A DNA stretch of 64,000 nt from Arachidicoccus soli (GTDB taxonomy: Bacteria; Bacteroidota; Bacteroidia; Chitinophagales; Chitinophagaceae): assembly GCF_003600625.1 (NCBI RefSeq), contig NZ_CP032489.1, positions 248,001 to 312,000 of the forward strand. Reading direction: 5' to 3'. Positions 1 through 64,000 of this stretch are shown here, in pieces. The notes below the pieces were generated by a model. That model saw nothing but the letters and a program-made list of their open reading frames with translations, did no database searches and was not told where the DNA came from. The stretch's first letter is position 1, and each line of letters begins with the position of its first letter. Made by a program: the position numbers and the translations under genes.

Positions 1-868
<868 letters not shown>

Positions 869-1065
869 TAGAGTAACGCATTTTTGATGAGTATACACTA
901 TTCATTAAAGATAGTAGTATTACTGTTGTTTCATTTCTTTTTAAGATATTAAGTTCTTTAAATTAAGTGAAGTACTAGTGGCCAATGGGAATAAGACGAA
1001 TTTTTGGGTCAGTTTGAAATAATTATCAAATTATCAAATCATCAAATTGGCGCCTTCATAAAAAC

Positions 1066-1139
1066 AGTCTCGTAGCTCAGTTGGTTAGAGCACTACACTG
1101 ATAATGTAGGGGTCTCCAGTTCAAATCTGGACGGGACTA
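1066..1139 (+). tRNA. tRNA-Ile(GAT)
   Basis: A full cloverleaf can be drawn: acceptor AGTCTCG pairs with CGGGACT, the anticodon stem is CTACA/TGTAG and the loop CTGATAA carries anticodon GAT. It lies in the 16S-23S spacer, the usual place for tRNA-Ile. CCA is not encoded. Confidence 0.97.
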
Positions 1140-1194
1140 CTCAAAGCGATTAGCAAATTAGCGATTTGGCTAATTAGTTAATTCTCTGAAACTT

Positions 1195-1268
1195 GGGGGG
1201 TTAGCTCAGTTGGCTAGAGCATCTGCCTTGCACGCAGAGGGTCATCGGTTCGACTCCGATATCCTCCA
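1195..1268 (+). tRNA. tRNA-Ala(TGC)
   Basis: Acceptor GGGGGGT pairs with ATCCTCC (with G-T wobbles), the T stem is ATCGG/CCGAT and the anticodon loop CTTGCAC carries TGC. It is the second spacer tRNA, 55 nt after tRNA-Ile, the standard Bacteroidota order. Confidence 0.97.
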
Positions 1269-1458
1269 CATTAAATGAAAGATAGGTAAAAGAAGTATAA
1301 TAATGGATCATTATTACTTCAGTAGTTCTTTAGATAATAAGATGTAACCGAAACAGAGGGTTAGAAGGATCGTATCCTTAACATCAGCAGTTTTCATTTT
1401 GAGATAACGGGGTTAATTAAAGAATTAACAGGTTATCAAAACATCAGGATGGAAGAAA

Positions 1459-1474
1459 GATCTTTGACATATTG
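1459..1474 (+). promoter_or_regulatory. boxA-like antitermination element in 23S leader
   Basis: The sequence GATCTTTGACATATTG, about 100 nt before the 23S gene, matches the boxA form used by Nus factors to stop premature termination of rRNA transcripts. The core TCTTTGACATA recurs exactly at 41,879 ahead of the guide-RNA region of the dCas12f locus. A related GTTCTTTAAA lies after the 16S gene near 953. Confidence 0.6.
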
Positions 1475-1565
1475 GGAAAGCAAAAACAATAAAGAGTAAC
1501 GAGAAGCGTATAGCGATATACGTGACTCAAACAAATAATAATGGGAACATTATTATGATTTCAAA

Positions 1566-4374
<2,809 letters not shown>

Positions 4375-4471
4375 TTTTTTAATATTATTCTTATGATGAA
4401 ATGTAAGGATGATGCTCTTTATTTGAGTTTTTCCAATATGACCTTATTATGTGTGTAAAGCACAACCTTTT

Positions 4472-4585
4472 TATGGTGGTTTTGCCAAGGGTGTTCACCT
4501 CTTCCCATACCGAACAGAGCAGTTAAGCCCCTTATGGCCGATGGTACTTGGGTATTATCCCTGGAAGAGTAGGTAGCTGCCATAT
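4472..4585 (+). rRNA. 5S ribosomal RNA
   Basis: A molecule of about 114 nt with terminal helix TATGGTGGT/GCTGCCATA and the conserved loop CCCATACCGAACAGAG. It follows the 23S gene by about 100 nt and is followed by a strong terminator. Confidence 0.95.
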
Positions 4586-4592
4586 TTATTTT

Positions 4593-4626
4593 AAGCCTCA
4601 ACATTTATTTGTTGAGGCTTTTTTTT
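4593..4626 (+). terminator. rRNA operon terminator
   Basis: A perfect 10-bp stem, AAGCCTCAAC/GTTGAGGCTT, with an 8-nt loop is followed by a run of eight T. It ends the rRNA operon. Confidence 0.93.
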
Positions 4627-4775
4627 GCCATATCCACAAATTATACAAGGATATACATATCTTATCACTTCGGATTTTAGTAACCTTATCTTGATCCCTT
4701 AAATAATAATATCTTTAAATGTGAACTGTTGGCGATAAGTGATCATTTTTTCTTGAGGATAATTAGTAATAGCAC

Positions 4776-6068
4776 TTATTCTTTGTCCTTGTATTGAAAT
4801 ACATTAAATGGAATTGCTGTTCCTTTTATTTTAAGTACAATAACTCCATGACTGGGAACTTCTCTTGATATTTTTTCATTATTAGATTTTGGGTAAGTCG
4901 CTTTGGTCCACAAATCTTTTATAATATATCCTTTAGAGGGTGCTAATCCTACTGATTTTAAATCGAAAGATATGACTTGTTTATTCTCAGATCTATTTAA
5001 CAATGCGACGGCAACTTCTCCACTCATGGTTGAAACAAGAGGTCTTCCCCATACTTCTAGATCACCGAGATCTATTAATCTTCTAGCTTGATAGACAAAT
5101 GGACTTTGATCGAGTGCAATCATATCTTTGTTAGTGATAATGCTCATTGTTTCTTTGCTAATCTTGGTTAAATCATTTCCTAATAAAAGCGGGGACTGCA
5201 TCATACACCACATAGAAAAATGTGTCTTATCTTCGTCAAAAGTCATCCCTCTGCCAACCTGCAACATATCCATATCATTATAATGTCCTTTTGAAGCATA
5301 CATCCACAAGCTTGCATTCAAATCTATTATCTTTAAAATGGATGCGAAATGATTATCAATATCTCCTGATATGCGCCAAGAGTCAGCTATTTGTGTTACC
5401 CATTTGCCCGGGAATTTCCATCTACAGACATTATATTTTACTTTTGGATTTATTATTTTTATCTCATTTGCTATTTGCGTATAACGCGTTTGCTCATCCA
5501 ACCCTAACCAATCCCCACCGCACCAATCGATTTTAATGAAGTCATATTTCCAATCTTTTAAAAATAAATTTAAATCTTCTTGATCGTGACCATACAATCC
5601 CATCCCTGAACCAATTGTATCTTTGTCCCAATAAGAGGCACATGTATTGATGCCTGCGTCAGAATATATGCCTGCATGAAGACCCTTTGCGTGTATATAT
5701 GCAGCCAATGATTTCATGCCATGTGGGAATCGTTTTTTATTAAATAATAAATTACCGTCTTTATCTCTACCCCCAAAAAAACCATCATCAATATTAATAT
5801 AAGCATACCCTGCAGCCTTCAATCCGGTGGAAATCATTGCATTAGCCTGAGATTTAATAATATCCTCATTAATATGTATTCTGAAATTATTCCAGCTAGC
5901 CCAACCCATCATCGGTGCCTCTGAATTAATAGTAGGTAGTATTGTATCATGGCTATTAAATTTAGAATCGGTACTATTTTGTGCAGTTATATTTTTACTT
6001 ATTAATAGAACAAACAATAAACCAAATAACGCTTTATATGTGGATGGGAATTTCTGTACTGATTTCAT
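4776..6068 (-). CDS. Secreted GH27 alpha-galactosidase
   Basis: A 430-aa glycoside hydrolase that removes terminal alpha-linked galactose from oligosaccharides. A signal peptide covers about residues 1-29 (Lys-rich start, hydrophobic core, end near ITAQ), so it should act in the periplasm or outside. The clan GH-D barrel starts with MGWASWN (54-60). The catalytic nucleophile is Asp181 in YDFIKIDWC and the acid/base is Asp236 in RISGDI. A beta-sandwich C-terminal domain follows from about residue 335. Full length for the family. It stands alone between the rRNA operon and rsmG, transcribed leftward from a promoter near 6105. GH27 also contains related specificities, so the exact substrate is inferred. 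Confidence 0.92.
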   Translation of the reverse strand: MKSVQKFPSTYKALFGLLFVLLISKNITAQNSTDSKFNSHDTILPTINSEAPMMGWASWNNFRIHINEDIIKSQANAMISTGLKAAGYAYINIDDGFFGGRDKDGNLLFNKKRFPHGMKSLAAYIHAKGLHAGIYSDAGINTCASYWDKDTIGSGMGLYGHDQEDLNLFLKDWKYDFIKIDWCGGDWLGLDEQTRYTQIANEIKIINPKVKYNVCRWKFPGKWVTQIADSWRISGDIDNHFASILKIIDLNASLWMYASKGHYNDMDMLQVGRGMTFDEDKTHFSMWCMMQSPLLLGNDLTKISKETMSIITNKDMIALDQSPFVYQARRLIDLGDLEVWGRPLVSTMSGEVAVALLNRSENKQVISFDLKSVGLAPSKGYIIKDLWTKATYPKSNNEKISREVPSHGVIVLKIKGTAIPFNVFQYKDKE

Positions 6069-6104
6069 TTAGGATACTGTTTTATGTATGATTTTATATT
6101 CGAT

Positions 6105-6112
6105 CAAATGTA
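6105..6112 (-). promoter_or_regulatory. -7 box for the GH27 gene
   Basis: On the minus strand this reads TACATTTG, an exact match to the Bacteroidota -7 consensus TAnnTTTG, 37 nt before the GH27 start codon. Confidence 0.5.
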
Positions 6113-6191
6113 GCTAAAAGGTAAGTCTTAACAAATGAATTTGAGGCTTTAATTAGACATTTAAATACTTCAGGCATATGCACTTTTCTTT

Positions 6192-6199
6192 TACTTTTG
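6192..6199 (+). promoter_or_regulatory. -7 box abutting the rsmG start
   Basis: TACTTTTG matches TAnnTTTG and ends only 4 nt before the rsmG ATG. With the usual 4-7 nt to the start site, the transcript would begin at or within the start codon, so the mRNA may be leaderless. Confidence 0.5.
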
Positions 6200-6203
6200 C
6201 AAA

Positions 6204-6830
6204 ATGATAGATATTCTTCAAAAATATTTTGCTGATTTTACGGAGAAACAAATTCAGCAGTTCATTGCGCTACAGGCTCTGTATGAAGATTGGAATGGTA
6301 AAATCAATGTGATTTCACGCAAAGATATTAGTGGCTTATATGAGCGACATGTATTGCATTCCCTTGCGATAGCTGCTACTGTTGAGTTTCGACCAGGAAC
6401 AGAAATTATAGATATTGGCTGTGGTGGTGGTTTTCCGGGAATTCCTTTGGCAATATTTTTTCCTTCAGTACAATTTCATTTGGTCGATAGCATTAATAAA
6501 AAACTCACGGTTGTCAATGAAGTTGCATCTGCAATTGGCTTGCAAAATATAACAACGCAGCATGCACGTGCCGAATCCATAAAAGACAGAAAATTTGATT
6601 TTGCTGTTTCGCGTGCTGTAGCGCCTTTAAAAGATTTATGGTTCTGGAGTAAACCTTTGTTGAAAAAATTGAATAAGAACGAAATCCCAAATGGTCTCAT
6701 TTGTTTAAAAGGTGGCGACCTTGCGGAAGAGATTTCTGATAGTACTGTTAGACCTAAGGTTTCTTCATTAGAAGATCTTTTTGAAGAAGATTTCTTTCAG
6801 CAGAAATATATATTGTACGTAGAACGTTGA
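6204..6830 (+). CDS. rsmG: 16S rRNA (guanine(527)-N(7))-methyltransferase RsmG
   Basis: A 208-aa SAM-dependent methyltransferase that makes m7G527 in 16S rRNA, in the streptomycin-binding region of the 30S subunit. The SAM-binding motif I is clear (IIDIGCGGGFPGIPLA, about residues 69-84), followed by the VDSINKK strand and SRAVAPLKDL, as in the GidB/RsmG family. The length is normal. The ATG at 6204 directly follows a -7 box and no better start exists. It is a single gene followed by a lipoprotein gene after 126 nt. Confidence 0.95.
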   Translation: MIDILQKYFADFTEKQIQQFIALQALYEDWNGKINVISRKDISGLYERHVLHSLAIAATVEFRPGTEIIDIGCGGGFPGIPLAIFFPSVQFHLVDSINKKLTVVNEVASAIGLQNITTQHARAESIKDRKFDFAVSRAVAPLKDLWFWSKPLLKKLNKNEIPNGLICLKGGDLAEEISDSTVRPKVSSLEDLFEEDFFQQKYILYVER

Positions 6831-6956
6831 TGAAATAAGCATTTCAAGAGCTTCTTTAATTTTGTTTATTAAGATTATTTTACAGAGTGTAGCAACAATG
6901 TATGTTTGCTCGTTTAGGATGTATATTCAATTATTTATTTAAAAATACATTCTTCT

Positions 6957-7466
6957 ATGAAAAAAGTTTTTGTAGCGGCAGCTAGTTTATTGCTATTATT
7001 TACCGCTTGTAGTAAAAGTGATAACCCTTCTCCACCAGATAATAATGTAGTAATACAAGGTAAATGGACTGGTGATTTTTATGTAAAAACAGGATTTAAA
7101 AATGGAGTAGCCATTGCGCAAAAAGATTCTACCTTAAACGGCATTATTAAAAAATCGGTATTTAATTTTAAGAAAACTGAAGCAAATGATTCCATTGTCG
7201 GGACTTTGAATGATGGAACAACGATGATAAAAGGTACTTATCAACTAAAATCAAACGATTCTATTTATGTTAACATGATGGTGGATTTTGCTCAAAATGG
7301 GATGCTTACATCTGCAGTACCGCAAAGCATTGATATCGCAGGAACTGCGGATATTACATCAAGTAAATTGACGATTACCGAAAATAAAAAAGAAGCTGTT
7401 GAAATAGGCGGTGAAATGGCAGATAGTACAGTTGCCGTATATTCCTTTATCAAGGCTACTAATTAA
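6957..7466 (+). CDS. Small lipoprotein of unknown function
   Basis: A 169-aa protein with a lipoprotein signal: Lys at 2-3, a hydrophobic stretch, then the lipobox LLFTAC with the lipidated Cys at residue 18. The mature part starts with SKSDNPSPPDNN, a flexible linker, and continues as a mainly beta sequence (GKWTGDFYVKTG..., VGTLNDGTTMIKGTYQL). The look is that of lipocalin-like or DUF4488-like Bacteroidota lipoproteins, but I cannot place it in a named family. Membrane anchoring is well supported; the function is unknown. A terminator follows directly, so it is probably monocistronic. Confidence 0.8.
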   Translation: MKKVFVAAASLLLLFTACSKSDNPSPPDNNVVIQGKWTGDFYVKTGFKNGVAIAQKDSTLNGIIKKSVFNFKKTEANDSIVGTLNDGTTMIKGTYQLKSNDSIYVNMMVDFAQNGMLTSAVPQSIDIAGTADITSSKLTITENKKEAVEIGGEMADSTVAVYSFIKATN

Positions 7467-7484
7467 TCCTAAATTTGATTTTTT

Positions 7485-7518
7485 AAGTCGTTTCACAGTA
7501 ATGTGGAGCGGCTTTTTT
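7485..7518 (+). terminator. Terminator after lipoprotein gene
   Basis: A 12-bp stem AAGTCGTTTCAC/GTGGAGCGGCTT, including several G-T pairs, is followed by T-rich sequence, 18 nt after the stop codon at 7466. Confidence 0.8.
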
Positions 7519-7562
7519 GTTTTCTTTCTTACGACTATATTTTTTTTCCTAAAAAATTAAAA

Positions 7563-7570
7563 TATCTTTG
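7563..7570 (+). promoter_or_regulatory. -7 box of the pyrG promoter
   Basis: TATCTTTG matches TAnnTTTG. A start near 7576 gives pyrG a leader of about 130 nt, which contains a candidate attenuator hairpin. Confidence 0.5.
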
Positions 7571-7636
7571 CACGACCTCCTTATTGAATTGAACACTAAA
7601 TTCTTTTCCAGAATATATAATTATAGGTCACCGATT

Positions 7637-7687
7637 TTCATCCGTTAATGTTATTGTATTTACTTTTTCGGGTGAATCTTTTTTTTG
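7637..7687 (+). promoter_or_regulatory. Candidate attenuator hairpin in pyrG leader
   Basis: TTCATCCG (7637-7644) can pair with CGGGTGAA (7669-7676), eight pairs with one wobble, and the stem is followed by TC and eight T (7679-7686). That is a terminator-like element inside the leader, 22 nt before the pyrG start. The 24-nt loop makes it weak on its own. Confidence 0.35.
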
Positions 7688-7708
7688 TAAAATTTGAATC
7701 GAAATATT

Positions 7709-9352
7709 ATGGCAAAGTTTGTATTTGTTACCGGTGGTGTAACGAGCAGTTTGGGAAAAGGAATTATTGCAGCTTCATTAGCAAAGCTATTGCAAGCGAG
7801 AGGATTGAAAGCTACTATTCAAAAGTTTGATCCCTATATCAATGTTGATCCGGGTACTTTAAATCCTTATGAGCATGGAGAATGTTATGTGACTGAAGAT
7901 GGGGCCGAAACCGATTTAGACCTTGGTCATTATGAGCGGTTTTTGAATATTCATACGACACAAGCAAACAATGTAACGACTGGTAGAATTTATCAGACCG
8001 TTATCAACAAAGAGCGTGAAGGAGCTTACTTAGGAAAAACAGTACAAGTAGTGCCACATATTACCGACGAAATCAAACGACGTATGTTGCTTTTAGGTAG
8101 GAGTGGTGAATATGATGTAATTATAACAGAAATTGGTGGTACAATTGGTGATATAGAAAGTTTACCTTTTGTAGAAGCCATTCGTCAAATACAATGGGAG
8201 CTGCCCGAAGAAGATGTATGTGTAGTACATCTCACATTAATTCCTTATTTGCGTGCTGCCAAAGAGTTAAAAACAAAGCCAACGCAACACTCCGTTAAAA
8301 TGATGAGTGAAACAGGGGTACATCCCGATATTATTGTTTGTCGCACGGAAGAGCCTTTGACCAATGATTTAAAACGTAAAATTGCATTGTTTTGTAACGT
8401 AAAACAAAATGCTGTTATTGAGGCCATGGATGCTGCATCTATTTATGAAGTGCCATTAGAAATGTTACGCGAAAAATTGGATATAACCTGCCTTAAGAAA
8501 TTTAAAATTGAAAATTACAAAGAACCCGAGCTTGAAAAATGGAAAACATTTTTAGATAAAATTAAATATCCTAAGAGTAAAATCACAATTGGTTTGATTG
8601 GTAAATATATTGAACTGCAGGATGCTTATAAATCTATCCTGGAAAGCTTTATTCATGCTGGTGCAATGAACGAAGTAAAAGTGCAAATTCAAAATATTCA
8701 TAGCGAATTTATTACCAAGGATAATGTAGCAGAAAAACTGCAAGGCCTTGATGGAATGCTTGTGGCACCCGGTTTTGGGGAGCGTGGCATCGATGGGAAA
8801 ATTTTAGCTATTCAACATGCCCGTGAGAATAATATCCCGTTCTTTGGTATTTGTTTAGGGATGCAAATGGCAGTGATTGAATTTGCGCGCAATGTTTTGG
8901 GTTTGAAAGATGCGCACTCCACTGAGATGCGTAATGATACGGCCGATCCTGTTATTAATATGATGGAAGAGCAGAAGAAAATAAAATTGATGGGCGGTAC
9001 GATGCGTTTGGGTGCGTATCCTTGCGAAATTAAAGTAGGTTCCTTAGCTCAGAAAATTTATGGGAATACTTTGATTTCGGAGCGGCATCGTCATCGTTAT
9101 GAGTTTAATAATGAGTACTTAGCACAATTTGAAGCCAATGGTTTGGAGGCAACAGGAATAAATCCTCAAACTGGTTTAGTTGAAATAATTGAAGTGCCAG
9201 CGCATCCGTTTTTTATTGGTGTCCAATATCACCCGGAGTTAAAAAGCACTGTGGAGAGCCCCGCACCTTTATTTGTAAGTTTTGTGGCTGCGGCCAAAGC
9301 TTTTAACGAAAATCGCACAGCTAATAAAGTTACTGCTGCCAGTATGTCGTAA
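7709..9352 (+). CDS. pyrG: CTP synthase PyrG
   Basis: A 547-aa enzyme making CTP from UTP, ATP and glutamine, the last step of de novo pyrimidine nucleotide synthesis. The N-terminal amidoligase domain opens with [17 protein letters not shown], the family signature with its P-loop; a class I glutamine amidotransferase domain covers the C-terminal half, with the nucleophile Cys in FFGICLGMQ and the His/Glu pair in QYHPEL. The ATG at 7709 gives the standard N-terminus; an upstream in-frame TTG at 7694 adds five unneeded residues. The leader carries a possible attenuator. Confidence 0.97.
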
Positions 9353-9373
9353 AATAATTATAGTAAAATAAAA

Positions 9374-9410
9374 CGAGGCCGCTTCTATAAAAATCATAGA
9401 GCGGCCTCTT
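9374..9410 (+). terminator. Bidirectional terminator between pyrG and acyl-CoA dehydrogenase
   Basis: GAGGCCGCTtCTAT pairs with ATAGAGCGGCCTC around an A-rich loop. A-rich sequence lies to the left and T-rich to the right, so it can serve both convergent genes. Confidence 0.85.
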
Positions 9411-9431
9411 GTTTTCTCAGCTAGTATATTA

Positions 9432-10574
9432 TTAAGCGTTCAATATTTCTCTTGCGATTACTATTTTTTGTATTTCAGATGTGCCTTCGCCAATAGTGCA
9501 AAGTTTTGCATCCCGGTAAAATTTCTCAACCGGAAAATCCTTAGTATATCCATAACCGCCAAATATTTGGATGGCTTCAGTTGCTGTACGAACTGCAACT
9601 TCACTGGCGTAGTATTTTGCCATGGCTGCTTCTTTGGTCATCTTTTGATGATGAACTTTTAAATCACATGCTTGTAAAACCAATAAGTTGGCAGCTTCTA
9701 TTTCTGTAGCCATATCTGCTAGTTTAAAACTAATTCCTTGAAAGGAAGATATAGGTTTATCAAATTGACGACGGTCCTTAGAATATTGTAATGCTGCTTC
9801 GTAAGCTCCTCTTGCAATGCCCAGGGAAAGTGATGCGATAGAAATACGACCACCATCGAGAATTGCCATTGCTTGCTTAAAACCTTCTCCCACTTCGCCT
9901 ATCCTTTGTGCATCTGAAATAATACAGTTATCAAAAATTATTTCGGCTGTCTCGCTGGCGCGCATACCTAATTTATTTTCCTTTTTGCCTGAAGTAAAGC
10001 CAGGTGTTCCTTTCTCAATAATAAAAGCTGTACAATTATTTTTTGTACGAGCCTCCCCGGTACGTGCAATGAGAACTACCGTTTCTCCGCTAATACCATG
10101 CGTAATCCAACATTTGGTCCCATTAACAACCCAATTATCTCCGTCTTTTTTTGCTATGCATTTCATATTCCCGGCATCGCTGCCCGTATTGGGTTCTGTA
10201 AGCGCCCAGGCGCCAATATTTTCTGCAGTTGCAAGTTTGGGTAAATATTTCTTCTTTTGTGCATCATTCGCAAAAGAAAGGATATGATTGGAGCAAAGTG
10301 AATTATGTGCAGCCACACTTAAGCCAATACTACCACATACTTTGGCTATTTCTTCAATAATTATCTTATATTCAAAATAAGAAAGCCCAGCTCCGCCATA
10401 TTCTTCAGGAATCAATACGCCCATCATACCCATTTGTCCTAATTCTTTAAATATTTCTATGGGGAACTTCTGAGCTTCATCCCATTCCATTAGGTGCGGC
10501 TTTATTTTTTGTAAAGCAAAGTCTCTTACTGTTTGTTTTATTTGTTCAGTTAATTCATTTTGTTGAGTAGACAT
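9432..10574 (-). CDS. Acyl-CoA dehydrogenase (short/branched-chain type)
   Basis: A 380-aa FAD flavoenzyme that introduces the alpha-beta double bond into acyl-CoA and passes electrons to ETF. The signatures are complete: the [13 protein letters not shown] motif of the FAD/substrate region (about 129-141), the [13 protein letters not shown] segment, and the catalytic base Glu in IGEGTSEIQ near the C-terminus, at the place used by short- and medium-chain enzymes. The length is typical. Chain-length preference cannot be read from sequence; butyryl or isovaleryl/2-methylbutyryl types are closest in appearance. It has its own promoter at 10613. Confidence 0.93.
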
Positions 10575-10612
10575 TATAAGGGTTTATATTACTAACTAAT
10601 GTTTGTTATTGC

Positions 10613-10620
10613 AAATATAA
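10613..10620 (-). promoter_or_regulatory. -7 box for acyl-CoA dehydrogenase
   Basis: The minus strand reads TATATTTG, an exact TAnnTTTG, about 39 nt before the start codon. Confidence 0.5.
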
Positions 10621-10680
10621 AAGAATATTTTATAGTACCAAAGAGTAATGGCAGTATCTAATAATTATTTTAACGAAGGG

Positions 10681-11502
10681 TTATGCTTTGCTCTTCTCGG
10701 TTTTGTTTTTAGATATTTCTTTTTTTGAAAGAAAGGAGTCTAATGCAACTGCCATATTCGGAACTTCTATGGAGGGTGCTACAATTTCCGGCTTTAAACC
10801 TACTTCAATACAGGCTTTCAAAGTACCACTACCAAATGTCCCTGTAGTAATGTTAGATTTTGGAAAATCAGGATAAGAATCAAGTAGACAACGTAATCCA
10901 CTAGGTGTAAAAAAGCAAATAATATCAAACTTATGCTTATCCATCACACTTTTAATATCGTTACTTACTGTACGATACATAAATGCTAATTCAAAATCAC
11001 ATTTATTTGCCTTTAACCAATTTACGATGTCACTATCTTGTTGATTTTCGCTGCACACATAAAGAAACTTTTCATTTTCTTTATGTTTATTAAATACGTC
11101 AAAAAGGCTTTTATTTGTTCCGTCTGCACCAAAAAATACTTTTCTTTTTCTGTAGAGAATAAATTTCTGCAGATATAAAGCAACGGCTTCTGCAATACAG
11201 AAATATTTTGTGTCTTGGTTCACCGATATTTTCATTTCTTCACACATTCTAAAAAAATGATCGATAGCATTACGGCTGGTAAACACAATAGCTGAATAAG
11301 AAGCTATATCTATTTTTTGTTTACGGAATTCTTTTGCGGAAAGGCCTTCTAATTTTATAAAAGGATGAAATACTAATTCTGCATTATGTTTCTTTGCTAA
11401 GTCGTAATAGGGCGACTTTTCGCTGCTCGGCGCTGGTTGAGTAATTAATATAGTTGTTGCGATTTTTGCAGGAACCAAACTGTTGCCAATACTTTTTACC
11501 AT
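10681..11502 (-). CDS. hemD: Uroporphyrinogen-III synthase HemD
   Basis: A 273-aa HemD-family protein that closes and inverts ring D of hydroxymethylbilane to give uroporphyrinogen III, on the way to heme. The sequence has the two-lobe alternating alpha/beta pattern with family segments: ILITQPAP at the first strand, AIVFTSRNAIDHFF (about 71-84), and FFTPSGLRCLLD in the second lobe. It ends with a Lys-rich tail. HemD is poorly conserved, so the call rests on these segments plus the neighbouring DUF4271 gene, a pairing common in Bacteroidota. It lies 38 nt after that gene, probably in one transcript. Confidence 0.87.
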   Translation of the reverse strand: MVKSIGNSLVPAKIATTILITQPAPSSEKSPYYDLAKKHNAELVFHPFIKLEGLSAKEFRKQKIDIASYSAIVFTSRNAIDHFFRMCEEMKISVNQDTKYFCIAEAVALYLQKFILYRKRKVFFGADGTNKSLFDVFNKHKENEKFLYVCSENQQDSDIVNWLKANKCDFELAFMYRTVSNDIKSVMDKHKFDIICFFTPSGLRCLLDSYPDFPKSNITTGTFGSGTLKACIEVGLKPEIVAPSIEVPNMAVALDSFLSKKEISKNKTEKSKA

Positions 11503-11540
11503 ATATAATCAGAGTCGAAATTTATGAAAAGATAATGTGA

Positions 11541-12578
11541 TTAGTTATAAATATAACCGCTATGATTTATTATAATTACTTTATATACAATAAGTAAAGG
11601 AATTATTTCAACGGCGCAAAGGTACAAAAAAAAGTGAAACGCAGTTACATTTAAACTTCCACGAATTAATATAAAGGAAGAAATATATCTATATAAGAAT
11701 AGGCAGGCAATCATTATCCCTGCTAGCGTATAAAGAGAGGATGTGTCATTACTACCACTATAAGCAATAAGAATGGTTAGCGGAATGAGTAAAATGCCAA
11801 TTATCTTATTAATAGAGAATACTACATAATTATAGGTAGAGGCTGCTGCAGGCGCATTAAATAACCACCCTGATAATTTTATGACTATATATTTAATTAA
11901 GTAAATTAATGTAATGGCAATTGCTGAATATAGACAAATTGACCAAAAAGATGTTTCTCTTGTTTGTTTCTTAATCAATTGCCCAATAAATAGGGAACTG
12001 CTTATTACAAATAAAAAATTGAATAGTATAGAGGGAAGAATATTATTAATATTAGCGCTTTCCTTTGATTGTTTTCTGCGTAGATTGGGCTGAATGAGAA
12101 AATGGGTAATTTGTTTTGAATATTTGGGAAACCATGTTCTTATGATGCCAAATAAAGTCAGTAGCCCTAAAAAAGTGTAAAATAATAAGTCGTCATTTTG
12201 ATTTGTAAGAACGTGCAATCTTATATTAGAAGCACCTTGTTTTTTATTTTCCCGCAACCATTCTGGAAAAAGGAGTTTTACTATATTTTTGCCCGAATAT
12301 TTATGTTGTACTGCATCATTTTCCATCGATACTTCTAACAACTTTTTTGGTGTGGGGGGTAAAACGACAGCTGTTTTTGGAATACTATCTTTGTTGGCGA
12401 TAATGCTGTTTGAAATGGAACTACTTAGAAGAGATGAGTTTCTTACTTTATTTAATGAGGAGGCAACAGTATCTTTTTTCTCTGATGAGTTGAATGTACT
12501 TGCCGCAAGACTATCCTTCGATTGAGCCGATACACCCAAAGAATGCAGTAAAATTAATATAGCTAGAATGTACTTCAT
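11541..12578 (-). CDS. DUF4271 membrane protein next to hemD
   Basis: A 345-aa protein with a signal peptide (residues 1-18, ending VSAQ), a Ser/Lys-rich periplasmic region to about residue 125, then several membrane helices (about 130-145, 185-205, 210-232, 255-275, 280-300 and 310-330). It fits the Bacteroidota-specific DUF4271 family, which typically lies directly upstream of hemD, as here. No biochemical function is known; a link to heme synthesis or the cell envelope is inference from position. Confidence 0.75.
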   Translation of the reverse strand: MKYILAILILLHSLGVSAQSKDSLAASTFNSSEKKDTVASSLNKVRNSSLLSSSISNSIIANKDSIPKTAVVLPPTPKKLLEVSMENDAVQHKYSGKNIVKLLFPEWLRENKKQGASNIRLHVLTNQNDDLLFYTFLGLLTLFGIIRTWFPKYSKQITHFLIQPNLRRKQSKESANINNILPSILFNFLFVISSSLFIGQLIKKQTRETSFWSICLYSAIAITLIYLIKYIVIKLSGWLFNAPAAASTYNYVVFSINKIIGILLIPLTILIAYSGSNDTSSLYTLAGIMIACLFLYRYISSFILIRGSLNVTAFHFFLYLCAVEIIPLLIVYKVIIINHSGYIYN

Positions 12579-12709
12579 TAAAGTTGCAAAGGTGCTTTAT
12601 TTTTTATAATAATCTTTGATGAAAAATAAAAAATTATTAGGTATCTCTTGACTTCTTATTCTTAATGATTAGGTAATAGTTGGTTAACTTTTACTTAATA
12701 TGCACCTAA

Positions 12710-12717
12710 TACATTTG
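12710..12717 (+). promoter_or_regulatory. -7 box for the TonB receptor gene
   Basis: TACATTTG, an exact TAnnTTTG, 39 nt before the TTG start codon of the receptor gene. Confidence 0.5.
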
Positions 12718-12755
12718 CAGCGAAATTAAGATTTTTCCTTATTTAAATCCTCTAA

Positions 12756-15563
12756 TTGAAAAAGAGCAAAAGAATAACATGCTTCTGCATGGTTGTTGGT
12801 TTTATTGCATTGGTTTTACCATCCTATATTTTTGCAAGCGATAATACCAAAATAAAAATTACTGGTCAGGTTTTAGAAAACAACCAACCTATAAAGGGTG
12901 CCTCTATTGTTATTGTCGGAACGACTAAAGGTGCTATCTCTGAAACGGACGGGAGTTTTGTTTTAGAAGTGGAAAGGAGTAAAGCCTATAAACTCAAGGT
13001 TTATGCAATTGGTTATCAGCCGAAAGAAATAGAGTATATTCCGGAAAATGAAAGATCTCAAAATGATCTTACTGTAAGGTTAACACCTCAAGTAAATAGC
13101 TTAGCGGATGTGCGTGTGAAATCTAATGCACGTAAAGCCGGTAGTGTAAATGCTGTTTATCTGGCCCAGAAAAATAATTCAGGTATTTCTGATGGCATAT
13201 CAGCAGATGTAATAAAAAAATCTCCGGACAAGAATACGGGTGATGTCCTGAAACGAGTTAGTGGCGCTTCAATTCAAGATAACAAATTTGTTATTATCAG
13301 AGGGTTGAATGAGCGCTATAATACTGCAATGCTGAATAATGCCATATTGCCGAGTACCGAACCCGATAAACGTGCTTTTGCCTTTGATATTATCCCCGCA
13401 TCTATTGTTGATAATATTGTTATTTATAAATCGGCTACACCCGAATTGCCTGGTGATTTTGCAGGAGGTGCTATTAAAATTACTTCAAAAGAATTCCCTA
13501 CTACAAGGTTAAGTGAATTGTCTTTGTCAATTGGCTATAATAGCAATACAACTTTCAAAAAGTTTAATACCGACGGGGTAAAAGGGAAATATGATTTTCT
13601 GGGATTCTTGGATAATACACGGGCTATCCCTCAGGATTATAATCAAAATAAAAGCAATTTTAGCAACCTGTCAGCAGAAGAAAAAATAAAAATTACAAAA
13701 GAATTCCCGAATGATTTTGGCTATCATCAGGTTGCCAATAGTTTACCCAATTTGAGTATTGCTTATACGAATGGTAATACAAGGTTTTTGTCTGATTCAA
13801 AACGCTTGGGATATATATATTCCATAGGGTATGGTGTAAGTAGGCAAGTTGCTGACTGGACAGTGAAAAATTTTGATAATAATAAAAACATTCTTGATAG
13901 TATTCAAACAGAAGAGTTTACCCAAAAGTATAATTTGAATGCGCTAGTTAATTTTACTTATGCCTTTAATCCACGAAATAATATTTCTTGGAAAAATCTG
14001 TTCAACAATACATTTGCTTCTAGTGTAGGTAAGCGCAATGGCGCAACTTATGGTGGCGGAAACCCTTATTATATAAGTGCTCAAGGAAAGGTACAGCAAA
14101 ATGGCATTTTTAATTCTGTATTGGGTGGTAAGAATGAGTTGAATGAGGCGAATAAAATTGATTGGAATATCTCCTATTCACTTACGTATCGCAACGAACC
14201 CGATGAACGTATTTTGAACTTGGTTCAAAAAAATGACGGCTCATATTTTCGCAAAGTAAATAATGAAAATTCACCGGTAATACAAGATGCGGGTCGTGTA
14301 TATAGTAAGAATCATGAACATTTATTAGGCGCAACAGCCAACTATACTTTCAATTTTGATTTGCTTGGCCATACACAAGAATTAAAATTGGGCGCGGCAG
14401 AATATATCCGTTTTAAAAATGTGGAAATAAATGCATTGGGTTATGCTACTACTACTATTTATGGTGCGGAAGTGCCGGCACCAATAAATAACCCATTTGA
14501 TGTTTTCAATAAAGAAAATATTGATCAATATGGTTTAACTGTCGCGAATATTGGGAATAACTCTGTTTCTTACAAAGGCAATGCAAGAAATGATGCTGCT
14601 TATGCCATGTTAAATAATAAATTTTCAGATAAGCTGAAATTGGCTTGGGGCGCAAGATTAGAAAATTACGATCAAAAGGTTACACTCATCTCTGGACAAA
14701 CTGTCGCGCATAATACTAATTTGGATGTATTGCCATCCTGTGTGTTTACTTATGCTGTTAGCTCAAAATCCAATATTCGTTTAGGCGCCTCACAATCAGT
14801 AAATAGACCCGAATTTAGAGAATTGGTAGATAAAAATATTTATGATTACAGCACCGATTATATTTATAAGGGAAGCAGCGATTTAGTAAGAAGTAAAAAT
14901 ACGAATGCCGATTTGCGATACGAATATTTTCCAAGCTCAGGCGAAATTATTTCAATCAGCGTTTTCTACAAATATTTTAAAAACCCAATAGAGCAAATCA
15001 ATCAAGGTAACTCTGTACTTACTTATCAAAATGCACAAGAGGCAAAACTTATTGGTGGTGAATTGGAAATAAGAAAGAAGTTGGATTTTTTCAATAATGA
15101 TTTATTTAATCATCTCATTGCTTATGCGAACTTGTCGTATGTAGATGGCAATATAAAGCTGCAAGGCTTTAAGAGCAACAGCCTGATGCAGGGACAATCT
15201 CCCTACATTATCAATGCAGGGATAAATTATGCTAAAAATAATTTCTCTGTAAATATATTGTATAACCGCATTGGACCCCGCCTAGCATTTAGGGGGCAGG
15301 GACAAAATGGAATGAATATTTATGAGCGACCACGCGATGTTCTGGATGGACAAATAAGCAAAAAATTTTTGAAAAATAAAAGATTGGAATTGAAGCTAAC
15401 CATCAGTGATATTCTGGCACAGCCTATTGCTTGGTATAGCAAATTTGGTACAGATGTGAATAATCATTCAAAACGGTTCGGTTACAATAAATCTACCGAC
15501 GAAATTATAAGGCAATACCGTTTAGGAAGTACGTCTACATTATCTATTAAATATAACTTTTAA
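12756..15563 (+). CDS. TonB-dependent outer membrane receptor with carboxypeptidase-like domain
   Basis: A 935-aa outer membrane transporter. A signal peptide covers about residues 1-28, a CarboxypepD_reg-like beta-sandwich follows (KITGQVLENNQPIKGASIVIVGTT...), then a plug domain (SGISDGISADVIKKSPDKNTGDVLKRVSGAS... FVIIRGLNERY) and a C-terminal barrel ending in Phe (SIKYNF). The likely start is TTG at 12756, because the Lys-rich signal peptide begins immediately after it and no ATG fits. The next gene, 29 nt on, encodes a surface lipoprotein, so the pair probably works together. The ligand is unknown. It is not a classic SusC: no SusD follows. Confidence 0.9.
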   Translation: MKKSKRITCFCMVVGFIALVLPSYIFASDNTKIKITGQVLENNQPIKGASIVIVGTTKGAISETDGSFVLEVERSKAYKLKVYAIGYQPKEIEYIPENERSQNDLTVRLTPQVNSLADVRVKSNARKAGSVNAVYLAQKNNSGISDGISADVIKKSPDKNTGDVLKRVSGASIQDNKFVIIRGLNERYNTAMLNNAILPSTEPDKRAFAFDIIPASIVDNIVIYKSATPELPGDFAGGAIKITSKEFPTTRLSELSLSIGYNSNTTFKKFNTDGVKGKYDFLGFLDNTRAIPQDYNQNKSNFSNLSAEEKIKITKEFPNDFGYHQVANSLPNLSIAYTNGNTRFLSDSKRLGYIYSIGYGVSRQVADWTVKNFDNNKNILDSIQTEEFTQKYNLNALVNFTYAFNPRNNISWKNLFNNTFASSVGKRNGATYGGGNPYYISAQGKVQQNGIFNSVLGGKNELNEANKIDWNISYSLTYRNEPDERILNLVQKNDGSYFRKVNNENSPVIQDAGRVYSKNHEHLLGATANYTFNFDLLGHTQELKLGAAEYIRFKNVEINALGYATTTIYGAEVPAPINNPFDVFNKENIDQYGLTVANIGNNSVSYKGNARNDAAYAMLNNKFSDKLKLAWGARLENYDQKVTLISGQTVAHNTNLDVLPSCVFTYAVSSKSNIRLGASQSVNRPEFRELVDKNIYDYSTDYIYKGSSDLVRSKNTNADLRYEYFPSSGEIISISVFYKYFKNPIEQINQGNSVLTYQNAQEAKLIGGELEIRKKLDFFNNDLFNHLIAYANLSYVDGNIKLQGFKSNSLMQGQSPYIINAGINYAKNNFSVNILYNRIGPRLAFRGQGQNGMNIYERPRDVLDGQISKKFLKNKRLELKLTISDILAQPIAWYSKFGTDVNNHSKRFGYNKSTDEIIRQYRLGSTSTLSIKYNF

Positions 15564-15592
15564 AAATTTTTCTAAATCAAAAACAAAAACGA

Positions 15593-16984
15593 ATGAAATC
15601 TCTAAAATTTTTATCGGCAGCGACACTTGCAGCAGTAATGCTTGCATCGTGTAGTTCTAAAAACGCACCGACTACGCCGAAACCAGATCCGGGTAATAGT
15701 TCCACTGTGGATATTAAAGGCAATATCTCTTCTAATCAAACTTGGACAAAAGACAAAACGTATCGTTTGAGAGGCTATGTCTATGTAGAAAATGGTACGA
15801 CATTAACGATTGAACCAGGTACAAAAATAGTTTCAAATAAAGATTCAGCCGGGGTGTTGATTATTTATAAGGGAGCTAAATTAATGGCAAAAGGTACTGC
15901 TTCAAACCCGATTGTATTTACTTCTGCCGAAAAACAACCTGCTCCGGGTGATCTAGGAGGGGTCGTATTGGTTGGTAAAGCTACTGGCAATGGTAACCAT
16001 GGCGTTTTAGAAGGGGGTGTTGATGCGGCACATAGCGCATTTGGAGGCACTGATGATGCTGACAATAGTGGTGTTTTGCAGTATGTACGTATAGAATACG
16101 CGGGTAAAGCTGTTAATCCTGGTGATGAAGTGAATGGTCTATCTTTATATGCAGTGGGTAAAGGCACAACTATCGACCACATACAAGTAACAAGAGGTTT
16201 GGACGATGCGTATGAATTTTTTGGAGGTGCTGTTGAATGCAAATATCTAATTGCTTATAACTGCGCGGATGATGACTTTGATATGGATGACGGTTATCAT
16301 GGCAAAATTCAATTTGCGGTTTCTGTGAAAGATCCAAAATTTACAGATGCTAAAACAGGGGGAGATCTTTCAAATAATTTTGAAGTGGATAATACCAATG
16401 GTAAAATCTCCTATGCAACTACTCCTATTACACACCCTATTCTTTCAAACTTCACCGCTATCGGACCGAACAATGCAACCGGTACTTCTACTGATTATGG
16501 CTACAATATGCGCTTTAGAAGAGGTTCCCAGGTAGTACTTGCCAATTCAGTAGTTCTAGGAGGTCAAAAAGCAGGTTTAGTCGTTGAAAACGGCGAAACT
16601 CAAGTTGGCTACGCTGAGGGCAAAAGCATGTTTTATAATAGCTTGATGAATTCGGTTACAACTCCTTTCTATGCAAAAGATGGCGGAAAATTATATTCCG
16701 GCACAGTAAATTTGGATTCATTAACCAATGCTACTTTACAGACTTTAACGACTACAGGCTATAAAACACAATTATTGGCTTCAGCCGATGCTGCCGGCCT
16801 TACTGATCCTTTTAATAACGCAAAACCTAATCTAATACCAAAATCAGGTTCATTAGCTTTAAGTACTGCGGGCAAGTTTGATGTAAGTGATTTGAATAAT
16901 CAATTCTTTACCCACACTAGCTATGTAGGAGCTTTCGATGGTACCAACGATTGGACACAAGGTTGGACCGCTTGGAATATGTAG
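15593..16984 (+). CDS. Right-handed beta-helix-like surface lipoprotein
   Basis: A 463-aa lipoprotein: signal peptide with lipobox MLASC, lipidated Cys at residue 20, then a Pro/Thr-rich linker. The body has parallel-beta-helix-like repeats (TLTIEPGTKIVSNKDS, ANPIVFTSAEK-type turns, LQYVRIEYAGK) and an acidic DDDFDMDDGYHGK segment that could bind Ca2+. Such proteins are widely annotated as uncharacterised beta-helix lipoproteins in Bacteroidota and often pair with a TonB receptor of the type just upstream. I infer an outer-surface binding partner; no enzyme active site is visible. Confidence 0.78.
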   Translation: MKSLKFLSAATLAAVMLASCSSKNAPTTPKPDPGNSSTVDIKGNISSNQTWTKDKTYRLRGYVYVENGTTLTIEPGTKIVSNKDSAGVLIIYKGAKLMAKGTASNPIVFTSAEKQPAPGDLGGVVLVGKATGNGNHGVLEGGVDAAHSAFGGTDDADNSGVLQYVRIEYAGKAVNPGDEVNGLSLYAVGKGTTIDHIQVTRGLDDAYEFFGGAVECKYLIAYNCADDDFDMDDGYHGKIQFAVSVKDPKFTDAKTGGDLSNNFEVDNTNGKISYATTPITHPILSNFTAIGPNNATGTSTDYGYNMRFRRGSQVVLANSVVLGGQKAGLVVENGETQVGYAEGKSMFYNSLMNSVTTPFYAKDGGKLYSGTVNLDSLTNATLQTLTTTGYKTQLLASADAAGLTDPFNNAKPNLIPKSGSLALSTAGKFDVSDLNNQFFTHTSYVGAFDGTNDWTQGWTAWNM

Positions 16985-17115
16985 TTCTTTTTTCTCTTTT
17001 ATTTCGAGGTTGTTTCATTTCAATGAGGCAACCTCATTTTTGTGTAAGTAGGAGTTTAATAAAAACTAGCATATTTGTATTACTTTTACACCTTTTATTA
17101 TTATCCGATTTCGCT

Positions 17116-19209
17116 ATGATATTCAAAAAATTCTTCCGCCCTTTTTTATATTTATTAGGTTTGTATGTAGCGGTTTGTTTCTTGTTAAGAATACTACTTA
17201 TTTTTAATCCAATTGTTACCGGAGGTTTTTCCTTAGGTAGTATTTTAAAAATATTTTTCTTGGGATCAATATCAAACGCATTGGTTTTTATCGTTATAGG
17301 CGTTTTGTTTTGGTTATATTTATTATTTCTCTCTGATGGAAAATATAAAAAGCCCTTTGGTTATATTATCTTTGGATTGCTTTTATTGTTACTTATTTAC
17401 ATAAGTTTTTTTGATACTATTTTCAATCAGTATGGAGGTGTTGTCCCTACTTTAGCCATTACATTTGTTGGAATTAAGACTTTCTTGTTTGGGCTGCTTT
17501 TATTTTTACCAAAATATAGGAAAAAGATAAGGTTGGTTTTGTATTCAACAACAATATTTATTTTCGTTACTGCTATATTATTGAATGGCATAAGCGAGTT
17601 CTTCTTCTGGAATGAGTTTGGCGTTCGGTATAATTTTATTGCTGTAGATTATTTGATTTATACCAATGAAGTAATTGGAAATATTATGGAGTCTTACCCC
17701 GTTCTTCCTTTATTTACGGGCCTTGGCGTCGCTTCTTTGGGTGTAACTATATTTATTGTTTATAAAACAAAAGGTTATTTGAATCATCTCCCTTCTTTTT
17801 TTCAAAAAATAAAATTGGTTCTCCTGAATATCCTTGCAGTTTTGCTTGCTTTTTTTCTAATACCTGCATTGGCACATTTGCAAAATGCACAAAATATTTT
17901 TACTAATGAATTGCAGGCAGATGGACTTCACAAATTTTATGATGCTTTTTTGGATAATTCCTTGAACTATTTTAAATTTTATCCAACCATTAATCAACAA
18001 GCAGCTTTTCAAACTTTACAAAAACAAATCCCTGAAATTAAAGGAGAGAACACTTTACGGAACATTACAGATTCGCTCCCCGAAGAGCATAAAAATGTAG
18101 TATTAATAACAGTTGAAAGCCTGAGCGAAGAATTTTTATCTCATTATGGTAATAAGAATAATTTGACACCTTTCTTAGATTCTTTAGCTGATAAAAGTTT
18201 ATTCTTTACTAATTTATATGCTAATGGAAACCGCACTGTACGTGGATTAGAAGCACTTACGCTTTCTTTACCTCCGACTCCTGGAGAAAGTATTATTAAA
18301 AGAAAGGACAATAAAAATAAATTTAATATCGGAAACATTTTTAAACAGAGAGGTTATCAGGTCAAGTTTATGTATGGGGGATATAGTTATTTCGACAATA
18401 TGAAAGATTTTTTTGAAGGGAATGGGTATGATATTGTAGATAGGAGTAATTTTAAGCCAGATGAAATTACCTTCGCCAATGTTTGGGGTGTTTGCGACGA
18501 AGATATGGCTAACAAAGCCATTGAAACAATGAATGCAGAAGCTGCCGGTGGGAAACCTTTCTTCAATCATTGGATGACGGTAAGCAACCATCGTCCTTAT
18601 ACTTTTCCAAATGGTAAAATTGATATTCGCGGAGATGTCAAATCTCGGGATGGAGGCGTAAAATATACCGATTACGCTTTGCATAAATTTTTCTTAATGG
18701 CTGAAAAACAACCCTGGTTTAAGAATACTATTTTTATAATTGTAGCCGATCATTGCGCCTCCTCTGCCGGAAGAACTGCATTGCCAATGGATAAATATCG
18801 CATTCCGGCGATTGTATATTCTCCTAATTTTATCCAGCCGCAAGAAATAACAAAGCTTTGTTCCCAAATTGATATAATGCCCACCGTCTTAGGGTTGATG
18901 CATTTTACTTATTCCACAAAATTCTTTGGGCAGAACGTGTTAGATAGCGCTTATATCCCCCGGGCATTTATTGCCACTTATCAAGATTTGGGTTTTATAA
19001 GAGATAGTACGCTTACGGTACTTTCGCCTGTAAAACAGATACAGCAATATAGGCTCGTAAAAGAACCGATGGAAGGAGTACAACCTCAATTTCAATCTAT
19101 GTATAAAGAGATATTGTTGAGCAAGCCTGATGAAATCAGGAAAAATGAGACTATAAGTTTTTATCAAACGGCCTCTTGGCTCTTGCAGAATAAAGGTTAT
19201 CAGCAATAA
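17116..19209 (+). CDS. LTA synthase-like membrane sulfatase/phosphotransferase
   Basis: A 697-aa protein with five N-terminal membrane helices (about residues 10-32, 42-70, 80-100, 110-130, 140-160, plus further segments to about 250) and a sulfatase-fold catalytic domain facing the periplasm. The metal/nucleophile residues of the alkaline phosphatase superfamily are visible: Glu334 in TVESLS, the nucleophile Thr374 in GNRTVRG, and the Asp-His pair in VADHCAS. In Gram-positives this family polymerises lipoteichoic acid; in Bacteroidota the substrate is not settled and probably involves phosphoglycerol or phosphoethanolamine transfer. The ATG at 17116 is preferred: the longer frame overlaps the previous gene and adds an unlikely segment. 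Confidence 0.85.
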   Translation: MIFKKFFRPFLYLLGLYVAVCFLLRILLIFNPIVTGGFSLGSILKIFFLGSISNALVFIVIGVLFWLYLLFLSDGKYKKPFGYIIFGLLLLLLIYISFFDTIFNQYGGVVPTLAITFVGIKTFLFGLLLFLPKYRKKIRLVLYSTTIFIFVTAILLNGISEFFFWNEFGVRYNFIAVDYLIYTNEVIGNIMESYPVLPLFTGLGVASLGVTIFIVYKTKGYLNHLPSFFQKIKLVLLNILAVLLAFFLIPALAHLQNAQNIFTNELQADGLHKFYDAFLDNSLNYFKFYPTINQQAAFQTLQKQIPEIKGENTLRNITDSLPEEHKNVVLITVESLSEEFLSHYGNKNNLTPFLDSLADKSLFFTNLYANGNRTVRGLEALTLSLPPTPGESIIKRKDNKNKFNIGNIFKQRGYQVKFMYGGYSYFDNMKDFFEGNGYDIVDRSNFKPDEITFANVWGVCDEDMANKAIETMNAEAAGGKPFFNHWMTVSNHRPYTFPNGKIDIRGDVKSRDGGVKYTDYALHKFFLMAEKQPWFKNTIFIIVADHCASSAGRTALPMDKYRIPAIVYSPNFIQPQEITKLCSQIDIMPTVLGLMHFTYSTKFFGQNVLDSAYIPRAFIATYQDLGFIRDSTLTVLSPVKQIQQYRLVKEPMEGVQPQFQSMYKEILLSKPDEIRKNETISFYQTASWLLQNKGYQQ

Positions 19210-19265
19210 ATGTGGAAATACATTTTGGAGGAAGCTATTTTATTTTGTTTATTTGCATCCCAAAT

Positions 19266-19341
<76 letters not shown>

Positions 19342-19348
19342 AGTAATC

Positions 19349-19384
19349 AAGCAGTTATGAATTATTTTCATAGCTGCTTTTTTT
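19349..19384 (+). terminator. Terminator after tRNA-Lys, group II intron target
   Basis: AAGCAGTTATGAA pairs with TTCATAGCTGCTT around a short loop, followed by TTTTTTT. It lies just inside the island and now ends the tRNA-Lys transcript. The group II intron begins 3 nt after the T-run. Confidence 0.88.
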
Positions 19385-19387
19385 ATT

Positions 19388-21381
19388 GTGCGCCCGGCAT
19401 GGTGCATTTCTAGGGGATGAAAGATTCCTATTGGCCCGGTAAGGGGAACAATTAGCCGAACGGCAAAGGTGTCCCGGGTGACTGGGAATCTGAAGGAAGC
19501 CGCAGGCAAAGCGCTGACATGACGCACAGGAATCGTATGAGGCTGTCTATCTGGATGAGGAGGCAATTATCTCTAAAGTCCGATACTTACACGGGAAGGT
19601 AGGCAGTAAATACGGCATGTATAAGCGTGACAGAAATGCATCTTACCCGGGGAGATCTGATACCCCGTTTGCGGGAGGAGCACGCGGTATTCTACACCGG
19701 AACAACCCTGATGGCAACATCAGGCTAAGATATCAGAAGTCAGCAGAGGCCATAGTAAGCCCGAGACGAGCTATGCGACCGACGAAAAAGGAAACGCAGG
19801 AAGACTCACGGAAAGGACGAAGGGCCGAACTATTAACGAACGGATTAAAATCATCACTATGAATCAACAGTCAGAAGCAGAAAAGAAGGTGGAAAAATCT
19901 TCATCATCAAGGGATGTAAAACCTCCGGAAGAGGCAAGGGCCCTCGATGGTGCCGTTGCTGGTGACCGCATAGAGAAAGGAAGTAATCCCCCTGAACTCC
20001 GCTTAATTGACAAACTCCTAAACATTGATAACTTGAATGAAGCTTTCATTAAAGTCGTAGACAATAAAGGAGCTGCCGGAGTAGATGGGATGGAAGTAGG
20101 AGATCTAAAATTATTTCTAAGGAAAAATTGGCCGACAATAGAGCAGCAGCTGAAACAAGGAAAATACAAACCGCAGCCAGTCAAGAAGGTAGAGATACCC
20201 AAGCCAGACGGTGGTGTGCGCATGTTAGGTATTCCTACAGTATTAGACAGGTTTCTGCAACAAGCTCTATTGCAAGTCCTTACCCCAATCTGGGAGCCAA
20301 CCTTCTCGGACAATAGCTTCGGCTTTCGTCCGGGTCGCAAAGCGATCGATGCGGTAAAGCGAGCAAAAGGATATCAGGAAGAGGGATATCGGATTGTTAT
20401 CGACATGGACCTCTCAAAATTCTTCGATGAGATTCCTCACGATAGACTAATGAGCAAAATCATGCTAAAAACGCCGGGAGAACGAGAAATTCACAAACTC
20501 ATCCATGGATATTTAACTGCCGGAATGATGAAAGATGGACTAATTGAAGATCGATCAAAGGGCTCTCCACAAGGGTCCCCTTGTAGTCCACTCTTGTCTA
20601 ATATCGTGCTCGATGAACTAGACAAAGAATTGGAAAAACGTGGCCATCGATTTTGCCGTTATGCTGATGATGTTAATGTGTATGTGAAGACGAAAAGAGC
20701 AGGTGATAGGGCTGCCGCCTCCATTCAGAATTTTGTCGAGAAAAAGATGAAACTGAAAGTAAACAAGGAAAAGAGTAAGGTCGACAGACCGGTAAAACGG
20801 AAGTTTCTCGGTTTCTCCTTCTATTATAAGAAGGGAAAACAAATGGGTATTCGAGTTGCTCCTAAAAGCGTTACTCGTTTAAAGGAAACACTTAGAGACC
20901 TATTCCATCAAGGCCGTGGGCGTAGTTTACCTGGATTTATCCACAACGATCTTAATCCCGTTATACGAGGTTGGTTTAACTACTACCGTCCTGCAGATAT
21001 GAAATCCCTCAGCCAAGATTTGGACGAATGGATTCGACACCGCTTACGCAACATTCTTTGGCGACAATGGAAACGCAATTGGACAAGATTCTTGAACCTC
21101 CGTAAAGGTGGGCTATCCGAGGAGCATGCAGTTCGCTCTGCCTTTAATCAGCGTGGACCGTGGTTCAACTCCGGTGCCTCACACATGAATCTCGCATTTC
21201 CTAAGAAATATTTTGATGAGCTACGACTTTTTAGCTTCGTAGATGCCTATAAAGTCTACACAGCTTCTCAGGAAAGTAGTTCTCCAACGTAAAAGTTAAT
21301 AGAACCGCCGTATACGGAACCGTACGTACGGTGGTGTGGGAGGTCAGGTAGCGAAATAATCGCTACCTTCCTACCCCCTAT
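19388..21381 (+). mobile_element. Group II intron (class C-like), about 2.0 kb
   Basis: The 5' end GTGCG at 19,388 fits the GUGYG consensus. Structured, GC-richer RNA follows for about 470 nt, then the maturase gene. Domain V is visible at about 21,302-21,345 (AACCGCCGTATACGG... CCGTACGTACGGTGGTG) and domain VI follows, with hairpin GGTAGCG/CGCTACC and a bulged A at 21,373 eight nt before the 3' end AT at 21,381. Insertion directly after an intrinsic terminator is the habit of group IIC introns. Both boundaries are by motif, good to a few nt. Confidence 0.85.
19859..21292 (+). CDS. Group II intron reverse transcriptase/maturase
   Basis: A 477-aa intron-encoded protein that helps intron splicing and copies intron RNA into DNA during retrohoming. 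RT blocks are complete: LGIPTVLDRFLQQALLQVL, FGFRPGRKAIDAV, the SPQGSPCSPLLSNIVLDELD block, and the active-site box YADD in FCRYADDVNVYV at about residue 268. The maturase X domain follows (VIRGWFNYYR, DEWIRHRLRNILWRQWKR). No HNH endonuclease follows, typical of class C-like proteins. It is intact and starts at the ATG at 19,859 within the intron. Confidence 0.93.
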   Translation: MNQQSEAEKKVEKSSSSRDVKPPEEARALDGAVAGDRIEKGSNPPELRLIDKLLNIDNLNEAFIKVVDNKGAAGVDGMEVGDLKLFLRKNWPTIEQQLKQGKYKPQPVKKVEIPKPDGGVRMLGIPTVLDRFLQQALLQVLTPIWEPTFSDNSFGFRPGRKAIDAVKRAKGYQEEGYRIVIDMDLSKFFDEIPHDRLMSKIMLKTPGEREIHKLIHGYLTAGMMKDGLIEDRSKGSPQGSPCSPLLSNIVLDELDKELEKRGHRFCRYADDVNVYVKTKRAGDRAAASIQNFVEKKMKLKVNKEKSKVDRPVKRKFLGFSFYYKKGKQMGIRVAPKSVTRLKETLRDLFHQGRGRSLPGFIHNDLNPVIRGWFNYYRPADMKSLSQDLDEWIRHRLRNILWRQWKRNWTRFLNLRKGGLSEEHAVRSAFNQRGPWFNSGASHMNLAFPKKYFDELRLFSFVDAYKVYTASQESSSPT

Positions 21382-21785
21382 GATGAATCGAGGCTACAAT
21401 AAATATTTCTGTATAGCTGTAATTTATTACATAAATATAATCATTTTATCCCAAGATTAAAAAATACTGCCAATCAATCTCCTATAAACAGATGGGTTTT
21501 TCACCACTGCAATATTGTTTTCATATTATTTAAAAAAGTGACAATCGTATTCTCGATAAAACAGACTTCCAGTGGAGCTGCAAGTAGGAACAAACGTTTT
21601 GCCACCAAAAAATTATTAGACAGATTTAAATCTTGATTTATTAATTTTATCTTACCAGGTGAAGCGGACTCAGGCTCTGCGGGAGCGCAACTTGATAGGA
21701 ATAGCCTGGTCAACGGTAATATACCGGGCCGTCCTTTGAAAGTTTAAAGGGCGGCTTATATTATTGTTGCCATGCCTTAAAAAAC
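21382..21785. other. Non-coding stretch between intron and IS110 transposase
   Basis: No convincing gene. It contains a strong hairpin, GCCGTCCTTT/AAAGGGCGGC (21,728-21,755), just beyond the 3' end of the leftward transposase gene. A 70-codon open frame on the minus strand (21,501-21,713) has no recognisable features. Part of this stretch probably belongs to the IS110 element, possibly including a non-coding end, but I cannot place the element border. Confidence 0.4.
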
Positions 21786-22877
21786 TCATTCGCTTCCCTT
21801 ATTGCACATAATGGATGTGATATATGGCGTTTGGTGAATCATTACAAATCTGACCCTTGCAAGAAGTTTTTTGGCTATCTTTATGATAGCCTTATTCTTT
21901 TGCATTCTTTTGCAATAGTCCGAAAAGAATAGGGTCATCGCAGGGTCAATTCTAATAGCTATCCAGCTTGCCTCAATTAGGACATCCCTTAACTTGCTAT
22001 TGGACCGGTTTGTTATTGCTCCAATATTCTCATTTTCTCCGCTTGACTTTGTGTTAGGAATAAGGCCGATATATGATGCAAGATGATCAATCCCGTGGAA
22101 ACGATTAAAATTACCAATCTCAGTTAAAAACAGTAATGCGCCTATTTCTCCTATCCCAGGAACACTTCTAATAAGCGCTATTTGATTTTTATATCTATCC
22201 GACTTGGCCATCTGTCGCATTTCTTTTGTTGTTTTTAGAACGAGACCACGGGTGTTCTCATAACTTTCAACGAGCAGATCTAAGGCTTTTCTTGCCTCTT
22301 CTGTATTCATCTTAAGCTTCTTTAGTTTTTCAACATAATTCTTAGACCAATATACAATTCTTGTATTTTTGTCCAAACTGGGCGTCATTCCTTGGAAAAA
22401 GAGCATCTGTGATATTCTGTTTTTGCATCTAGTCTGATCTCTAACGAACTTCTTGTAACTACGCACAATACAGCGATCATCCTGTTGCTGTATGCTTGGA
22501 ATGTAAATAGGATTTAGTTGATTAGCGCTTAAGCTCTTAGCCAGCTTTCCACAGTCCACACGATCAGATTTTTGTTTTTTTTCTTTATCCATTGTTGGTA
22601 CATCCGCCGGATTAACAACGATACAGTCGATTCCCAGGCTAGTCATAATTCTTTGTGGGTAAAAACCACAAAAGCCAGCCTCATAAACTGCTTTATAATT
22701 TGCTCCTGGATAAAGCCTGTTTAGTGTAGAATTGAGATCCATTGGGTAAGGCCCTTGTGAGAAGCGTTTAAGGATTCTGTTTTCCATGGATAGGCACACG
22801 CTCCATGAGATTTTGTGAACATCAATTCCGCAAAAAATTGTTTTGCCGGTAAAATCTAAAGCCTTAACTTGTTGCAT
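21786..22877 (-). CDS. IS110-family transposase (DEDD)
   Basis: A 363-aa transposase of the IS110 group, which recombines DNA using an element-encoded bridge RNA rather than terminal inverted repeats. The N-terminal RuvC-like DEDD domain shows CGIDVHK (first Asp), VYEAGFCGF (Glu), and VVNPADVP followed by SDRVDCGKLA (Asp residues). The C-terminal Transposase_20 domain has the SVPGIGEIGALLFLTEIG segment and the conserved Ser region SNSKLRDVLIEASW. It looks intact. Element ends are not visible because family members lack clear terminal repeats. The flanks 22,878-22,990 and 21,382-21,785 are the places to look for the bridge RNA. Confidence 0.92.
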   Translation of the reverse strand: MQQVKALDFTGKTIFCGIDVHKISWSVCLSMENRILKRFSQGPYPMDLNSTLNRLYPGANYKAVYEAGFCGFYPQRIMTSLGIDCIVVNPADVPTMDKEKKQKSDRVDCGKLAKSLSANQLNPIYIPSIQQQDDRCIVRSYKKFVRDQTRCKNRISQMLFFQGMTPSLDKNTRIVYWSKNYVEKLKKLKMNTEEARKALDLLVESYENTRGLVLKTTKEMRQMAKSDRYKNQIALIRSVPGIGEIGALLFLTEIGNFNRFHGIDHLASYIGLIPNTKSSGENENIGAITNRSNSKLRDVLIEASWIAIRIDPAMTLFFSDYCKRMQKNKAIIKIAKKLLARVRFVMIHQTPYITSIMCNKGSE

Positions 22878-22999
22878 AGTTTCTGTTTTTAAGTTTATTT
22901 AAATTGGTTCGCACCTTTAAATTACAACTTTTAGCAGAAACTCTTTTTTGCCTAATTAACAGCCCGATTTTCAGGGTAGATTTATACATACAATCTCTA

Positions 23000-23020
23000 T
23001 TGATACATCATTTGATACAT
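23000..23020 (+). repeat. Left arm-type tandem repeat, 2x TTGATACAT
   Basis: Two copies of TTGATACAT start 12 bp apart (23,000 and 23,012). The same 21-nt block, same orientation, occurs at 53,782-53,802 before the integrase gene. The spacing and presence at both island ends suggest integrase arm-type binding sites. Confidence 0.65.
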
Positions 23021-23088
23021 CCTCTGTAAAATTGACATCTCAGTAAATTTTAACAGTCGATTTCTTAACTTTATTGCAGATTAAAAAA

Positions 23089-24018
23089 ATGATTGCAATA
23101 ATGAAGGATTCAAGGAGAAAAATACACTGGCCGACAAAAGTATTGTCGAATAAAAACTACATCCAAGAAGTCTCTATTGATGGTAAGAAAACCAGCCGTT
23201 TTTATGCTCGTGTAGGCTATTATGAACTCTACGCTTCACAAGTAATGCGTTCGGGTAATTGCTTAACTCTTTTAAGCAACCCACCAGTTTTTTCTTTGGA
23301 TTGTTTTAGGAACATCAATTTACTCGAAGATATTACCAGGTTTGTTTTCTGGACATTTAATAATGCTTTTGTAACCAATCTGGAAAAATACTTACTGACT
23401 TTATCTTTCGAGGAAATAAAGTCAGCACAGGATCTATTACAATCAAATCCCGAAGCCTATTTTAATATCAATGAGACGGAAGTCGATGAAGAATTGCTTT
23501 GGTGTAAGCTTAAAAATGAAAACCTGAAAAAGGATGCTAAGTTTAGTAAGATTTTTCAAAAAGATCTGGATAACAGAAGTATTGTTTTACAACTTCTAGA
23601 ATGTCTCATAAATAGTTCTAATAATAAAGTAAACGACACAGAATTATCTTCGCATCTATTTCTGGAAATGGTCAACCCCGTTTTTAATACAACCAAAAAC
23701 ACACTAGAATATATTGAATCCAAAATCCTCGAAGCAAAATTCCCCCATAATATTTTCAGAAGCATTGAGAAAAACAAAAAAGGTGGTAATCCCACCGGAC
23801 TAAATGCTGAAATTGCGGCGATGGTTTTTCTCTTTCAAGAGAAAGGATATTTTAAACCCACATTTACTTTCAAAGAGGTTTTTAAAGCCTTTGGTAACTA
23901 CACTGAAAACCAAGCCGGCAAAGATTATGATTATAGCTTCTTTAGTGGAGAATATCATTTCAAAAAGAATCTAGACTTATTAATTGCCATTGATATTCAA
24001 GACTTCTCCAAGTCTTAA
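23089..24018 (+). CDS. Uncharacterised island protein near left end
   Basis: About 309 aa from the ATG at 23,089 (a TTG 15 nt upstream and an ATG 12 nt downstream are also in frame). No named domain recognised. The sequence is rich in Lys, Asn and Phe, has no signal peptide or membrane segment, and ends with LNAEIAAMVFLFQEKGYFKPTFTFKEVFKAFGNYT, which suggests a helical C-terminal domain. Its position just inside the left arm and ahead of an HTH gene and the mobilization module is where Bacteroidota mobile elements often carry RteC-like regulators; this resemblance is loose and I do not assign it. Confidence 0.6.
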   Translation: MIAIMKDSRRKIHWPTKVLSNKNYIQEVSIDGKKTSRFYARVGYYELYASQVMRSGNCLTLLSNPPVFSLDCFRNINLLEDITRFVFWTFNNAFVTNLEKYLLTLSFEEIKSAQDLLQSNPEAYFNINETEVDEELLWCKLKNENLKKDAKFSKIFQKDLDNRSIVLQLLECLINSSNNKVNDTELSSHLFLEMVNPVFNTTKNTLEYIESKILEAKFPHNIFRSIEKNKKGGNPTGLNAEIAAMVFLFQEKGYFKPTFTFKEVFKAFGNYTENQAGKDYDYSFFSGEYHFKKNLDLLIAIDIQDFSKS

Positions 24019-24153
24019 AAATTGCTTCATCTCTTTCTTTTGCTGCTTAAGTTTCCTGTTCTTTAGGATTATTAGGACAAAGCCCTAATCCGCCTGTTTT
24101 TAGTTTGTGGTTGTTTCAAATTGCAAATAATTATTCACGATTAAAAAATAATT

Positions 24154-24516
24154 ATGATGCAAACAAGTAATCCTTTCGAACTAATTCTAGACAAACTAGA
24201 ACGGTTGCAAACAACAGTAGAAATTATCTCTATCAATGCAGCACTCAAAAAAAAGCAACCTGCCCCCCCAGACCCCAACCGCATTATAGACCTACCGGAA
24301 GCAGCAAAGATTTTATGCAAACCTGTCGGCACCGTAAGGGGCTACATTCATTCAAGAAGTCTTCCTGCCAAACTGGTGGGCAAAAGCTATCTCATCAAAT
24401 ACAGCGAGCTTATGCAGTGGTTTGAAACATTTCAATCTAATGCCTGTACAGATGCGAATGAGGCTGATTCAGCCACAGTAAAGATGCTAGCCTTACACAA
24501 TAGGTATAAAAAATAA
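24154..24516 (+). CDS. HTH_17/excisionase-like DNA-binding protein
   Basis: A 120-aa protein with a MerR/excisionase-type winged helix-turn-helix at about residues 47-90: IIDLPEAAKILCKPVGTVRGYIHSRSLPAKLVGKSYLIKYSELMQWF matches the pattern seen in HTH_17 proteins. A coiled N-terminal segment precedes it. In Bacteroidota islands such genes open the mobilization module and act as excisionase or as transcription regulator of mob genes. The role here is inferred from position; the DNA-binding fold is well supported. Confidence 0.78.
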   Translation: MMQTSNPFELILDKLERLQTTVEIISINAALKKKQPAPPDPNRIIDLPEAAKILCKPVGTVRGYIHSRSLPAKLVGKSYLIKYSELMQWFETFQSNACTDANEADSATVKMLALHNRYKK

Positions 24517-24654
24517 GACAGTAGAATAGCACCCTTCTTTCTTTCACCAGCTATAAGGCAAAAAGAATGGTTCAGCGGTTCTGCAATTCTTATTTCTTAT
24601 AAAACTTCCGAACAAACAAACGACAATTAATTATTAAAAATTAAAAACAATCTT

Positions 24655-25368
24655 ATGCAACAATTTATATTCAACCTGCAAGCCAAAGGGGGAGCAGGTA
24701 AATCGATGCTCACCTATTTACAAGGACTACAACAACAAGATAATAACCGAGCTTACTTTATTGATTGCGACAGCTCCGTCAAATCAAGCTTACAGCAACT
24801 AAAATTTCTGCAAGGCAAAACACCTGCCCGTTTCGGGTTGATGAGCCTCTTAGATGAAAGAGACAAAATAGACAGACAACTACTCTTTGAAAATTTACAA
24901 ATGCTTTCCACAAAAGACTATGATACATTTTATTTGGATTTTGGTGCGCCGGAAAGCGACCAACTGCCCAATCTCTTTTCCAAAGATTACAGCACCAGTG
25001 AGTTTAAACAAATAGAAACAGAACTAAATGCTAAGTTTTGTTTCAATATTATTGTTGCAGGTGGCGGTGCTTATGAAGGCTGTACAGCTTATCTCAAAAG
25101 AGTATCAGAATTATTGAATGGGCAATTTGAACTCAATATTTATCTTAATGAATACAGCTTTTTGAATTTTCCCGATTTAATCAATGAACTGAAATTATAC
25201 ACTGCATTAAAAAAGGATAAAATAAAAGCAATCAAATTCTTCGGCGATTTTGATATAACCACTTCGCCACACAAAAAAATCCTATCTTATGTGCAACAAG
25301 GATTGGGTATGGACGTCTACACTTTTATTGAAAGAATCAAAATCAACAAAGAGCTCAATAAATTATAA
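24655..25368 (+). CDS. ParA-like P-loop ATPase
   Basis: A 237-aa SIMIBI-class ATPase. The deviant Walker A motif is KGGAGKSM at about residues 11-18, followed by FIDCDSS (Walker A') and YLDFGAPESD (Walker B region). Such ParA/MinD-like proteins occur in Bacteroidota mobilization modules next to relaxase genes and may help position or stabilise the transferred element. It ends at TAA immediately before the ATG of the next gene, so the two are translationally linked. Exact function unknown. Confidence 0.8.
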   Translation: MQQFIFNLQAKGGAGKSMLTYLQGLQQQDNNRAYFIDCDSSVKSSLQQLKFLQGKTPARFGLMSLLDERDKIDRQLLFENLQMLSTKDYDTFYLDFGAPESDQLPNLFSKDYSTSEFKQIETELNAKFCFNIIVAGGGAYEGCTAYLKRVSELLNGQFELNIYLNEYSFLNFPDLINELKLYTALKKDKIKAIKFFGDFDITTSPHKKILSYVQQGLGMDVYTFIERIKINKELNKL

Positions 25369-25809
25369 ATGATGCCATCCTACAAATTCGATTATAAAAA
25401 ATTACGCTCAGAGATTTTCCTGAGATACGACATTGAGCTGGACGAAACGTCCTTATCCATTTTACATATTCTCTTAGTGGAAACAAAAGCGGAATTACTA
25501 AAGAACACGCGAAGTATCAATGAAGCAACTGAGAAAATAAATGATAACACAACGTCTTTACAAGTGGATAGCCAACATCCCCGTTGGCAGGCCTTTTGGT
25601 TCGGCATGGGCAAATTGGGTTTTTCGATTATTTTTTCGGTAACACTGCTTTTTATGCTCGGCTTTGTTTACACAGTTCAAAAGAAAGAAAACGAACAAAT
25701 AAATCAAGAATGGCTGTGGTATAAAACATATTATGAATTATCACAAACACATAAAGCAACCGCAGTAAAAGAATTTTTGAAAGACAACCCTCCGCCCAAA
25801 GAAAAGTAG
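25369..25809 (+). CDS. Single-pass membrane protein of mobilization module
   Basis: A 146-aa protein directly abutting the ParA-like gene. A soluble N-terminal region with helical stretches (about 1-72), one membrane helix (about 83-103, LGFSIIFSVTLLFMLGFVYTV), and a charged C-terminal tail ending DNPPPKEK. No family recognised. The zero-spacing with the ATPase gene suggests the two products work together, perhaps tethering the ATPase to the membrane. Confidence 0.68.
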   Translation: MMPSYKFDYKKLRSEIFLRYDIELDETSLSILHILLVETKAELLKNTRSINEATEKINDNTTSLQVDSQHPRWQAFWFGMGKLGFSIIFSVTLLFMLGFVYTVQKKENEQINQEWLWYKTYYELSQTHKATAVKEFLKDNPPPKEK

Positions 25810-25843
25810 CACCTATTCTCTTTAAACTTTTAAATCCACCTGT

Positions 25844-26173
25844 ATGCTTGAATCATTTATTAAAGAATGGTTATTACAAAAGAAATCCAGAGTATATAGC
25901 ATCATTGTCGATACTTACCCAGATGAATTGAAATCACTCAAGCCGGCTTTGTTCCGTTCATGGTTAGCCAAAGAAATAGACGTGCCCGAAGAAAAAATCA
26001 ACCTGAACAGTCTTGCATCAGCATTGTCAAGGTTGAGAAAGAAAGAGCAAAAAAAGTCATTGAATAAGAATGCAAAATCAATTAGCAAAGAAACTGTTTT
26101 CAAGAATGAAGATTTTCAATTTTCTACGCTGGATTCCAACGATACAAGGGCTTCCCGTATAAAGGATATGTAA
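25844..26173 (+). CDS. Small basic protein of mobilization module
   Basis: A 109-aa, Lys- and Ser-rich soluble protein. About residues 1-66 look helical (MLESFIKEWLLQKKSRVYSIIV... SLASALSRLRKKEQKKSLNK), the rest is low-complexity and polar. No known domain seen. It is the last gene before the oriT-like region and is in line with the upstream genes (34-nt gap), so probably the end of that transcript. Confidence 0.6.
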   Translation: MLESFIKEWLLQKKSRVYSIIVDTYPDELKSLKPALFRSWLAKEIDVPEEKINLNSLASALSRLRKKEQKKSLNKNAKSISKETVFKNEDFQFSTLDSNDTRASRIKDM

Positions 26174-26349
26174 ACAAATAGACAACATACAATGCTATTG
26201 CAATGATTTAAACTAGAACAAATGGAATTGAATAAATAGGAGCAATTATGAAATAAACTAAATCAATCACAACGATTTTAAAAGAAAAGAGAAGAAAATG
26301 CATTGAATTGTTTGTTCTCTTGCAAATTATATGAAGACGCTTTTAATGG

Positions 26350-26433
26350 CAAGATGTGAAACCGCAAGCGGATTTCAATCTTGTTTTTTGAAAATTTCAT
26401 TTTCAAAAAAGGGCTGACAGCCATGCTGTCAGC
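26350..26433 (+). other. oriT-like cluster of three tandem hairpins
   Basis: Three inverted repeats follow one another with almost no gap. The first (26,350-26,383) has CAAGAT and TGAAA and CCGC arms separated by single-base bulges around a loop AA. The second (26,384-26,410) is a perfect 12-bp repeat TTTTTTGAAAAT/ATTTTCAAAAAA with loop TTC. The third (26,413-26,433) is GCTGACAGC/GCTGTCAGC with loop CAT. The cluster lies right before mobC and the relaxase gene, the usual oriT place. A nick site cannot be named. Confidence 0.55.
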
Positions 26434-26448
26434 AAGTAGCCGCTTCGC

Positions 26449-26865
26449 GTGCATATTGCTGATGATAGTGATATAGCCACATTAATAATAGCAACAGTAA
26501 AAACAAAAACAATAAAATTAAAAGAGAGCACCACGAATAAGAAAGAAGAACATAATATCCTACTGGTCAACAAGACGATTCGTTTTACAAAAAAAGAAAA
26601 CGAACTGGTCAAAAGGCGTGCAGCGCTTTGTGGACTCAGCTTCTCGCAGTATTGTAGAAAGATGGCGATAAATGGTTATATACAGGCAGTGCCAGCTATC
26701 GCCGATATTACAGAAATGAGGGCTTTTAAAACTTTGTTGATGGAATACAAGACCAACTTTAGCCGCATTAGCAATAAGATGAAAGCATCTGATCCTTATT
26801 TGAACGAAGACATAAAAATAACCAGAGATTTTATCCAATCCATTTTGGAAAAACTAAAAATATAA
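26449..26865 (+). CDS. MobC-like relaxosome protein
   Basis: About 138 aa. The central part has the ribbon-helix-helix/MobC pattern: KTIRFTKKENELVKRRAALCGLSFSQYCRKMAINGYIQ (about residues 41-79), where a beta strand is followed by two helices. In mobilizable elements MobC binds oriT and aids strand opening for the relaxase, whose gene follows after 23 nt. The start is uncertain: the GTG at 26,449 is the only upstream start codon and lies just beyond the oriT-like hairpins; the first 40 residues are poorly conserved-looking. Confidence 0.75.
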   Translation: MHIADDSDIATLIIATVKTKTIKLKESTTNKKEEHNILLVNKTIRFTKKENELVKRRAALCGLSFSQYCRKMAINGYIQAVPAIADITEMRAFKTLLMEYKTNFSRISNKMKASDPYLNEDIKITRDFIQSILEKLKI

Positions 26866-26888
26866 CCACATTTATAAAACCCACCAAG

Positions 26889-28436
26889 ATGATTGGCAAA
26901 GCAAAAAGTAATTTAAGTCTGGGAAATACCATTGATTATAATTTAAAGCAAAAGTCAGTTTTGTTTTATACCAATAACCTAGTAGGTGAGAACATCGAAG
27001 ACTATCGGATGCAGATGGAAGATTTGCAAAAATGTTACAGAGGCTATGGCAAACAATTACTCATTCACGCTGTTCTTTCCCCGGCTACTGAAGACGGCAA
27101 AAGATTAGATGAAAGCACTTGGCAGAAAATAGCGGACAGCTATCTGCAAGAAATGAAACTAAAAGAACATTATCAGTCCATTGGTTTTATACATAGAGAC
27201 AAAGGACATACACACGCTCATTTAGTTATCAGTAAAATAAATATGAACGACTATAAATTATTCCAGGATTCTTTTATTGGCAAAAAGTCACAGTTTATCG
27301 CAGACAGGATTGCCAAAGAATTTGGATTGGTAAGAGCAATGGAAATCAAAAGAGAAAACCTTAAAAATTTATTGGCGGAAAATGAAAATAGCAAAAGTAA
27401 GAAAGCTAATAAAAGTGAAAATATAAAACCACAAGATGTCCGCCAGAAATTTAAACACGCTTTAATGCAAATTAATGAACAGAAGTTTAATACTCCCGAA
27501 GTCTATTTCCTAGCACTCGAAAAAAACGGCTTCAAAGTAATCCGTCATTTTGATGATAAACAAAACCTGCGTGGTTACAGTATTGAAAAAGAAGGAACAA
27601 TGATGAGTGCTACTGCCGTCAGTAAAGAGTTTTCTTTAAGCAAACTGGGACTGATAAATATGAGTTATAGGGAAACGAAGGAAAAGCTAAATAACAATAC
27701 TCCTCCGAATAAAACTGAAAAGAAAGAACAAATTACTGCGCCAATTTTGTCTGATAAAAAATCACTGGAGATTTACATAGAACCATTAAATGACTCGAAT
27801 CAAAAAGATTCCCTACAACGGTTTTTAAAAGATTTCGGTATAGATAAAGAAACTATTGATAAAAGTGAATTGCAGTTTATTAAGCATAAAAATTATTACT
27901 ATGCTGCATTGAAAAATAACAGTGGTGGCTGGGCTGTAATGAACCCGTTTACGCAAACTAATATTGGCGCAAAAGATATTATCACAATCTGTGAGCAAAA
28001 GAATGTTGATGTAATTATCTGCGGAGATGCTTTTTCTTATTTAAAAAACATTCAAAATAACGGGCAAAATACACCTGCCAATTATATCATACTCAATGAA
28101 ATATTCGATGGCGAAAAATTAAAAAAAACTTTAGAATATCTCCAACCGAAACAAATATTATACGCTGCCAAAGAGCAGCGTCTCGCAGGTTTCTTAAAAG
28201 ACTTTAGCCAAAAAATATTATCAGATGCCCAGCAAGAAAATACCACTTTTATCCATAACTATTTAGACAAAGCAATGGACTCTAATTTTTCTACAACCAA
28301 GACAAATTCTTTTTCAAATAAGAATAATCTCGCAAGTTTTATGGAACTCTTATTCTCAGAGCAGTATCAAGGACATTCAGTCGCGCAATTTATTGAATCA
28401 AAGAAGAAAATGAAATGGCGTAAACTTAACTTGTAG
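26889..28436 (+). CDS. MobA-type relaxase/mobilization nuclease
   Basis: A 515-aa relaxase that nicks one strand at oriT and leads it to the recipient. The metal-binding triad is clear in HRDKGHTHAH (His102, His107/His109, His111 region), the signature of the PF03432-like relaxases; the nucleophile Tyr is likely one of the Tyr residues in the first 40 (Tyr17, Tyr27 or Tyr39). From about residue 135 the protein is Lys/Asn-rich, and about 250-510 is a helper domain with a toprim-like look (IIICGDAFSYL, QILYAAKEQRL). Full length, no frameshift. It forms a pair with MobC. Confidence 0.88.
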   Translation: MIGKAKSNLSLGNTIDYNLKQKSVLFYTNNLVGENIEDYRMQMEDLQKCYRGYGKQLLIHAVLSPATEDGKRLDESTWQKIADSYLQEMKLKEHYQSIGFIHRDKGHTHAHLVISKINMNDYKLFQDSFIGKKSQFIADRIAKEFGLVRAMEIKRENLKNLLAENENSKSKKANKSENIKPQDVRQKFKHALMQINEQKFNTPEVYFLALEKNGFKVIRHFDDKQNLRGYSIEKEGTMMSATAVSKEFSLSKLGLINMSYRETKEKLNNNTPPNKTEKKEQITAPILSDKKSLEIYIEPLNDSNQKDSLQRFLKDFGIDKETIDKSELQFIKHKNYYYAALKNNSGGWAVMNPFTQTNIGAKDIITICEQKNVDVIICGDAFSYLKNIQNNGQNTPANYIILNEIFDGEKLKKTLEYLQPKQILYAAKEQRLAGFLKDFSQKILSDAQQENTTFIHNYLDKAMDSNFSTTKTNSFSNKNNLASFMELLFSEQYQGHSVAQFIESKKKMKWRKLNL

Positions 28437-28547
28437 GTTTAAAAAATTATGGGCTGTTGAAAATAAAAAAGGGGTAGTGGTCTTGGACAACGTTGATGAA
28501 ATAAGTGTGTTCATTCCTAATGATGTGATTTGCTTTCAATCTTTGAA

Positions 28548-29761
28548 TTAACTTTGGTCTTGGACAACTAATTTACTCAGCGCAATTTTAAGCACTAATC
28601 TGCCTCCCATTTTTTCAAAATAGGCACCAATGGCAAAAGTTCTGTATCGGAATGTGGTCAATGTTTTTTGTGTTTTTTCTTGAAGTACAAACGTTCTGAA
28701 TAAAGACATTATATTATAGGCTATCATGGCAAAAGAAAGGGCCGCTTCTGTGGCGTAAAAACCGTTGAGGTTAAAGCTGTCAAAGCCGAAATCATACTTT
28801 AATTCTTTGATACGGTTCTCCGCATCTCCTCTGCCACGGTACATCCGCCATACTTCTGCCGGTGCAAAATCTAAGTTGGTAACATAGGCTGAATAACGAT
28901 AGTTACGGTGTATCTCGGCTTTAGCAAAAAGGCTCAATAATTTACCCGGGGCTTTGGGGCTTTCTTTTATCTTTTGTCTTACAATCACCATTCTACGAGC
29001 GGTTTTCCAAGAGTCTCTTTGATAAATCCGTTCACAGATTTCGATACCCTCATCTAAAGTTATCCAGACATTGTTGGTGTCAATCATACGTTGTAAGGGA
29101 TGTGTAAATTTGGCGGCTATAATGTATTTTTTTTCGCTGTCTTCTAAATAATCTAAAATATCGGATTGAAAAAAACCACTGTCTAAACGGATTAGGCTCA
29201 CTTCTTTATTTTTCAACTTAGCCAAAGTGTCTTCTAAAAAAGCGAGAAAATTATTAGCAGAAGAAGCGTCGCCACTCCTAAGCCACATATTGGCCACCAA
29301 CTTCACATCGTTTACAAAAGCGATTAAGGGGTGATGAGATAAACGACCTTTTTATTAGGATTGTAGCCTTTTTTGGCTCCTTGCTGATCACCATAACGGG
29401 TTATTATGGAAGAGTCTACATCCAAAGTAAAATTATCAAATTGAAAGTTGTCAAATATCCAAGAATAAAAATAATCGCTCACATTATAGTTCCTGGATTG
29501 GGTAAACTTGCCGAAGAAGCTCTTGTAAGTATCCTGAGCGGTTACGGCATCCCAATCAAATAGCGTTGCTAAAGCAGCATCATTGCGGGTAACTTCTGTG
29601 TGCATAAACCGGTTAGCTCCACACCAAATGCTGGTAATAAAGGCTGCAATTATGGTGGTTGCTTTATGGGCATTGTTCGATTTTCGGAAGGGTAAATAAG
29701 GGCAAGCATTTATTTTGTTCCTAAAGCCCATTTTGTCCAATAATTGCTTCAAAATAACCAT
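28548..29761 (-). pseudogene. IS1380-family transposase, split by a frameshift
   Basis: Two adjoining reading frames, 29,761-29,324 (145 aa) and 29,306-28,548 (252 aa), together give a full IS1380/IS4-type DDE transposase: TLDVDSSIITRYGDQQGAKKGYNP, then KLVANMWLRSGDASSANN, IRLDSGFFQSD and RMYRGRGDAENRIKELKYDFG (the YREK-like Glu region). At about 29,348 the minus strand reads AAAAAGGTCG where AAAAAGGGTCG would join the two frames, so one G is missing. A -1 ribosomal shift at this A-run would have the same effect. A 14-nt repeat TGGTCTTGGACAAC lies at 28,478 and 28,555. Element ends were not found. Confidence 0.85.
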
Positions 29762-30145
29762 TCCGCCACAGAACCTAACCTCTTAACCGGAATAGCTTAT
29801 ATCGAACTCCTTTAGCCTATTTTGTCTAATGTTAAGTTCTGCTAAGCAGAGAAACACGTTATCGTGCAAGTATGAAAATAGTTTTCATTTTTTTTGAAAA
29901 ATACAATTTTAAGGTACTATATCTCTTGTAATTAAAGAACAACTCTAAAGCCCCATATTCTAATTTAAAGGTGCTATATTCCAATATAAACAGCCATTTC
30001 GTCGTTTATTGTGCTAGTTAAAATAATGACAATGAATTACGACGTATTTTTTTGAAAAAAACGAACAATCGTTTGCGTGATAAGAGTTGTTAAAATGTAT
30101 TTACATTTGTGTTAAGAGTATTTTAATTTTTAATAAACCAAGATT
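29762..30145. other. Regulatory region upstream of susC
   Basis: No gene. Small hairpin TCTGC/GCAGA near 29,838-29,850. AT-rich, with a -7 box TACATTTG at 30,102-30,109 and no matching TTTG at the normal -33 spacing. No sigma/anti-sigma gene precedes susC, unlike many Bacteroidota susCD loci. The region is the natural place to look for a target of the island's guide RNA; I found no clear match by eye. Confidence 0.45.
30102..30109 (+). promoter_or_regulatory. -7 box of the susC operon promoter
   Basis: TACATTTG matches TAnnTTTG, 36 nt before the susC ATG. The -33 element is poor, which suggests weak basal activity. Confidence 0.42.
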
Positions 30146-33100
30146 ATGAATATAAAAATGAAAAGATTTCTCTTCCTCACCTGTCTCATAATTTTCTATT
30201 GCATTAAAGTTTCTGCCCAGCAGAGAATTGAGGTAACAGGGATAGTCAAAGACACAACTGGTAAGACCATGTCTGGTGTAAGTATAAAAACAGAAGGTGG
30301 TGGAGCAATTTCTGACGACAATGGCAAATTCACTGTATTTGTGAAAAGTTTGCAATCTGAAATTACTGCTACTTATATTGGTTACGTTACACTAAGAATA
30401 AAACTAAATGGTCATAAGGACATAAGTATCATACTTACTCCCAATACCAAATCTGACTTGCAAGATGTTGTAGTAATTGGTATGCAACAGCAGTCAATGA
30501 GAACAACAGTCTCATCGATATCGGGAATTGTAAGTAAAGATATTGAAAATAGACCGGTAGCAAGTGTTGATGTATTACTTCAAGGTCGTATTGCAGGCCT
30601 AAATGTGCAGGTATCAAGTGGCGAGCCCGGTGTTGCACCAACAGTCGTTGTAAGAGGCAACTCAACTGTAAATACGAGCATTGGAGACAATGCAAATGTT
30701 CAACAAGCACAGGCAATGAGTGGCCCTTTATATGTAATAGATGGTATTCCAATAGATCCAGCGGATATTGCAAATAATGCAGGAGCTACTGGTACCAATT
30801 TTTTAGCTGGTTTAAATGTCAATGATATAGAGTCGGTGCAAGTTCAGAAAGATGCTGCCGCAACTGCAGCTTGGGGATCAAGAGGTGCAAACGGCGTAAT
30901 ATATATAACAACAAAAAAGGGAACCTCTAAAGTGCCAGTATTTGGGGTAAATGTTTATTATGGTGTAAACCAGAAGCCAAAGCTGATACCAACACTTACC
31001 GGATCCGCTGAAAGAGAAGCCAAATTAAATATTATCAATCAATATGCAACAACAGCTGCTCAATTAGCAGCATTACCTCATTTGTTAACAGATAGCCTTA
31101 ACCCCTCTTTTAACAATGCGACCGATTGGCAAGGTTTGTTTTATCAAGCTGCACCTATTACAAATATAGATGCTACCATGTCTGCAGCGTCTGAGGATTA
31201 TAATTATCGTCTAAGTATGGGATATTATAATACCCAAGGAATAATTAGAAATACAGGATACCAACGTTATTCACTAAGAGGAAATTTTGGGTTTAAAATC
31301 AGCCCCAAATTGAATAGCCAACTTGTATTGGCAATGGTTAAAGAAAATAGGCAGGCGGGACAAAAATATCAAAATTCTGATGCCAACACACCATTTAGTG
31401 GCAGTTCACAACCAACTTCATTTTACTATGTAAACGGCTTTGATTCTTCTGGTTTCTTAGGGATTTCAAGCAAATTAAGAAATATTAATTTGAATGATAA
31501 CTATCAGGCCTCTATGACGACCAATTACGATATCTTACCTGGTTTAAGATATACGCTTCAAGGTGGAGCCAACGTATATGTGACATCCAAAGATTACTTT
31601 CAACCTTCAAATGTAGATGTAGTAGGTGCTCTAACTGGAGGTAATCCCTCACAACCCTCTTATGCTGAATCAGATAGGGGAACTTACTCAACCTATCTGG
31701 TTACCAATACATTGAATTATAATAAAGAATTTAAGACTAAGGCGGGTAATTCTCATAATTTAAATCTAACAGCTTCTCAACAATATACTAGCTTGGTGTC
31801 AAGTGGAAATACCGCTAGCGGCTACAACACGCCTACCAATGATATAAAAACGGTAACAGGAATTCCGCAATCAGATTTATCTGGTTCATCTTATTACCAG
31901 AAAGATGCATTATTATCTTTAATTGGTCAAATACAATACAATTACAATCAGCGATACTTGTTATATGGGTCCTATAGAGCAGATGCCTCTTCAAGATTTG
32001 GCAATAATAATAAATGGGGTTATTTTCCTGCTGTTGGAATAGGCTGGATCGTTTCTGATGAGAAATTTATGAGTGGTATTAAAAACACGGTCAACTTTTT
32101 TAAACTTAGATTTAGCATGGGGTCTTCCGGTAAAAATGCTTATCAATTTTATCCCACCTTCAATGAATATAATCTTTCGGGAACATATAATGGTACACAA
32201 GCTGTTCAGCCAAGTTACACCAATGGCCTCACCAAGAACAATCTTACTTGGGCTAAATCTGTCCAAAAAGATTTAGGGTTTGATTTACAAATGTTTAATA
32301 ATCGGGTAATTTTAAATACTGATTTCTATGACAAGTTGGATAAGAATCAGTTTTTTAATTTTACATTGCCATTCTTTACCGGTTACAACTCTGTATATTA
32401 TAATGCAAAGGATTTGTGGGTCGATAATCGAGGTATAGACATTACTTTAAATACCCATAATCTATCTCCCAAAAGTGCCATACAATGGAATAGCCAATTA
32501 GTACTTACATTTCAAAAAAACTTAATTGCTAAGTTACCGAACAATAATCGCACTTTTGTAATAGATGATTATAACTCAGGTGTATCACGCGTATATGCAG
32601 TTGGACAACCCATATATGAAATGTTTCAAATGCATTATGAGGGCGTGTATAATAACCAAAGTGAAATACCATTCAACCCCTTAACTGGTAATCCAATTAC
32701 TTACTTCAAAGGCTACTATCCTGTCAAACCCGGTTATCCGAAATGGAAAGACGCCAATGGCGATGGTGATGTCTGGAGTGATGAAGATAATGGAGATCAA
32801 TACGGTGATAGAATACCAACCGGAGACCCTAACCCCAAATTTGTTGGAGGTTTTAGTAATGATTTCACTTATAAAAATTTCACTTTAACCATATCAAGTG
32901 TGTTCACCTTTAAAAGAACAGTTGTAAATACTTTCTTTCAACAACAGTTGGATGGAATCGCAGGGAGTGTTAATAATCTTGCTAGCCATAGGCTACCAGA
33001 TCTATCCGGCTTAAATTATTGGACACCAGAAAAAGCACAAGACCCAAATTATAAAGCTAATTTCCCATCAATCTCCCCATATAGTCCATATTTCTATCAG

Positions 33101-33370
33101 TTCTTACCTTTTACCGATATGTTCAATGTAGATGGAAGTTATTTCAAAGTAAAAAATATAATTCTTAATTATGTTCTACCAAGTAAGTTTACCAATAAAT
33201 TGAAGATTAAACACATTAATGTATATGCAATGATGTACAATGTATTAATATTGAAAAATAAAAACAATACCATGCCAGACCCTGAGGCGGTTGATCAATT
33301 GGGTGTATATGATGGTGGCTTGTATCCTCAAGCAAAGACATATACAGTGGGTTTAAATATTCAATTCTAA
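30146..33370 (+). CDS. SusC/RagA-type TonB-linked outer membrane transporter
   Basis: A 1074-aa outer membrane transporter that works with the SusD-type lipoprotein encoded next. Signal peptide about 1-24 (MNIKMKRFLFLTCLIIFYCIKVSAQQ), CarboxypepD_reg-like domain about 27-105 (VTGIVKDTTGKTMSGVSIKTEGGG), then the plug with the SusC hallmark VDVLLQGRIAGLNVQVSSGEPG and the ESVQVQKDAAATAAWGSRGANGVIYITTKKG segment, then a long barrel ending in QF. Length and motifs are those of SusC. It heads a four-gene operon. Substrate unknown; no glycoside hydrolase is linked, so the cargo need not be a glycan. Confidence 0.95.
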   Translation: MNIKMKRFLFLTCLIIFYCIKVSAQQRIEVTGIVKDTTGKTMSGVSIKTEGGGAISDDNGKFTVFVKSLQSEITATYIGYVTLRIKLNGHKDISIILTPNTKSDLQDVVVIGMQQQSMRTTVSSISGIVSKDIENRPVASVDVLLQGRIAGLNVQVSSGEPGVAPTVVVRGNSTVNTSIGDNANVQQAQAMSGPLYVIDGIPIDPADIANNAGATGTNFLAGLNVNDIESVQVQKDAAATAAWGSRGANGVIYITTKKGTSKVPVFGVNVYYGVNQKPKLIPTLTGSAEREAKLNIINQYATTAAQLAALPHLLTDSLNPSFNNATDWQGLFYQAAPITNIDATMSAASEDYNYRLSMGYYNTQGIIRNTGYQRYSLRGNFGFKISPKLNSQLVLAMVKENRQAGQKYQNSDANTPFSGSSQPTSFYYVNGFDSSGFLGISSKLRNINLNDNYQASMTTNYDILPGLRYTLQGGANVYVTSKDYFQPSNVDVVGALTGGNPSQPSYAESDRGTYSTYLVTNTLNYNKEFKTKAGNSHNLNLTASQQYTSLVSSGNTASGYNTPTNDIKTVTGIPQSDLSGSSYYQKDALLSLIGQIQYNYNQRYLLYGSYRADASSRFGNNNKWGYFPAVGIGWIVSDEKFMSGIKNTVNFFKLRFSMGSSGKNAYQFYPTFNEYNLSGTYNGTQAVQPSYTNGLTKNNLTWAKSVQKDLGFDLQMFNNRVILNTDFYDKLDKNQFFNFTLPFFTGYNSVYYNAKDLWVDNRGIDITLNTHNLSPKSAIQWNSQLVLTFQKNLIAKLPNNNRTFVIDDYNSGVSRVYAVGQPIYEMFQMHYEGVYNNQSEIPFNPLTGNPITYFKGYYPVKPGYPKWKDANGDGDVWSDEDNGDQYGDRIPTGDPNPKFVGGFSNDFTYKNFTLTISSVFTFKRTVVNTFFQQQLDGIAGSVNNLASHRLPDLSGLNYWTPEKAQDPNYKANFPSISPYSPYFYQFLPFTDMFNVDGSYFKVKNIILNYVLPSKFTNKLKIKHINVYAMMYNVLILKNKNNTMPDPEAVDQLGVYDGGLYPQAKTYTVGLNIQF

Positions 33371-33415
33371 GAGTTTAGCGAATCATAGTTTTCAAATAGT
33401 AAAAATGACAAACGA

Positions 33416-34990
33416 ATGAAACATTTCCTTTTTTTTAAAAAACTGCTCATAATATTTTTAATAAGTATAGCTCTTTTGGGAATTACTTCGTGCAATAAGC
33501 AGCTTCATGAAGGCCCAATAGGGTCAACATATAGTAGTGAGTTTTGGACATCACAAACTGCAGCTGATGAGGCAACTGCTGCAATGTATGGTCAGTTAAG
33601 AGCTAGCCTCAGGGCCTCTTCTGGTTCAGGAGTAGATCAAGGTGAAGCTTGCTATTTTGTTTATGGCGATTTAGTAAGTGACTTATTTAGATACGCTGGA
33701 GGAGATACTTTTCTCCAATATGGATTAACTAGTGATGGGAAAATTCCTTGGAATTTCTCTTATGTACCTTACTGGAACAATTTAACGGATTGGTCAAGGT
33801 TTTATCAAGTAATAGCACTCTGTAATCTTATTATAGAAAATGTAAATAAGATGAATAATTCTTTATTTACAAGTGTGGAAAAAAAGAATGCTTACGTAGC
33901 TGAAGCTTTATTTGTAAGAGCTTATACCTATTTCTTTATTACTAGAGTTTGGGGAGACCCTGTTTATGTTGCTAAAACATATAATGATGTTGATTATGGA
34001 CATATTCCGCCAATTCCTCGTTCTCCAGAAAATCAAGTTCTAGATAGCTGTATTAGAGATTTACGTATTGCAGATGCCAATTTAGATTATGCCAATGGAG
34101 ATATTACCCAAAGTGTTACTGCCAATAAGGGAAGCGTAGAGGCACTAATGGCTCATATATTTGAATGGCAGCACAATTATGATAGCGCTCATTATTATTG
34201 CCAACAGGTAATCAACAATGGAGGCTATTCCTTAGAACCAATGAGTACTTACAAAAATATATGGAAAGGTGAATCTTCCAATGAAAGTATTTTTGAAATA
34301 TCAATGCAGTACAACGCAAATGATCCTAATTTCAATTCGCAAGGAAGTTTTGCAGAAGCCACTTTCTCTTTTTTTGGTGGATTCTTAAAGGGTGCTATCG
34401 TAAATCAAAGAAGAACAAGTTGTTGGATTGCACCAACCGGCGGACTTGTAGACGCTGTATTATTTGACACATCCAAGGATTTGCGAGCCAAATCGATTTT
34501 GTCTTATCAACAGGCTTCTGGCGGAGACCCTGCAGGTTATATGCTAACTAAATATAGCAATTTCCAAACTACAGCTACCTCAAGTCCATATATCAATAAT
34601 AATCTTGTGATTTTCAGGCTTTCAGATATCTATTTACTAGATGCCGAAGCGCTTGCTTATAAAGGAGATTTAACTGGTGCGGCAAATGATCTTAAAATGA
34701 CTGAAGATAGAGCAGGTATAAACAATTATCAAAGTATTAGTGACCAATATAATATGCTAGATGAAGTAGTAATGGAAAGGGGGCGTGAGCTTATTGGGGA
34801 AGGGCAATGGTTTTACGATTTGATTAGAACTAATCAAACACAACAATGGTTGCAATACATTAATTATCCAAGCACACGTGTAAATACAACAAACAAAGGG
34901 TATTATTGGCCAATTGATATGAGTACCTTATTTCCTTATGATAATTTATTAACACAAAATCCTTGGTGGAATAATAATAGTGGTCGATAA
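33416..34990 (+). CDS. SusD/RagB-type nutrient-binding lipoprotein
   Basis: A 524-aa surface lipoprotein that forms the lid of the SusC transporter. Lipobox GITSC (Cys at about residue 27). The TPR-rich SusD fold is recognisable by SSEFWTSQTAADEATAAMYGQLR at the N-terminus, AEALFVRAYTYFFITRVWGDPVYV in the middle and the C-terminal block IFRLSDIYLLDAEALAYKGD... VVMERGRELIGEGQWFYDLIRT. It lies 45 nt after susC, in the standard order. Confidence 0.95.
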   Translation: MKHFLFFKKLLIIFLISIALLGITSCNKQLHEGPIGSTYSSEFWTSQTAADEATAAMYGQLRASLRASSGSGVDQGEACYFVYGDLVSDLFRYAGGDTFLQYGLTSDGKIPWNFSYVPYWNNLTDWSRFYQVIALCNLIIENVNKMNNSLFTSVEKKNAYVAEALFVRAYTYFFITRVWGDPVYVAKTYNDVDYGHIPPIPRSPENQVLDSCIRDLRIADANLDYANGDITQSVTANKGSVEALMAHIFEWQHNYDSAHYYCQQVINNGGYSLEPMSTYKNIWKGESSNESIFEISMQYNANDPNFNSQGSFAEATFSFFGGFLKGAIVNQRRTSCWIAPTGGLVDAVLFDTSKDLRAKSILSYQQASGGDPAGYMLTKYSNFQTTATSSPYINNNLVIFRLSDIYLLDAEALAYKGDLTGAANDLKMTEDRAGINNYQSISDQYNMLDEVVMERGRELIGEGQWFYDLIRTNQTQQWLQYINYPSTRVNTTNKGYYWPIDMSTLFPYDNLLTQNPWWNNNSGR

Positions 34991-35032
34991 ATTAAAAAAG
35001 TAACCAAATTAAAAAACTCAATTTTCATTGAA

Positions 35033-35761
35033 ATGAAAGCAAAAATAAATTTCCCTACTAAAATTTGCCTGTTCCTATTCATCACTATTTCGGTGATAGC
35101 TTGCAAAAAAAATTATATCATAGGAGGAAAGGTTGAAGATGTAAACAAGTATGCAAATATGACTTCTTATGATGTATTGAATAGCCTCCCGCAATTCGAT
35201 ACTTTGGTGCAGGTAATTGATGCAGCTGGACTAAAAGATAAGATAAATCAAGATAATTCCACTTTTTTTGCCATCAGCAACGGTTCAATTTTTAATTATC
35301 TTCAATTACGTACTCTTCTACTTCAATCAACGGTAAACCAATATGCTAAATTTACATTAGATTCCTTAAAATATTATTTACAAAATAATATTAATGGTAC
35401 GAAGGATTCATTATTGATGTATCAAGTAGCTACCACATTAACGACAAGTAATTTAACTAATAATGGTGCACAATATCCCTCGGAATTAATTGGAGACTCG
35501 GTTTTGGTGTCTTATGAAACTACATTAGATCCATTATTAGGATATACCACATTGGTTTCTACACCTCCAAGAGTTGTATATTTTGCTCAATTATGGAAAC
35601 ACTATAATTTAAATAGTAAAGATAGTACCGCAGCTAAATTACCTTCTACAACTGGAGTAAGAACTTTGGTTGGTACATCCTTCATTAAAACAAAAAACGG
35701 AATGATTAATGTGCTTCGTTCTGGAAGTACATTATTCTTTTACGGAACAAGGATTAACTAA
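35033..35761 (+). CDS. Fasciclin-like (FAS1) lipoprotein of susCD operon
   Basis: A 242-aa lipoprotein (lipobox VIAC, Cys about residue 24). Residues about 43-150 resemble a FAS1 domain: TSYDVLNSLPQFDTLVQVIDAAGLKDKI followed by STFFAISNGSIFNYLQ, the usual start of fasciclin repeats. Fasciclin-type lipoproteins accompany some SusCD pairs in soil Bacteroidota and probably sit on the cell surface with them. It lies 42 nt after susD in one transcript. The adhesive or ligand-binding role is inferred. Confidence 0.72.
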   Translation: MKAKINFPTKICLFLFITISVIACKKNYIIGGKVEDVNKYANMTSYDVLNSLPQFDTLVQVIDAAGLKDKINQDNSTFFAISNGSIFNYLQLRTLLLQSTVNQYAKFTLDSLKYYLQNNINGTKDSLLMYQVATTLTTSNLTNNGAQYPSELIGDSVLVSYETTLDPLLGYTTLVSTPPRVVYFAQLWKHYNLNSKDSTAAKLPSTTGVRTLVGTSFIKTKNGMINVLRSGSTLFFYGTRIN

Positions 35762-35778
35762 AATAAAAATGTTAAGAA

Positions 35779-36903
35779 ATGAAAAATATTAAAGTAAGCG
35801 TTTGGGCTAATTCCTTTATCATACTCATTTTATGCTCTATGATAATGTTAGGCTGTACCAAAATACAAAATGGCTTCCTAAGCCCGACAATGCAATATTC
35901 TACTCACTTATTTGTTGCACCTCAAGGACAGATTGCTAGTTCCAATTCGTTAGTTGCTGACGGTTCTAATCTTCCATTAAATGTGAAATGGACACATATT
36001 TATGATTCTTCTGGTAAGAATGTGGATGCAATGTTTTTAAAAACTTATCCGGTAGGGATATGGACACAATCATATAACCCACTTACCGACACAAGTTATG
36101 CCTCTATTGTTGCTAAAAGAACAACCGAAGAGTTACCCCCCTTTACCGTTAATTCTACAAGTGGTGTTATTAGCACCAATAGCGCAACTTTGTACATACC
36201 ATTGGGTACATATTCCTTGGATTTACAAGTAACTAACTCCGCGGGTACACAAGAATTAAAGAACGCTATATCGATAAAAATTGCCGCGGCACAACCAGTA
36301 CAGACAGCGGATGATGGGGGAATTGGTTCATTCAGTTTATCAAGATTAAATGCTGGTACCTCTGGAGGAGCAGCCACTCATAATGGTGTAACCTCAGTTT
36401 TCTATAATGGGAATTTTAATCCATTTGTAGTGTATAGCGTTAGAAGAATCTCAGACACACCTAATGTGATGATTATAAAAGTTACAGACAGGAATGGCGT
36501 TGTTTTCAATCCAAAGAAAGGTGAGATTGCAAAAAGACCCGCTGGTGGATTGAACCCTATACCGCCATACTTGCAAAATTTACAATATTATGCTCCAGAT
36601 ACTTTTCAGGCATTAGATTCCGCTCTTTATGTAAAATATCCATTAACTCCTTTTCCAATAGCATCTTTGGGAAATGGATTTAATATGTATTATATCATCC
36701 CTACACAATATGTACACATGGATAGTACCAAGTCCTGGAGCGGTAACTCGGCTGGCACATTCTACCAAGGTACTTCGGATTCCCATTATTTAGGCCAGTT
36801 TGGAGATAATCTTTATGATTATGCTTTAAGGATTCCTCTGAGAATTCAAACTCCTGGTAATTATTTCTTTCAAATCAAACTATTAGACGTAACACACAGA
36901 TAA
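35779..36903 (+). CDS. DUF5007-like lipoprotein of susCD operon
   Basis: A 374-aa lipoprotein (lipobox MLGC, Cys about residue 26) with a beta-rich body: VAPQGQIASSNSLVADGSNLPLNVKWTHIYDSSGK, GTYSLDLQVTNSAGT, and a C-terminal NYFFQIKLLDVTHR. It looks like the DUF5007 family that follows SusCD and fasciclin-like genes in other Bacteroidota; I rate this as likely, not certain. It is the last gene of the operon, 17 nt after the FAS1 gene, with a terminator 41 nt beyond its stop. Confidence 0.7.
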   Translation: MKNIKVSVWANSFIILILCSMIMLGCTKIQNGFLSPTMQYSTHLFVAPQGQIASSNSLVADGSNLPLNVKWTHIYDSSGKNVDAMFLKTYPVGIWTQSYNPLTDTSYASIVAKRTTEELPPFTVNSTSGVISTNSATLYIPLGTYSLDLQVTNSAGTQELKNAISIKIAAAQPVQTADDGGIGSFSLSRLNAGTSGGAATHNGVTSVFYNGNFNPFVVYSVRRISDTPNVMIIKVTDRNGVVFNPKKGEIAKRPAGGLNPIPPYLQNLQYYAPDTFQALDSALYVKYPLTPFPIASLGNGFNMYYIIPTQYVHMDSTKSWSGNSAGTFYQGTSDSHYLGQFGDNLYDYALRIPLRIQTPGNYFFQIKLLDVTHR

Positions 36904-36944
36904 TGGGTTTATATATGGTTTATAAAGATTGGCTAATTTATTTT

Positions 36945-36977
36945 AAAGCACTCGTATTTAAACGCGGGTGCTTTTTG
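36945..36977 (+). terminator. Terminator of susCD operon
   Basis: AAAGCACTCG pairs with CGGGTGCTTT (one wobble), followed by TTT. It closes the susC-susD-FAS1-DUF5007 transcript. Confidence 0.85.
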
Positions 36978-37022
36978 TTTACTTATTTAATCATAAGAAG
37001 TCATTTGTCTTTTCCTGTTTTG

Positions 37023-37088
37023 TACGCTGAAAGAAAAAATCCCCAATTAAGAGAAGAAATAGAAAGTTGGAGTGATACCCTTTTTTAA
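37023..37088 (+). pseudogene. Fragment of an AlbA_2-domain gene
   Basis: The reading YAERKNPQLREEIESWSDTLF nearly repeats residues of the broken AlbA_2 gene at 38,591-38,651 (YKEKNPQLREEIDSWSDTLF). Here one T is missing from the T-run, giving a stop. It is a short duplicate remnant and cannot be functional. Confidence 0.75.
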
Positions 37089-37189
37089 ACCATAATACTG
37101 ACAAATAATGTCACACTTTTTTAAAGCCTATGAATCTTGAATGTAAAGCTTTCATTCAATGTGTTTATGACCGTTAACAAGGCTGAAAC

Positions 37190-37588
37190 TCACGACACGT
37201 TATTGCTAACAGCCGTCTTCGGAACCTCACCTCTTTGTGAATTAGTTTTATAGCCTTTTTGATTTGCAAAATATATTATTGAATTAAATTTTATTCTATC
37301 CCCCGAATTTTCATAGCAATAATGCAACATGTTAATGCTGTTTGTTTCATCATGTTTTGAACAATCAAGTCTACACAACGATAAAAAATATTTCTCGCCA
37401 ATTTCATAGTTAAATGAATTTGCAATTGCATAAGCTACTCTATACCATTCTTCATAGGTGTTTGTAATACTTAAACCCCGCTTCGATAGAAATTTAATTA
37501 TCCCTTGTATTGCTTTCCTATTTTCTGGGATGTTCTTGCCTTTAGGATTAAATAAAATGTCCTTACTTTCTAAACCTGTTTGAAAAAG
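37190..37588 (-). pseudogene. Remnant of a primase/VirE-type protein (PriCT_2-like)
   Basis: An open stretch of about 132 codons without a proper start. Its translation includes TNTYEEWYRVAYAIANSF, GEKYFLSLCRLDCSKHDE and SIIYFANQKGYKTNSQRGE, the pattern of the PriCT_2 domain that ends DUF3987/VirE-type primase-helicase proteins of Bacteroidota mobile elements. The upstream N-terminal domains are absent. I infer a leftover of an earlier element or an ancestral replication gene. Confidence 0.55.
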
Positions 37589-37716
37589 TCATCGAACTGA
37601 ATTACAAGGCGAATACAGAAGGAGAAAAAATAATACACAGAACTTCTAACTTTTATATCTTTAATAAATACAAAAGTTTTTACAATTTTAATCTCTCTAC
37701 TAGGTGGTCAATATCA

Positions 37717-37908
37717 TTGAAATATACAAAGTGTGTGGTCAAGCACAAAAAACTATTCACTGAAAAAATAAAAAAGGCACAGATTCTTTGGCATCTTTTA
37801 AAAAAGAAACTCAAATTAAGAAATGGGTATGAACGAAGTAGAATTGAAAAAGGAATTCCGAATGATTTAGAAAGGCATTTGACAATCACCAAAAATAAAA
37901 ATCAATGA
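37717..37908 (+). CDS. Small Lys-rich protein, uncertain
   Basis: A possible 63-aa basic protein (KYTKCVVKHKKLFTEKIKKAQILW..., ending ITKNKNQ). No domain recognised. It overlaps the next small frame by ATGA, a sign of translational coupling, which makes it more likely to be real. The surroundings are gene debris, so it could also be part of a broken gene. Confidence 0.35.
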   Translation: MKYTKCVVKHKKLFTEKIKKAQILWHLLKKKLKLRNGYERSRIEKGIPNDLERHLTITKNKNQ

Positions 37909-38042
37909 ACTCTGAGGTTTTTATTATTTCACCAACTTTGTCTAGAGAGAATGTATCTGCAAATATTATGACATTAATTGGTGTGATTGAAAACTATCCC
38001 AAAGAGGTTGGAAATATTGATTTGAAAATAAGGATAAACTAA
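37905..38042 (+). CDS. Small protein overlapping its neighbour, uncertain
   Basis: A 45-aa frame starting in the ATGA overlap at 37,905 (MNSEVFIISPTLSRENVSAN..., ending VGNIDLKIRIN). No family recognised; 17 nt separate it from the broken AlbA_2 gene. It might be a small companion of that gene or the N-terminal remnant of a larger one. Confidence 0.35.
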   Translation: MNSEVFIISPTLSRENVSANIMTLIGVIENYPKEVGNIDLKIRIN

Positions 38043-38059
38043 TAAAAGTAAGAAGTAAA

Positions 38060-38765
38060 ATGACAGAAAAAATATTGGACGATTTATTAAACATCTCCAC
38101 TGAAAATGAAGTAGTGGAATTTAAAGAAGCCAAAGCCCAATACAGTAAAGAAAAATTGGGCGAGTATTTTTCTGCGTTAAGCAACGAAGCCAACTTAAAA
38201 TCATTACCAACTGCGTGGTTAGTAATGGGTGTAAAAAAACGATAAAACAATAGTTGGTACACAAATTTCAGATGCCCAAATTAATGACTATAAATACGAA
38301 ATTACGCAACATACGTCGCCACGCTCTTCTTTTGTAGATGTACACAAAGTAATAAAAGAAGGTAAAACGGTTCTGTTGTTTGAGATAGCGCCTGCACCTA
38401 AAGGAATGCCGGTTAGTTGGAAAGGACATCGTTATGGTAGAGATGGCGAGAGCTTGGGCGCATTGAGCGATTTGGAATACGATGTGATTAAAGCGCAGGG
38501 TCAGCACAAAGATTGGAGTGCACAAATTGTCAAAGAGGCTACTATAAACGATTTATCCAAAGAAGCTATTGATTTTGCACGCATTCAGTACAAAGAAAAA
38601 AATCCCCAACTAAGAGAAGAAATAGATAGTTGGAGTGATACCCTTTTTTTAAACAAAGCAAAAATTACAATCAAAGGAAAAATTACGAATTCTGCTATTT
38701 TGCTTTTGGGTAAATTCCAACAGAAATTCAATAGAAAATTGAGACACATAGTGGGACGGATATAA
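38060..38765 (+). pseudogene. Broken AlbA_2 (Schlafen-like) ATPase-domain gene
   Basis: The N-terminal AlbA_2 domain is recognisable (NEVVEFKEAKAQYSKEKLGEYFSALSNEANL) but the frame breaks at about 38,232, where seven A replace an expected six in GVKNDKTIVG; the next frame continues with KTVLLFEIAPAPKGMPVSWKGHRYGRDG. The C-terminal half is lost after GKITNSAILLLGK at about 38,710. The intact gene of the same type lies at 43,022-44,689, so the island once held two copies or two related genes. Confidence 0.85.
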
Positions 38766-38989
38766 ATCGCTTTTCTCATTTAAAAGAATTGGATCTAAAA
38801 AATCATACCTCTTATTTCCTTGAATTTTTGCAGCCAGATAGATTACAAAAATACAACCTCTTGGAAGAAGCAGTATATGTATGTATGCGTGTTATTCTCA
38901 TCGCTCAAACTTTTTGAGTAGGTTGTGTGTATTATACAATAATCCGATCCATATTGAAATCAGCAACATTCCAAATACACCTATCAAAA
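38766..38989. other. Gene debris without identifiable function
   Basis: On the plus strand a codon-like stretch reads SHLKELDLKNHTSYFLEF then LQPDRLQKYNLLEEAVYVCM in one frame (about 38,776-38,890) without start or known match. It is probably the remnant of another gene joined here by deletion. Confidence 0.3.
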
Positions 38990-39238
38990 TTATTCATCTG
39001 AAATAAATTTAAAACCTAATATAGCTTTATCTGTCAGTTTATAAGCCTTAGCAATTTCAATTAGTGTACTAAATTGAATATCTATTTTTCCCTTTTCTAT
39101 TTTAGCCAATTTACTGTTATCAAGATTTGATAAATAAGAAAACTGTAAAAGATTGTCTTCTTTCAAAGTCTTTTCTCTTCGGTTCTTTAAATAAGCACCA
39201 AATTCTACTAAAAATTTATTTTTTTGATCATTGTGCAT
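38990..39238 (-). CDS. XRE-family helix-turn-helix regulator
   Basis: An 82-aa protein made almost only of a Cro/C1-type HTH: FGAYLKNRREKTLKEDNLLQFSYLSNLDNSKLAKIEKGKIDIQFSTLIEIAKAYKL. It is divergent from the sigma factor/dCas12f operon. A palindrome CGAATT-AGGCC-AATTCG lies in the divergent promoter 42 nt away, so it may repress that promoter and possibly itself. The link is inferred from position. Confidence 0.82.
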   Translation of the reverse strand: MHNDQKNKFLVEFGAYLKNRREKTLKEDNLLQFSYLSNLDNSKLAKIEKGKIDIQFSTLIEIAKAYKLTDKAILGFKFISDE

Positions 39239-39273
39239 TAGTTTATAAAGTTGCGTATATAAACAAAAAATAT

Positions 39274-39305
39274 TTTGGTCGAATTAGGCCAATTCGTTAT
39301 CTTTG
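39274..39305 (+). promoter_or_regulatory. Promoter with operator-like palindrome ahead of sigma/dCas12f operon
   Basis: TTTG (39,274-39,277), 20 nt, then TATCTTTG (39,298-39,305): a near-perfect Bacteroidota promoter. Between the boxes sits the inverted repeat CGAATT...AATTCG (39,280-39,296), a position where a bound repressor would block RNA polymerase. Transcription would start near 39,311 and give the sigma gene a leader of about 470 nt. Confidence 0.6.
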
Positions 39306-39778
39306 TTCTGGAATAGCAAAATTATTTTAAACTATTCATTTTAGAATCTTATTAGTGAAACGTAGGGGATTTCAATAAGTACAAATGCAATAAGTGAAAG
39401 GCTAGTGCATAATAGGTGCGGGTACTTCTAGAATATACTTTCTCTCACGACCTCGCTTATAGGTAAGTTGGTTTCGCGCTTTTGCTGTGTCTGCCGCGCG
39501 TTGCTTACTTACACCAAAGTTCGCGCAATTTTGGATGTTGTTTTCTTCTACATATAAAAGACATATTTCTTTAGAAAAATACCAGGAGCAAAAGTCATTG
39601 CATCGTGCAGTGGAATGCTTGTCCCAACTTATAGCCATTACAGTGAATAACGCAAGACAGCCCAAAGCACCTGTCTGACGAGCCAATCCACGGGCTTTGC
39701 AGACACGAAGTACATAATGGGACACCAGATTAAAACGCTGGTGTTCTATTTTAATCATCCATTATTTAATCTACATCA
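39306..39778 (+). other. Long leader of the sigma/dCas12f operon
   Basis: About 470 nt without a convincing plus-strand gene. Two hairpins are seen: AGACAG/CTGTCT (39,655-39,676) and ACACCAG/CTGGTGT (39,722-39,744), the second followed by a T-rich stretch 35 nt before the sigma start, so it could attenuate transcription. On the minus strand a 118-codon open frame (39,402-39,758, Cys-rich, KARGLARQTGALGCLALF) exists; I cannot tell whether it is a gene or chance. Confidence 0.4.
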
Positions 39779-40699
39779 ATGAGCTATAGGAATTTATTCG
39801 ACGATACACTGGAAAATCATGAGCTGGCCATTCGCTTTAAGAATGGGGAAGAGCAAGCACTGGCATATTTCTATACCAAGGCTTTCAAGCCTTTAGTTTA
39901 TTTTGGATGTAGGTATCTTAATGATGAATTTACTGTCTGCACCATTGTCCAAGAGGCCATTTTGAAGTTATGGCAACAACCATTCAGGGAAAAGATAGAG
40001 AGCATTTTTCATGCTTATTGCTTCATTCGTATCAACATACGTTGGCGTTGCTTATCATGGCACAAGAATAAAAAAAATGAATTTCTGAAACATATTCATT
40101 GTGACGAACATATAGATCGCTATGCAGAAATACCTCCCACAACAGCTTCGGAGAACGGTTACACCCAAAAAAAAGAAGAGTTATTACAAGCCATTGATAA
40201 AGTCATACCACTACTTCCACCTAATCAGGAGAACATTATGCGGCTGTACCTTAATTATGGTTATAGCTACAAGGAAATGGCAAAACGCTATACTACTTCC
40301 AATCAAAGAATTGCCAAAGAAATAAATAAAAGCATTGAAAGGGTTAAGAAAATTATTAACGCAGGAAAGCCCGCCGTAATATCCCAGCCAACAGTTAAAT
40401 ATACCAGCTTATTATCATTAAGCTTAAGTAATAAAAACGTGGCGGTGAAAGCTGGCCACCAGAATGATTATGAAGAAGTGTTGGACGGTACACGATTACA
40501 AATATTCAGATACCGTTATGAACAGAAAATGAGTTTTGGTGAAATTGCTGAAAGAATAAGTCTCCCCATCTGTGATGTACAGCAAGAATACCTCAAAGCC
40601 CACGAAATTATAAAAGGAATCAAAGAGCGACGAAAACATCGGTCAAATAATTTCAAAGCTAAACAGCTGAGTGGTAACTATAGAAGTCCTATTCATTAA
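39779..40699 (+). CDS. ECF-like sigma factor with an extra C-terminal HTH domain, partner of dCas12f
   Basis: A 306-aa sigma-70 family protein. A sigma2-like region covers about residues 20-95 (NGEEQALAYFYTKAFKPLVYFGCRYLNDEFTVCTIVQEAILKLWQ), and sigma4 about 135-192 (LPPNQENIMRLYLNYGYSYKEMAKRYTTSNQRIAKEI). Unlike ordinary ECF factors (about 170-200 aa) it has a second sigma4-like HTH at about 230-285 (GTRLQIFRYRYEQKMSFGEIAERISLPICDVQQEYLKAHEII). No anti-sigma gene is nearby. The Cas12f-like gene starts 22 nt after its stop. Bacteroidota sigma factors linked to nuclease-dead Cas12f have recently been described as RNA-guided activators; this gene fits by position and type. Confidence 0.85.
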   Translation: MSYRNLFDDTLENHELAIRFKNGEEQALAYFYTKAFKPLVYFGCRYLNDEFTVCTIVQEAILKLWQQPFREKIESIFHAYCFIRINIRWRCLSWHKNKKNEFLKHIHCDEHIDRYAEIPPTTASENGYTQKKEELLQAIDKVIPLLPPNQENIMRLYLNYGYSYKEMAKRYTTSNQRIAKEINKSIERVKKIINAGKPAVISQPTVKYTSLLSLSLSNKNVAVKAGHQNDYEEVLDGTRLQIFRYRYEQKMSFGEIAERISLPICDVQQEYLKAHEIIKGIKERRKHRSNNFKAKQLSGNYRSPIH

Positions 40700-40721
40700 A
40701 GAGCCGAAAATTCATCTACAT

Positions 40722-41816
40722 ATGGAGAAGAAAATAAATTTAACTAGAAAAATACAACTGGTCGTCGACAGTAAGGATGGTGACTTTATTGGTGAGGTAT
40801 ATACCAAGTTACGCAGTTGGCAGAATATTACTTTCCGTGCTGCTAATTTCATTGTTTCCCATTATTATGTACAAAGCCAATTGAAAGATTTTTTTTACTT
40901 GACGGAAGATATTCGTTACAAATTGGGTGATCAGAATAAAGATGAAAATGGGGCATTCATCACGTCTCGAATGAATACCTTCAATAGACTGCTTTCCCAG
41001 AAATACAAAGGACAGATACCCATTCAAAGTTTCGCTTCACTTATCAATAACTTATTTCCTATACTGAATAAGCAAAGCGCAGAATATTGGAGTGGAGAAC
41101 GTTCGGTATCCAACTTTAAAAGAGATGCACCCATCTATGTACCTTCCAGAGATATTCGCCATATAAAAGCAACGGAGGATGGGAGAAACTTTCGTTTTGA
41201 CATATTCTCCATCCCCTTCAGGACTTATTTCGGCAGGGATTTCCATGACAAACGCCAGTTATTTGAAGATGCTTGTAAGGGGAAAATTAAACTTTGTGCA
41301 AGCACGATCAAAATTGAGTCAAAAAAAATATTCCTGTTAACAAGCTTCCAAGTAGAACAGCAAAAAACGGCAGTTGATAAAAATATTATTGCAGAAGCTT
41401 CTTTATCATTGGAATATCCGGTAGTAGTCACCATTGGTAAATATAAATATCAGATAGGTAACAAAGAAGAATTCCTATACCGTCGTCTAGCTATACAAGC
41501 CGCTAGACTGAGAAATTTAAAAAGTGCCAAATATAATCATGGCGGCAAAGGAAGGGAAAAGAAATTAAAAAATGTAATCCGTTTGGATGGTAAGGAGAAA
41601 TCATATGTAGATTATAAGCTTCACCTATATAGTCGCAGACTCATTGACCTATGCATCAAGCATGGGGCGGGCACTCTATTACTTACTGAACAACAGGAAA
41701 AAGAAGAAGTAGCCAAGGAGGATGTATTTTTATTGCGCAACTGGTCTTATTATGGCTTGAAGCAAAAAATCGAATATAAGGCAGAAAGGTTGGGCATCAT
41801 GATTATAAATGAATAA
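40722..41816 (+). CDS. Nuclease-dead, compact Cas12f-like RNA-guided DNA-binding protein
   Basis: A 364-aa protein from the ATG at 40,722 (an upstream in-frame GTG/ATG extension would overlap the sigma gene). The N-terminal half, with KINLTRKIQLVVD and SGERSVSNFKRDAPI, and the FRTYFGRD segment resemble Cas12f recognition domains. The RuvC region is altered: where GIDLG should give the first catalytic Asp the protein has ASLSLEYPVVV (Ser229), RuvC-II is LLLTEQQ with Glu323, and the chain ends at GIMIINE after NWSYYGLKQKIEYKAERLG, before the zinc ribbon and the RuvC-III Asp. It should bind guide and target but not cut. No cas1, cas2 or transposase tnpA accompanies it. TnpB-like origin cannot be excluded. 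Confidence 0.85.
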   Translation: MEKKINLTRKIQLVVDSKDGDFIGEVYTKLRSWQNITFRAANFIVSHYYVQSQLKDFFYLTEDIRYKLGDQNKDENGAFITSRMNTFNRLLSQKYKGQIPIQSFASLINNLFPILNKQSAEYWSGERSVSNFKRDAPIYVPSRDIRHIKATEDGRNFRFDIFSIPFRTYFGRDFHDKRQLFEDACKGKIKLCASTIKIESKKIFLLTSFQVEQQKTAVDKNIIAEASLSLEYPVVVTIGKYKYQIGNKEEFLYRRLAIQAARLRNLKSAKYNHGGKGREKKLKNVIRLDGKEKSYVDYKLHLYSRRLIDLCIKHGAGTLLLTEQQEKEEVAKEDVFLLRNWSYYGLKQKIEYKAERLGIMIINE

Positions 41817-41876
41817 AAAGAAAATAAAAGATCATATCAGAATAATTGACGAATAGGGATAACAGTTCCACAAAAG

Positions 41877-41889
41877 TTCTTTGACATAA
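41877..41889 (+). promoter_or_regulatory. boxA-like element before the guide RNA
   Basis: GTTCTTTGACATA shares TCTTTGACATA with the boxA-like element of the 23S leader at 1461. It lies 60 nt after dcas12f and 6 nt before the first scaffold hairpin. BoxA/Nus antitermination is known to protect untranslated RNAs, including rRNA and CRISPR arrays, from early termination. Confidence 0.55.
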
Positions 41890-41894
41890 TAATG

Positions 41895-42003
41895 AGGCTG
41901 CCTGTTCAGCCGTAGGGTGAGGTACAATGTTGCACTCACCGAGACTTTTTTTTAAAAAAATTTACAGCTGGAATCCAATATAGCCAATACCATCCATTAG
42001 CGG
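41895..42003 (+). ncRNA. Cas12f guide-RNA scaffold (tracrRNA-like) with anti-repeat
   Basis: The RNA starts with two adjacent hairpins: GGCTG/CAGCC (41,896-41,911, loop CCTGTT) and GGTGAG/CTCACC (41,916-41,940). A GGCTG/CAGCC hairpin followed by a second stem is also the core of known Cas12f1 tracrRNAs. After a T8A7 stretch comes an anti-repeat: CCAATACC at 41,984-41,991 and ATTAGCGGG at 41,995-42,003 can pair with GGAAATTGG and CCCGTTTAAT of the downstream repeats, in the correct antiparallel order, with a bulge and a small internal loop. Ends are estimates. Confidence 0.72.
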
Positions 42004-42087
42004 GTCAACTATAAGTTTCCATAAATACTTAAGTTGGCAGCGTCTGCACAAATACGAAAAACAGTATTCAATTAAATTTTTAAAATA

Positions 42088-42260
42088 TCATTCCAGTCAA
42101 ACAATAAGCAGCCCGTTTAATCTAACCAAAAGGAAATTGGAACGACACTGCATTTTTAAATAATTATATAGAATGAATCATTTCAAACAGTAAAAATCCC
42201 GTCTAATCTAATCCATCCTCTTAAAAAAAGGAAATTGGGCTACTCTTTATTCTTTTGCTG
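42088..42260 (+). CRISPR. Degenerate two-unit repeat-guide array of the dCas12f locus
   Basis: Unit A (42,088-42,140) and unit B (42,178-42,239) share, in order, TCATTYCA..AAACARTAA, CCCGTYTAATCTAA and AAAAGGAAATTGG; B has about 12 extra bases before the last block. Guide 1 starts right after unit A (AACGACACTGCATTTTTAAA, 42,141 on; 37 nt to unit B). Guide 2 starts after unit B (GCTACTCTTTATTCTTTTGC, 42,240-42,259). Sequences diverge at once after TTGG, as expected for guides. No adaptation genes and only two units, so a fixed guide source and not an immune array. Confidence 0.68.
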
Positions 42261-42261
42261 G

Positions 42262-42683
42262 ATGCAACGTAGGGCGGTTATTTTATATGAAAGCGATAAT
42301 GCCGTTGATAAGTTACCGGAACCGACTCATAATATTAAACTATATGAAAATCAGGTCTATCAATTCTTTTTAAATAACCCCAATTATGAGAATTACACTG
42401 AAATTAAACTTTCTCCACTGCCCAAAAAGAGCGCCGCGAGTTCGAAGGCAGCTCAAAAAGTGAATATACATTAAGCGCAGAATTACAATATAGAATGGCA
42501 AGATTTCTCCATGAACACGGAGCTAAGGCAGCCAATGTGTGTATCAGGGAAGCTTTTCTGGAATATATTTTGGCTGTTACAGAAGTAGGAGTTCCAAATG
42601 AGTTTAATGATACTTTATGGGACTTTGAAGAATTAATGCAGTTCTTCGACATTGCGGAAAATGTGGTTACATCATCAGAATAA
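42262..42683 (+). pseudogene. Possible frameshifted gene downstream of the guide array
   Basis: From ATG 42,262 a coding-like frame runs QRRAVILYESDNAVDKLPEP... NYTEIKLSPLPK, then near 42,424 in an A5 run the sense passes to the -1 frame: ERREFEGSSKSEYTLSAELQYRM and on through ARFLHEHGAKAANVC to the stop at 42,683. Joined, this gives about 140 aa. The alternative is two small genes, 42,262-42,474 and 42,495-42,683 (62 aa). No family recognised. It begins 2 nt after the end of guide 2, so it may be unrelated flanking sequence. Confidence 0.45.
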
Positions 42684-42710
42684 AACAATGACTTTAAAAT
42701 TGTATATTTT

Positions 42711-42839
42711 ATGAGTAGAGAAATAAATGCATTTTTATCCAGAATGCAGAGAGCCATTGATTACAGGAAGATGGCTTATAAGAACATGGATCCTCAATCA
42801 AGGGAGCATATTTTGTACTTCACTTTGGTTCAATCCTAA
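42711..42839 (+). CDS. Small protein of 42 aa, uncertain
   Basis: ATG at 42,711, MSREINAFLSRMQRAIDYRK... ending HILYFTLVQS. Charged, helical in appearance, 27 nt after the previous frame and in the same direction. Codon use looks like that of its neighbours. No known domain. Confidence 0.4.
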   Translation: MSREINAFLSRMQRAIDYRKMAYKNMDPQSREHILYFTLVQS

Positions 42840-43021
42840 AATTAATAGTCAAAAAGTAATTGTTTATTAAAACAGTACCTCCACCCAAATAACTTAATAC
42901 CTTTGATAATAATTGCTAAGCAAATTAATATATTTGTTGACTAGTGGCGGCTTACAGAAAGACGCTTAAAGCAAAATATAAAAACAACGAAACTATTTAC
43001 TATAAATAGAATATTAATTAA

Positions 43022-44689
43022 ATGGATAATCAGGAACTCATAAATCTCATTGATGAACTAAGAGCCTTACCTAAGGAAACGGAATGGGTGGAGTTTAAAC
43101 TAAACACAATTAAGCCAAATGAAAAATTAGGCGAATACATTTCTGGCCTATCAAATGCTGCTTGCGTAAACAATCAGTCTTTTGCTTATTTGATTTTGGG
43201 TGTTGATGACAATGACCATTCTATAAAAGGTACTACATACAATTTTAAACAGCAGAAGCAGGGCAATGAAGATTTAGAATTTTGGATTAGAAGATACCTT
43301 TCTCCTTCCATTCGTTTTGAGTATTTTGAATGCCAATATGGTGGCCACACAAAAATTGAAATTTTTAGAATACTGGCAACAATTGGTGAACCTACTAATT
43401 TTCAAAACAAAGCGTTTATTCGTTTAGCGACTTCTTTAACCCAGCTCAAAGATTATCCGCATTACGCTAAAATAATTTATAATTCTCAAGAGGACTGGTC
43501 TGCAAAAATTATTGACAAAGCCACTATTGTCGCATTAGATGAAAGTGCAATTCAAAAGGCGAAAGAGAAGTATAAGGAAAAACGAGTGGGCAAACCCTTT
43601 TATTCAGAAATTGATAATTGGTCAAATGCTTTGTTTTTAGATAGAGCCAAAATTACAATTGATGGAAAGATTACGAATACTGCAATTATTCTTTTAGGCA
43701 AACCCGAATCCGCTCATTTTATTTCTCCAAGTGTAGCACAAATCACTTGGAAATTAGATACCGACCAAAAGGCTTATGAACATTTCGGAATGCCATTGTT
43801 TCTAACAATCAATGATGTTTTAAAGCAGATAAGAATTGTTCGGCATAAGTTTTTCCCAAACAATCAACTGATTGCCACCGAAGTATTAAATTATGATACA
43901 GAAGTAATATTAGAGGGACTTAACAACTGTATTGCCCATCAAGATTACAGCTACAATTCACGAATTATTTTGACCGAAAAAGCGAATAAATTAGTTTTTG
44001 AAAATGCCGGTTCTTTCTTTGAAGGCAAAGCAGATGATTATTTATTGGGCGAAAAAACACCTAAAAATTATCGTAACAAATTTTTGGTAGAAGCAATGCT
44101 TAATCTCAATATGATTGATAGCCTTGGTTATGGAATTTTTAAAATGACAAAAAGCCAATATCATCGCTATTTCCCTTTGCCCGATTATACCAAGTCCAAA
44201 AGAGAAGAAGTAGTTTTAGAAATATATGGTAATTCCATTGATGAAAATTTCTCCAAATTACTCATTGAATACTTTAATGAAATCAATCTTTCCGAAGTGA
44301 TTCTTTTAGATAAAGTCCAGAAGACTTTACCCATAAAGGACGAAGCGGCTAAATTACTCAAAAAGAAAGGCTTTATCGAGGGAAGAAAACCCAATTATTT
44401 TATTTCTGCGCAAATTGCAGAACTTACCAATCAAAAAGCAGCATATACCCGAAACATGGGGCTTGATAAGGAAGTGCTGATGTCCTTTATTGTAAAACAT
44501 ATCGAAAACCATGGTTTTGCTACACGAGAAGAGATAGACTTGTTATTGTTAGATAAATTGCTTGATTATATTGATGATAAGCAACGCAAAAAGAAAATTG
44601 AAAATATTTTGCAGGAAATGAAAAAAGATAAAATCAAAAATATTGGAAGCAGAGGCTTCCCTAAATGGGTAATATTAGGGAGTGATTAG
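43022..44689 (+). CDS. AlbA_2 (Schlafen-like) and GHKL-ATPase domain protein
   Basis: A 555-aa protein often labelled ATP-binding or RecG-like regulator. The AlbA_2 domain spans about residues 14-135 (ETEWVEFKLNTIKPNEKLGEYISGLSNAACVN... YLILGVDD). A middle region holds AKITIDGKITNTAIILLGKP. The HATPase_c_4 part follows at about 285-390: EGLNNCIAHQDYS carries the conserved N-box-like Asn/His, then LVFENAGSF and RNKFLVEAMLNLNMIDSLGYGIFKM. A winged-helix C-terminus ends the chain. AlbA_2 proteins occur in regulators and in phage-defence genes; the role here is not settled. It is the intact relative of the broken gene at 38,060. Confidence 0.85.
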   Translation: MDNQELINLIDELRALPKETEWVEFKLNTIKPNEKLGEYISGLSNAACVNNQSFAYLILGVDDNDHSIKGTTYNFKQQKQGNEDLEFWIRRYLSPSIRFEYFECQYGGHTKIEIFRILATIGEPTNFQNKAFIRLATSLTQLKDYPHYAKIIYNSQEDWSAKIIDKATIVALDESAIQKAKEKYKEKRVGKPFYSEIDNWSNALFLDRAKITIDGKITNTAIILLGKPESAHFISPSVAQITWKLDTDQKAYEHFGMPLFLTINDVLKQIRIVRHKFFPNNQLIATEVLNYDTEVILEGLNNCIAHQDYSYNSRIILTEKANKLVFENAGSFFEGKADDYLLGEKTPKNYRNKFLVEAMLNLNMIDSLGYGIFKMTKSQYHRYFPLPDYTKSKREEVVLEIYGNSIDENFSKLLIEYFNEINLSEVILLDKVQKTLPIKDEAAKLLKKKGFIEGRKPNYFISAQIAELTNQKAAYTRNMGLDKEVLMSFIVKHIENHGFATREEIDLLLLDKLLDYIDDKQRKKKIENILQEMKKDKIKNIGSRGFPKWVILGSD

Positions 44690-45182
44690 GGATAGGCTTA
44701 AGCCCTTTTAGGGAAAGAAAATAGTGTATCTAATTGATATAAAGGTTTTATTCTTCCCTAAAAAGGTCTGAAATTTCTTTTTCTTTTCTAGTTAGATTAG
44801 GATTGAAACAATGATTTATGAGACCGTTGTTTTATTGTCTTCGCAATTTTTACTTGTAAAATGGGATAGGTGTTCTTTTTGAAATTGGAGTTTCAAAAGT
44901 CCAGATTTCAAAACTGTTAAAAAAAGAGTATAATTTCTTTAATCACATATTTAAGGAATGGTAAAAGATAGTTTAGGCTGTAAGTCTTTTTCTCAAAACA
45001 AATACTGGTAAGTTATCTTATCGGAATTCTGTCGCAGATTAGAATAGAGAAGGATGAAACCATTGGGGTTAAGTCTCTTTTATAGATTGCATTATGTTTT
45101 TTATTATATTTGTTTTTGCGAAAACTTTTATTGCTATATGTGTTAATGCCAAAATTTATAAACTCGAAAACTCGGATTGCTT
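44690..45182. other. Intergenic region before KAP NTPase
   Basis: About 490 nt, AT-rich, no open frame of note. It contains a -7 box TATATTTG at 45,105-45,112 that would start a transcript near 45,118, with a leader of about 65 nt for the KAP gene. Short TTTTTAGGGAAG-type repeats are seen near 44,705-44,765 but no clear terminator. Confidence 0.45.
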
Positions 45183-48100
45183 ATGATTAATAATCAAGAT
45201 GAAAAATCAAATGGTAACTATCCGAAATTTTTACCCAATCTTCCTTGCGGAGAAGACTTGTTTGAAGGAAAGTCACAGGATAAAATTGCTGATAATATCA
45301 TTACTGTATTACGTAATGTGAGCAGTTGTAAAATAATAGGCATTGATGGCCCATGGGGTTCTGGCAAGTCAAACCTTGTTCAATTAGTCGCAAAAAAGTT
45401 GAAGCCGCAATACCATTTTTTTATTTATGATGCATGGGGGCATCAAGAAGATCTACAAAGACGTTCCATTTTAGAAGAGTTAATCCAGGATCTAACAAAT
45501 GAACAAAATTCTATAATAGATGGTGACTGGCATGAGAAATTAAAAATACTTTTATCAAAACGTAGAGAAACTGAATCTAAAACAATACCTAAAATTAGCT
45601 ATGGCATTATAATCAGCATTATTGCAATCATAGCAACTCCTATATTAAAAGTCGCCGCTGATAGCCTAAGCCCTCAATCGTGGTGGCGTTTGCCTGTAGT
45701 TGCAATTCCAGCATTGGGAATGTTGGCCATATTTATTTATTATTTTAATGATGAGAGGAAAAAAGCTGGGAAGAAAGATAGCTTTAAAAGGGCTTTAACC
45801 AGATTTTGTACAATTTATCAAAATAGATTAGAAGAGGAAGTTAGAACGGAAGTAATCTCGGAAGAAGAGCCATCAGTGCGTAAGTTCATAAATTATATGG
45901 AAGATATTTCGAAAGATCTCCAACAAAAGAAACTTGTTATTGTTTTTGATAACATGGACAGATTGCCCCATACTAAGGTGCAGGAATTATGGTCTTCTAT
46001 ACACATTTTTTTTGCGGAAAATAAATATGAAAACATTAAAGTAATTGTTCCATTTGACAGGGCTCATATAAAAAATGCTTTCAAACAAGAAGATTTTGAA
46101 CAGGATAAAGATAATAAAATGAAACAAAAAAAATATGGTGATGACTTCATTGATAAGACCTTCAATATAGTTTATCGAGTATCTCCGCCTATTTTGTCAG
46201 ATTGGAAAAATTATTTTAAGATTCAATGGGATAGAGCCTTAGGAAATGGTAGTACTCATAAAACTAGCTTTAATAGTGTGCTTCAGATATATGACTTATT
46301 GGGTAAGGATGTAACACCTAGGCGTATTATTGCTTTTATCAATGAGTTTATATCAATAAAACAATTAATAGGCAATACTATTCCCGATGAGTATGTTGCT
46401 TTATTTATAGCAGGCAAGCCCAAGATTTCATTGCAACCCATAGATGAAATTATAAAGCCATCATACCTTGGTAGTTTAAGTTTTATGTATGAACATGATG
46501 AAGATCTTCCAAAATATATCGCTGCATTATTTTATCAAATAGATCCTGATAAAGCCATTCAAGTTATTTTTACTGATAAATTGAAATCCGCTTTAGATAA
46601 TAATGACGCAGATGAATTTAAAAAAATAAGCGAAATTTCAGAATTCTATGATGTTTTGGAGAAGGTGATTCCAGAAATTACAAATTCGCAAAATGCAATT
46701 GTTTGTTTAGGTTCAATTCAAAACGATAAAATAGGCACCCCTCAGCAAGTTCAGGGAATATGGGATTATTTGTATCAGAAAATTCAACCTCGTAATGATT
46801 CTCAACTTGCGGAGTTTCAACTGATCCTCCTAGAAAGAATGACTATACATAAGGAAGAGTATCTTAGGAAGATTATGAAGGAATTGAGATCTGCTGAAAA
46901 ATTCAATGTTTTAGATTATGTCGATAGTATTAATTCATTGAATGAAAAGTTTACTGATTTAGATGTGATTAATAAATTGATGACAAAAAAGATAGAAGCA
47001 GAGAGCTTTATTCCTTTTATTCAAAAAACAAAACAAAATTTTACACGCTATAAAATAACTTGTGAACAGGCTGATTTGAACTCTTATTTATCCAATCTTC
47101 CGATTAGTAATCATGGTTCAATAGATTATATTCCTTATTTGATGGAGAACTATAAATTAGAAACATTTTCAAGAAGAATTGAAGAGTTAATCAGTGCATC
47201 AGCTCCTCAGCAAGATTATAACACGCTGTCATCGTTATTTAGATTATATAAAGAACTCAATATTAGAAACAAGCCATTAAAAGTTAAATTGGATGATTCT
47301 GTAGTTCATGCTTTATATAACAATAATGAAGTGGAAGACGAATTTCACTATGATCTTATTGCAATGCGCATTGCTAAATTAGATAAATTTCAAACACCCT
47401 ATGCTCCCATTTTCGAGAAAGAACTAGAAAAAACAGATAAAGTTTTTGTTACGAAAATATCGGAAAGAATTGAATATTTTATAGGTTATGGAGATATATT
47501 GAAAGGGCTATTGACATTTAAGAGTCACACATTACTTATATCGGTAGCAAATAATCTCACGGTTAAATCTTATGGTTCATCATCAATGAATGTAGAAGAA
47601 TCCATCAAAATATTCGATGATATATGTAATATGGCAAATATTGACCCGCTAATATTAATTAAACGGCTAAATGCCTGGAAAAAATATGTTGACAAAATAA
47701 CGCCCCAAAATGTAAATTCTTATGTATCAATTTTTTTCTTAAAGAATGCGCTTGAAGAAAAATGTGAAATTACTGATCATTGCATTGATTGTGCAATTAA
47801 ATATTTAAATGCTCTTGGTACAGATAAATGGGAAGAGTCCTTCAAAGATTTTAATTCGTATGAATATCAACTTAGCCAAGTTTTAAATTATATATATTCG
47901 GTTGATGCTTTTGATGCGATAAAAAATATATTAAAAGAGATAGCTGAACAAACCGCTGCAATCCCCAATAAGGAATTATGGGAGCAGATGCTATCTAGAG
48001 TAAAAGGCCAAGGGAAAGACTTAGTAGCCGCTTTTAACGGCGTGAGGGATACATTTATTAGAGAAGATAATATTAATCCTGAGGTATTTAATTTTTTTGG

Positions 48101-48413
48101 TGACTGGTTATTTAAGTATTCGGATATGGATGAGCAAAAATCAAGTTTAAGGACAATTTTTAAAACTGAAATAATAAAGAATCAGGATAATCTAAATTTG
48201 ATCATTGAAAATAAAGATAAAATGTTGTCTATTATTGGTGCTGCTAAGGATGAGTCAAAGGATTTTAATGATTGCATAGAAGAAATGCTTAAAACAAACA
48301 ATGATACAAACTTCATCAGTTTTGCGAAATATATTGGAATTACCTGTACCGGAAGTTCTAATGATAATGAAGACAATGAAAGAGAAAAAGGGATTGATGA
48401 AGTAAAAGCTTAG
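45183..48413 (+). CDS. KAP-family P-loop NTPase with membrane helices
   Basis: A 1076-aa protein from ATG 45,183 (a TTG two codons upstream is also possible). The Walker A motif is GPWGSGKS at about residues 56-63. As in other KAP NTPases two membrane helices are inserted in the NTPase domain (about 139-160 and 169-188). Walker B is LVIVFDNMDRL at about 254-264, followed by the DFIDKTFNIVYRVSPP segment typical of the family. The C-terminal 600 residues are helical with no known domain. KAP proteins include PifA of plasmid F, which excludes phage T7. With the IetAS-like pair 70 nt downstream, a phage-defence role is likely but inferred. Confidence 0.85.
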   Translation: MINNQDEKSNGNYPKFLPNLPCGEDLFEGKSQDKIADNIITVLRNVSSCKIIGIDGPWGSGKSNLVQLVAKKLKPQYHFFIYDAWGHQEDLQRRSILEELIQDLTNEQNSIIDGDWHEKLKILLSKRRETESKTIPKISYGIIISIIAIIATPILKVAADSLSPQSWWRLPVVAIPALGMLAIFIYYFNDERKKAGKKDSFKRALTRFCTIYQNRLEEEVRTEVISEEEPSVRKFINYMEDISKDLQQKKLVIVFDNMDRLPHTKVQELWSSIHIFFAENKYENIKVIVPFDRAHIKNAFKQEDFEQDKDNKMKQKKYGDDFIDKTFNIVYRVSPPILSDWKNYFKIQWDRALGNGSTHKTSFNSVLQIYDLLGKDVTPRRIIAFINEFISIKQLIGNTIPDEYVALFIAGKPKISLQPIDEIIKPSYLGSLSFMYEHDEDLPKYIAALFYQIDPDKAIQVIFTDKLKSALDNNDADEFKKISEISEFYDVLEKVIPEITNSQNAIVCLGSIQNDKIGTPQQVQGIWDYLYQKIQPRNDSQLAEFQLILLERMTIHKEEYLRKIMKELRSAEKFNVLDYVDSINSLNEKFTDLDVINKLMTKKIEAESFIPFIQKTKQNFTRYKITCEQADLNSYLSNLPISNHGSIDYIPYLMENYKLETFSRRIEELISASAPQQDYNTLSSLFRLYKELNIRNKPLKVKLDDSVVHALYNNNEVEDEFHYDLIAMRIAKLDKFQTPYAPIFEKELEKTDKVFVTKISERIEYFIGYGDILKGLLTFKSHTLLISVANNLTVKSYGSSSMNVEESIKIFDDICNMANIDPLILIKRLNAWKKYVDKITPQNVNSYVSIFFLKNALEEKCEITDHCIDCAIKYLNALGTDKWEESFKDFNSYEYQLSQVLNYIYSVDAFDAIKNILKEIAEQTAAIPNKELWEQMLSRVKGQGKDLVAAFNGVRDTFIREDNINPEVFNFFGDWLFKYSDMDEQKSSLRTIFKTEIIKNQDNLNLIIENKDKMLSIIGAAKDESKDFNDCIEEMLKTNNDTNFISFAKYIGITCTGSSNDNEDNEREKGIDEVKA

Positions 48414-48483
48414 AAAAATAAATCAAATGGACTCCAGTGTAAGTTATATATTTCCTACTTTTACATAAATACTATTTGTTTAA

Positions 48484-49488
48484 ATGAACCAAGCATTATT
48501 AACCAGACTTTTTAAAACTATTGAAGGGGATAAAAGTACTCCTTTGATAAAGGTTGCTTATAGTATTATTGAAGATGAAAAGAAAAAAGGCCATTTAAAT
48601 CTGGCAGATAGATTAAATGCAATTTTAAAAATAAATACTGAAAATTTCGATTCACAAGAATTTAAAAAGGTGCTAAAACCTATTAAATCAAATGTGATAA
48701 AAATACCGCTTGACAGAAGGTATCAGCTCCCCTTAGCAACTCATATTGAACATGATTTTTTAAGAAGAGAAATGGTATTATCTAAAAGTGTAGAAAGCAA
48801 GATTATCAGAATTGAAAAAGAACATCTTGCCCGAGAACGGTTAAAACATCATGGATTAAAATCAAGAAAAAAAATTCTTTTTTATGGCTCGTCTGGTTGT
48901 GGAAAAAGCATGGCAGCAGAAAAAATTGCATGGGATTTAGGATTGCCATTCTATAAAGTAAGATTTGATACAATTATTTCTTCATATTTGGGAGAATCAG
49001 CAGCAAATCTCCAAAAATTATTTCAGAGCGCAGAAGATTTCCCTTGCGTATTATTGTTAGATGAATTTGATATAATTGGAAAGCAAAGAGGTAGCAATTC
49101 GAAAGATGTTGGAGAAATTCATCGAATCGTAAATATATTATTAGGTCTTCTTGAAGAGTATGACGGAGAAGGTATTTTAATTGCAACTACAAATCTTGAA
49201 GGGAGTCTTGATGATGCCCTTTTTCGACGTTTTGATGATTTCATAGAATTACCTAGACCATCAGAAGCTGAAATAGCCATTCTTTTAGAACAATCTCTCT
49301 CAGCACTAAGGCTAAACAAGAATATAGACCTTGGAAACTATGCAAAGAAATTGCTTGGAATGTCATATGCAATAGTTGTAAAAATTGCTACTGACGCAGC
49401 CAAAAAAACTATTATTAATTCCCATAACGAAATTTCCGCTCAAGACCTAGATAGTGCTTTTGAAGAAAACAAAGTTATAAATAGGTAA
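48484..49488 (+). CDS. IetA-like AAA+ ATPase
   Basis: A 334-aa AAA+ ATPase: an N-terminal helical domain (1-100), then the ATPase core with Walker A GSSGCGKS (135-142), Walker B VLLLDEFD (about 189-196), sensor-1 ATTN, and arginine finger region ALFRRFDDFIELPRP. It lies 4 nt before a subtilisin-like protease gene. This two-gene arrangement matches IetA-IetS, first known from plasmid stability/incompatibility in Agrobacterium and later reported as a phage-defence pair. By analogy the ATPase is the partner that controls the protease. Confidence 0.85.
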   Translation: MNQALLTRLFKTIEGDKSTPLIKVAYSIIEDEKKKGHLNLADRLNAILKINTENFDSQEFKKVLKPIKSNVIKIPLDRRYQLPLATHIEHDFLRREMVLSKSVESKIIRIEKEHLARERLKHHGLKSRKKILFYGSSGCGKSMAAEKIAWDLGLPFYKVRFDTIISSYLGESAANLQKLFQSAEDFPCVLLLDEFDIIGKQRGSNSKDVGEIHRIVNILLGLLEEYDGEGILIATTNLEGSLDDALFRRFDDFIELPRPSEAEIAILLEQSLSALRLNKNIDLGNYAKKLLGMSYAIVVKIATDAAKKTIINSHNEISAQDLDSAFEENKVINR

Positions 49489-49492
49489 ATCA

Positions 49493-51964
49493 ATGGAACA
49501 ATTTCCGCATTTGAAATTCGTACAAAAACTTATTGGAAGACCTAGATTGTTTGGAGGTGGTAAGCTGAGTGAAGCTACCAAATATAATAAGGATCATCGG
49601 CACGAACATAGTGAGAATCTAATCAGAACTACTTCTAAAATAAAAACTACTTGGAGTAAAACTTTAGCTAGCCGAGATCGGGGCGATCTGGCTCCTTTAG
49701 ATAGCACCGTAATACCCATATTTCTTCAAATTGACCCAGATTTACTGAATGCTGATTTCGACCTACAGGCATTTGGTATTGAGATTATATCAGAAGAAGA
49801 AAATGGATTTATTGTTGGTGCATCGGTGGATAATTTAAGAAGCTTAGATGAAAAGATAAATGGATTTATAAACGCAGAGCACGGCAGTGGTAAAATTGCA
49901 GATTTATGGCAAATTATTGATGGCAACAATGAAGACTGGAAGCCACAACATATTTTGTCAACCGCTCTTCTAGAAAAATGGGCTCAAATAGAGGATAATG
50001 TGCAATATCCAGTTGAAGTTAGTATTGCATTTGACAAACCTCTTGGTGCAGAACCAGGCACTGAAAAACGAGGTGGCATTGTCAGGCTAGAGAAATATAG
50101 GAAGGAACAGGAAGAGCGAGACGAACGACTTAGACAACGTCAAACGAGTTTTGAGAATTTTATTCGTTACTATGGAGAGATTACAAGTGGAATTGTCGAG
50201 TTGGAAGATTGCTTTGGTTGTGAAGTTATAATAAGTGGAAAGGGTTTGAAAGATTTAGTCGCTAATTATCCGTTTGTTTTTGAAGTGAATGAACTCGAAA
50301 GAATAGGTGGTGTAACAGGAGGAGTTGGTGAAACTGAAAATAGCGATCTCGTAATTTTAGCTCCAGAGGAAAATGCTCCGATAGTTGGGGTAATTGACAG
50401 TGGATTAATGCAAAACCATAAGTTTTTAGAAATTGCCATAGATGCTTATTCCAAAAGTTATTTATTTGAGGACGATTCTGTTGCAGATAATGTAAAGGGG
50501 GGTGGTCATGGAACCAGGGTTGCGGGTGCAATACTCTATCCTCTTGGAGTTTCTAAATATCAGTCGCCTTATCAATTACCTTGTTATATACGTAACCTAC
50601 GGATTCTAGATAAAAATAATAAACTCCTTCACCGTTACCCCGCAGAACTTTTAAGGAAGATCATAGAAGATAACGACGATTGTTCTATTTTCAATTTATC
50701 TGTTAATTCTACAATACCATATAGGAGAAGGCATATGTCAACTTGGGCTGCATGCCTTGATCAAGCTATGTTTGACAAGAACGTCTTATTTGTGATATCA
50801 GCGGGAAATATTCACAGAAATACCATAAAAGATTATATCGCAGCCGGAAAAATTTATCCACATTTCCTTGAGGAACCTTTTTGTAACATTGCTAATCCTG
50901 GTCAAAGTTGTTTTGCCATTACTGTGGGTTCTATAAACCATGCGACATTTGAAGATGAATCATGGGAGTCTTTAGGTGATAAGTTGAATGTTTCAGCATT
51001 TTCCAGAATTGGTCCGGGTATTTGGGGGACAGTTAAGCCAGATATAGTTGAATTCGGAGGAGGGCTCGTGGTTTCAAAAAATGGCTTGAATCAAATTAAG
51101 GAATCAAAGGCTACTGCGCCAGAGTTACTTCGCTCAACTCTACATGGCGGAAGTTTTAATAGCTCAGATACGGTCGGCACTTCTTTCGCGGCTCCAAAAG
51201 CTACACATATTATCTCTAACTTAAAAAGATTATATCCGAGCGAAACTGTGAATTTACTCCGGGCTCTATTGGTACAAGGTGCTCGTCTTCCTAATGATTA
51301 CTTTTTAAACCCGACAGAAGCGAGTATTAAATCCTTAGGCTATGGCGTTCCATCCTTAGAAAGAGTAATCCAAAATACCGATTATCGTGTTTCTTTTTAC
51401 AATACAGCTAACATAAGAGCAGAAGAGGGTCATATTTATTCCTTAAAGATTCCTGATAGTATGAGAAACCCAGGGGACGAGTATGATATTTTGATAGAGG
51501 TTACCCTAGCATATACGGCTAAAATTCGGCGGACGAGGCAGAAAGTTAAATCCTATCTTTCTACATGGCTCGACTGGTCTAACTCTAAACTTGGTGAGTC
51601 ATTTGAGAGTTACAAAGACTTTGCTCTTAAAGAGATTGAAGGAGAAGTAACTCAATATGACAATGCAGCAAGAAAGCAATTAACAGGTATAAATTGGAAA
51701 ATTGGGGAAAGAAACAATGGAGGGGATGTGAGAAAATTTACTAGGGGGAACAATTCCATTCAAAAAGATTGGGCTATTATTAAATCTCATGAATTACCTG
51801 AAGAGATAAGTTTTGTAACTAGAGGGCATAAAGGATGGGACAAGAATAGGGATGAGGTGCCATACGCCTTTGTAGTTTCCCTTGAAATATTAGGTAATAA
51901 TATACCAATTTACGAATCTATTAGGATTGAAAATGAAAATGAAATTAGGTTAGAAAATGACTAA
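49493..51964 (+). CDS. IetS-like subtilisin (S8) serine protease
   Basis: An 823-aa cytoplasmic protease (no signal peptide). A 290-residue N-terminal domain precedes the S8 catalytic domain with the complete triad: Asp302 in GVIDSG, His339 in GGGHGTRVAGA and Ser564 in GTSFAAPKA, plus the oxyanion Asn439 in SAGN. A C-terminal beta-rich domain of about 200 residues follows. The start ATG is 4 nt after the ATPase stop, so the two are translated together. It is the likely toxic effector of the pair. Whether it acts in defence or plasmid-type addiction of the island cannot be told apart from sequence. Confidence 0.87.
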   Translation: MEQFPHLKFVQKLIGRPRLFGGGKLSEATKYNKDHRHEHSENLIRTTSKIKTTWSKTLASRDRGDLAPLDSTVIPIFLQIDPDLLNADFDLQAFGIEIISEEENGFIVGASVDNLRSLDEKINGFINAEHGSGKIADLWQIIDGNNEDWKPQHILSTALLEKWAQIEDNVQYPVEVSIAFDKPLGAEPGTEKRGGIVRLEKYRKEQEERDERLRQRQTSFENFIRYYGEITSGIVELEDCFGCEVIISGKGLKDLVANYPFVFEVNELERIGGVTGGVGETENSDLVILAPEENAPIVGVIDSGLMQNHKFLEIAIDAYSKSYLFEDDSVADNVKGGGHGTRVAGAILYPLGVSKYQSPYQLPCYIRNLRILDKNNKLLHRYPAELLRKIIEDNDDCSIFNLSVNSTIPYRRRHMSTWAACLDQAMFDKNVLFVISAGNIHRNTIKDYIAAGKIYPHFLEEPFCNIANPGQSCFAITVGSINHATFEDESWESLGDKLNVSAFSRIGPGIWGTVKPDIVEFGGGLVVSKNGLNQIKESKATAPELLRSTLHGGSFNSSDTVGTSFAAPKATHIISNLKRLYPSETVNLLRALLVQGARLPNDYFLNPTEASIKSLGYGVPSLERVIQNTDYRVSFYNTANIRAEEGHIYSLKIPDSMRNPGDEYDILIEVTLAYTAKIRRTRQKVKSYLSTWLDWSNSKLGESFESYKDFALKEIEGEVTQYDNAARKQLTGINWKIGERNNGGDVRKFTRGNNSIQKDWAIIKSHELPEEISFVTRGHKGWDKNRDEVPYAFVVSLEILGNNIPIYESIRIENENEIRLEND

Positions 51965-52537
51965 TATTTTGCTAGGATCTAATTGATAGATTAGGGTATT
52001 ATAATTCTAAGGAATGGGCATAGATTTTTGAAACTAACCCACAAAGAGTATAAGTAAAAATATATTGGATAGTGTCTTTTCGAGGCTGTGTTTTATAAGT
52101 GTATTAAAAAATAAAGCATCGATTATTTTATTTGTCTATGTGCATTCGGTAGCTTCATTCATTCATGTCCATTCCTTTTCAGCATTTTGTTCATTACGCT
52201 TTGCTTCATTCTCTACACTGCCTTCCACTAGATTTCCACTCATTTCATTTCAGCAACCTCTATGCACCACACAGCAAGAGCAATGCATCCATTCCATTGT
52301 GTAAAGCATAGCGCGCAGGTTCATTCCGCCCAACCCCTTTTACTCAATTCCATTACTGCATTGCACTTGCTTTTCCCTAACGCTCCTTTTGATAGGAAAT
52401 GCCTTATTTTTACTACGACATTTTCCTTTTGCCAACAAACCAAAATTAATCAGACAGGATAGGAAAAATGGAAAGTGTAGTTTCTTAAAAAAATTGGGAT
52501 AGAACAAGAAATCCCTGCCAAATATTCTGACAAAAAA
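51965..52537. other. Non-coding, strand-biased stretch before the integrase
   Basis: About 570 nt. From about 52,100 to 52,470 the plus strand is strongly pyrimidine-rich, with many repeats of CATTC, TTCATT and CACTCATTTC. Two short plus-strand open frames (52,065-52,304; 52,262-52,462) have codon patterns of chance translation of this repetitive sequence and are not called. No hairpin terminator between the convergent ietS and integrase genes was obvious. Confidence 0.5.
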
Positions 52538-53764
52538 CTACATAAATGAAACTAGTATATCTGTATTTTTCCTAATAGCATCTTCTTCAAATCCAGAAAG
52601 ATAATTCTTAGTCGTGGAGAGTGAAGAGTGCCCCAATGCTTCACTTATAAATTCGGTAGAAACACCACTGTTTTTAAGAATAGTGGCAAAACTATGGCGG
52701 GCATAGTAAGTGGTTACATTTTTATTAATTCCTATTTCGAGTGCAACTTTCTTCATGTGTTCATTTATAAGGTGAATCGCTAACTGGACTTGATCATTTA
52801 TTTTAATAAGAGACATCCCATTTTTTAGAAAGGGAAAAATATATTTGTCTGGATGGACTGGTTTTTGCCCCCATTTGTCAATGATTCTTTTTGTCTCTTC
52901 TTTTAGTGAAATACGAATGGGTTCAGGATTGGCGCGACGAGAGCGAGTTGTTTTTGCTCTGAGAAAATGGATAAAATCTCCTTCTATATTTTCATATTTC
53001 AACAGACAGAGATCTTTTACATTCATACCATTGCAGAGATATAGGAATATCCAATAATCCCTACACATTTGTGTGGTACTATCTTCAGGCAAAGGATGAT
53101 GATAAATCTTTGCTATCTCCTCCAGCTTAAGTGCTTTTTTTATATTACGCCCGGACGGAATAATATATCGTCTTTTCCCAAAAGGATAATCATTCGCATC
53201 CATTAAACCTTCCTGAATGGCATAGTTGACAATAGCCCGTAGGCCTCTCAGATATATGCCGACAGTTGTAATTGAATTATTCTGACTGATAAACCACTGC
53301 TCGTAACTTCTCAGAAACTCAACAGTAATATGTTCGAATTTTAAATTTGGTTTAAACTTATTTAAAGAAACACAGGCGCAATTGTAAACAATAGCTGAAC
53401 CTATTTGTCCGTTTTCATTAAGCTGATGATTGTATTTTTCAAATGCAGTCCGCACATTGATTACCGCGATAGTTTTTGGGAAAAAAGCTGCTTCAAATTT
53501 GGCAAATGAAAAATTCGCCAAACCATTGCAACACTTTTCTGCATTCAGTCTTATTTCTAAAAGAGATAAAGCCTTCTTTTTCAATTTACCTCTTACTTTA
53601 TCTTCCTGTATTAGTTGCCAATCCTGTAAATTTGCATCACAACCTGTTGCATAATATTTGCGAACACCTCGGAAGGTCAAACGTAATTTTAGAGGGAATG
53701 TTTCATCCTCTTTTACTCTACGTTTATCCGGTACAATACTAATGTTTACGTTATTTTGTTTCAT
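52538..53764 (-). CDS. Tyrosine recombinase (island integrase)
   Basis: A 408-aa integrase of the Bacteroidota mobile-element type, which recombines the att sites in tRNA-Lys. Arm-binding N-terminal domain (NVNISIVPDKRRVKEDETFPLKLRLTF), SAM-like core-binding domain, and catalytic domain with Arg356-His357 in YYARHSFAT, His379 in LGHSS and the nucleophile Tyr388 in TTKNYL. The usual first Arg (GLR) is Asn248 in CNGMNVKDL, a change common in this sub-group. The start at 53,764 is preferred over 53,830 because the extra 22 residues would be encoded by the tandem TTGATACAT repeats. It lies 168 nt from attR. Confidence 0.92.
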   Translation of the reverse strand: MKQNNVNISIVPDKRRVKEDETFPLKLRLTFRGVRKYYATGCDANLQDWQLIQEDKVRGKLKKKALSLLEIRLNAEKCCNGLANFSFAKFEAAFFPKTIAVINVRTAFEKYNHQLNENGQIGSAIVYNCACVSLNKFKPNLKFEHITVEFLRSYEQWFISQNNSITTVGIYLRGLRAIVNYAIQEGLMDANDYPFGKRRYIIPSGRNIKKALKLEEIAKIYHHPLPEDSTTQMCRDYWIFLYLCNGMNVKDLCLLKYENIEGDFIHFLRAKTTRSRRANPEPIRISLKEETKRIIDKWGQKPVHPDKYIFPFLKNGMSLIKINDQVQLAIHLINEHMKKVALEIGINKNVTTYYARHSFATILKNSGVSTEFISEALGHSSLSTTKNYLSGFEEDAIRKNTDILVSFM

Positions 53765-53781
53765 GATTTTCAACTTTAAAT

Positions 53782-53802
53782 TTGATACATCATTTGATAC
53801 AT
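53782..53802 (+). repeat. Right arm-type tandem repeat, 2x TTGATACAT
   Basis: Two TTGATACAT copies starting at 53,782 and 53,794 (12-bp phase), identical over 21 nt with 23,000-23,020 and in the same orientation. They lie between the integrase start and attR, where arm sites or an autoregulatory operator would be expected. Confidence 0.65.
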
Positions 53803-53931
53803 GTTTTTGAAAAACAAGTACAATTGTCAAAAAACAAAATAAATAAAAATTTCTCGCAAAGTCAATAGGGGTAATAGTTTCAGCGAATAACTGGCACTAA
53901 CTTTTAACAACTGAAAGGGTTATTTTTCGAG

Positions 53932-53976
53932 CTCTTAATCAGCGGGTCTAGGGTTCGAGTCCCTACGGGGTCACTT
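53932..53976 (+). repeat. attR, 45-bp direct repeat (tRNA-Lys 3' fragment)
   Basis: Identical to 19,297-19,341. It carries only the tRNA sequence from the anticodon loop to the 3' end, with no D arm or 5' acceptor strand, so it is not a tRNA gene. It marks the right border of the island. Confidence 0.95.
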
Positions 53977-53985
53977 CAATGATAG

Positions 53986-54018
53986 TAAGGGTTTCAGCGA
54001 ACGAAGCCCTTATTTTAT
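53986..54018 (+). terminator. Original tRNA-Lys terminator, now beyond attR
   Basis: TAAGGGTTTC pairs with GAAGCCCTTA (one wobble) and is followed by TTTTATTT. It lies 10 nt after the tRNA fragment, so before integration it would have ended the tRNA-Lys transcript. Confidence 0.75.
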
Positions 54019-54079
54019 TTAGGCAATTTCAAAACATTTTCAAAACAAATGGCTTCCAAAATATGTAAATGATTGTTGT

Positions 54080-54424
54080 TTGCAAAAGATCTTGAGAGAG
54101 AAAAAGCTTATTTTCGATTATTATAACCAAAACATTAAAAAAAATGTGAACGAAATTGATTTAACTGGCTTAATTGATGATAGAAACAAGAAACTTTGGG
54201 ATGAGATTCGTGCAAAACAATCGGTTCAAGTGCAACCATCTGATAATGGAGGCTATGCCGTATTAACATCGAATGATGAGGCAATTGTGTATTTTGATGA
54301 TAATAATAGGGATCCTGCTGCATTTACCCATGAACTTCTCCATATTAAAGAGAGGACAAACTATTTCCATAAAAACGTTTATATCAAAGATAATGAAACA
54401 TTGATTTGTGATACAGTTCTTTGA
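54080..54424 (+). CDS. Short protein with a HELLH motif, probably a fragment
   Basis: Up to 114 aa from a TTG at 54,080. Residues about 80-95 read DPAAFTHELLHIKERTNYF; HELLH is the HExxH zinc-binding signature of metallopeptidases such as the ImmA type. The chain stops shortly after, at ICDTVL, without the third ligand region, and no ATG start exists, so it looks like a degraded or truncated gene just outside the island. A second older element scar is possible. Confidence 0.45.
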   Translation: MQKILREKKLIFDYYNQNIKKNVNEIDLTGLIDDRNKKLWDEIRAKQSVQVQPSDNGGYAVLTSNDEAIVYFDDNNRDPAAFTHELLHIKERTNYFHKNVYIKDNETLICDTVL

Positions 54425-54499
54425 GACATTATATTGGCAAAATTCACTTGCAAAATGAGAGGGGAGGGCATTCTCAAAAAACGGCCGTTTTAGCAAGCA

Positions 54500-55684
54500 T
54501 CATTTTTCTATTTTGTTTAAAATCTCTTGCATCATCCCTGCCAAAGAAATAGCGGTAACACTATCTCCTAAAGAAAACCTGTCTGCACCCGAATAAACCA
54601 CAAAGCGTTTATCTGCTTTAATATCCGCGCAAGCCGAGTGAAATCCTTTGGATAAGACGGGGGCTGAACTGCGTTTTATTTCAATAGCCCACTTTTCATT
54701 GCCGGCAAATTCTAATATCAAGTCAATCTCTGCACCACCCGATGTGCGGTAGAAATAAGGCAGTGCCCAGCCTTGCGTAACCGATAAAATATTTTCTATT
54801 ACAAAGCCCTCCCAACTTCCGCCTACAACCGGATGACCGAGTAATTCGTTCAGAGAAACGATATTCAACAAAGCATGGACAAGACCACTATCGCGCACGT
54901 ATATCTTAGGCGCACGTACCAACCGCTTTCCTAAATTAGCTGTCCAAGGCTGTAAACGCCTAACCAGTAAAAGATCTACCATTAAATCTATGTAACGATT
55001 AATTGTTACGCTGCTTACTTCCAGGTTTCTGCCCAATTGAGAGGCATTGACAATGCCGCTTTGATTATGCGCAAGCATTGTCCAAAAACGTTCAAGCGTT
55101 TGGGCTGGAATGCGTGGCCCCAACTGCGGAATATCTCTTTCAAGATAAGTGCGGATAAAGTCGCGCCGCCAATCCATACTATCTTTACCGGACGTTGCCA
55201 ATAAACTTTCCGGAAAACCGCCTCGCAACCAAAGTGTATTTAAGTCTGCTTTCTTGTTATTTTCGGTAAACTCCAAAGCATCAATGCCATATAATTCAAG
55301 ATAGGCTATACGACCCGCAAGCGATTCTCCCGATTGCTGCAGCAAGTCAATCGAAGCAGAACCGAGGAATAAAAACAATCCGGACTTATTTCCCCTTCTT
55401 CTTTCTTTATCAATGATTCCCCTAAGAGAGGTAAAAATCTCGGGAGTGCGCTGCACTTCATCCAACACGATAAGTTTTTCTGCATTCGCAGCATAAAAAG
55501 TACCCATATCCTGCATCTTAATCCTATCTAGGTTATTTTCGAGGTCAAGATAGATGGCTTCGGTATGCTCGGCTATATCTAAAGCAATCGTCGTTTTACC
55601 AACCTGTCTCGGTCCCATCAGTGCAACAGAAGGGCTGCGTTGCAATGTTTCGCCCACTTTTTTTTCTAATCGTCTTTTTATCAT
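54500..55684 (-). CDS. AAA_14/DUF4143 family ATPase
   Basis: A 394-aa ATPase. Walker A is GPRQVGKTT at about residues 24-32, Walker B LIVLDEVQRTPEIF at about 70-83 and LFLFLGSAS as sensor region; the DUF4143 domain covers the C-terminal half and ends in a nuclease-like core, GGAEIDLILEF... WAIEIKRSS. These proteins are abundant in bacteria and Bacteroidota, usually as single genes; the physiological role is unknown and links to transposition or toxin-antitoxin control have been suggested only by context. It starts 2 nt from a large palindromic promoter. Confidence 0.85.
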   Translation of the reverse strand: MIKRRLEKKVGETLQRSPSVALMGPRQVGKTTIALDIAEHTEAIYLDLENNLDRIKMQDMGTFYAANAEKLIVLDEVQRTPEIFTSLRGIIDKERRRGNKSGLFLFLGSASIDLLQQSGESLAGRIAYLELYGIDALEFTENNKKADLNTLWLRGGFPESLLATSGKDSMDWRRDFIRTYLERDIPQLGPRIPAQTLERFWTMLAHNQSGIVNASQLGRNLEVSSVTINRYIDLMVDLLLVRRLQPWTANLGKRLVRAPKIYVRDSGLVHALLNIVSLNELLGHPVVGGSWEGFVIENILSVTQGWALPYFYRTSGGAEIDLILEFAGNEKWAIEIKRSSAPVLSKGFHSACADIKADKRFVVYSGADRFSLGDSVTAISLAGMMQEILNKIEK

Positions 55685-55686
55685 TA

Positions 55687-55719
55687 TTGCAAATTTAATA
55701 CTTAATATTAAATTTGCAA
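55687..55719. promoter_or_regulatory. 13-bp palindrome with back-to-back -7 boxes
   Basis: TTGCAAATTTAAT and ATTAAATTTGCAA form a perfect 13-bp inverted repeat around ACTTAAT. Each arm contains TAAATTTG, a TAnnTTTG match: one (55,690-55,697, minus) lies 5 nt before the ATPase start codon, the other (55,709-55,716) points right. It may be both promoter and operator, with a leaderless ATPase mRNA. Confidence 0.5.
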
Positions 55720-55977
55720 GATTAAATATCTTATGACAAAATGAATAAAAACAACCTCTACTAGCGTGGAGATATAACCACTGTGTAAAATTAATTATGC
55801 AACGCGTTATTAAAGATAATTGTTTGAAGCATCAAGAAGTGTAAAATTTCCTGGCTTTGGCAACATGCGGCAAAGTGTTAAGGGGCTTAGAAATCAAAAT
55901 TTTATTGAATTGATTCTATAAATTGGGTGTAAAACTGGGTGTAAATGCAAAAAGACATTGATAATCAATGCCTTTAG

Positions 55978-56062
55978 CGGAGAGTGAGGGATTCGAACCC
56001 CCGGACCTGTTACAGTCAACAGTTTTCAAGACTGCCGCAATCGACCACTCTGCCAACTCTCC
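55978..56062 (-). tRNA. tRNA-Ser(TGA)
   Basis: Type II tRNA of 85 nt with acceptor GGAGAGT/ACTCTCC, discriminator G, anticodon loop CTTGAAA with anticodon TGA, a variable arm (TGACTGTAACAGGTC region) and T loop GTTCGAATC. Confidence 0.95.
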
Positions 56063-56119
56063 GGGCGCAAAATAATATCTTATAAATTTAACTACCAAAT
56101 TTTTTTAATTTTCTTCTCG

Positions 56120-56127
56120 TAGCTTTG
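56120..56127 (+). promoter_or_regulatory. -7 box for ABC exporter gene
   Basis: TAGCTTTG matches TAnnTTTG, 73 nt before the start codon at 56,201. Confidence 0.42.
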
Positions 56128-56200
56128 TAAAATTATTTCAAATTCAATTGCCAATTTATCCTATTTAAAACCTATTGGCATTCCTAATAAATACGAGTAA

Positions 56201-58021
56201 ATGGCGCAGTTATCCGCAGTAAATAAATATTTCTGGAAATATAAATACCGTTTTTCTTTAGGCATCTTATTTATTGTGGCATCCAACTATTTTTTCGTAA
56301 TGGCACCTCAAGTGGCTAATTATGTGGTGGGAAAGCTACAGCAAGCCTTGCCTGGTGTACACCAAGCAAATGTTCGCAAACCTATTATCAAAGATGCATT
56401 ACTCTCTGCATTTATTGATTGGGTTGATAAATTTGCGTATGGCAAATTAGTCTTGATTTGTAGCGTAGTTATCATTTTGCTCGCCATTATTCGAGGCCTG
56501 TTCATGTATTTCATGAGGCAAACTGTTATTGTAATGAGCCGACACATAGAATATGATCAGAAGAATGAAGTATACAATCATTATCAAAAATTAGATGCAG
56601 GATTCTACAAAACACATGCAACAGGAGATATGATGAATAGAATGGCCGAAGACGTAAGTCGTGTGCGCATGTACACCGGCCCAGCTATTATGTATTTGAT
56701 TAACCTTTCTACGCTTATTATTTTCGCGTTGGTAAATATGTTGGCGCAGGACGTACAACTGACTTTAATCGTAATATCTCCATTACCCATTTTAGCAGTT
56801 ACTATTTATTTCGTCAATATGAATATTCATCGACGTAGTGAGCGTGTGCAAGCTATGCTTTCAGACCTTACTACGAATGCGCAAGAATCTTATTCTGGAA
56901 TCCGTGTGATAAAATCATATGTACAAGAAAAGGCGATGCTTGGGTTCTTCAAAAAAAACAGCGAAGAGTATAGGAAAAATGCAGTTGGACTGGCCAAAGT
57001 AGAAGCAATTTATTTCCCCAGCATGACACTGATTATTGGCTTGAGCACTTTGGTTACGATATTGATTGGTAGTCAAGTAGTGTTGCATGATACTTCTAAA
57101 GTTGGATTGATTGTTGAATTTGTAATGTATATTAATATGCTTACATTTCCAGTAAGTGCTATTGGATGGGTTGCAAGCATGATCCAGCGTGCATCGGCAT
57201 CGCAGAAAAGATTGAATGAGTTTTTGGATGCAGAACCTGAAGTAAAAGACAAAAGCGTAACTTCACCTGCTAATTTCGATGGTGATATTGAATTTAAGAA
57301 TGTAACTTTTACATATCCAAATACTGGCATTACGGCTATCAAAGATTTTTCTTTACAAATTAAGAAAGGAGAGAAGGTTTTAATATTGGGGAAAACTGGT
57401 AGTGGAAAATCTACTTTGGCACAAATGTTATTACGTGCATATAATACAGATAGTGGCAAGATTTTGATTAATGGAGTTGATATCGCTGATATGCCTTTTA
57501 GAGAACTGCGAGATAATATTAGTTATGTTCCGCAAGATGTATTCCTATTCAGTGATACAATTGCGTCGAATATTAGTTTTGGATTAAAAGAAAAAGCGGC
57601 ACAAGATAGAATAGAGGGGGCGGCTCGTTTTGCCAGCATACATAATGAAATTGAGACATTAGAGAATGGTTACGATACGTTGGTGGGTGAACGAGGTGTA
57701 ACGTTAAGCGGTGGTCAAAAACAACGTGTATCCATTGCAAGAGCATTAATCAAAAAGCCTCAATTACTAATCTTTGATGATTGCCTTAGCGCTGTTGATA
57801 CCAAAACAGAAAACGAAATTATTACACATCTAAATCAATATTTAAGCAATAAAACGGCTATCATTATTACACATCGGATTTTTACGGTTTTTAATTTTTC
57901 CCAAATCATTGTTTTAGAAGATGGGAAAATATTAGAACATGGCAGTCACGAACAATTGTTAGGGTCTGGCGGCTATTACGCTAAATTGTATAAAAAGCAG
58001 GTTTTGGATAATTACAATTAA
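56201..58021 (+). CDS. ABC exporter (MsbA-type, fused membrane and ATPase domains)
   Basis: A 606-aa half-transporter. Six membrane helices lie in residues 1-330 (for example 18-36, 82-104, 162-185, 187-207, 270-292) and the ATPase domain from about 360. Walker A is GKTGSGKST (397-405), the signature LSGGQKQR (502-509), Walker B LLIFDDCLSAVD (522-533) and the switch His558. The catalytic Glu after Walker B is Asp527, as in the degenerate half of some heterodimeric exporters. MsbA-like proteins move lipids or drugs outward; the substrate here is unknown. It stands alone under its own promoter. Confidence 0.92.
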   Translation: MAQLSAVNKYFWKYKYRFSLGILFIVASNYFFVMAPQVANYVVGKLQQALPGVHQANVRKPIIKDALLSAFIDWVDKFAYGKLVLICSVVIILLAIIRGLFMYFMRQTVIVMSRHIEYDQKNEVYNHYQKLDAGFYKTHATGDMMNRMAEDVSRVRMYTGPAIMYLINLSTLIIFALVNMLAQDVQLTLIVISPLPILAVTIYFVNMNIHRRSERVQAMLSDLTTNAQESYSGIRVIKSYVQEKAMLGFFKKNSEEYRKNAVGLAKVEAIYFPSMTLIIGLSTLVTILIGSQVVLHDTSKVGLIVEFVMYINMLTFPVSAIGWVASMIQRASASQKRLNEFLDAEPEVKDKSVTSPANFDGDIEFKNVTFTYPNTGITAIKDFSLQIKKGEKVLILGKTGSGKSTLAQMLLRAYNTDSGKILINGVDIADMPFRELRDNISYVPQDVFLFSDTIASNISFGLKEKAAQDRIEGAARFASIHNEIETLENGYDTLVGERGVTLSGGQKQRVSIARALIKKPQLLIFDDCLSAVDTKTENEIITHLNQYLSNKTAIIITHRIFTVFNFSQIIVLEDGKILEHGSHEQLLGSGGYYAKLYKKQVLDNYN

Positions 58022-58084
58022 TAGAATCTATGATAATATTCTGAAAAATAAAGAATCCAATTCGGTTTTAAATGTAAAAGATAG

Positions 58085-58092
58085 TAGCTTTG
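58085..58092 (+). promoter_or_regulatory. -7 box for ppa
   Basis: TAGCTTTG, an exact TAnnTTTG, with TTCG 20 nt upstream; 36 nt before the ppa start codon. Confidence 0.5.
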
Positions 58093-58128
58093 CGCGCACA
58101 AAAAGTTTTGTAATACAAATATATCTAT

Positions 58129-58680
58129 ATGCAAATTAGTACAAATGTACTGCATCCATGGCACGGCGTAGAAACGGGTAAAAATGCACCAGAATTTGTA
58201 AATGCTATTATTGAAATTCCACAAGGATCTCGTTCAAAGTATGAAATAGATAAAGCCAGCGGGTTGCTAAAATTAGATAGAGTGATTTACTCATCTTTCC
58301 ATTATCCTGCTAATTATGGTTTTATCCCGCAAACTTACGGTGATGATAAAGATCCGCTTGATATTTTGATTATCTCAAGCATGAGTATTCAGCCATTATG
58401 TATTGTAGAGACCAAGGTGATTGGGGTAATGCAAATGTTAGATGGAGGAGAAGGCGATGATAAAATAATTGCCGTAGCTGCCAACGACCCGGGTATCAAC
58501 TATTACGAGAATATTGAAGAATTACCGAAACATTTCTTTAGTGAATTGCGCCACTTCTTTGAACAATATAAAATGTTGGAGAATAAAACCGTTAAAGTAA
58601 ATGACTTCGGAGATAAAGCTCAAGCAATAGAAATTATCAAAAGATCGATGACGGCTTATAAAGAATTAGTCAATTCTTAA
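58129..58680 (+). CDS. ppa: Inorganic pyrophosphatase, family I
   Basis: A 183-aa soluble enzyme that hydrolyses pyrophosphate to two phosphates and so pulls biosynthetic reactions forward. The family I signature is DDKDPLDILI (about residues 79-88), with the D-x-D-P-x-D metal-binding acidic residues; other conserved parts are EIPQGSRSKYEID near the N-terminus and YPANYGFIPQTYGD. Length fits bacterial PPases. Single gene. Confidence 0.95.
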   Translation: MQISTNVLHPWHGVETGKNAPEFVNAIIEIPQGSRSKYEIDKASGLLKLDRVIYSSFHYPANYGFIPQTYGDDKDPLDILIISSMSIQPLCIVETKVIGVMQMLDGGEGDDKIIAVAANDPGINYYENIEELPKHFFSELRHFFEQYKMLENKTVKVNDFGDKAQAIEIIKRSMTAYKELVNS

Positions 58681-58721
58681 AATAAAGCGCATCGCATAAA
58701 TAATTTTTTATTTTTTTACCC

Positions 58722-58729
58722 TACATTTG
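58722..58729 (+). promoter_or_regulatory. -7 box for small membrane protein gene
   Basis: TACATTTG, an exact TAnnTTTG, 16 nt before the start codon at 58,746, so the leader is very short. Confidence 0.5.
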
Positions 58730-58745
58730 TAAAAATTATAAGGAT

Positions 58746-58928
58746 ATGGAAGAGACAAAGTCAAAAACAAGAGAATGGATATGGTTTTTCGTTTGGTTGG
58801 CCATCATTGTTTGTTTACTTATATGGCTTAGACAATGGTTTTGGTTGGCATTACCGGGGGTGCTTACTTATTTTGTAAAGGCGATGGGACTTATTGATGA
58901 AAATCAACCGGAAGATCAATTTTATTAG
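58746..58928 (+). CDS. Small membrane protein, 60 aa
   Basis: A charged N-terminus (MEETKSKTREW), two hydrophobic stretches (about 12-27 and 30-45, unusually Trp-rich) and an acidic tail ENQPEDQFY. No family recognised. It has its own near-consensus promoter and a plausible ATG, which support a real gene. Function unknown. Confidence 0.6.
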   Translation: MEETKSKTREWIWFFVWLAIIVCLLIWLRQWFWLALPGVLTYFVKAMGLIDENQPEDQFY

Positions 58929-59039
58929 TAGATAAAGAATTTATATAGAAAAAAGTGGTGCATTTTTGTATCACTTTTTTTATTTGCCAAAAACTAAAAT
59001 TTACCCTTCATTGACTGACAAACATAGCAATTAAATTGT

Positions 59040-59047
59040 TACCTTTG
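59040..59047 (+). promoter_or_regulatory. -7 box for SNF2 helicase gene
   Basis: TACCTTTG, an exact TAnnTTTG, 44 nt before the TTG start codon. Confidence 0.5.
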
Positions 59048-59091
59048 CAAATTGCATTTCCGCAAAGTTTACTAGGAAAAAAGAAAAGAAA

Positions 59092-62000
59092 TTGGCGCTA
59101 CCTTACTTTATTAAATATATATACAGCAACGGCACTGAAGAGGTTATTAGAAGAGGAAAGAAAATTTTCAACTCTAGCAATATCGAGATTATTCATCATG
59201 ATGAACTTGCTGAAAGTATTACTTTTCGTGTAAAAGACGATATGTATGCCAGTTGGTATAAGGTTCAGGTAAGTCATTACAAAAACCAAGAAGAAATTGC
59301 TCTTAGATGTACTTGCCCATACAATATCAGTGATATCTGTAAGCATGAAAGTGCTGTCTTGTTTGAATTACAGCAAATGCAAGATAGAAATTTACTAAAA
59401 GGTGCCGAGGCATATTATGATCAGCAACATACTGTTTTAAGAATGAAGCGTATTGAGCTTCATTTAATTCGCTCATTATGTGCGACAGATAGTTTTAAAG
59501 AAGCAGAAGATTTTTTGAGAAGTGGAAATACTGCCACTATTTTAGAGGCTGCCAACGAAAAAGTAATTGCAGAGATATCTATCAATAAAGCTACTTACAC
59601 TGTAGTTATACAGAAAAATAAGGAGAAGAACTTTGATACAAGTTGTAATTGTAATAGCGAAGAAAATCATCCTATTTGCCTACATAAAGCCATTACACTT
59701 TTACAATTATTGAATAATTCGGGAGCTGATTACTTTGATAGCATTCGTAATTGGGAACGTGAAAAAAATCAGTTATTAGGCCTTTATGGTTTTTCTTTAG
59801 AAGATGATTTAAAAGATAAATTTGAATTTACTTATAAGGAAGGTAAACCTTTTCTGCGTGTTTTAGATCCTTCTATTAAGCGTGTTGCTAATCCGAATAC
59901 ATATAACCCTCAAACCATAGCAGCAAAAACTCCCTATAAAGAGGAAGTAGATTTATTGGATAATCATACTTTTAAACAAAAAGTTGGAATTGTATTACAG
60001 GAAGATAATAGTCAATATCCGTATTTAAGTTTTGTGCCAATACAAGCAGAGCCCAATGAAGATAAAACTGCATTTGTCGGCCCTTTAGAAACGATAGACC
60101 TAAATAAGTTTGTCAATGTTGAGAAAATTGATAGCGAAGACAGGTTGTTGTTGCAACAGTTGCGAAAGCTCATACCTGCTGAAGTTTCTAGATATTTAAA
60201 CAGAAACTCTCCGTTTAGTGGACTATGGGAAAATATTGTACAGCAACACGATGAATCGCTTACAGAAGATACACGGAAATTAATTATTGAATATCTGCAT
60301 CCAAAATATAAAAAGCTCTTTCAGTCTACTTCAAATAATTATTTTACTTATTATTTGCCCAAAGGCAAGAGTTTGCAATCTTCCAATATTCAGTTAGCTA
60401 ATTATTCTATTAATTATATTTCGCCTTCTTTTGAGGTACAACAAAATGGGGATGGTTATGAAATAATTTGTATAGTCAGTACACTCTTAGGAGAAAAGAG
60501 ATTGAATGAAAATGAATTGAGTAATACACTCATTTATCAGGTAGAAAATCAATTTTATTTATGGCAAACCGCAGAAGAAGCTTTATTGGTAGAGAAATTT
60601 ATGCCGGATGGCGCTCTCTTTTTTAAAGAAAGCAAATGGCAAGAAACTTTACATGATTTTGTATTACCCCTGTCTAAAAACTATCAAGTAAACTTCTCCA
60701 ATATTGAACAAGAAGAAATTGATAATATACAGCCTGAAATAAGTATTCATCTTGCTGAAAAGGGTGACTATCTTATACTAGAGCCCGTATACACTTACCT
60801 GAATCAACAAATTACAGAACAGGATAATGACCGCATTATTATTCCGCAAGGCGGAAAGTTAATGATTGTTCATCGCAATAAAGATGCAGAAAATACGTTC
60901 TTTCAAAAGTTGAAGAATCTGCACTCAAACTTTGCAATTATCAACAAACAATCGCTTGCACTTAAAGGGAATGATGTATTAAAAAACAATTGGTTCTTTT
61001 TATTCGTTGACGCGGCACGTGAGATGAAAGTGCCGGTATATGGTTTTGAACTATTAAAGAAATATAGATTTAATACATCGAAGCCTACCACAATTATTAA
61101 CCTTAGCAGTCATACGGATTGGTTTGATGCTAAAGTAAATATTGATTTTGGCGGACAAAAAGTAACAGTCACTGAGATAAAAAAAGCATTACAAAATAAA
61201 CAACAATTTGTAACGCTAAGTGATGGTACCTTAGGTGTATTGCCGGAAGAATGGCTGCAAAAATATTCATTACTTTTTCAGATTGGTGAAACCAATAACC
61301 AATCCTTAAAGCTGAGTAAATATCATTTTAATATTGTTGACGAACTCTATGCTCAAAGAGATGAAGGCGAACTGATTTTTCAGCTAGAAGAAAAATATGA
61401 AAAAATAAAGGAGCAGCACTCCATTGGCGAAGTACCACCTCCGGAACATCTGCAACCTATTTTGCGACCATATCAGCTTTCAGGATTTCAATGGCTCAAT
61501 TATTTAAATGATATTTCCTGGGGTGGTATTTTAGCAGATGATATGGGTTTGGGTAAAACCATACAAGCACTTTCATTTTTATTTCATTTAAAGCAGAAGA
61601 CGGAAAAATTTAAAGCCTTGGTTGTATGCCCTACCTCACTTTTATATAACTGGGAAAATGAAATAAAGAAGTTTACACCTGGAATCACTTACTTTATACA
61701 TCATGGCGCTTCACGCAACAACAATACTATTAAAGATGAAAATATAGATATCATCATTACGACTTATGGTACTTTGCGTAGTGATATTAAAAGCTTTACT
61801 GAAATTAATTTTTCCTATGTTGTTTTGGATGAAAGCCAAGCGATAAAGAACCCAATGAGTAAGATTGCTAAAGCTGTAAACTTGCTGAACGCTGGCAATC
61901 GCCTGTGTTTGAGCGGTACACCTTTGCAAAACAATACATTCGATATTTATGCGCAAATGAATTTCTTAAATCCCGGATTGCTGGGAAGTATTGATTGGTT

Positions 62001-62847
62001 TAAACAACAATTTGCCATTCCTATTGATAAATTTGGTGAGCAACAGCAAAAAGAGCATCTGCGCAAAATGCTTTTCCCTTTCATCTTAAGAAGGACAAAA
62101 GAGCAAGTCGCAAAAGATCTTCCAGAAAAAACTGAGCAAGTTCTGTATTGCGAGATGGGTGCACAGCAAAGAAAGATTTATGATGCTTATCGCAACGATG
62201 TGCGTGATAAAATTTTGGGCTTGATCGAGCAACAAGGTATGCAACGTTCGCAATTATCTATATTACAAGGATTAATGAAACTTCGTCAGATATGCGACAG
62301 CCCTGCAATTATTAAAGAAGAAGATTATCCGAACCATTCGATAAAAATACATGAGCTGGGGAGTGAGTTAGAGGATAATCTGAGTAATCATAAAGCACTT
62401 ATTTTCTCTCAATTCTTGGGGATGCTCGGTCTTATAAAAACAAAATTAGAAGAACTGGGGATTAAATATGAATATTTTGATGGAGGAACTTCAGTAAAGG
62501 ATAGGGAAAAAGCTATTCAGAATTTTCAAAATGATGAGGAGTGTCGCGTGTTCCTCATTTCATTGAAAGCTGGCGGGGTAGGGCTCAATCTTACTGCGGC
62601 AGATTATGTGTACATCGTAGATCCTTGGTGGAATCCGGCTGTGGAGCAACAAGCAATTGACCGCACACATCGTATTGGACAGACCAAAAATATCTTCGCT
62701 TATCGTATGATTTGCAAAGACACAGTAGAAGATAAAATATTGTTGTTGCAAGAAAAGAAACGTGCACTTGCAAATGAGCTTATCGCTGATGAAAGTGGTT
62801 TTGTGAAAAATCTTTCAAAAGCAGATATCGAATATTTATTCAGTTAG
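59092..62847 (+). CDS. SWIM zinc-finger SNF2-family helicase/ATPase
   Basis: A 1251-aa protein of the bacterial SNF2 type. An N-terminal SWIM zinc finger (CTCPYNISDICKH, about residues 74-86, CxC...CxH) is followed by a long middle region and a SNF2 motor. Motor motifs: DDMGLGKT (about 816-823), VLDESQAIKN (DExx box, about 910), LSGTPLQNN, LISLKAGGVGLNLT, and QAIDRTHRIGQ (about 1186). The start is probably the TTG at 59,092, because the homologous part begins at once with ALPYFIKYIY and no ATG is near. It likely remodels protein-DNA complexes in repair or transcription; the exact role in Bacteroidota is unknown. Confidence 0.9.
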   Translation: MALPYFIKYIYSNGTEEVIRRGKKIFNSSNIEIIHHDELAESITFRVKDDMYASWYKVQVSHYKNQEEIALRCTCPYNISDICKHESAVLFELQQMQDRNLLKGAEAYYDQQHTVLRMKRIELHLIRSLCATDSFKEAEDFLRSGNTATILEAANEKVIAEISINKATYTVVIQKNKEKNFDTSCNCNSEENHPICLHKAITLLQLLNNSGADYFDSIRNWEREKNQLLGLYGFSLEDDLKDKFEFTYKEGKPFLRVLDPSIKRVANPNTYNPQTIAAKTPYKEEVDLLDNHTFKQKVGIVLQEDNSQYPYLSFVPIQAEPNEDKTAFVGPLETIDLNKFVNVEKIDSEDRLLLQQLRKLIPAEVSRYLNRNSPFSGLWENIVQQHDESLTEDTRKLIIEYLHPKYKKLFQSTSNNYFTYYLPKGKSLQSSNIQLANYSINYISPSFEVQQNGDGYEIICIVSTLLGEKRLNENELSNTLIYQVENQFYLWQTAEEALLVEKFMPDGALFFKESKWQETLHDFVLPLSKNYQVNFSNIEQEEIDNIQPEISIHLAEKGDYLILEPVYTYLNQQITEQDNDRIIIPQGGKLMIVHRNKDAENTFFQKLKNLHSNFAIINKQSLALKGNDVLKNNWFFLFVDAAREMKVPVYGFELLKKYRFNTSKPTTIINLSSHTDWFDAKVNIDFGGQKVTVTEIKKALQNKQQFVTLSDGTLGVLPEEWLQKYSLLFQIGETNNQSLKLSKYHFNIVDELYAQRDEGELIFQLEEKYEKIKEQHSIGEVPPPEHLQPILRPYQLSGFQWLNYLNDISWGGILADDMGLGKTIQALSFLFHLKQKTEKFKALVVCPTSLLYNWENEIKKFTPGITYFIHHGASRNNNTIKDENIDIIITTYGTLRSDIKSFTEINFSYVVLDESQAIKNPMSKIAKAVNLLNAGNRLCLSGTPLQNNTFDIYAQMNFLNPGLLGSIDWFKQQFAIPIDKFGEQQQKEHLRKMLFPFILRRTKEQVAKDLPEKTEQVLYCEMGAQQRKIYDAYRNDVRDKILGLIEQQGMQRSQLSILQGLMKLRQICDSPAIIKEEDYPNHSIKIHELGSELEDNLSNHKALIFSQFLGMLGLIKTKLEELGIKYEYFDGGTSVKDREKAIQNFQNDEECRVFLISLKAGGVGLNLTAADYVYIVDPWWNPAVEQQAIDRTHRIGQTKNIFAYRMICKDTVEDKILLLQEKKRALANELIADESGFVKNLSKADIEYLFS

Positions 62848-62852
62848 CGCTT

Positions 62853-64000
62853 TTATTTTACCAACTTATCTATTGCTATATGATATGTTTCGAAGTCAAA
62901 ACTATGAATGGTCTTCTGCATATTCGTAACAATTTTATCGTTGCATAAATTGCCTAAACTGCCTTCATGCGTATGATGTACTTTGGTAGAATAACTAAAA
63001 TTACCTGCTTCTATTGCTAATCCTACTTGTTTATATGCATCACGGAATGGTATACCTTGTAACACCAATTTATTCACCTCCTCAACACTAAAAATATATT
63101 TGTATTTATCATCTTCCACAATATCTTCTTTTACTTGCATATTGCTCAGCATCAAACCGGCCATTTCAATACAATTTCTTAAGGTCGTGAATGCAGGAAA
63201 AAGATGCTCTTTTAATAATTGCAACTCCCGATGATAGCCTGAAGGTAAATTAGTCGTCATCATCATAACTTCATTAGGTAGAGCTTTTAGACGGTTGCAG
63301 TAACCTCTTATTAATTCAAAAACATCGGGGTTTTTTTTGTGCGGCATAATGCTGCTTCCTGTGGTCAATTGCGGGGGAAAGGAAATAAATGAAAAGTTTT
63401 GAGACAAATACAAACAAGCATCCATCGATAATTTGGCTAGCGTTTCAGCGATATTTGCCAGACCCATTGCTGTAATCCGCTCTGCTTTTCCTCTGCCCAT
63501 TTGTGCATATACGACATTGTAGTTTAAATCTGCAAAACCTAATAGATTCGTAGTGAGTGTTCTATTAATTGGGAAAGAAGAACCATAGCCTGCAGCGGAG
63601 CCTAGAGGGTTTTTATTCACAACTTCATATGCTGATTTCAGTACGTTTAAATCATCTACTAGGCTTTCAGCATAAGCACCTAGCCATAAACCAAAAGAAG
63701 AGGGCATGGCTATTTGTAAATGTGTGTAACCCGGCAATAATATATCTTTATACTGTTCGCTTTTTTCAATCAATAAATTGAAAAATTCTTGAACGGCAAT
63801 AACTGTTTGTTCTATTTCGTTGCGCAGATATAATTTTATATCGACTAAAACTTGATCATTGCGACTACGCGCAGAATGGATTTTTTTTCCAATATCGCCT
63901 AATTTTTCTGTCAGCAAAAACTCTACTTGCGAATGCACATCTTCCACATCATCTTGAATCTTGAAGGACCCATTTTGTATCGTTGCATAAATTTTTTTCA
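62853..64000 (-). CDS. argH: Argininosuccinate lyase, 5' end outside window
   Basis: The last step of arginine synthesis: argininosuccinate to arginine and fumarate. The visible part (about 382 codons, reading out of the window) contains VEDVHSQVEFLLTEKLGDIGKKIHSARSRNDQ (the HSxRSRNDQ active-site motif) and the fumarase/ASL signature GSSIMPHKKNPD. The reading frame continues past the codon at 63,947 to the window edge (IQNGSFKIQDD), so the true N-terminus lies outside. The gene converges with the SNF2 gene, with 5 nt between their stops. Confidence 0.93.
   Translation of the reverse strand, partial: KKIYATIQNGSFKIQDDVEDVHSQVEFLLTEKLGDIGKKIHSARSRNDQVLVDIKLYLRNEIEQTVIAVQEFFNLLIEKSEQYKDILLPGYTHLQIAMPSSFGLWLGAYAESLVDDLNVLKSAYEVVNKNPLGSAAGYGSSFPINRTLTTNLLGFADLNYNVVYAQMGRGKAERITAMGLANIAETLAKLSMDACLYLSQNFSFISFPPQLTTGSSIMPHKKNPDVFELIRGYCNRLKALPNEVMMMTTNLPSGYHRELQLLKEHLFPAFTTLRNCIEMAGLMLSNMQVKEDIVEDDKYKYIFSVEEVNKLVLQGIPFRDAYKQVGLAIEAGNFSYSTKVHHTHEGSLGNLCNDKIVTNMQKTIHSFDFETYHIAIDKLVK

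What the first reader, a model, noticed from the sequence alone, without database searches (positions are those of the whole stretch)
40722..41816. Cas12f-like protein truncated before the zinc ribbon and RuvC-III
The RuvC-I Asp position holds Ser229 (ASLSLEYP), and the chain ends right after NWSYYGLKQKIEYKAERLGIM, so the zinc ribbon and the third RuvC acid are absent. The stop is followed by a functional-looking RNA gene, not by leftover coding sequence, so this is a stable short form rather than a recent mutation. A minimal 364-aa RNA-guided DNA binder is unusual in size.
Basis: partly seen in the sequence, partly recalled or inferred. Interest (0 to 1): 0.75.

Follow-up and report, generated by a model that had tools for sequence, protein, structure and literature searches.

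The report
RNA-guided sigma factor with dead Cas12f
This is a naturally nuclease-dead, shortened Cas12f protein sitting between a partner sigma factor gene and its own guide RNA gene, almost certainly a new example of the recently described bacterial RNA-guided gene activation system rather than a new kind of protein.

Summary
ORF 40722-41816 encodes an intact 364-aa Cas12f-like protein that stops before the zinc ribbon and RuvC-III. The RuvC-I Asp position is Ser227, not Ser229; the RuvC-II Glu is lost too. The short form is the family norm: in 79 relative loci the chains, from match start to stop, are 340-373 aa. Its closest solved relative is 'Nuclease-deactivated Cas12f' of PDB 9n9c/9n9m/9n9o/9n9q, about 45% identical. 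The ORF 22 nt upstream (39779-40699) is an ECF sigma factor whose best solved match is RpoE of 9n9q, the 'RNA-guided transcription complex'. Downstream lies a guide RNA: scaffold 41894-41968 with a pseudoknot supported by covariation, guide from 41969, the only credible match in the genome. This is a new member of the known dCas12f-sigmaE RNA-guided transcription systems, here in a bacterium of the family of Puia (Chitinophagaceae). Its target stays open: the best candidate lies 104 nt upstream of a SusC gene (shuffle P about 0.04, uncorrected). In some relatives the guide matches a site upstream of their own sigma gene, suggesting RNA-guided autoregulation.

The parts
39779..40699 (+). ECF-type sigma factor (sigmaE partner), 306 aa, with an insert and a C-terminal extension relative to most aligned relatives
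   Evidence: TIGR02937 67.7 bits over cut-off 42.9, Sigma70_r4 36.4 bits over cut-off 24.1; best PDB sequence hit 9n9q_C RpoE E 2e-28; VIA Z 13.3, rmsd 31.5, 242 aligned to 9n9q_C, so domains match but not their arrangement; alignment A4
40722..41816 (+). dCas12f: nuclease-dead Cas12f homologue, 364 aa, without zinc ribbon and RuvC-III
   Evidence: PDB 9n9c_A E 6.1e-111; model pLDDT 81.1, pTM 0.66; VIA Z 31.4, rmsd 3.4, 352 aligned to 9n9m_A
41894..41968 (+). guide RNA scaffold: hairpin 1, hairpin 2, hairpin 3, and the 3' end (ACAGC) that pairs with the loop of hairpin 1
   Evidence: covariance model R1 E 1.1e-12 in the whole genome, next best E 2.95 (the window is one of the 41 sequences the model was built from); covariation
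41969..41988 (+). guide (about 20 nt, end not defined)
   Evidence: follows the scaffold's conserved 3' end as in relatives; boundary could be off by one or two bases
41876..41884 (+). GTTCTTTGA just upstream of the guide RNA, boxA-like (name recalled), perhaps part of its leader
   Evidence: TTCTTTGA lies within 60 nt upstream of 8 of 144 relatives' guide RNAs, about 0.6 expected
39635..39720 (+). hairpin-forming stretch upstream of the sigma gene
   Evidence: RNA fold of 39630-39725, -22.3 kcal/mol, z -2.4, 3 of 200 shuffles as good; relatives also carry inverted repeats there (read by eye)

Best explanation
A dCas12f-sigmaE RNA-guided transcription module. The dead Cas12f binds the downstream guide RNA and finds a DNA site by base pairing. 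It does not cut. It recruits the sigma factor encoded next to it, which brings RNA polymerase to start transcription downstream of the bound site. Shown here: gene anatomy, loss of the nuclease residues, relationship of both proteins to the partners solved together in the RNA-guided transcription complex 9n9q, and a covarying guide RNA scaffold. Inferred from that complex and from recalled literature: target binding, sigma recruitment, transcription start. Not shown: which gene this guide activates.
For: Best PDB matches of the two neighbouring proteins are two chains of the same complex: dCas12f of 9n9c/9n9m/9n9o/9n9q (E 6.1e-111; 2.1e-182 with the family profile) and RpoE of 9n9q (E 2e-28), entry title 'Cryo-EM structure of the RNA-guided transcription complex'. 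Predicted fold: 9n9m_A Z 31.4, rmsd 3.4, 352 aligned, above the Cas12f nucleases at about Z 27. Family: 201 relatives by tblastn, 80 kept; a sigma ORF directly upstream in 76 of the 79 loci in which an upstream ORF was found (20 of the 76 helped build the profile, so those match by construction). Guide RNA: 10 of 22 pairs with changes on both sides, 90 such cells, 0 of 500 shuffles for each of the five measures; in the window the pseudoknot pair of columns 9-79 is C-G where 38 of 41 have U-A; 148 model matches at E 0.01 or better in the 80 relative loci. RuvC acids lost.
Against: No convincing target: the first 16 nt with up to 2 mismatches find only the guide itself and 18 nt with up to 3 find no promoter-like site. 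The best SusC-upstream candidate has shuffle P about 0.04, uncorrected, and T, not G, before it. One pseudoknot pair (columns 13-75) is U-U in the window and hairpin 3 is mostly a U/A stem. A fold of 41860-42010 alone is no more stable than shuffles (z -0.20). The sigma is only distantly like that of 9n9q (26% in VIA) and its model's domain arrangement is uncertain (pTM 0.38). In NCBIfam the protein scores better with guided_TnpB (54.4 bits) than with Cas12f2 (18.4), both under their cut-offs.
Confidence: 0.92

Rival explanations
1. RNA-guided repressor: dCas12f works alone like natural CRISPRi or TldR, blocking a promoter, and the sigma gene next to it is an unrelated neighbour.
For: The nuclease acids are lost; a dead Cas12 bound to DNA would be expected to block transcription. 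TldR proteins are nuclease-dead TnpB-like repressors (PMC13418256, passages seen).
Against: A sigma ORF sits directly upstream in 76 of the 79 relative loci with an upstream ORF found, and homologues of both proteins are in one solved transcription complex.
Confidence: 0.04
2. Degenerate member (not exclusive of the best explanation): it belongs to the family and its genes are intact, but the module has lost its target here and does nothing at present.
For: A single credible guide RNA in the genome where some relatives carry up to 10 in one locus; no good genomic target; patchy presence: 10 of 394 genomes of the family have a hit, the window's own included, one of them only with weak TnpB-like hits, and three others only fragments or a broken copy.
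Against: Both ORFs are intact, and the scaffold keeps its pairs through a change on both sides, which argues for selection. Clear targets were not found either for two guides tested in three other genomes of the same family, though only 5 of the listed sites were looked at, so failing to see a target is weak evidence.
Confidence: 0.2
3. CRISPR-Cas type V-F immunity effector with a truncated but active nuclease.
For: Cas12f fold; PADLOC models name it Cas12u3 and Cas12f (E 1.3e-48 and 2.9e-47); defence genes nearby.
Against: RuvC acids absent; no CRISPR array just downstream (one search covers 41800-43020 only); the first 18 nt of the guide have no exact match in IMG/VR.
Confidence: 0.01

Closest known systems
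dCas12f-sigmaE RNA-guided transcription complex (PDB 9n9c, 9n9m, 9n9o, 9n9q; the three titles seen, 9n9c, 9n9m and 9n9q, are dated 2025-12-24)
   Same: Homologous dCas12f over the whole length (364 against 365 aa) with the same C-terminal end; homologous sigma partner; guide RNA.
   Different: About 45% identity for dCas12f and 26% for sigma; the window's sigma has a linker insert and C-terminal extension against most aligned relatives; target unknown. The papers behind the entries were not found in the library.
Cas12f nucleases such as AsCas12f, Al3Cas12f, CnCas12f1
   Same: Fold (Z about 23 to 27) and guide RNA plan (the last recalled).
   Different: They have the D-E-D set, zinc ribbon and RuvC-III (recalled; the first two acids seen in the alignments) and are 415-539 aa in the listed chains; the window protein lacks them.
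TldR, nuclease-dead TnpB repressors
   Same: RNA-guided, nuclease-dead DNA binders.
   Different: TnpB-like and repressive; here nearest to Cas12f, with a sigma factor gene.

Membership tests
dCas12f-sigmaE RNA-guided transcription system | dCas12f homologue over full length | tested here: met
   E 6.1e-111 to 9n9c over residues 5-362; Z 31.4, rmsd 3.4, 352 aligned to 9n9m
dCas12f-sigmaE RNA-guided transcription system | RuvC acids lost | tested here: met
   Ser227, Thr322, and chain end before RuvC-III
dCas12f-sigmaE RNA-guided transcription system | adjacent ECF sigma factor gene related to the RpoE of 9n9q | tested here: met
   39779-40699, E 2e-28
dCas12f-sigmaE RNA-guided transcription system | guide RNA encoded beside the genes | tested here: met
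   41894-41968, model R1 E 1.1e-12; the window row is one of the 41 sequences the model was built from
dCas12f-sigmaE RNA-guided transcription system | guide matches a site with 5'-G motif (recalled) upstream of a gene | tested here: inconclusive
dCas12f-sigmaE RNA-guided transcription system | recruits RNA polymerase and starts transcription at a fixed distance (recalled) | not testable with these tools
   needs a bench test
Cas12f nuclease (type V-F effector) | RuvC D-E-D catalytic set and zinc ribbon | tested here: not met
Cas12f nuclease (type V-F effector) | CRISPR array next to the effector | tested here: inconclusive
   only two weak two-copy repeats in 41800-43020; other stretches not searched for arrays
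TldR repressor | closer to TnpB than to Cas12f | tested here: not met
   dCas12f and then Cas12f chains lead the PDB sequence and fold lists; TnpB chains come at Z 19.4 and below. Against this, NCBIfam's guided_TnpB model outscores its Cas12f2 model, both under cut-off

The most novel reading that the evidence does not exclude
A natural programmable sigma factor that in part of the family is aimed by its own guide RNA at a site upstream of its own sigma-dCas12f operon (RNA-guided autoregulation), with guide-target matches of only about 10-14 nt; in this genome the single guide is aimed at a SusC-type nutrient receptor.
Probability: 0.3. Interest if true: 0.6.

Novelty: new member of a known kind. 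Interest (0 to 1): 0.4.

Why it matters
It adds a divergent member, from a complete genome of the family of Puia, to the systems in which a bacterium starts transcription where a guide RNA points. It also gives a covariance model for finding the guide RNAs (148 matches in 80 loci), from which guides and targets can be listed and tested across Bacteroidota. A guide matching upstream of the sigma gene in relatives would make feedback control of such systems directly testable.

Tried and rejected
Target search. The 16-nt guide with up to 2 mismatches finds only itself (control pattern 3). The 12-nt seed with up to 1 mismatch finds 32 places including itself (control 12); 18 nt with up to 3 finds 7 including itself (control 5). 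I classed 35 loci by ORF context (at least two sites occur in both sets, and the last two places had no locus). Only L107 and L109 overlap no ORF of 100 aa and have such an ORF ahead within 400 nt; L098, L114 and L132 have one ahead but overlap another; L101 and L115 are free of ORFs with none ahead. L107 (14 of 20 nt, first base mismatched, G before it) lies ahead of a 132-aa ORF. The one exact 12-nt match (L098) lies, antisense, in the start of the ORF L142 3926-4963. L109 = L144/L181 lies 104 nt upstream of a SusC start. Scored over upstream stretches of 56 SusC genes, it is best with 12 of 13 nt; 8 of 200 shuffled guides do as well. I did not correct this for the several searches made, so it is only a candidate.

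Calibration in relatives. Galbibacter (L064): the 13-nt guide has 3 exact matches, all three guide RNAs, plus 2 one-mismatch sites in a palindromic element upstream of ORFs, control 0. Two guides in three other genomes of the window's family: one pattern gave 3 places in 2 of 3 genomes (controls 10 in all), the other 41 in one genome (control 10); I looked at 5 of these sites. L203, L204, L206 and L207 lie in ORFs; L208 overlaps no ORF of 100 aa, has G before it and an ORF 343 nt ahead. None is a clear target.

Autoregulation test. Of 131 guides, 10 match the 420 nt upstream of their own sigma start over 11 nt or more with at most one mismatch and up to two first bases skipped, against 3 of 393 for three rounds of shuffles; 8 of the 10 are of the GCGTGGG type. 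8 of 17 loci with a CGTGGG guide carry CGTGGGC upstream of sigma against 6 of 56 others, Fisher P 0.0024, not corrected for relatedness. An earlier exact-match test over whole loci was hardly above its control (11 of 81 guides against 7.6 for shuffled guides).

Other dead ends. Rfam at E up to 1 gave only a chance-level mir-84 match (E 0.93, 18.6 bits against a gathering score of 60) at 39727-39772, none on the guide RNA. No relative by tblastn in plasmid records at E 1e-20 or phage records at E 1e-10. The first genome-contig scan with the single protein found none; the second, with an alignment, found 201. Folding 41860-42010 alone gave z -0.20.

Rows dropped. A2 holds 41 rows that I chose from 62 of the 81 regex hits (length 60-80, no duplicates, six early loci left out). 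The regex fixed GAGG, TGAG, CTCA and the 3' CA core and limited a few neighbours to two letters, so invariance there is by construction; pairs 5-16, 7-14, 12-76, 29-41, 30-40 and helix 4 were free on at least one side. Of the 148 model hits, 145 went into into (weak or partial ones left out); one search then scored 131. One search scored 150 of 1765 first-look candidates in the genome.

Full report
What is there. The open frame 40722-41816 codes for 364 aa. Searched against all PDB sequences its best hit is 'Nuclease-deactivated Cas12f', 365 aa, of entries 9n9c, 9n9m, 9n9o and 9n9q (E 6.1e-111, residues 5-362). A profile of 26 family members raises this to E 2.1e-182, with a Cas12f effector next at E 2.3e-59. 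An AlphaFold2 model (pLDDT 81.1, pTM 0.66) matches 9n9m_A at Z 31.4 (rmsd 3.4, 352 aligned) and 9n9c_A at Z 30.5, then Cas12f nucleases at about Z 27. Against this, no Pfam family is hit, and NCBIfam's guided_TnpB model (54.4 bits, cut-off 100) outscores its Cas12f2 model (18.4, cut-off 450).

Loss of the nuclease. At this column 20 of 26 family members have Ser and one has Asp. The RuvC-II Glu faces Thr322, next to a Glu323 that only the window has among the 26; two have Asp there. The chain ends in the first third of the Cas12f1-like_TNB profile (positions 1-21 of 60, E 0.34) and no match is listed after the stop. The three forward frames after the stop are broken by stops.

It is a family trait, not a recent truncation. 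An alignment of the window with six members found ends at nearly the same place in all seven. A wider scan gave 201 relatives, 80 of them kept, in Pedobacter, Sphingobacterium, Parapedobacter, Chryseobacterium, Salegentibacter and other genera. In 79 loci with a stop in reach, chains counted from the match start are 340-373 aa, 76 of them 358-365.

The partner. The ORF 39779-40699, ending 22 nt before dCas12f, is an ECF-type sigma factor (TIGR02937 67.7 bits against a cut-off of 42.9; Sigma70_r4 over cut-off). Its best PDB hit is 9n9q_C RpoE (E 2e-28), and 9n9q is titled 'Cryo-EM structure of the RNA-guided transcription complex'. So both neighbouring proteins have their best match in one solved complex. 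Of 79 relative loci with an ORF found upstream, 76 carry this sigma (20 of those were used to build the profile); all 23 members of alignment A4 match sigma70-ECF. The window's sigma carries an insert of about 20 residues before its last domain and a longer C-terminus than most aligned relatives. Its model has low confidence in domain arrangement (pTM 0.38).

The RNA. Near dCas12f in the relatives runs a conserved scaffold, mostly ending in UACAAC or UACAAU, followed by a variable guide; in most loci it lies downstream, in some (such as L044, L061, L070) upstream of the sigma gene. On 41 sequences, three hairpins and a pseudoknot between the loop of hairpin 1 and the scaffold's 3' end give 93.7% paired cells, 10 of 22 pairs with changes on both sides and 90 such cells. 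None of 500 shuffles reaches any of the five measures, and slid structures fall to 27-53% paired. The window has C-G where 38 of 41 have U-A in the pseudoknot. A covariance model finds 41894-41968 in the window's genome at E 1.1e-12 and nothing else credible (next E 2.95; 150 of 1765 candidates scored). In the 80 relative loci it has 148 matches, up to 10 in one locus. Read alone, the window's RNA does not fold better than shuffles; the support is comparative.

Target. The guide starts at 41969. Up to 16-18 nt with 2-3 mismatches there is no promoter-like match in the genome. A site 104 nt upstream of a SusC gene matches 12 of 13 nt; 4% of shuffled guides do as well over the same 56 SusC upstream stretches. 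It has T before it; the G motif that I recall for these systems would need a shifted guide start. I hold this as a candidate only.

Autoregulation in relatives. Several guides of the GGCGTGGG type match a site 164-198 nt upstream of their own sigma gene (8 of the 17 loci with such a guide). In 131 guides, 10 reach 11 nt or more against about 1 expected from shuffles. In Galbibacter the same site type recurs upstream of two further ORFs as a palindromic element. Relatedness is not corrected, 9 of those 17 loci lack the site, and 6 other loci, four of them Pedobacter, carry it with a different guide, which weakens the link.

Where it lives. The window's genome is one 4.10-Mb contig. Genome G381, called same family, has a contig of 1,989,534 bases, the length of the Puia dinghuensis contig that holds the same locus, so the window comes from the family of Puia, Chitinophagaceae (the family name is recalled). 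In that family 10 of 394 genomes have a hit, the window's own included, one of them only weak TnpB-like ones. The neighbourhood holds a relaxase, a transposase and defence genes, which suggests a mobile or variable region.

Verdict. A new member of the known dCas12f-sigmaE RNA-guided transcription systems. The mechanism is inferred from the solved complex and from recalled literature; the papers themselves could not be read (searches; look-ups). What was seen of other papers: passages of PMC13418256, PMC12803034 and PMC12908284 and search listings.

Noticed in passing
48484-51964: Adjacent AAA ATPase and subtilase genes match the IetA and IetS defence pair (PADLOC E 7.9e-71 and 2.3e-54).
   Followed up: no
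54500-55684: A gene matching the candidate defence family PDC-S01 (E 8.2e-89).
   Followed up: no
38060-48413: An AlbA_2/Schlafen-type gene (43022-44689) and a KAP-family NTPase (45177-48413) lie between the RNA gene and the Iet pair; two short ORFs, 38060-38245 and 38376-38765, read by eye like pieces of the former (Pfam finds nothing in the second).
   Followed up: no
26889-36903: Relaxase, transposase and a SusC/SusD pair upstream; the TCCAATATA of the guide also occurs before this SusC (by eye), a 9-nt match that I judged likely chance without a formal test.
   Followed up: partly
41876-41884: GTTCTTTGA ahead of the guide RNA, a boxA-like word (recalled); TTCTTTGA is found near 8 of 144 relatives' guide RNAs against about 0.6 expected.
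   Followed up: partly
L018, L030, L045, L049, L083, L086, L090, L091 and others, 122-204 nt upstream of sigma; L140, L141: Palindromic element GGCGTGGGCTC...GAGTTCCACGCC, or like it, upstream of sigma genes and, in Galbibacter, upstream of two other ORFs, one of which looks like an IS1595-type transposase (name recalled).
   Followed up: partly
L017, L020, L021, L046: Loci with 5 to 10 guide RNAs, each with its own scaffold and guide.
   Followed up: no
G000:C1, 12 places: The genome holds 12 places with an intact TnpB-type zinc ribbon, all with the same score and open frames of 388-396 aa, none near dCas12f.
   Followed up: no
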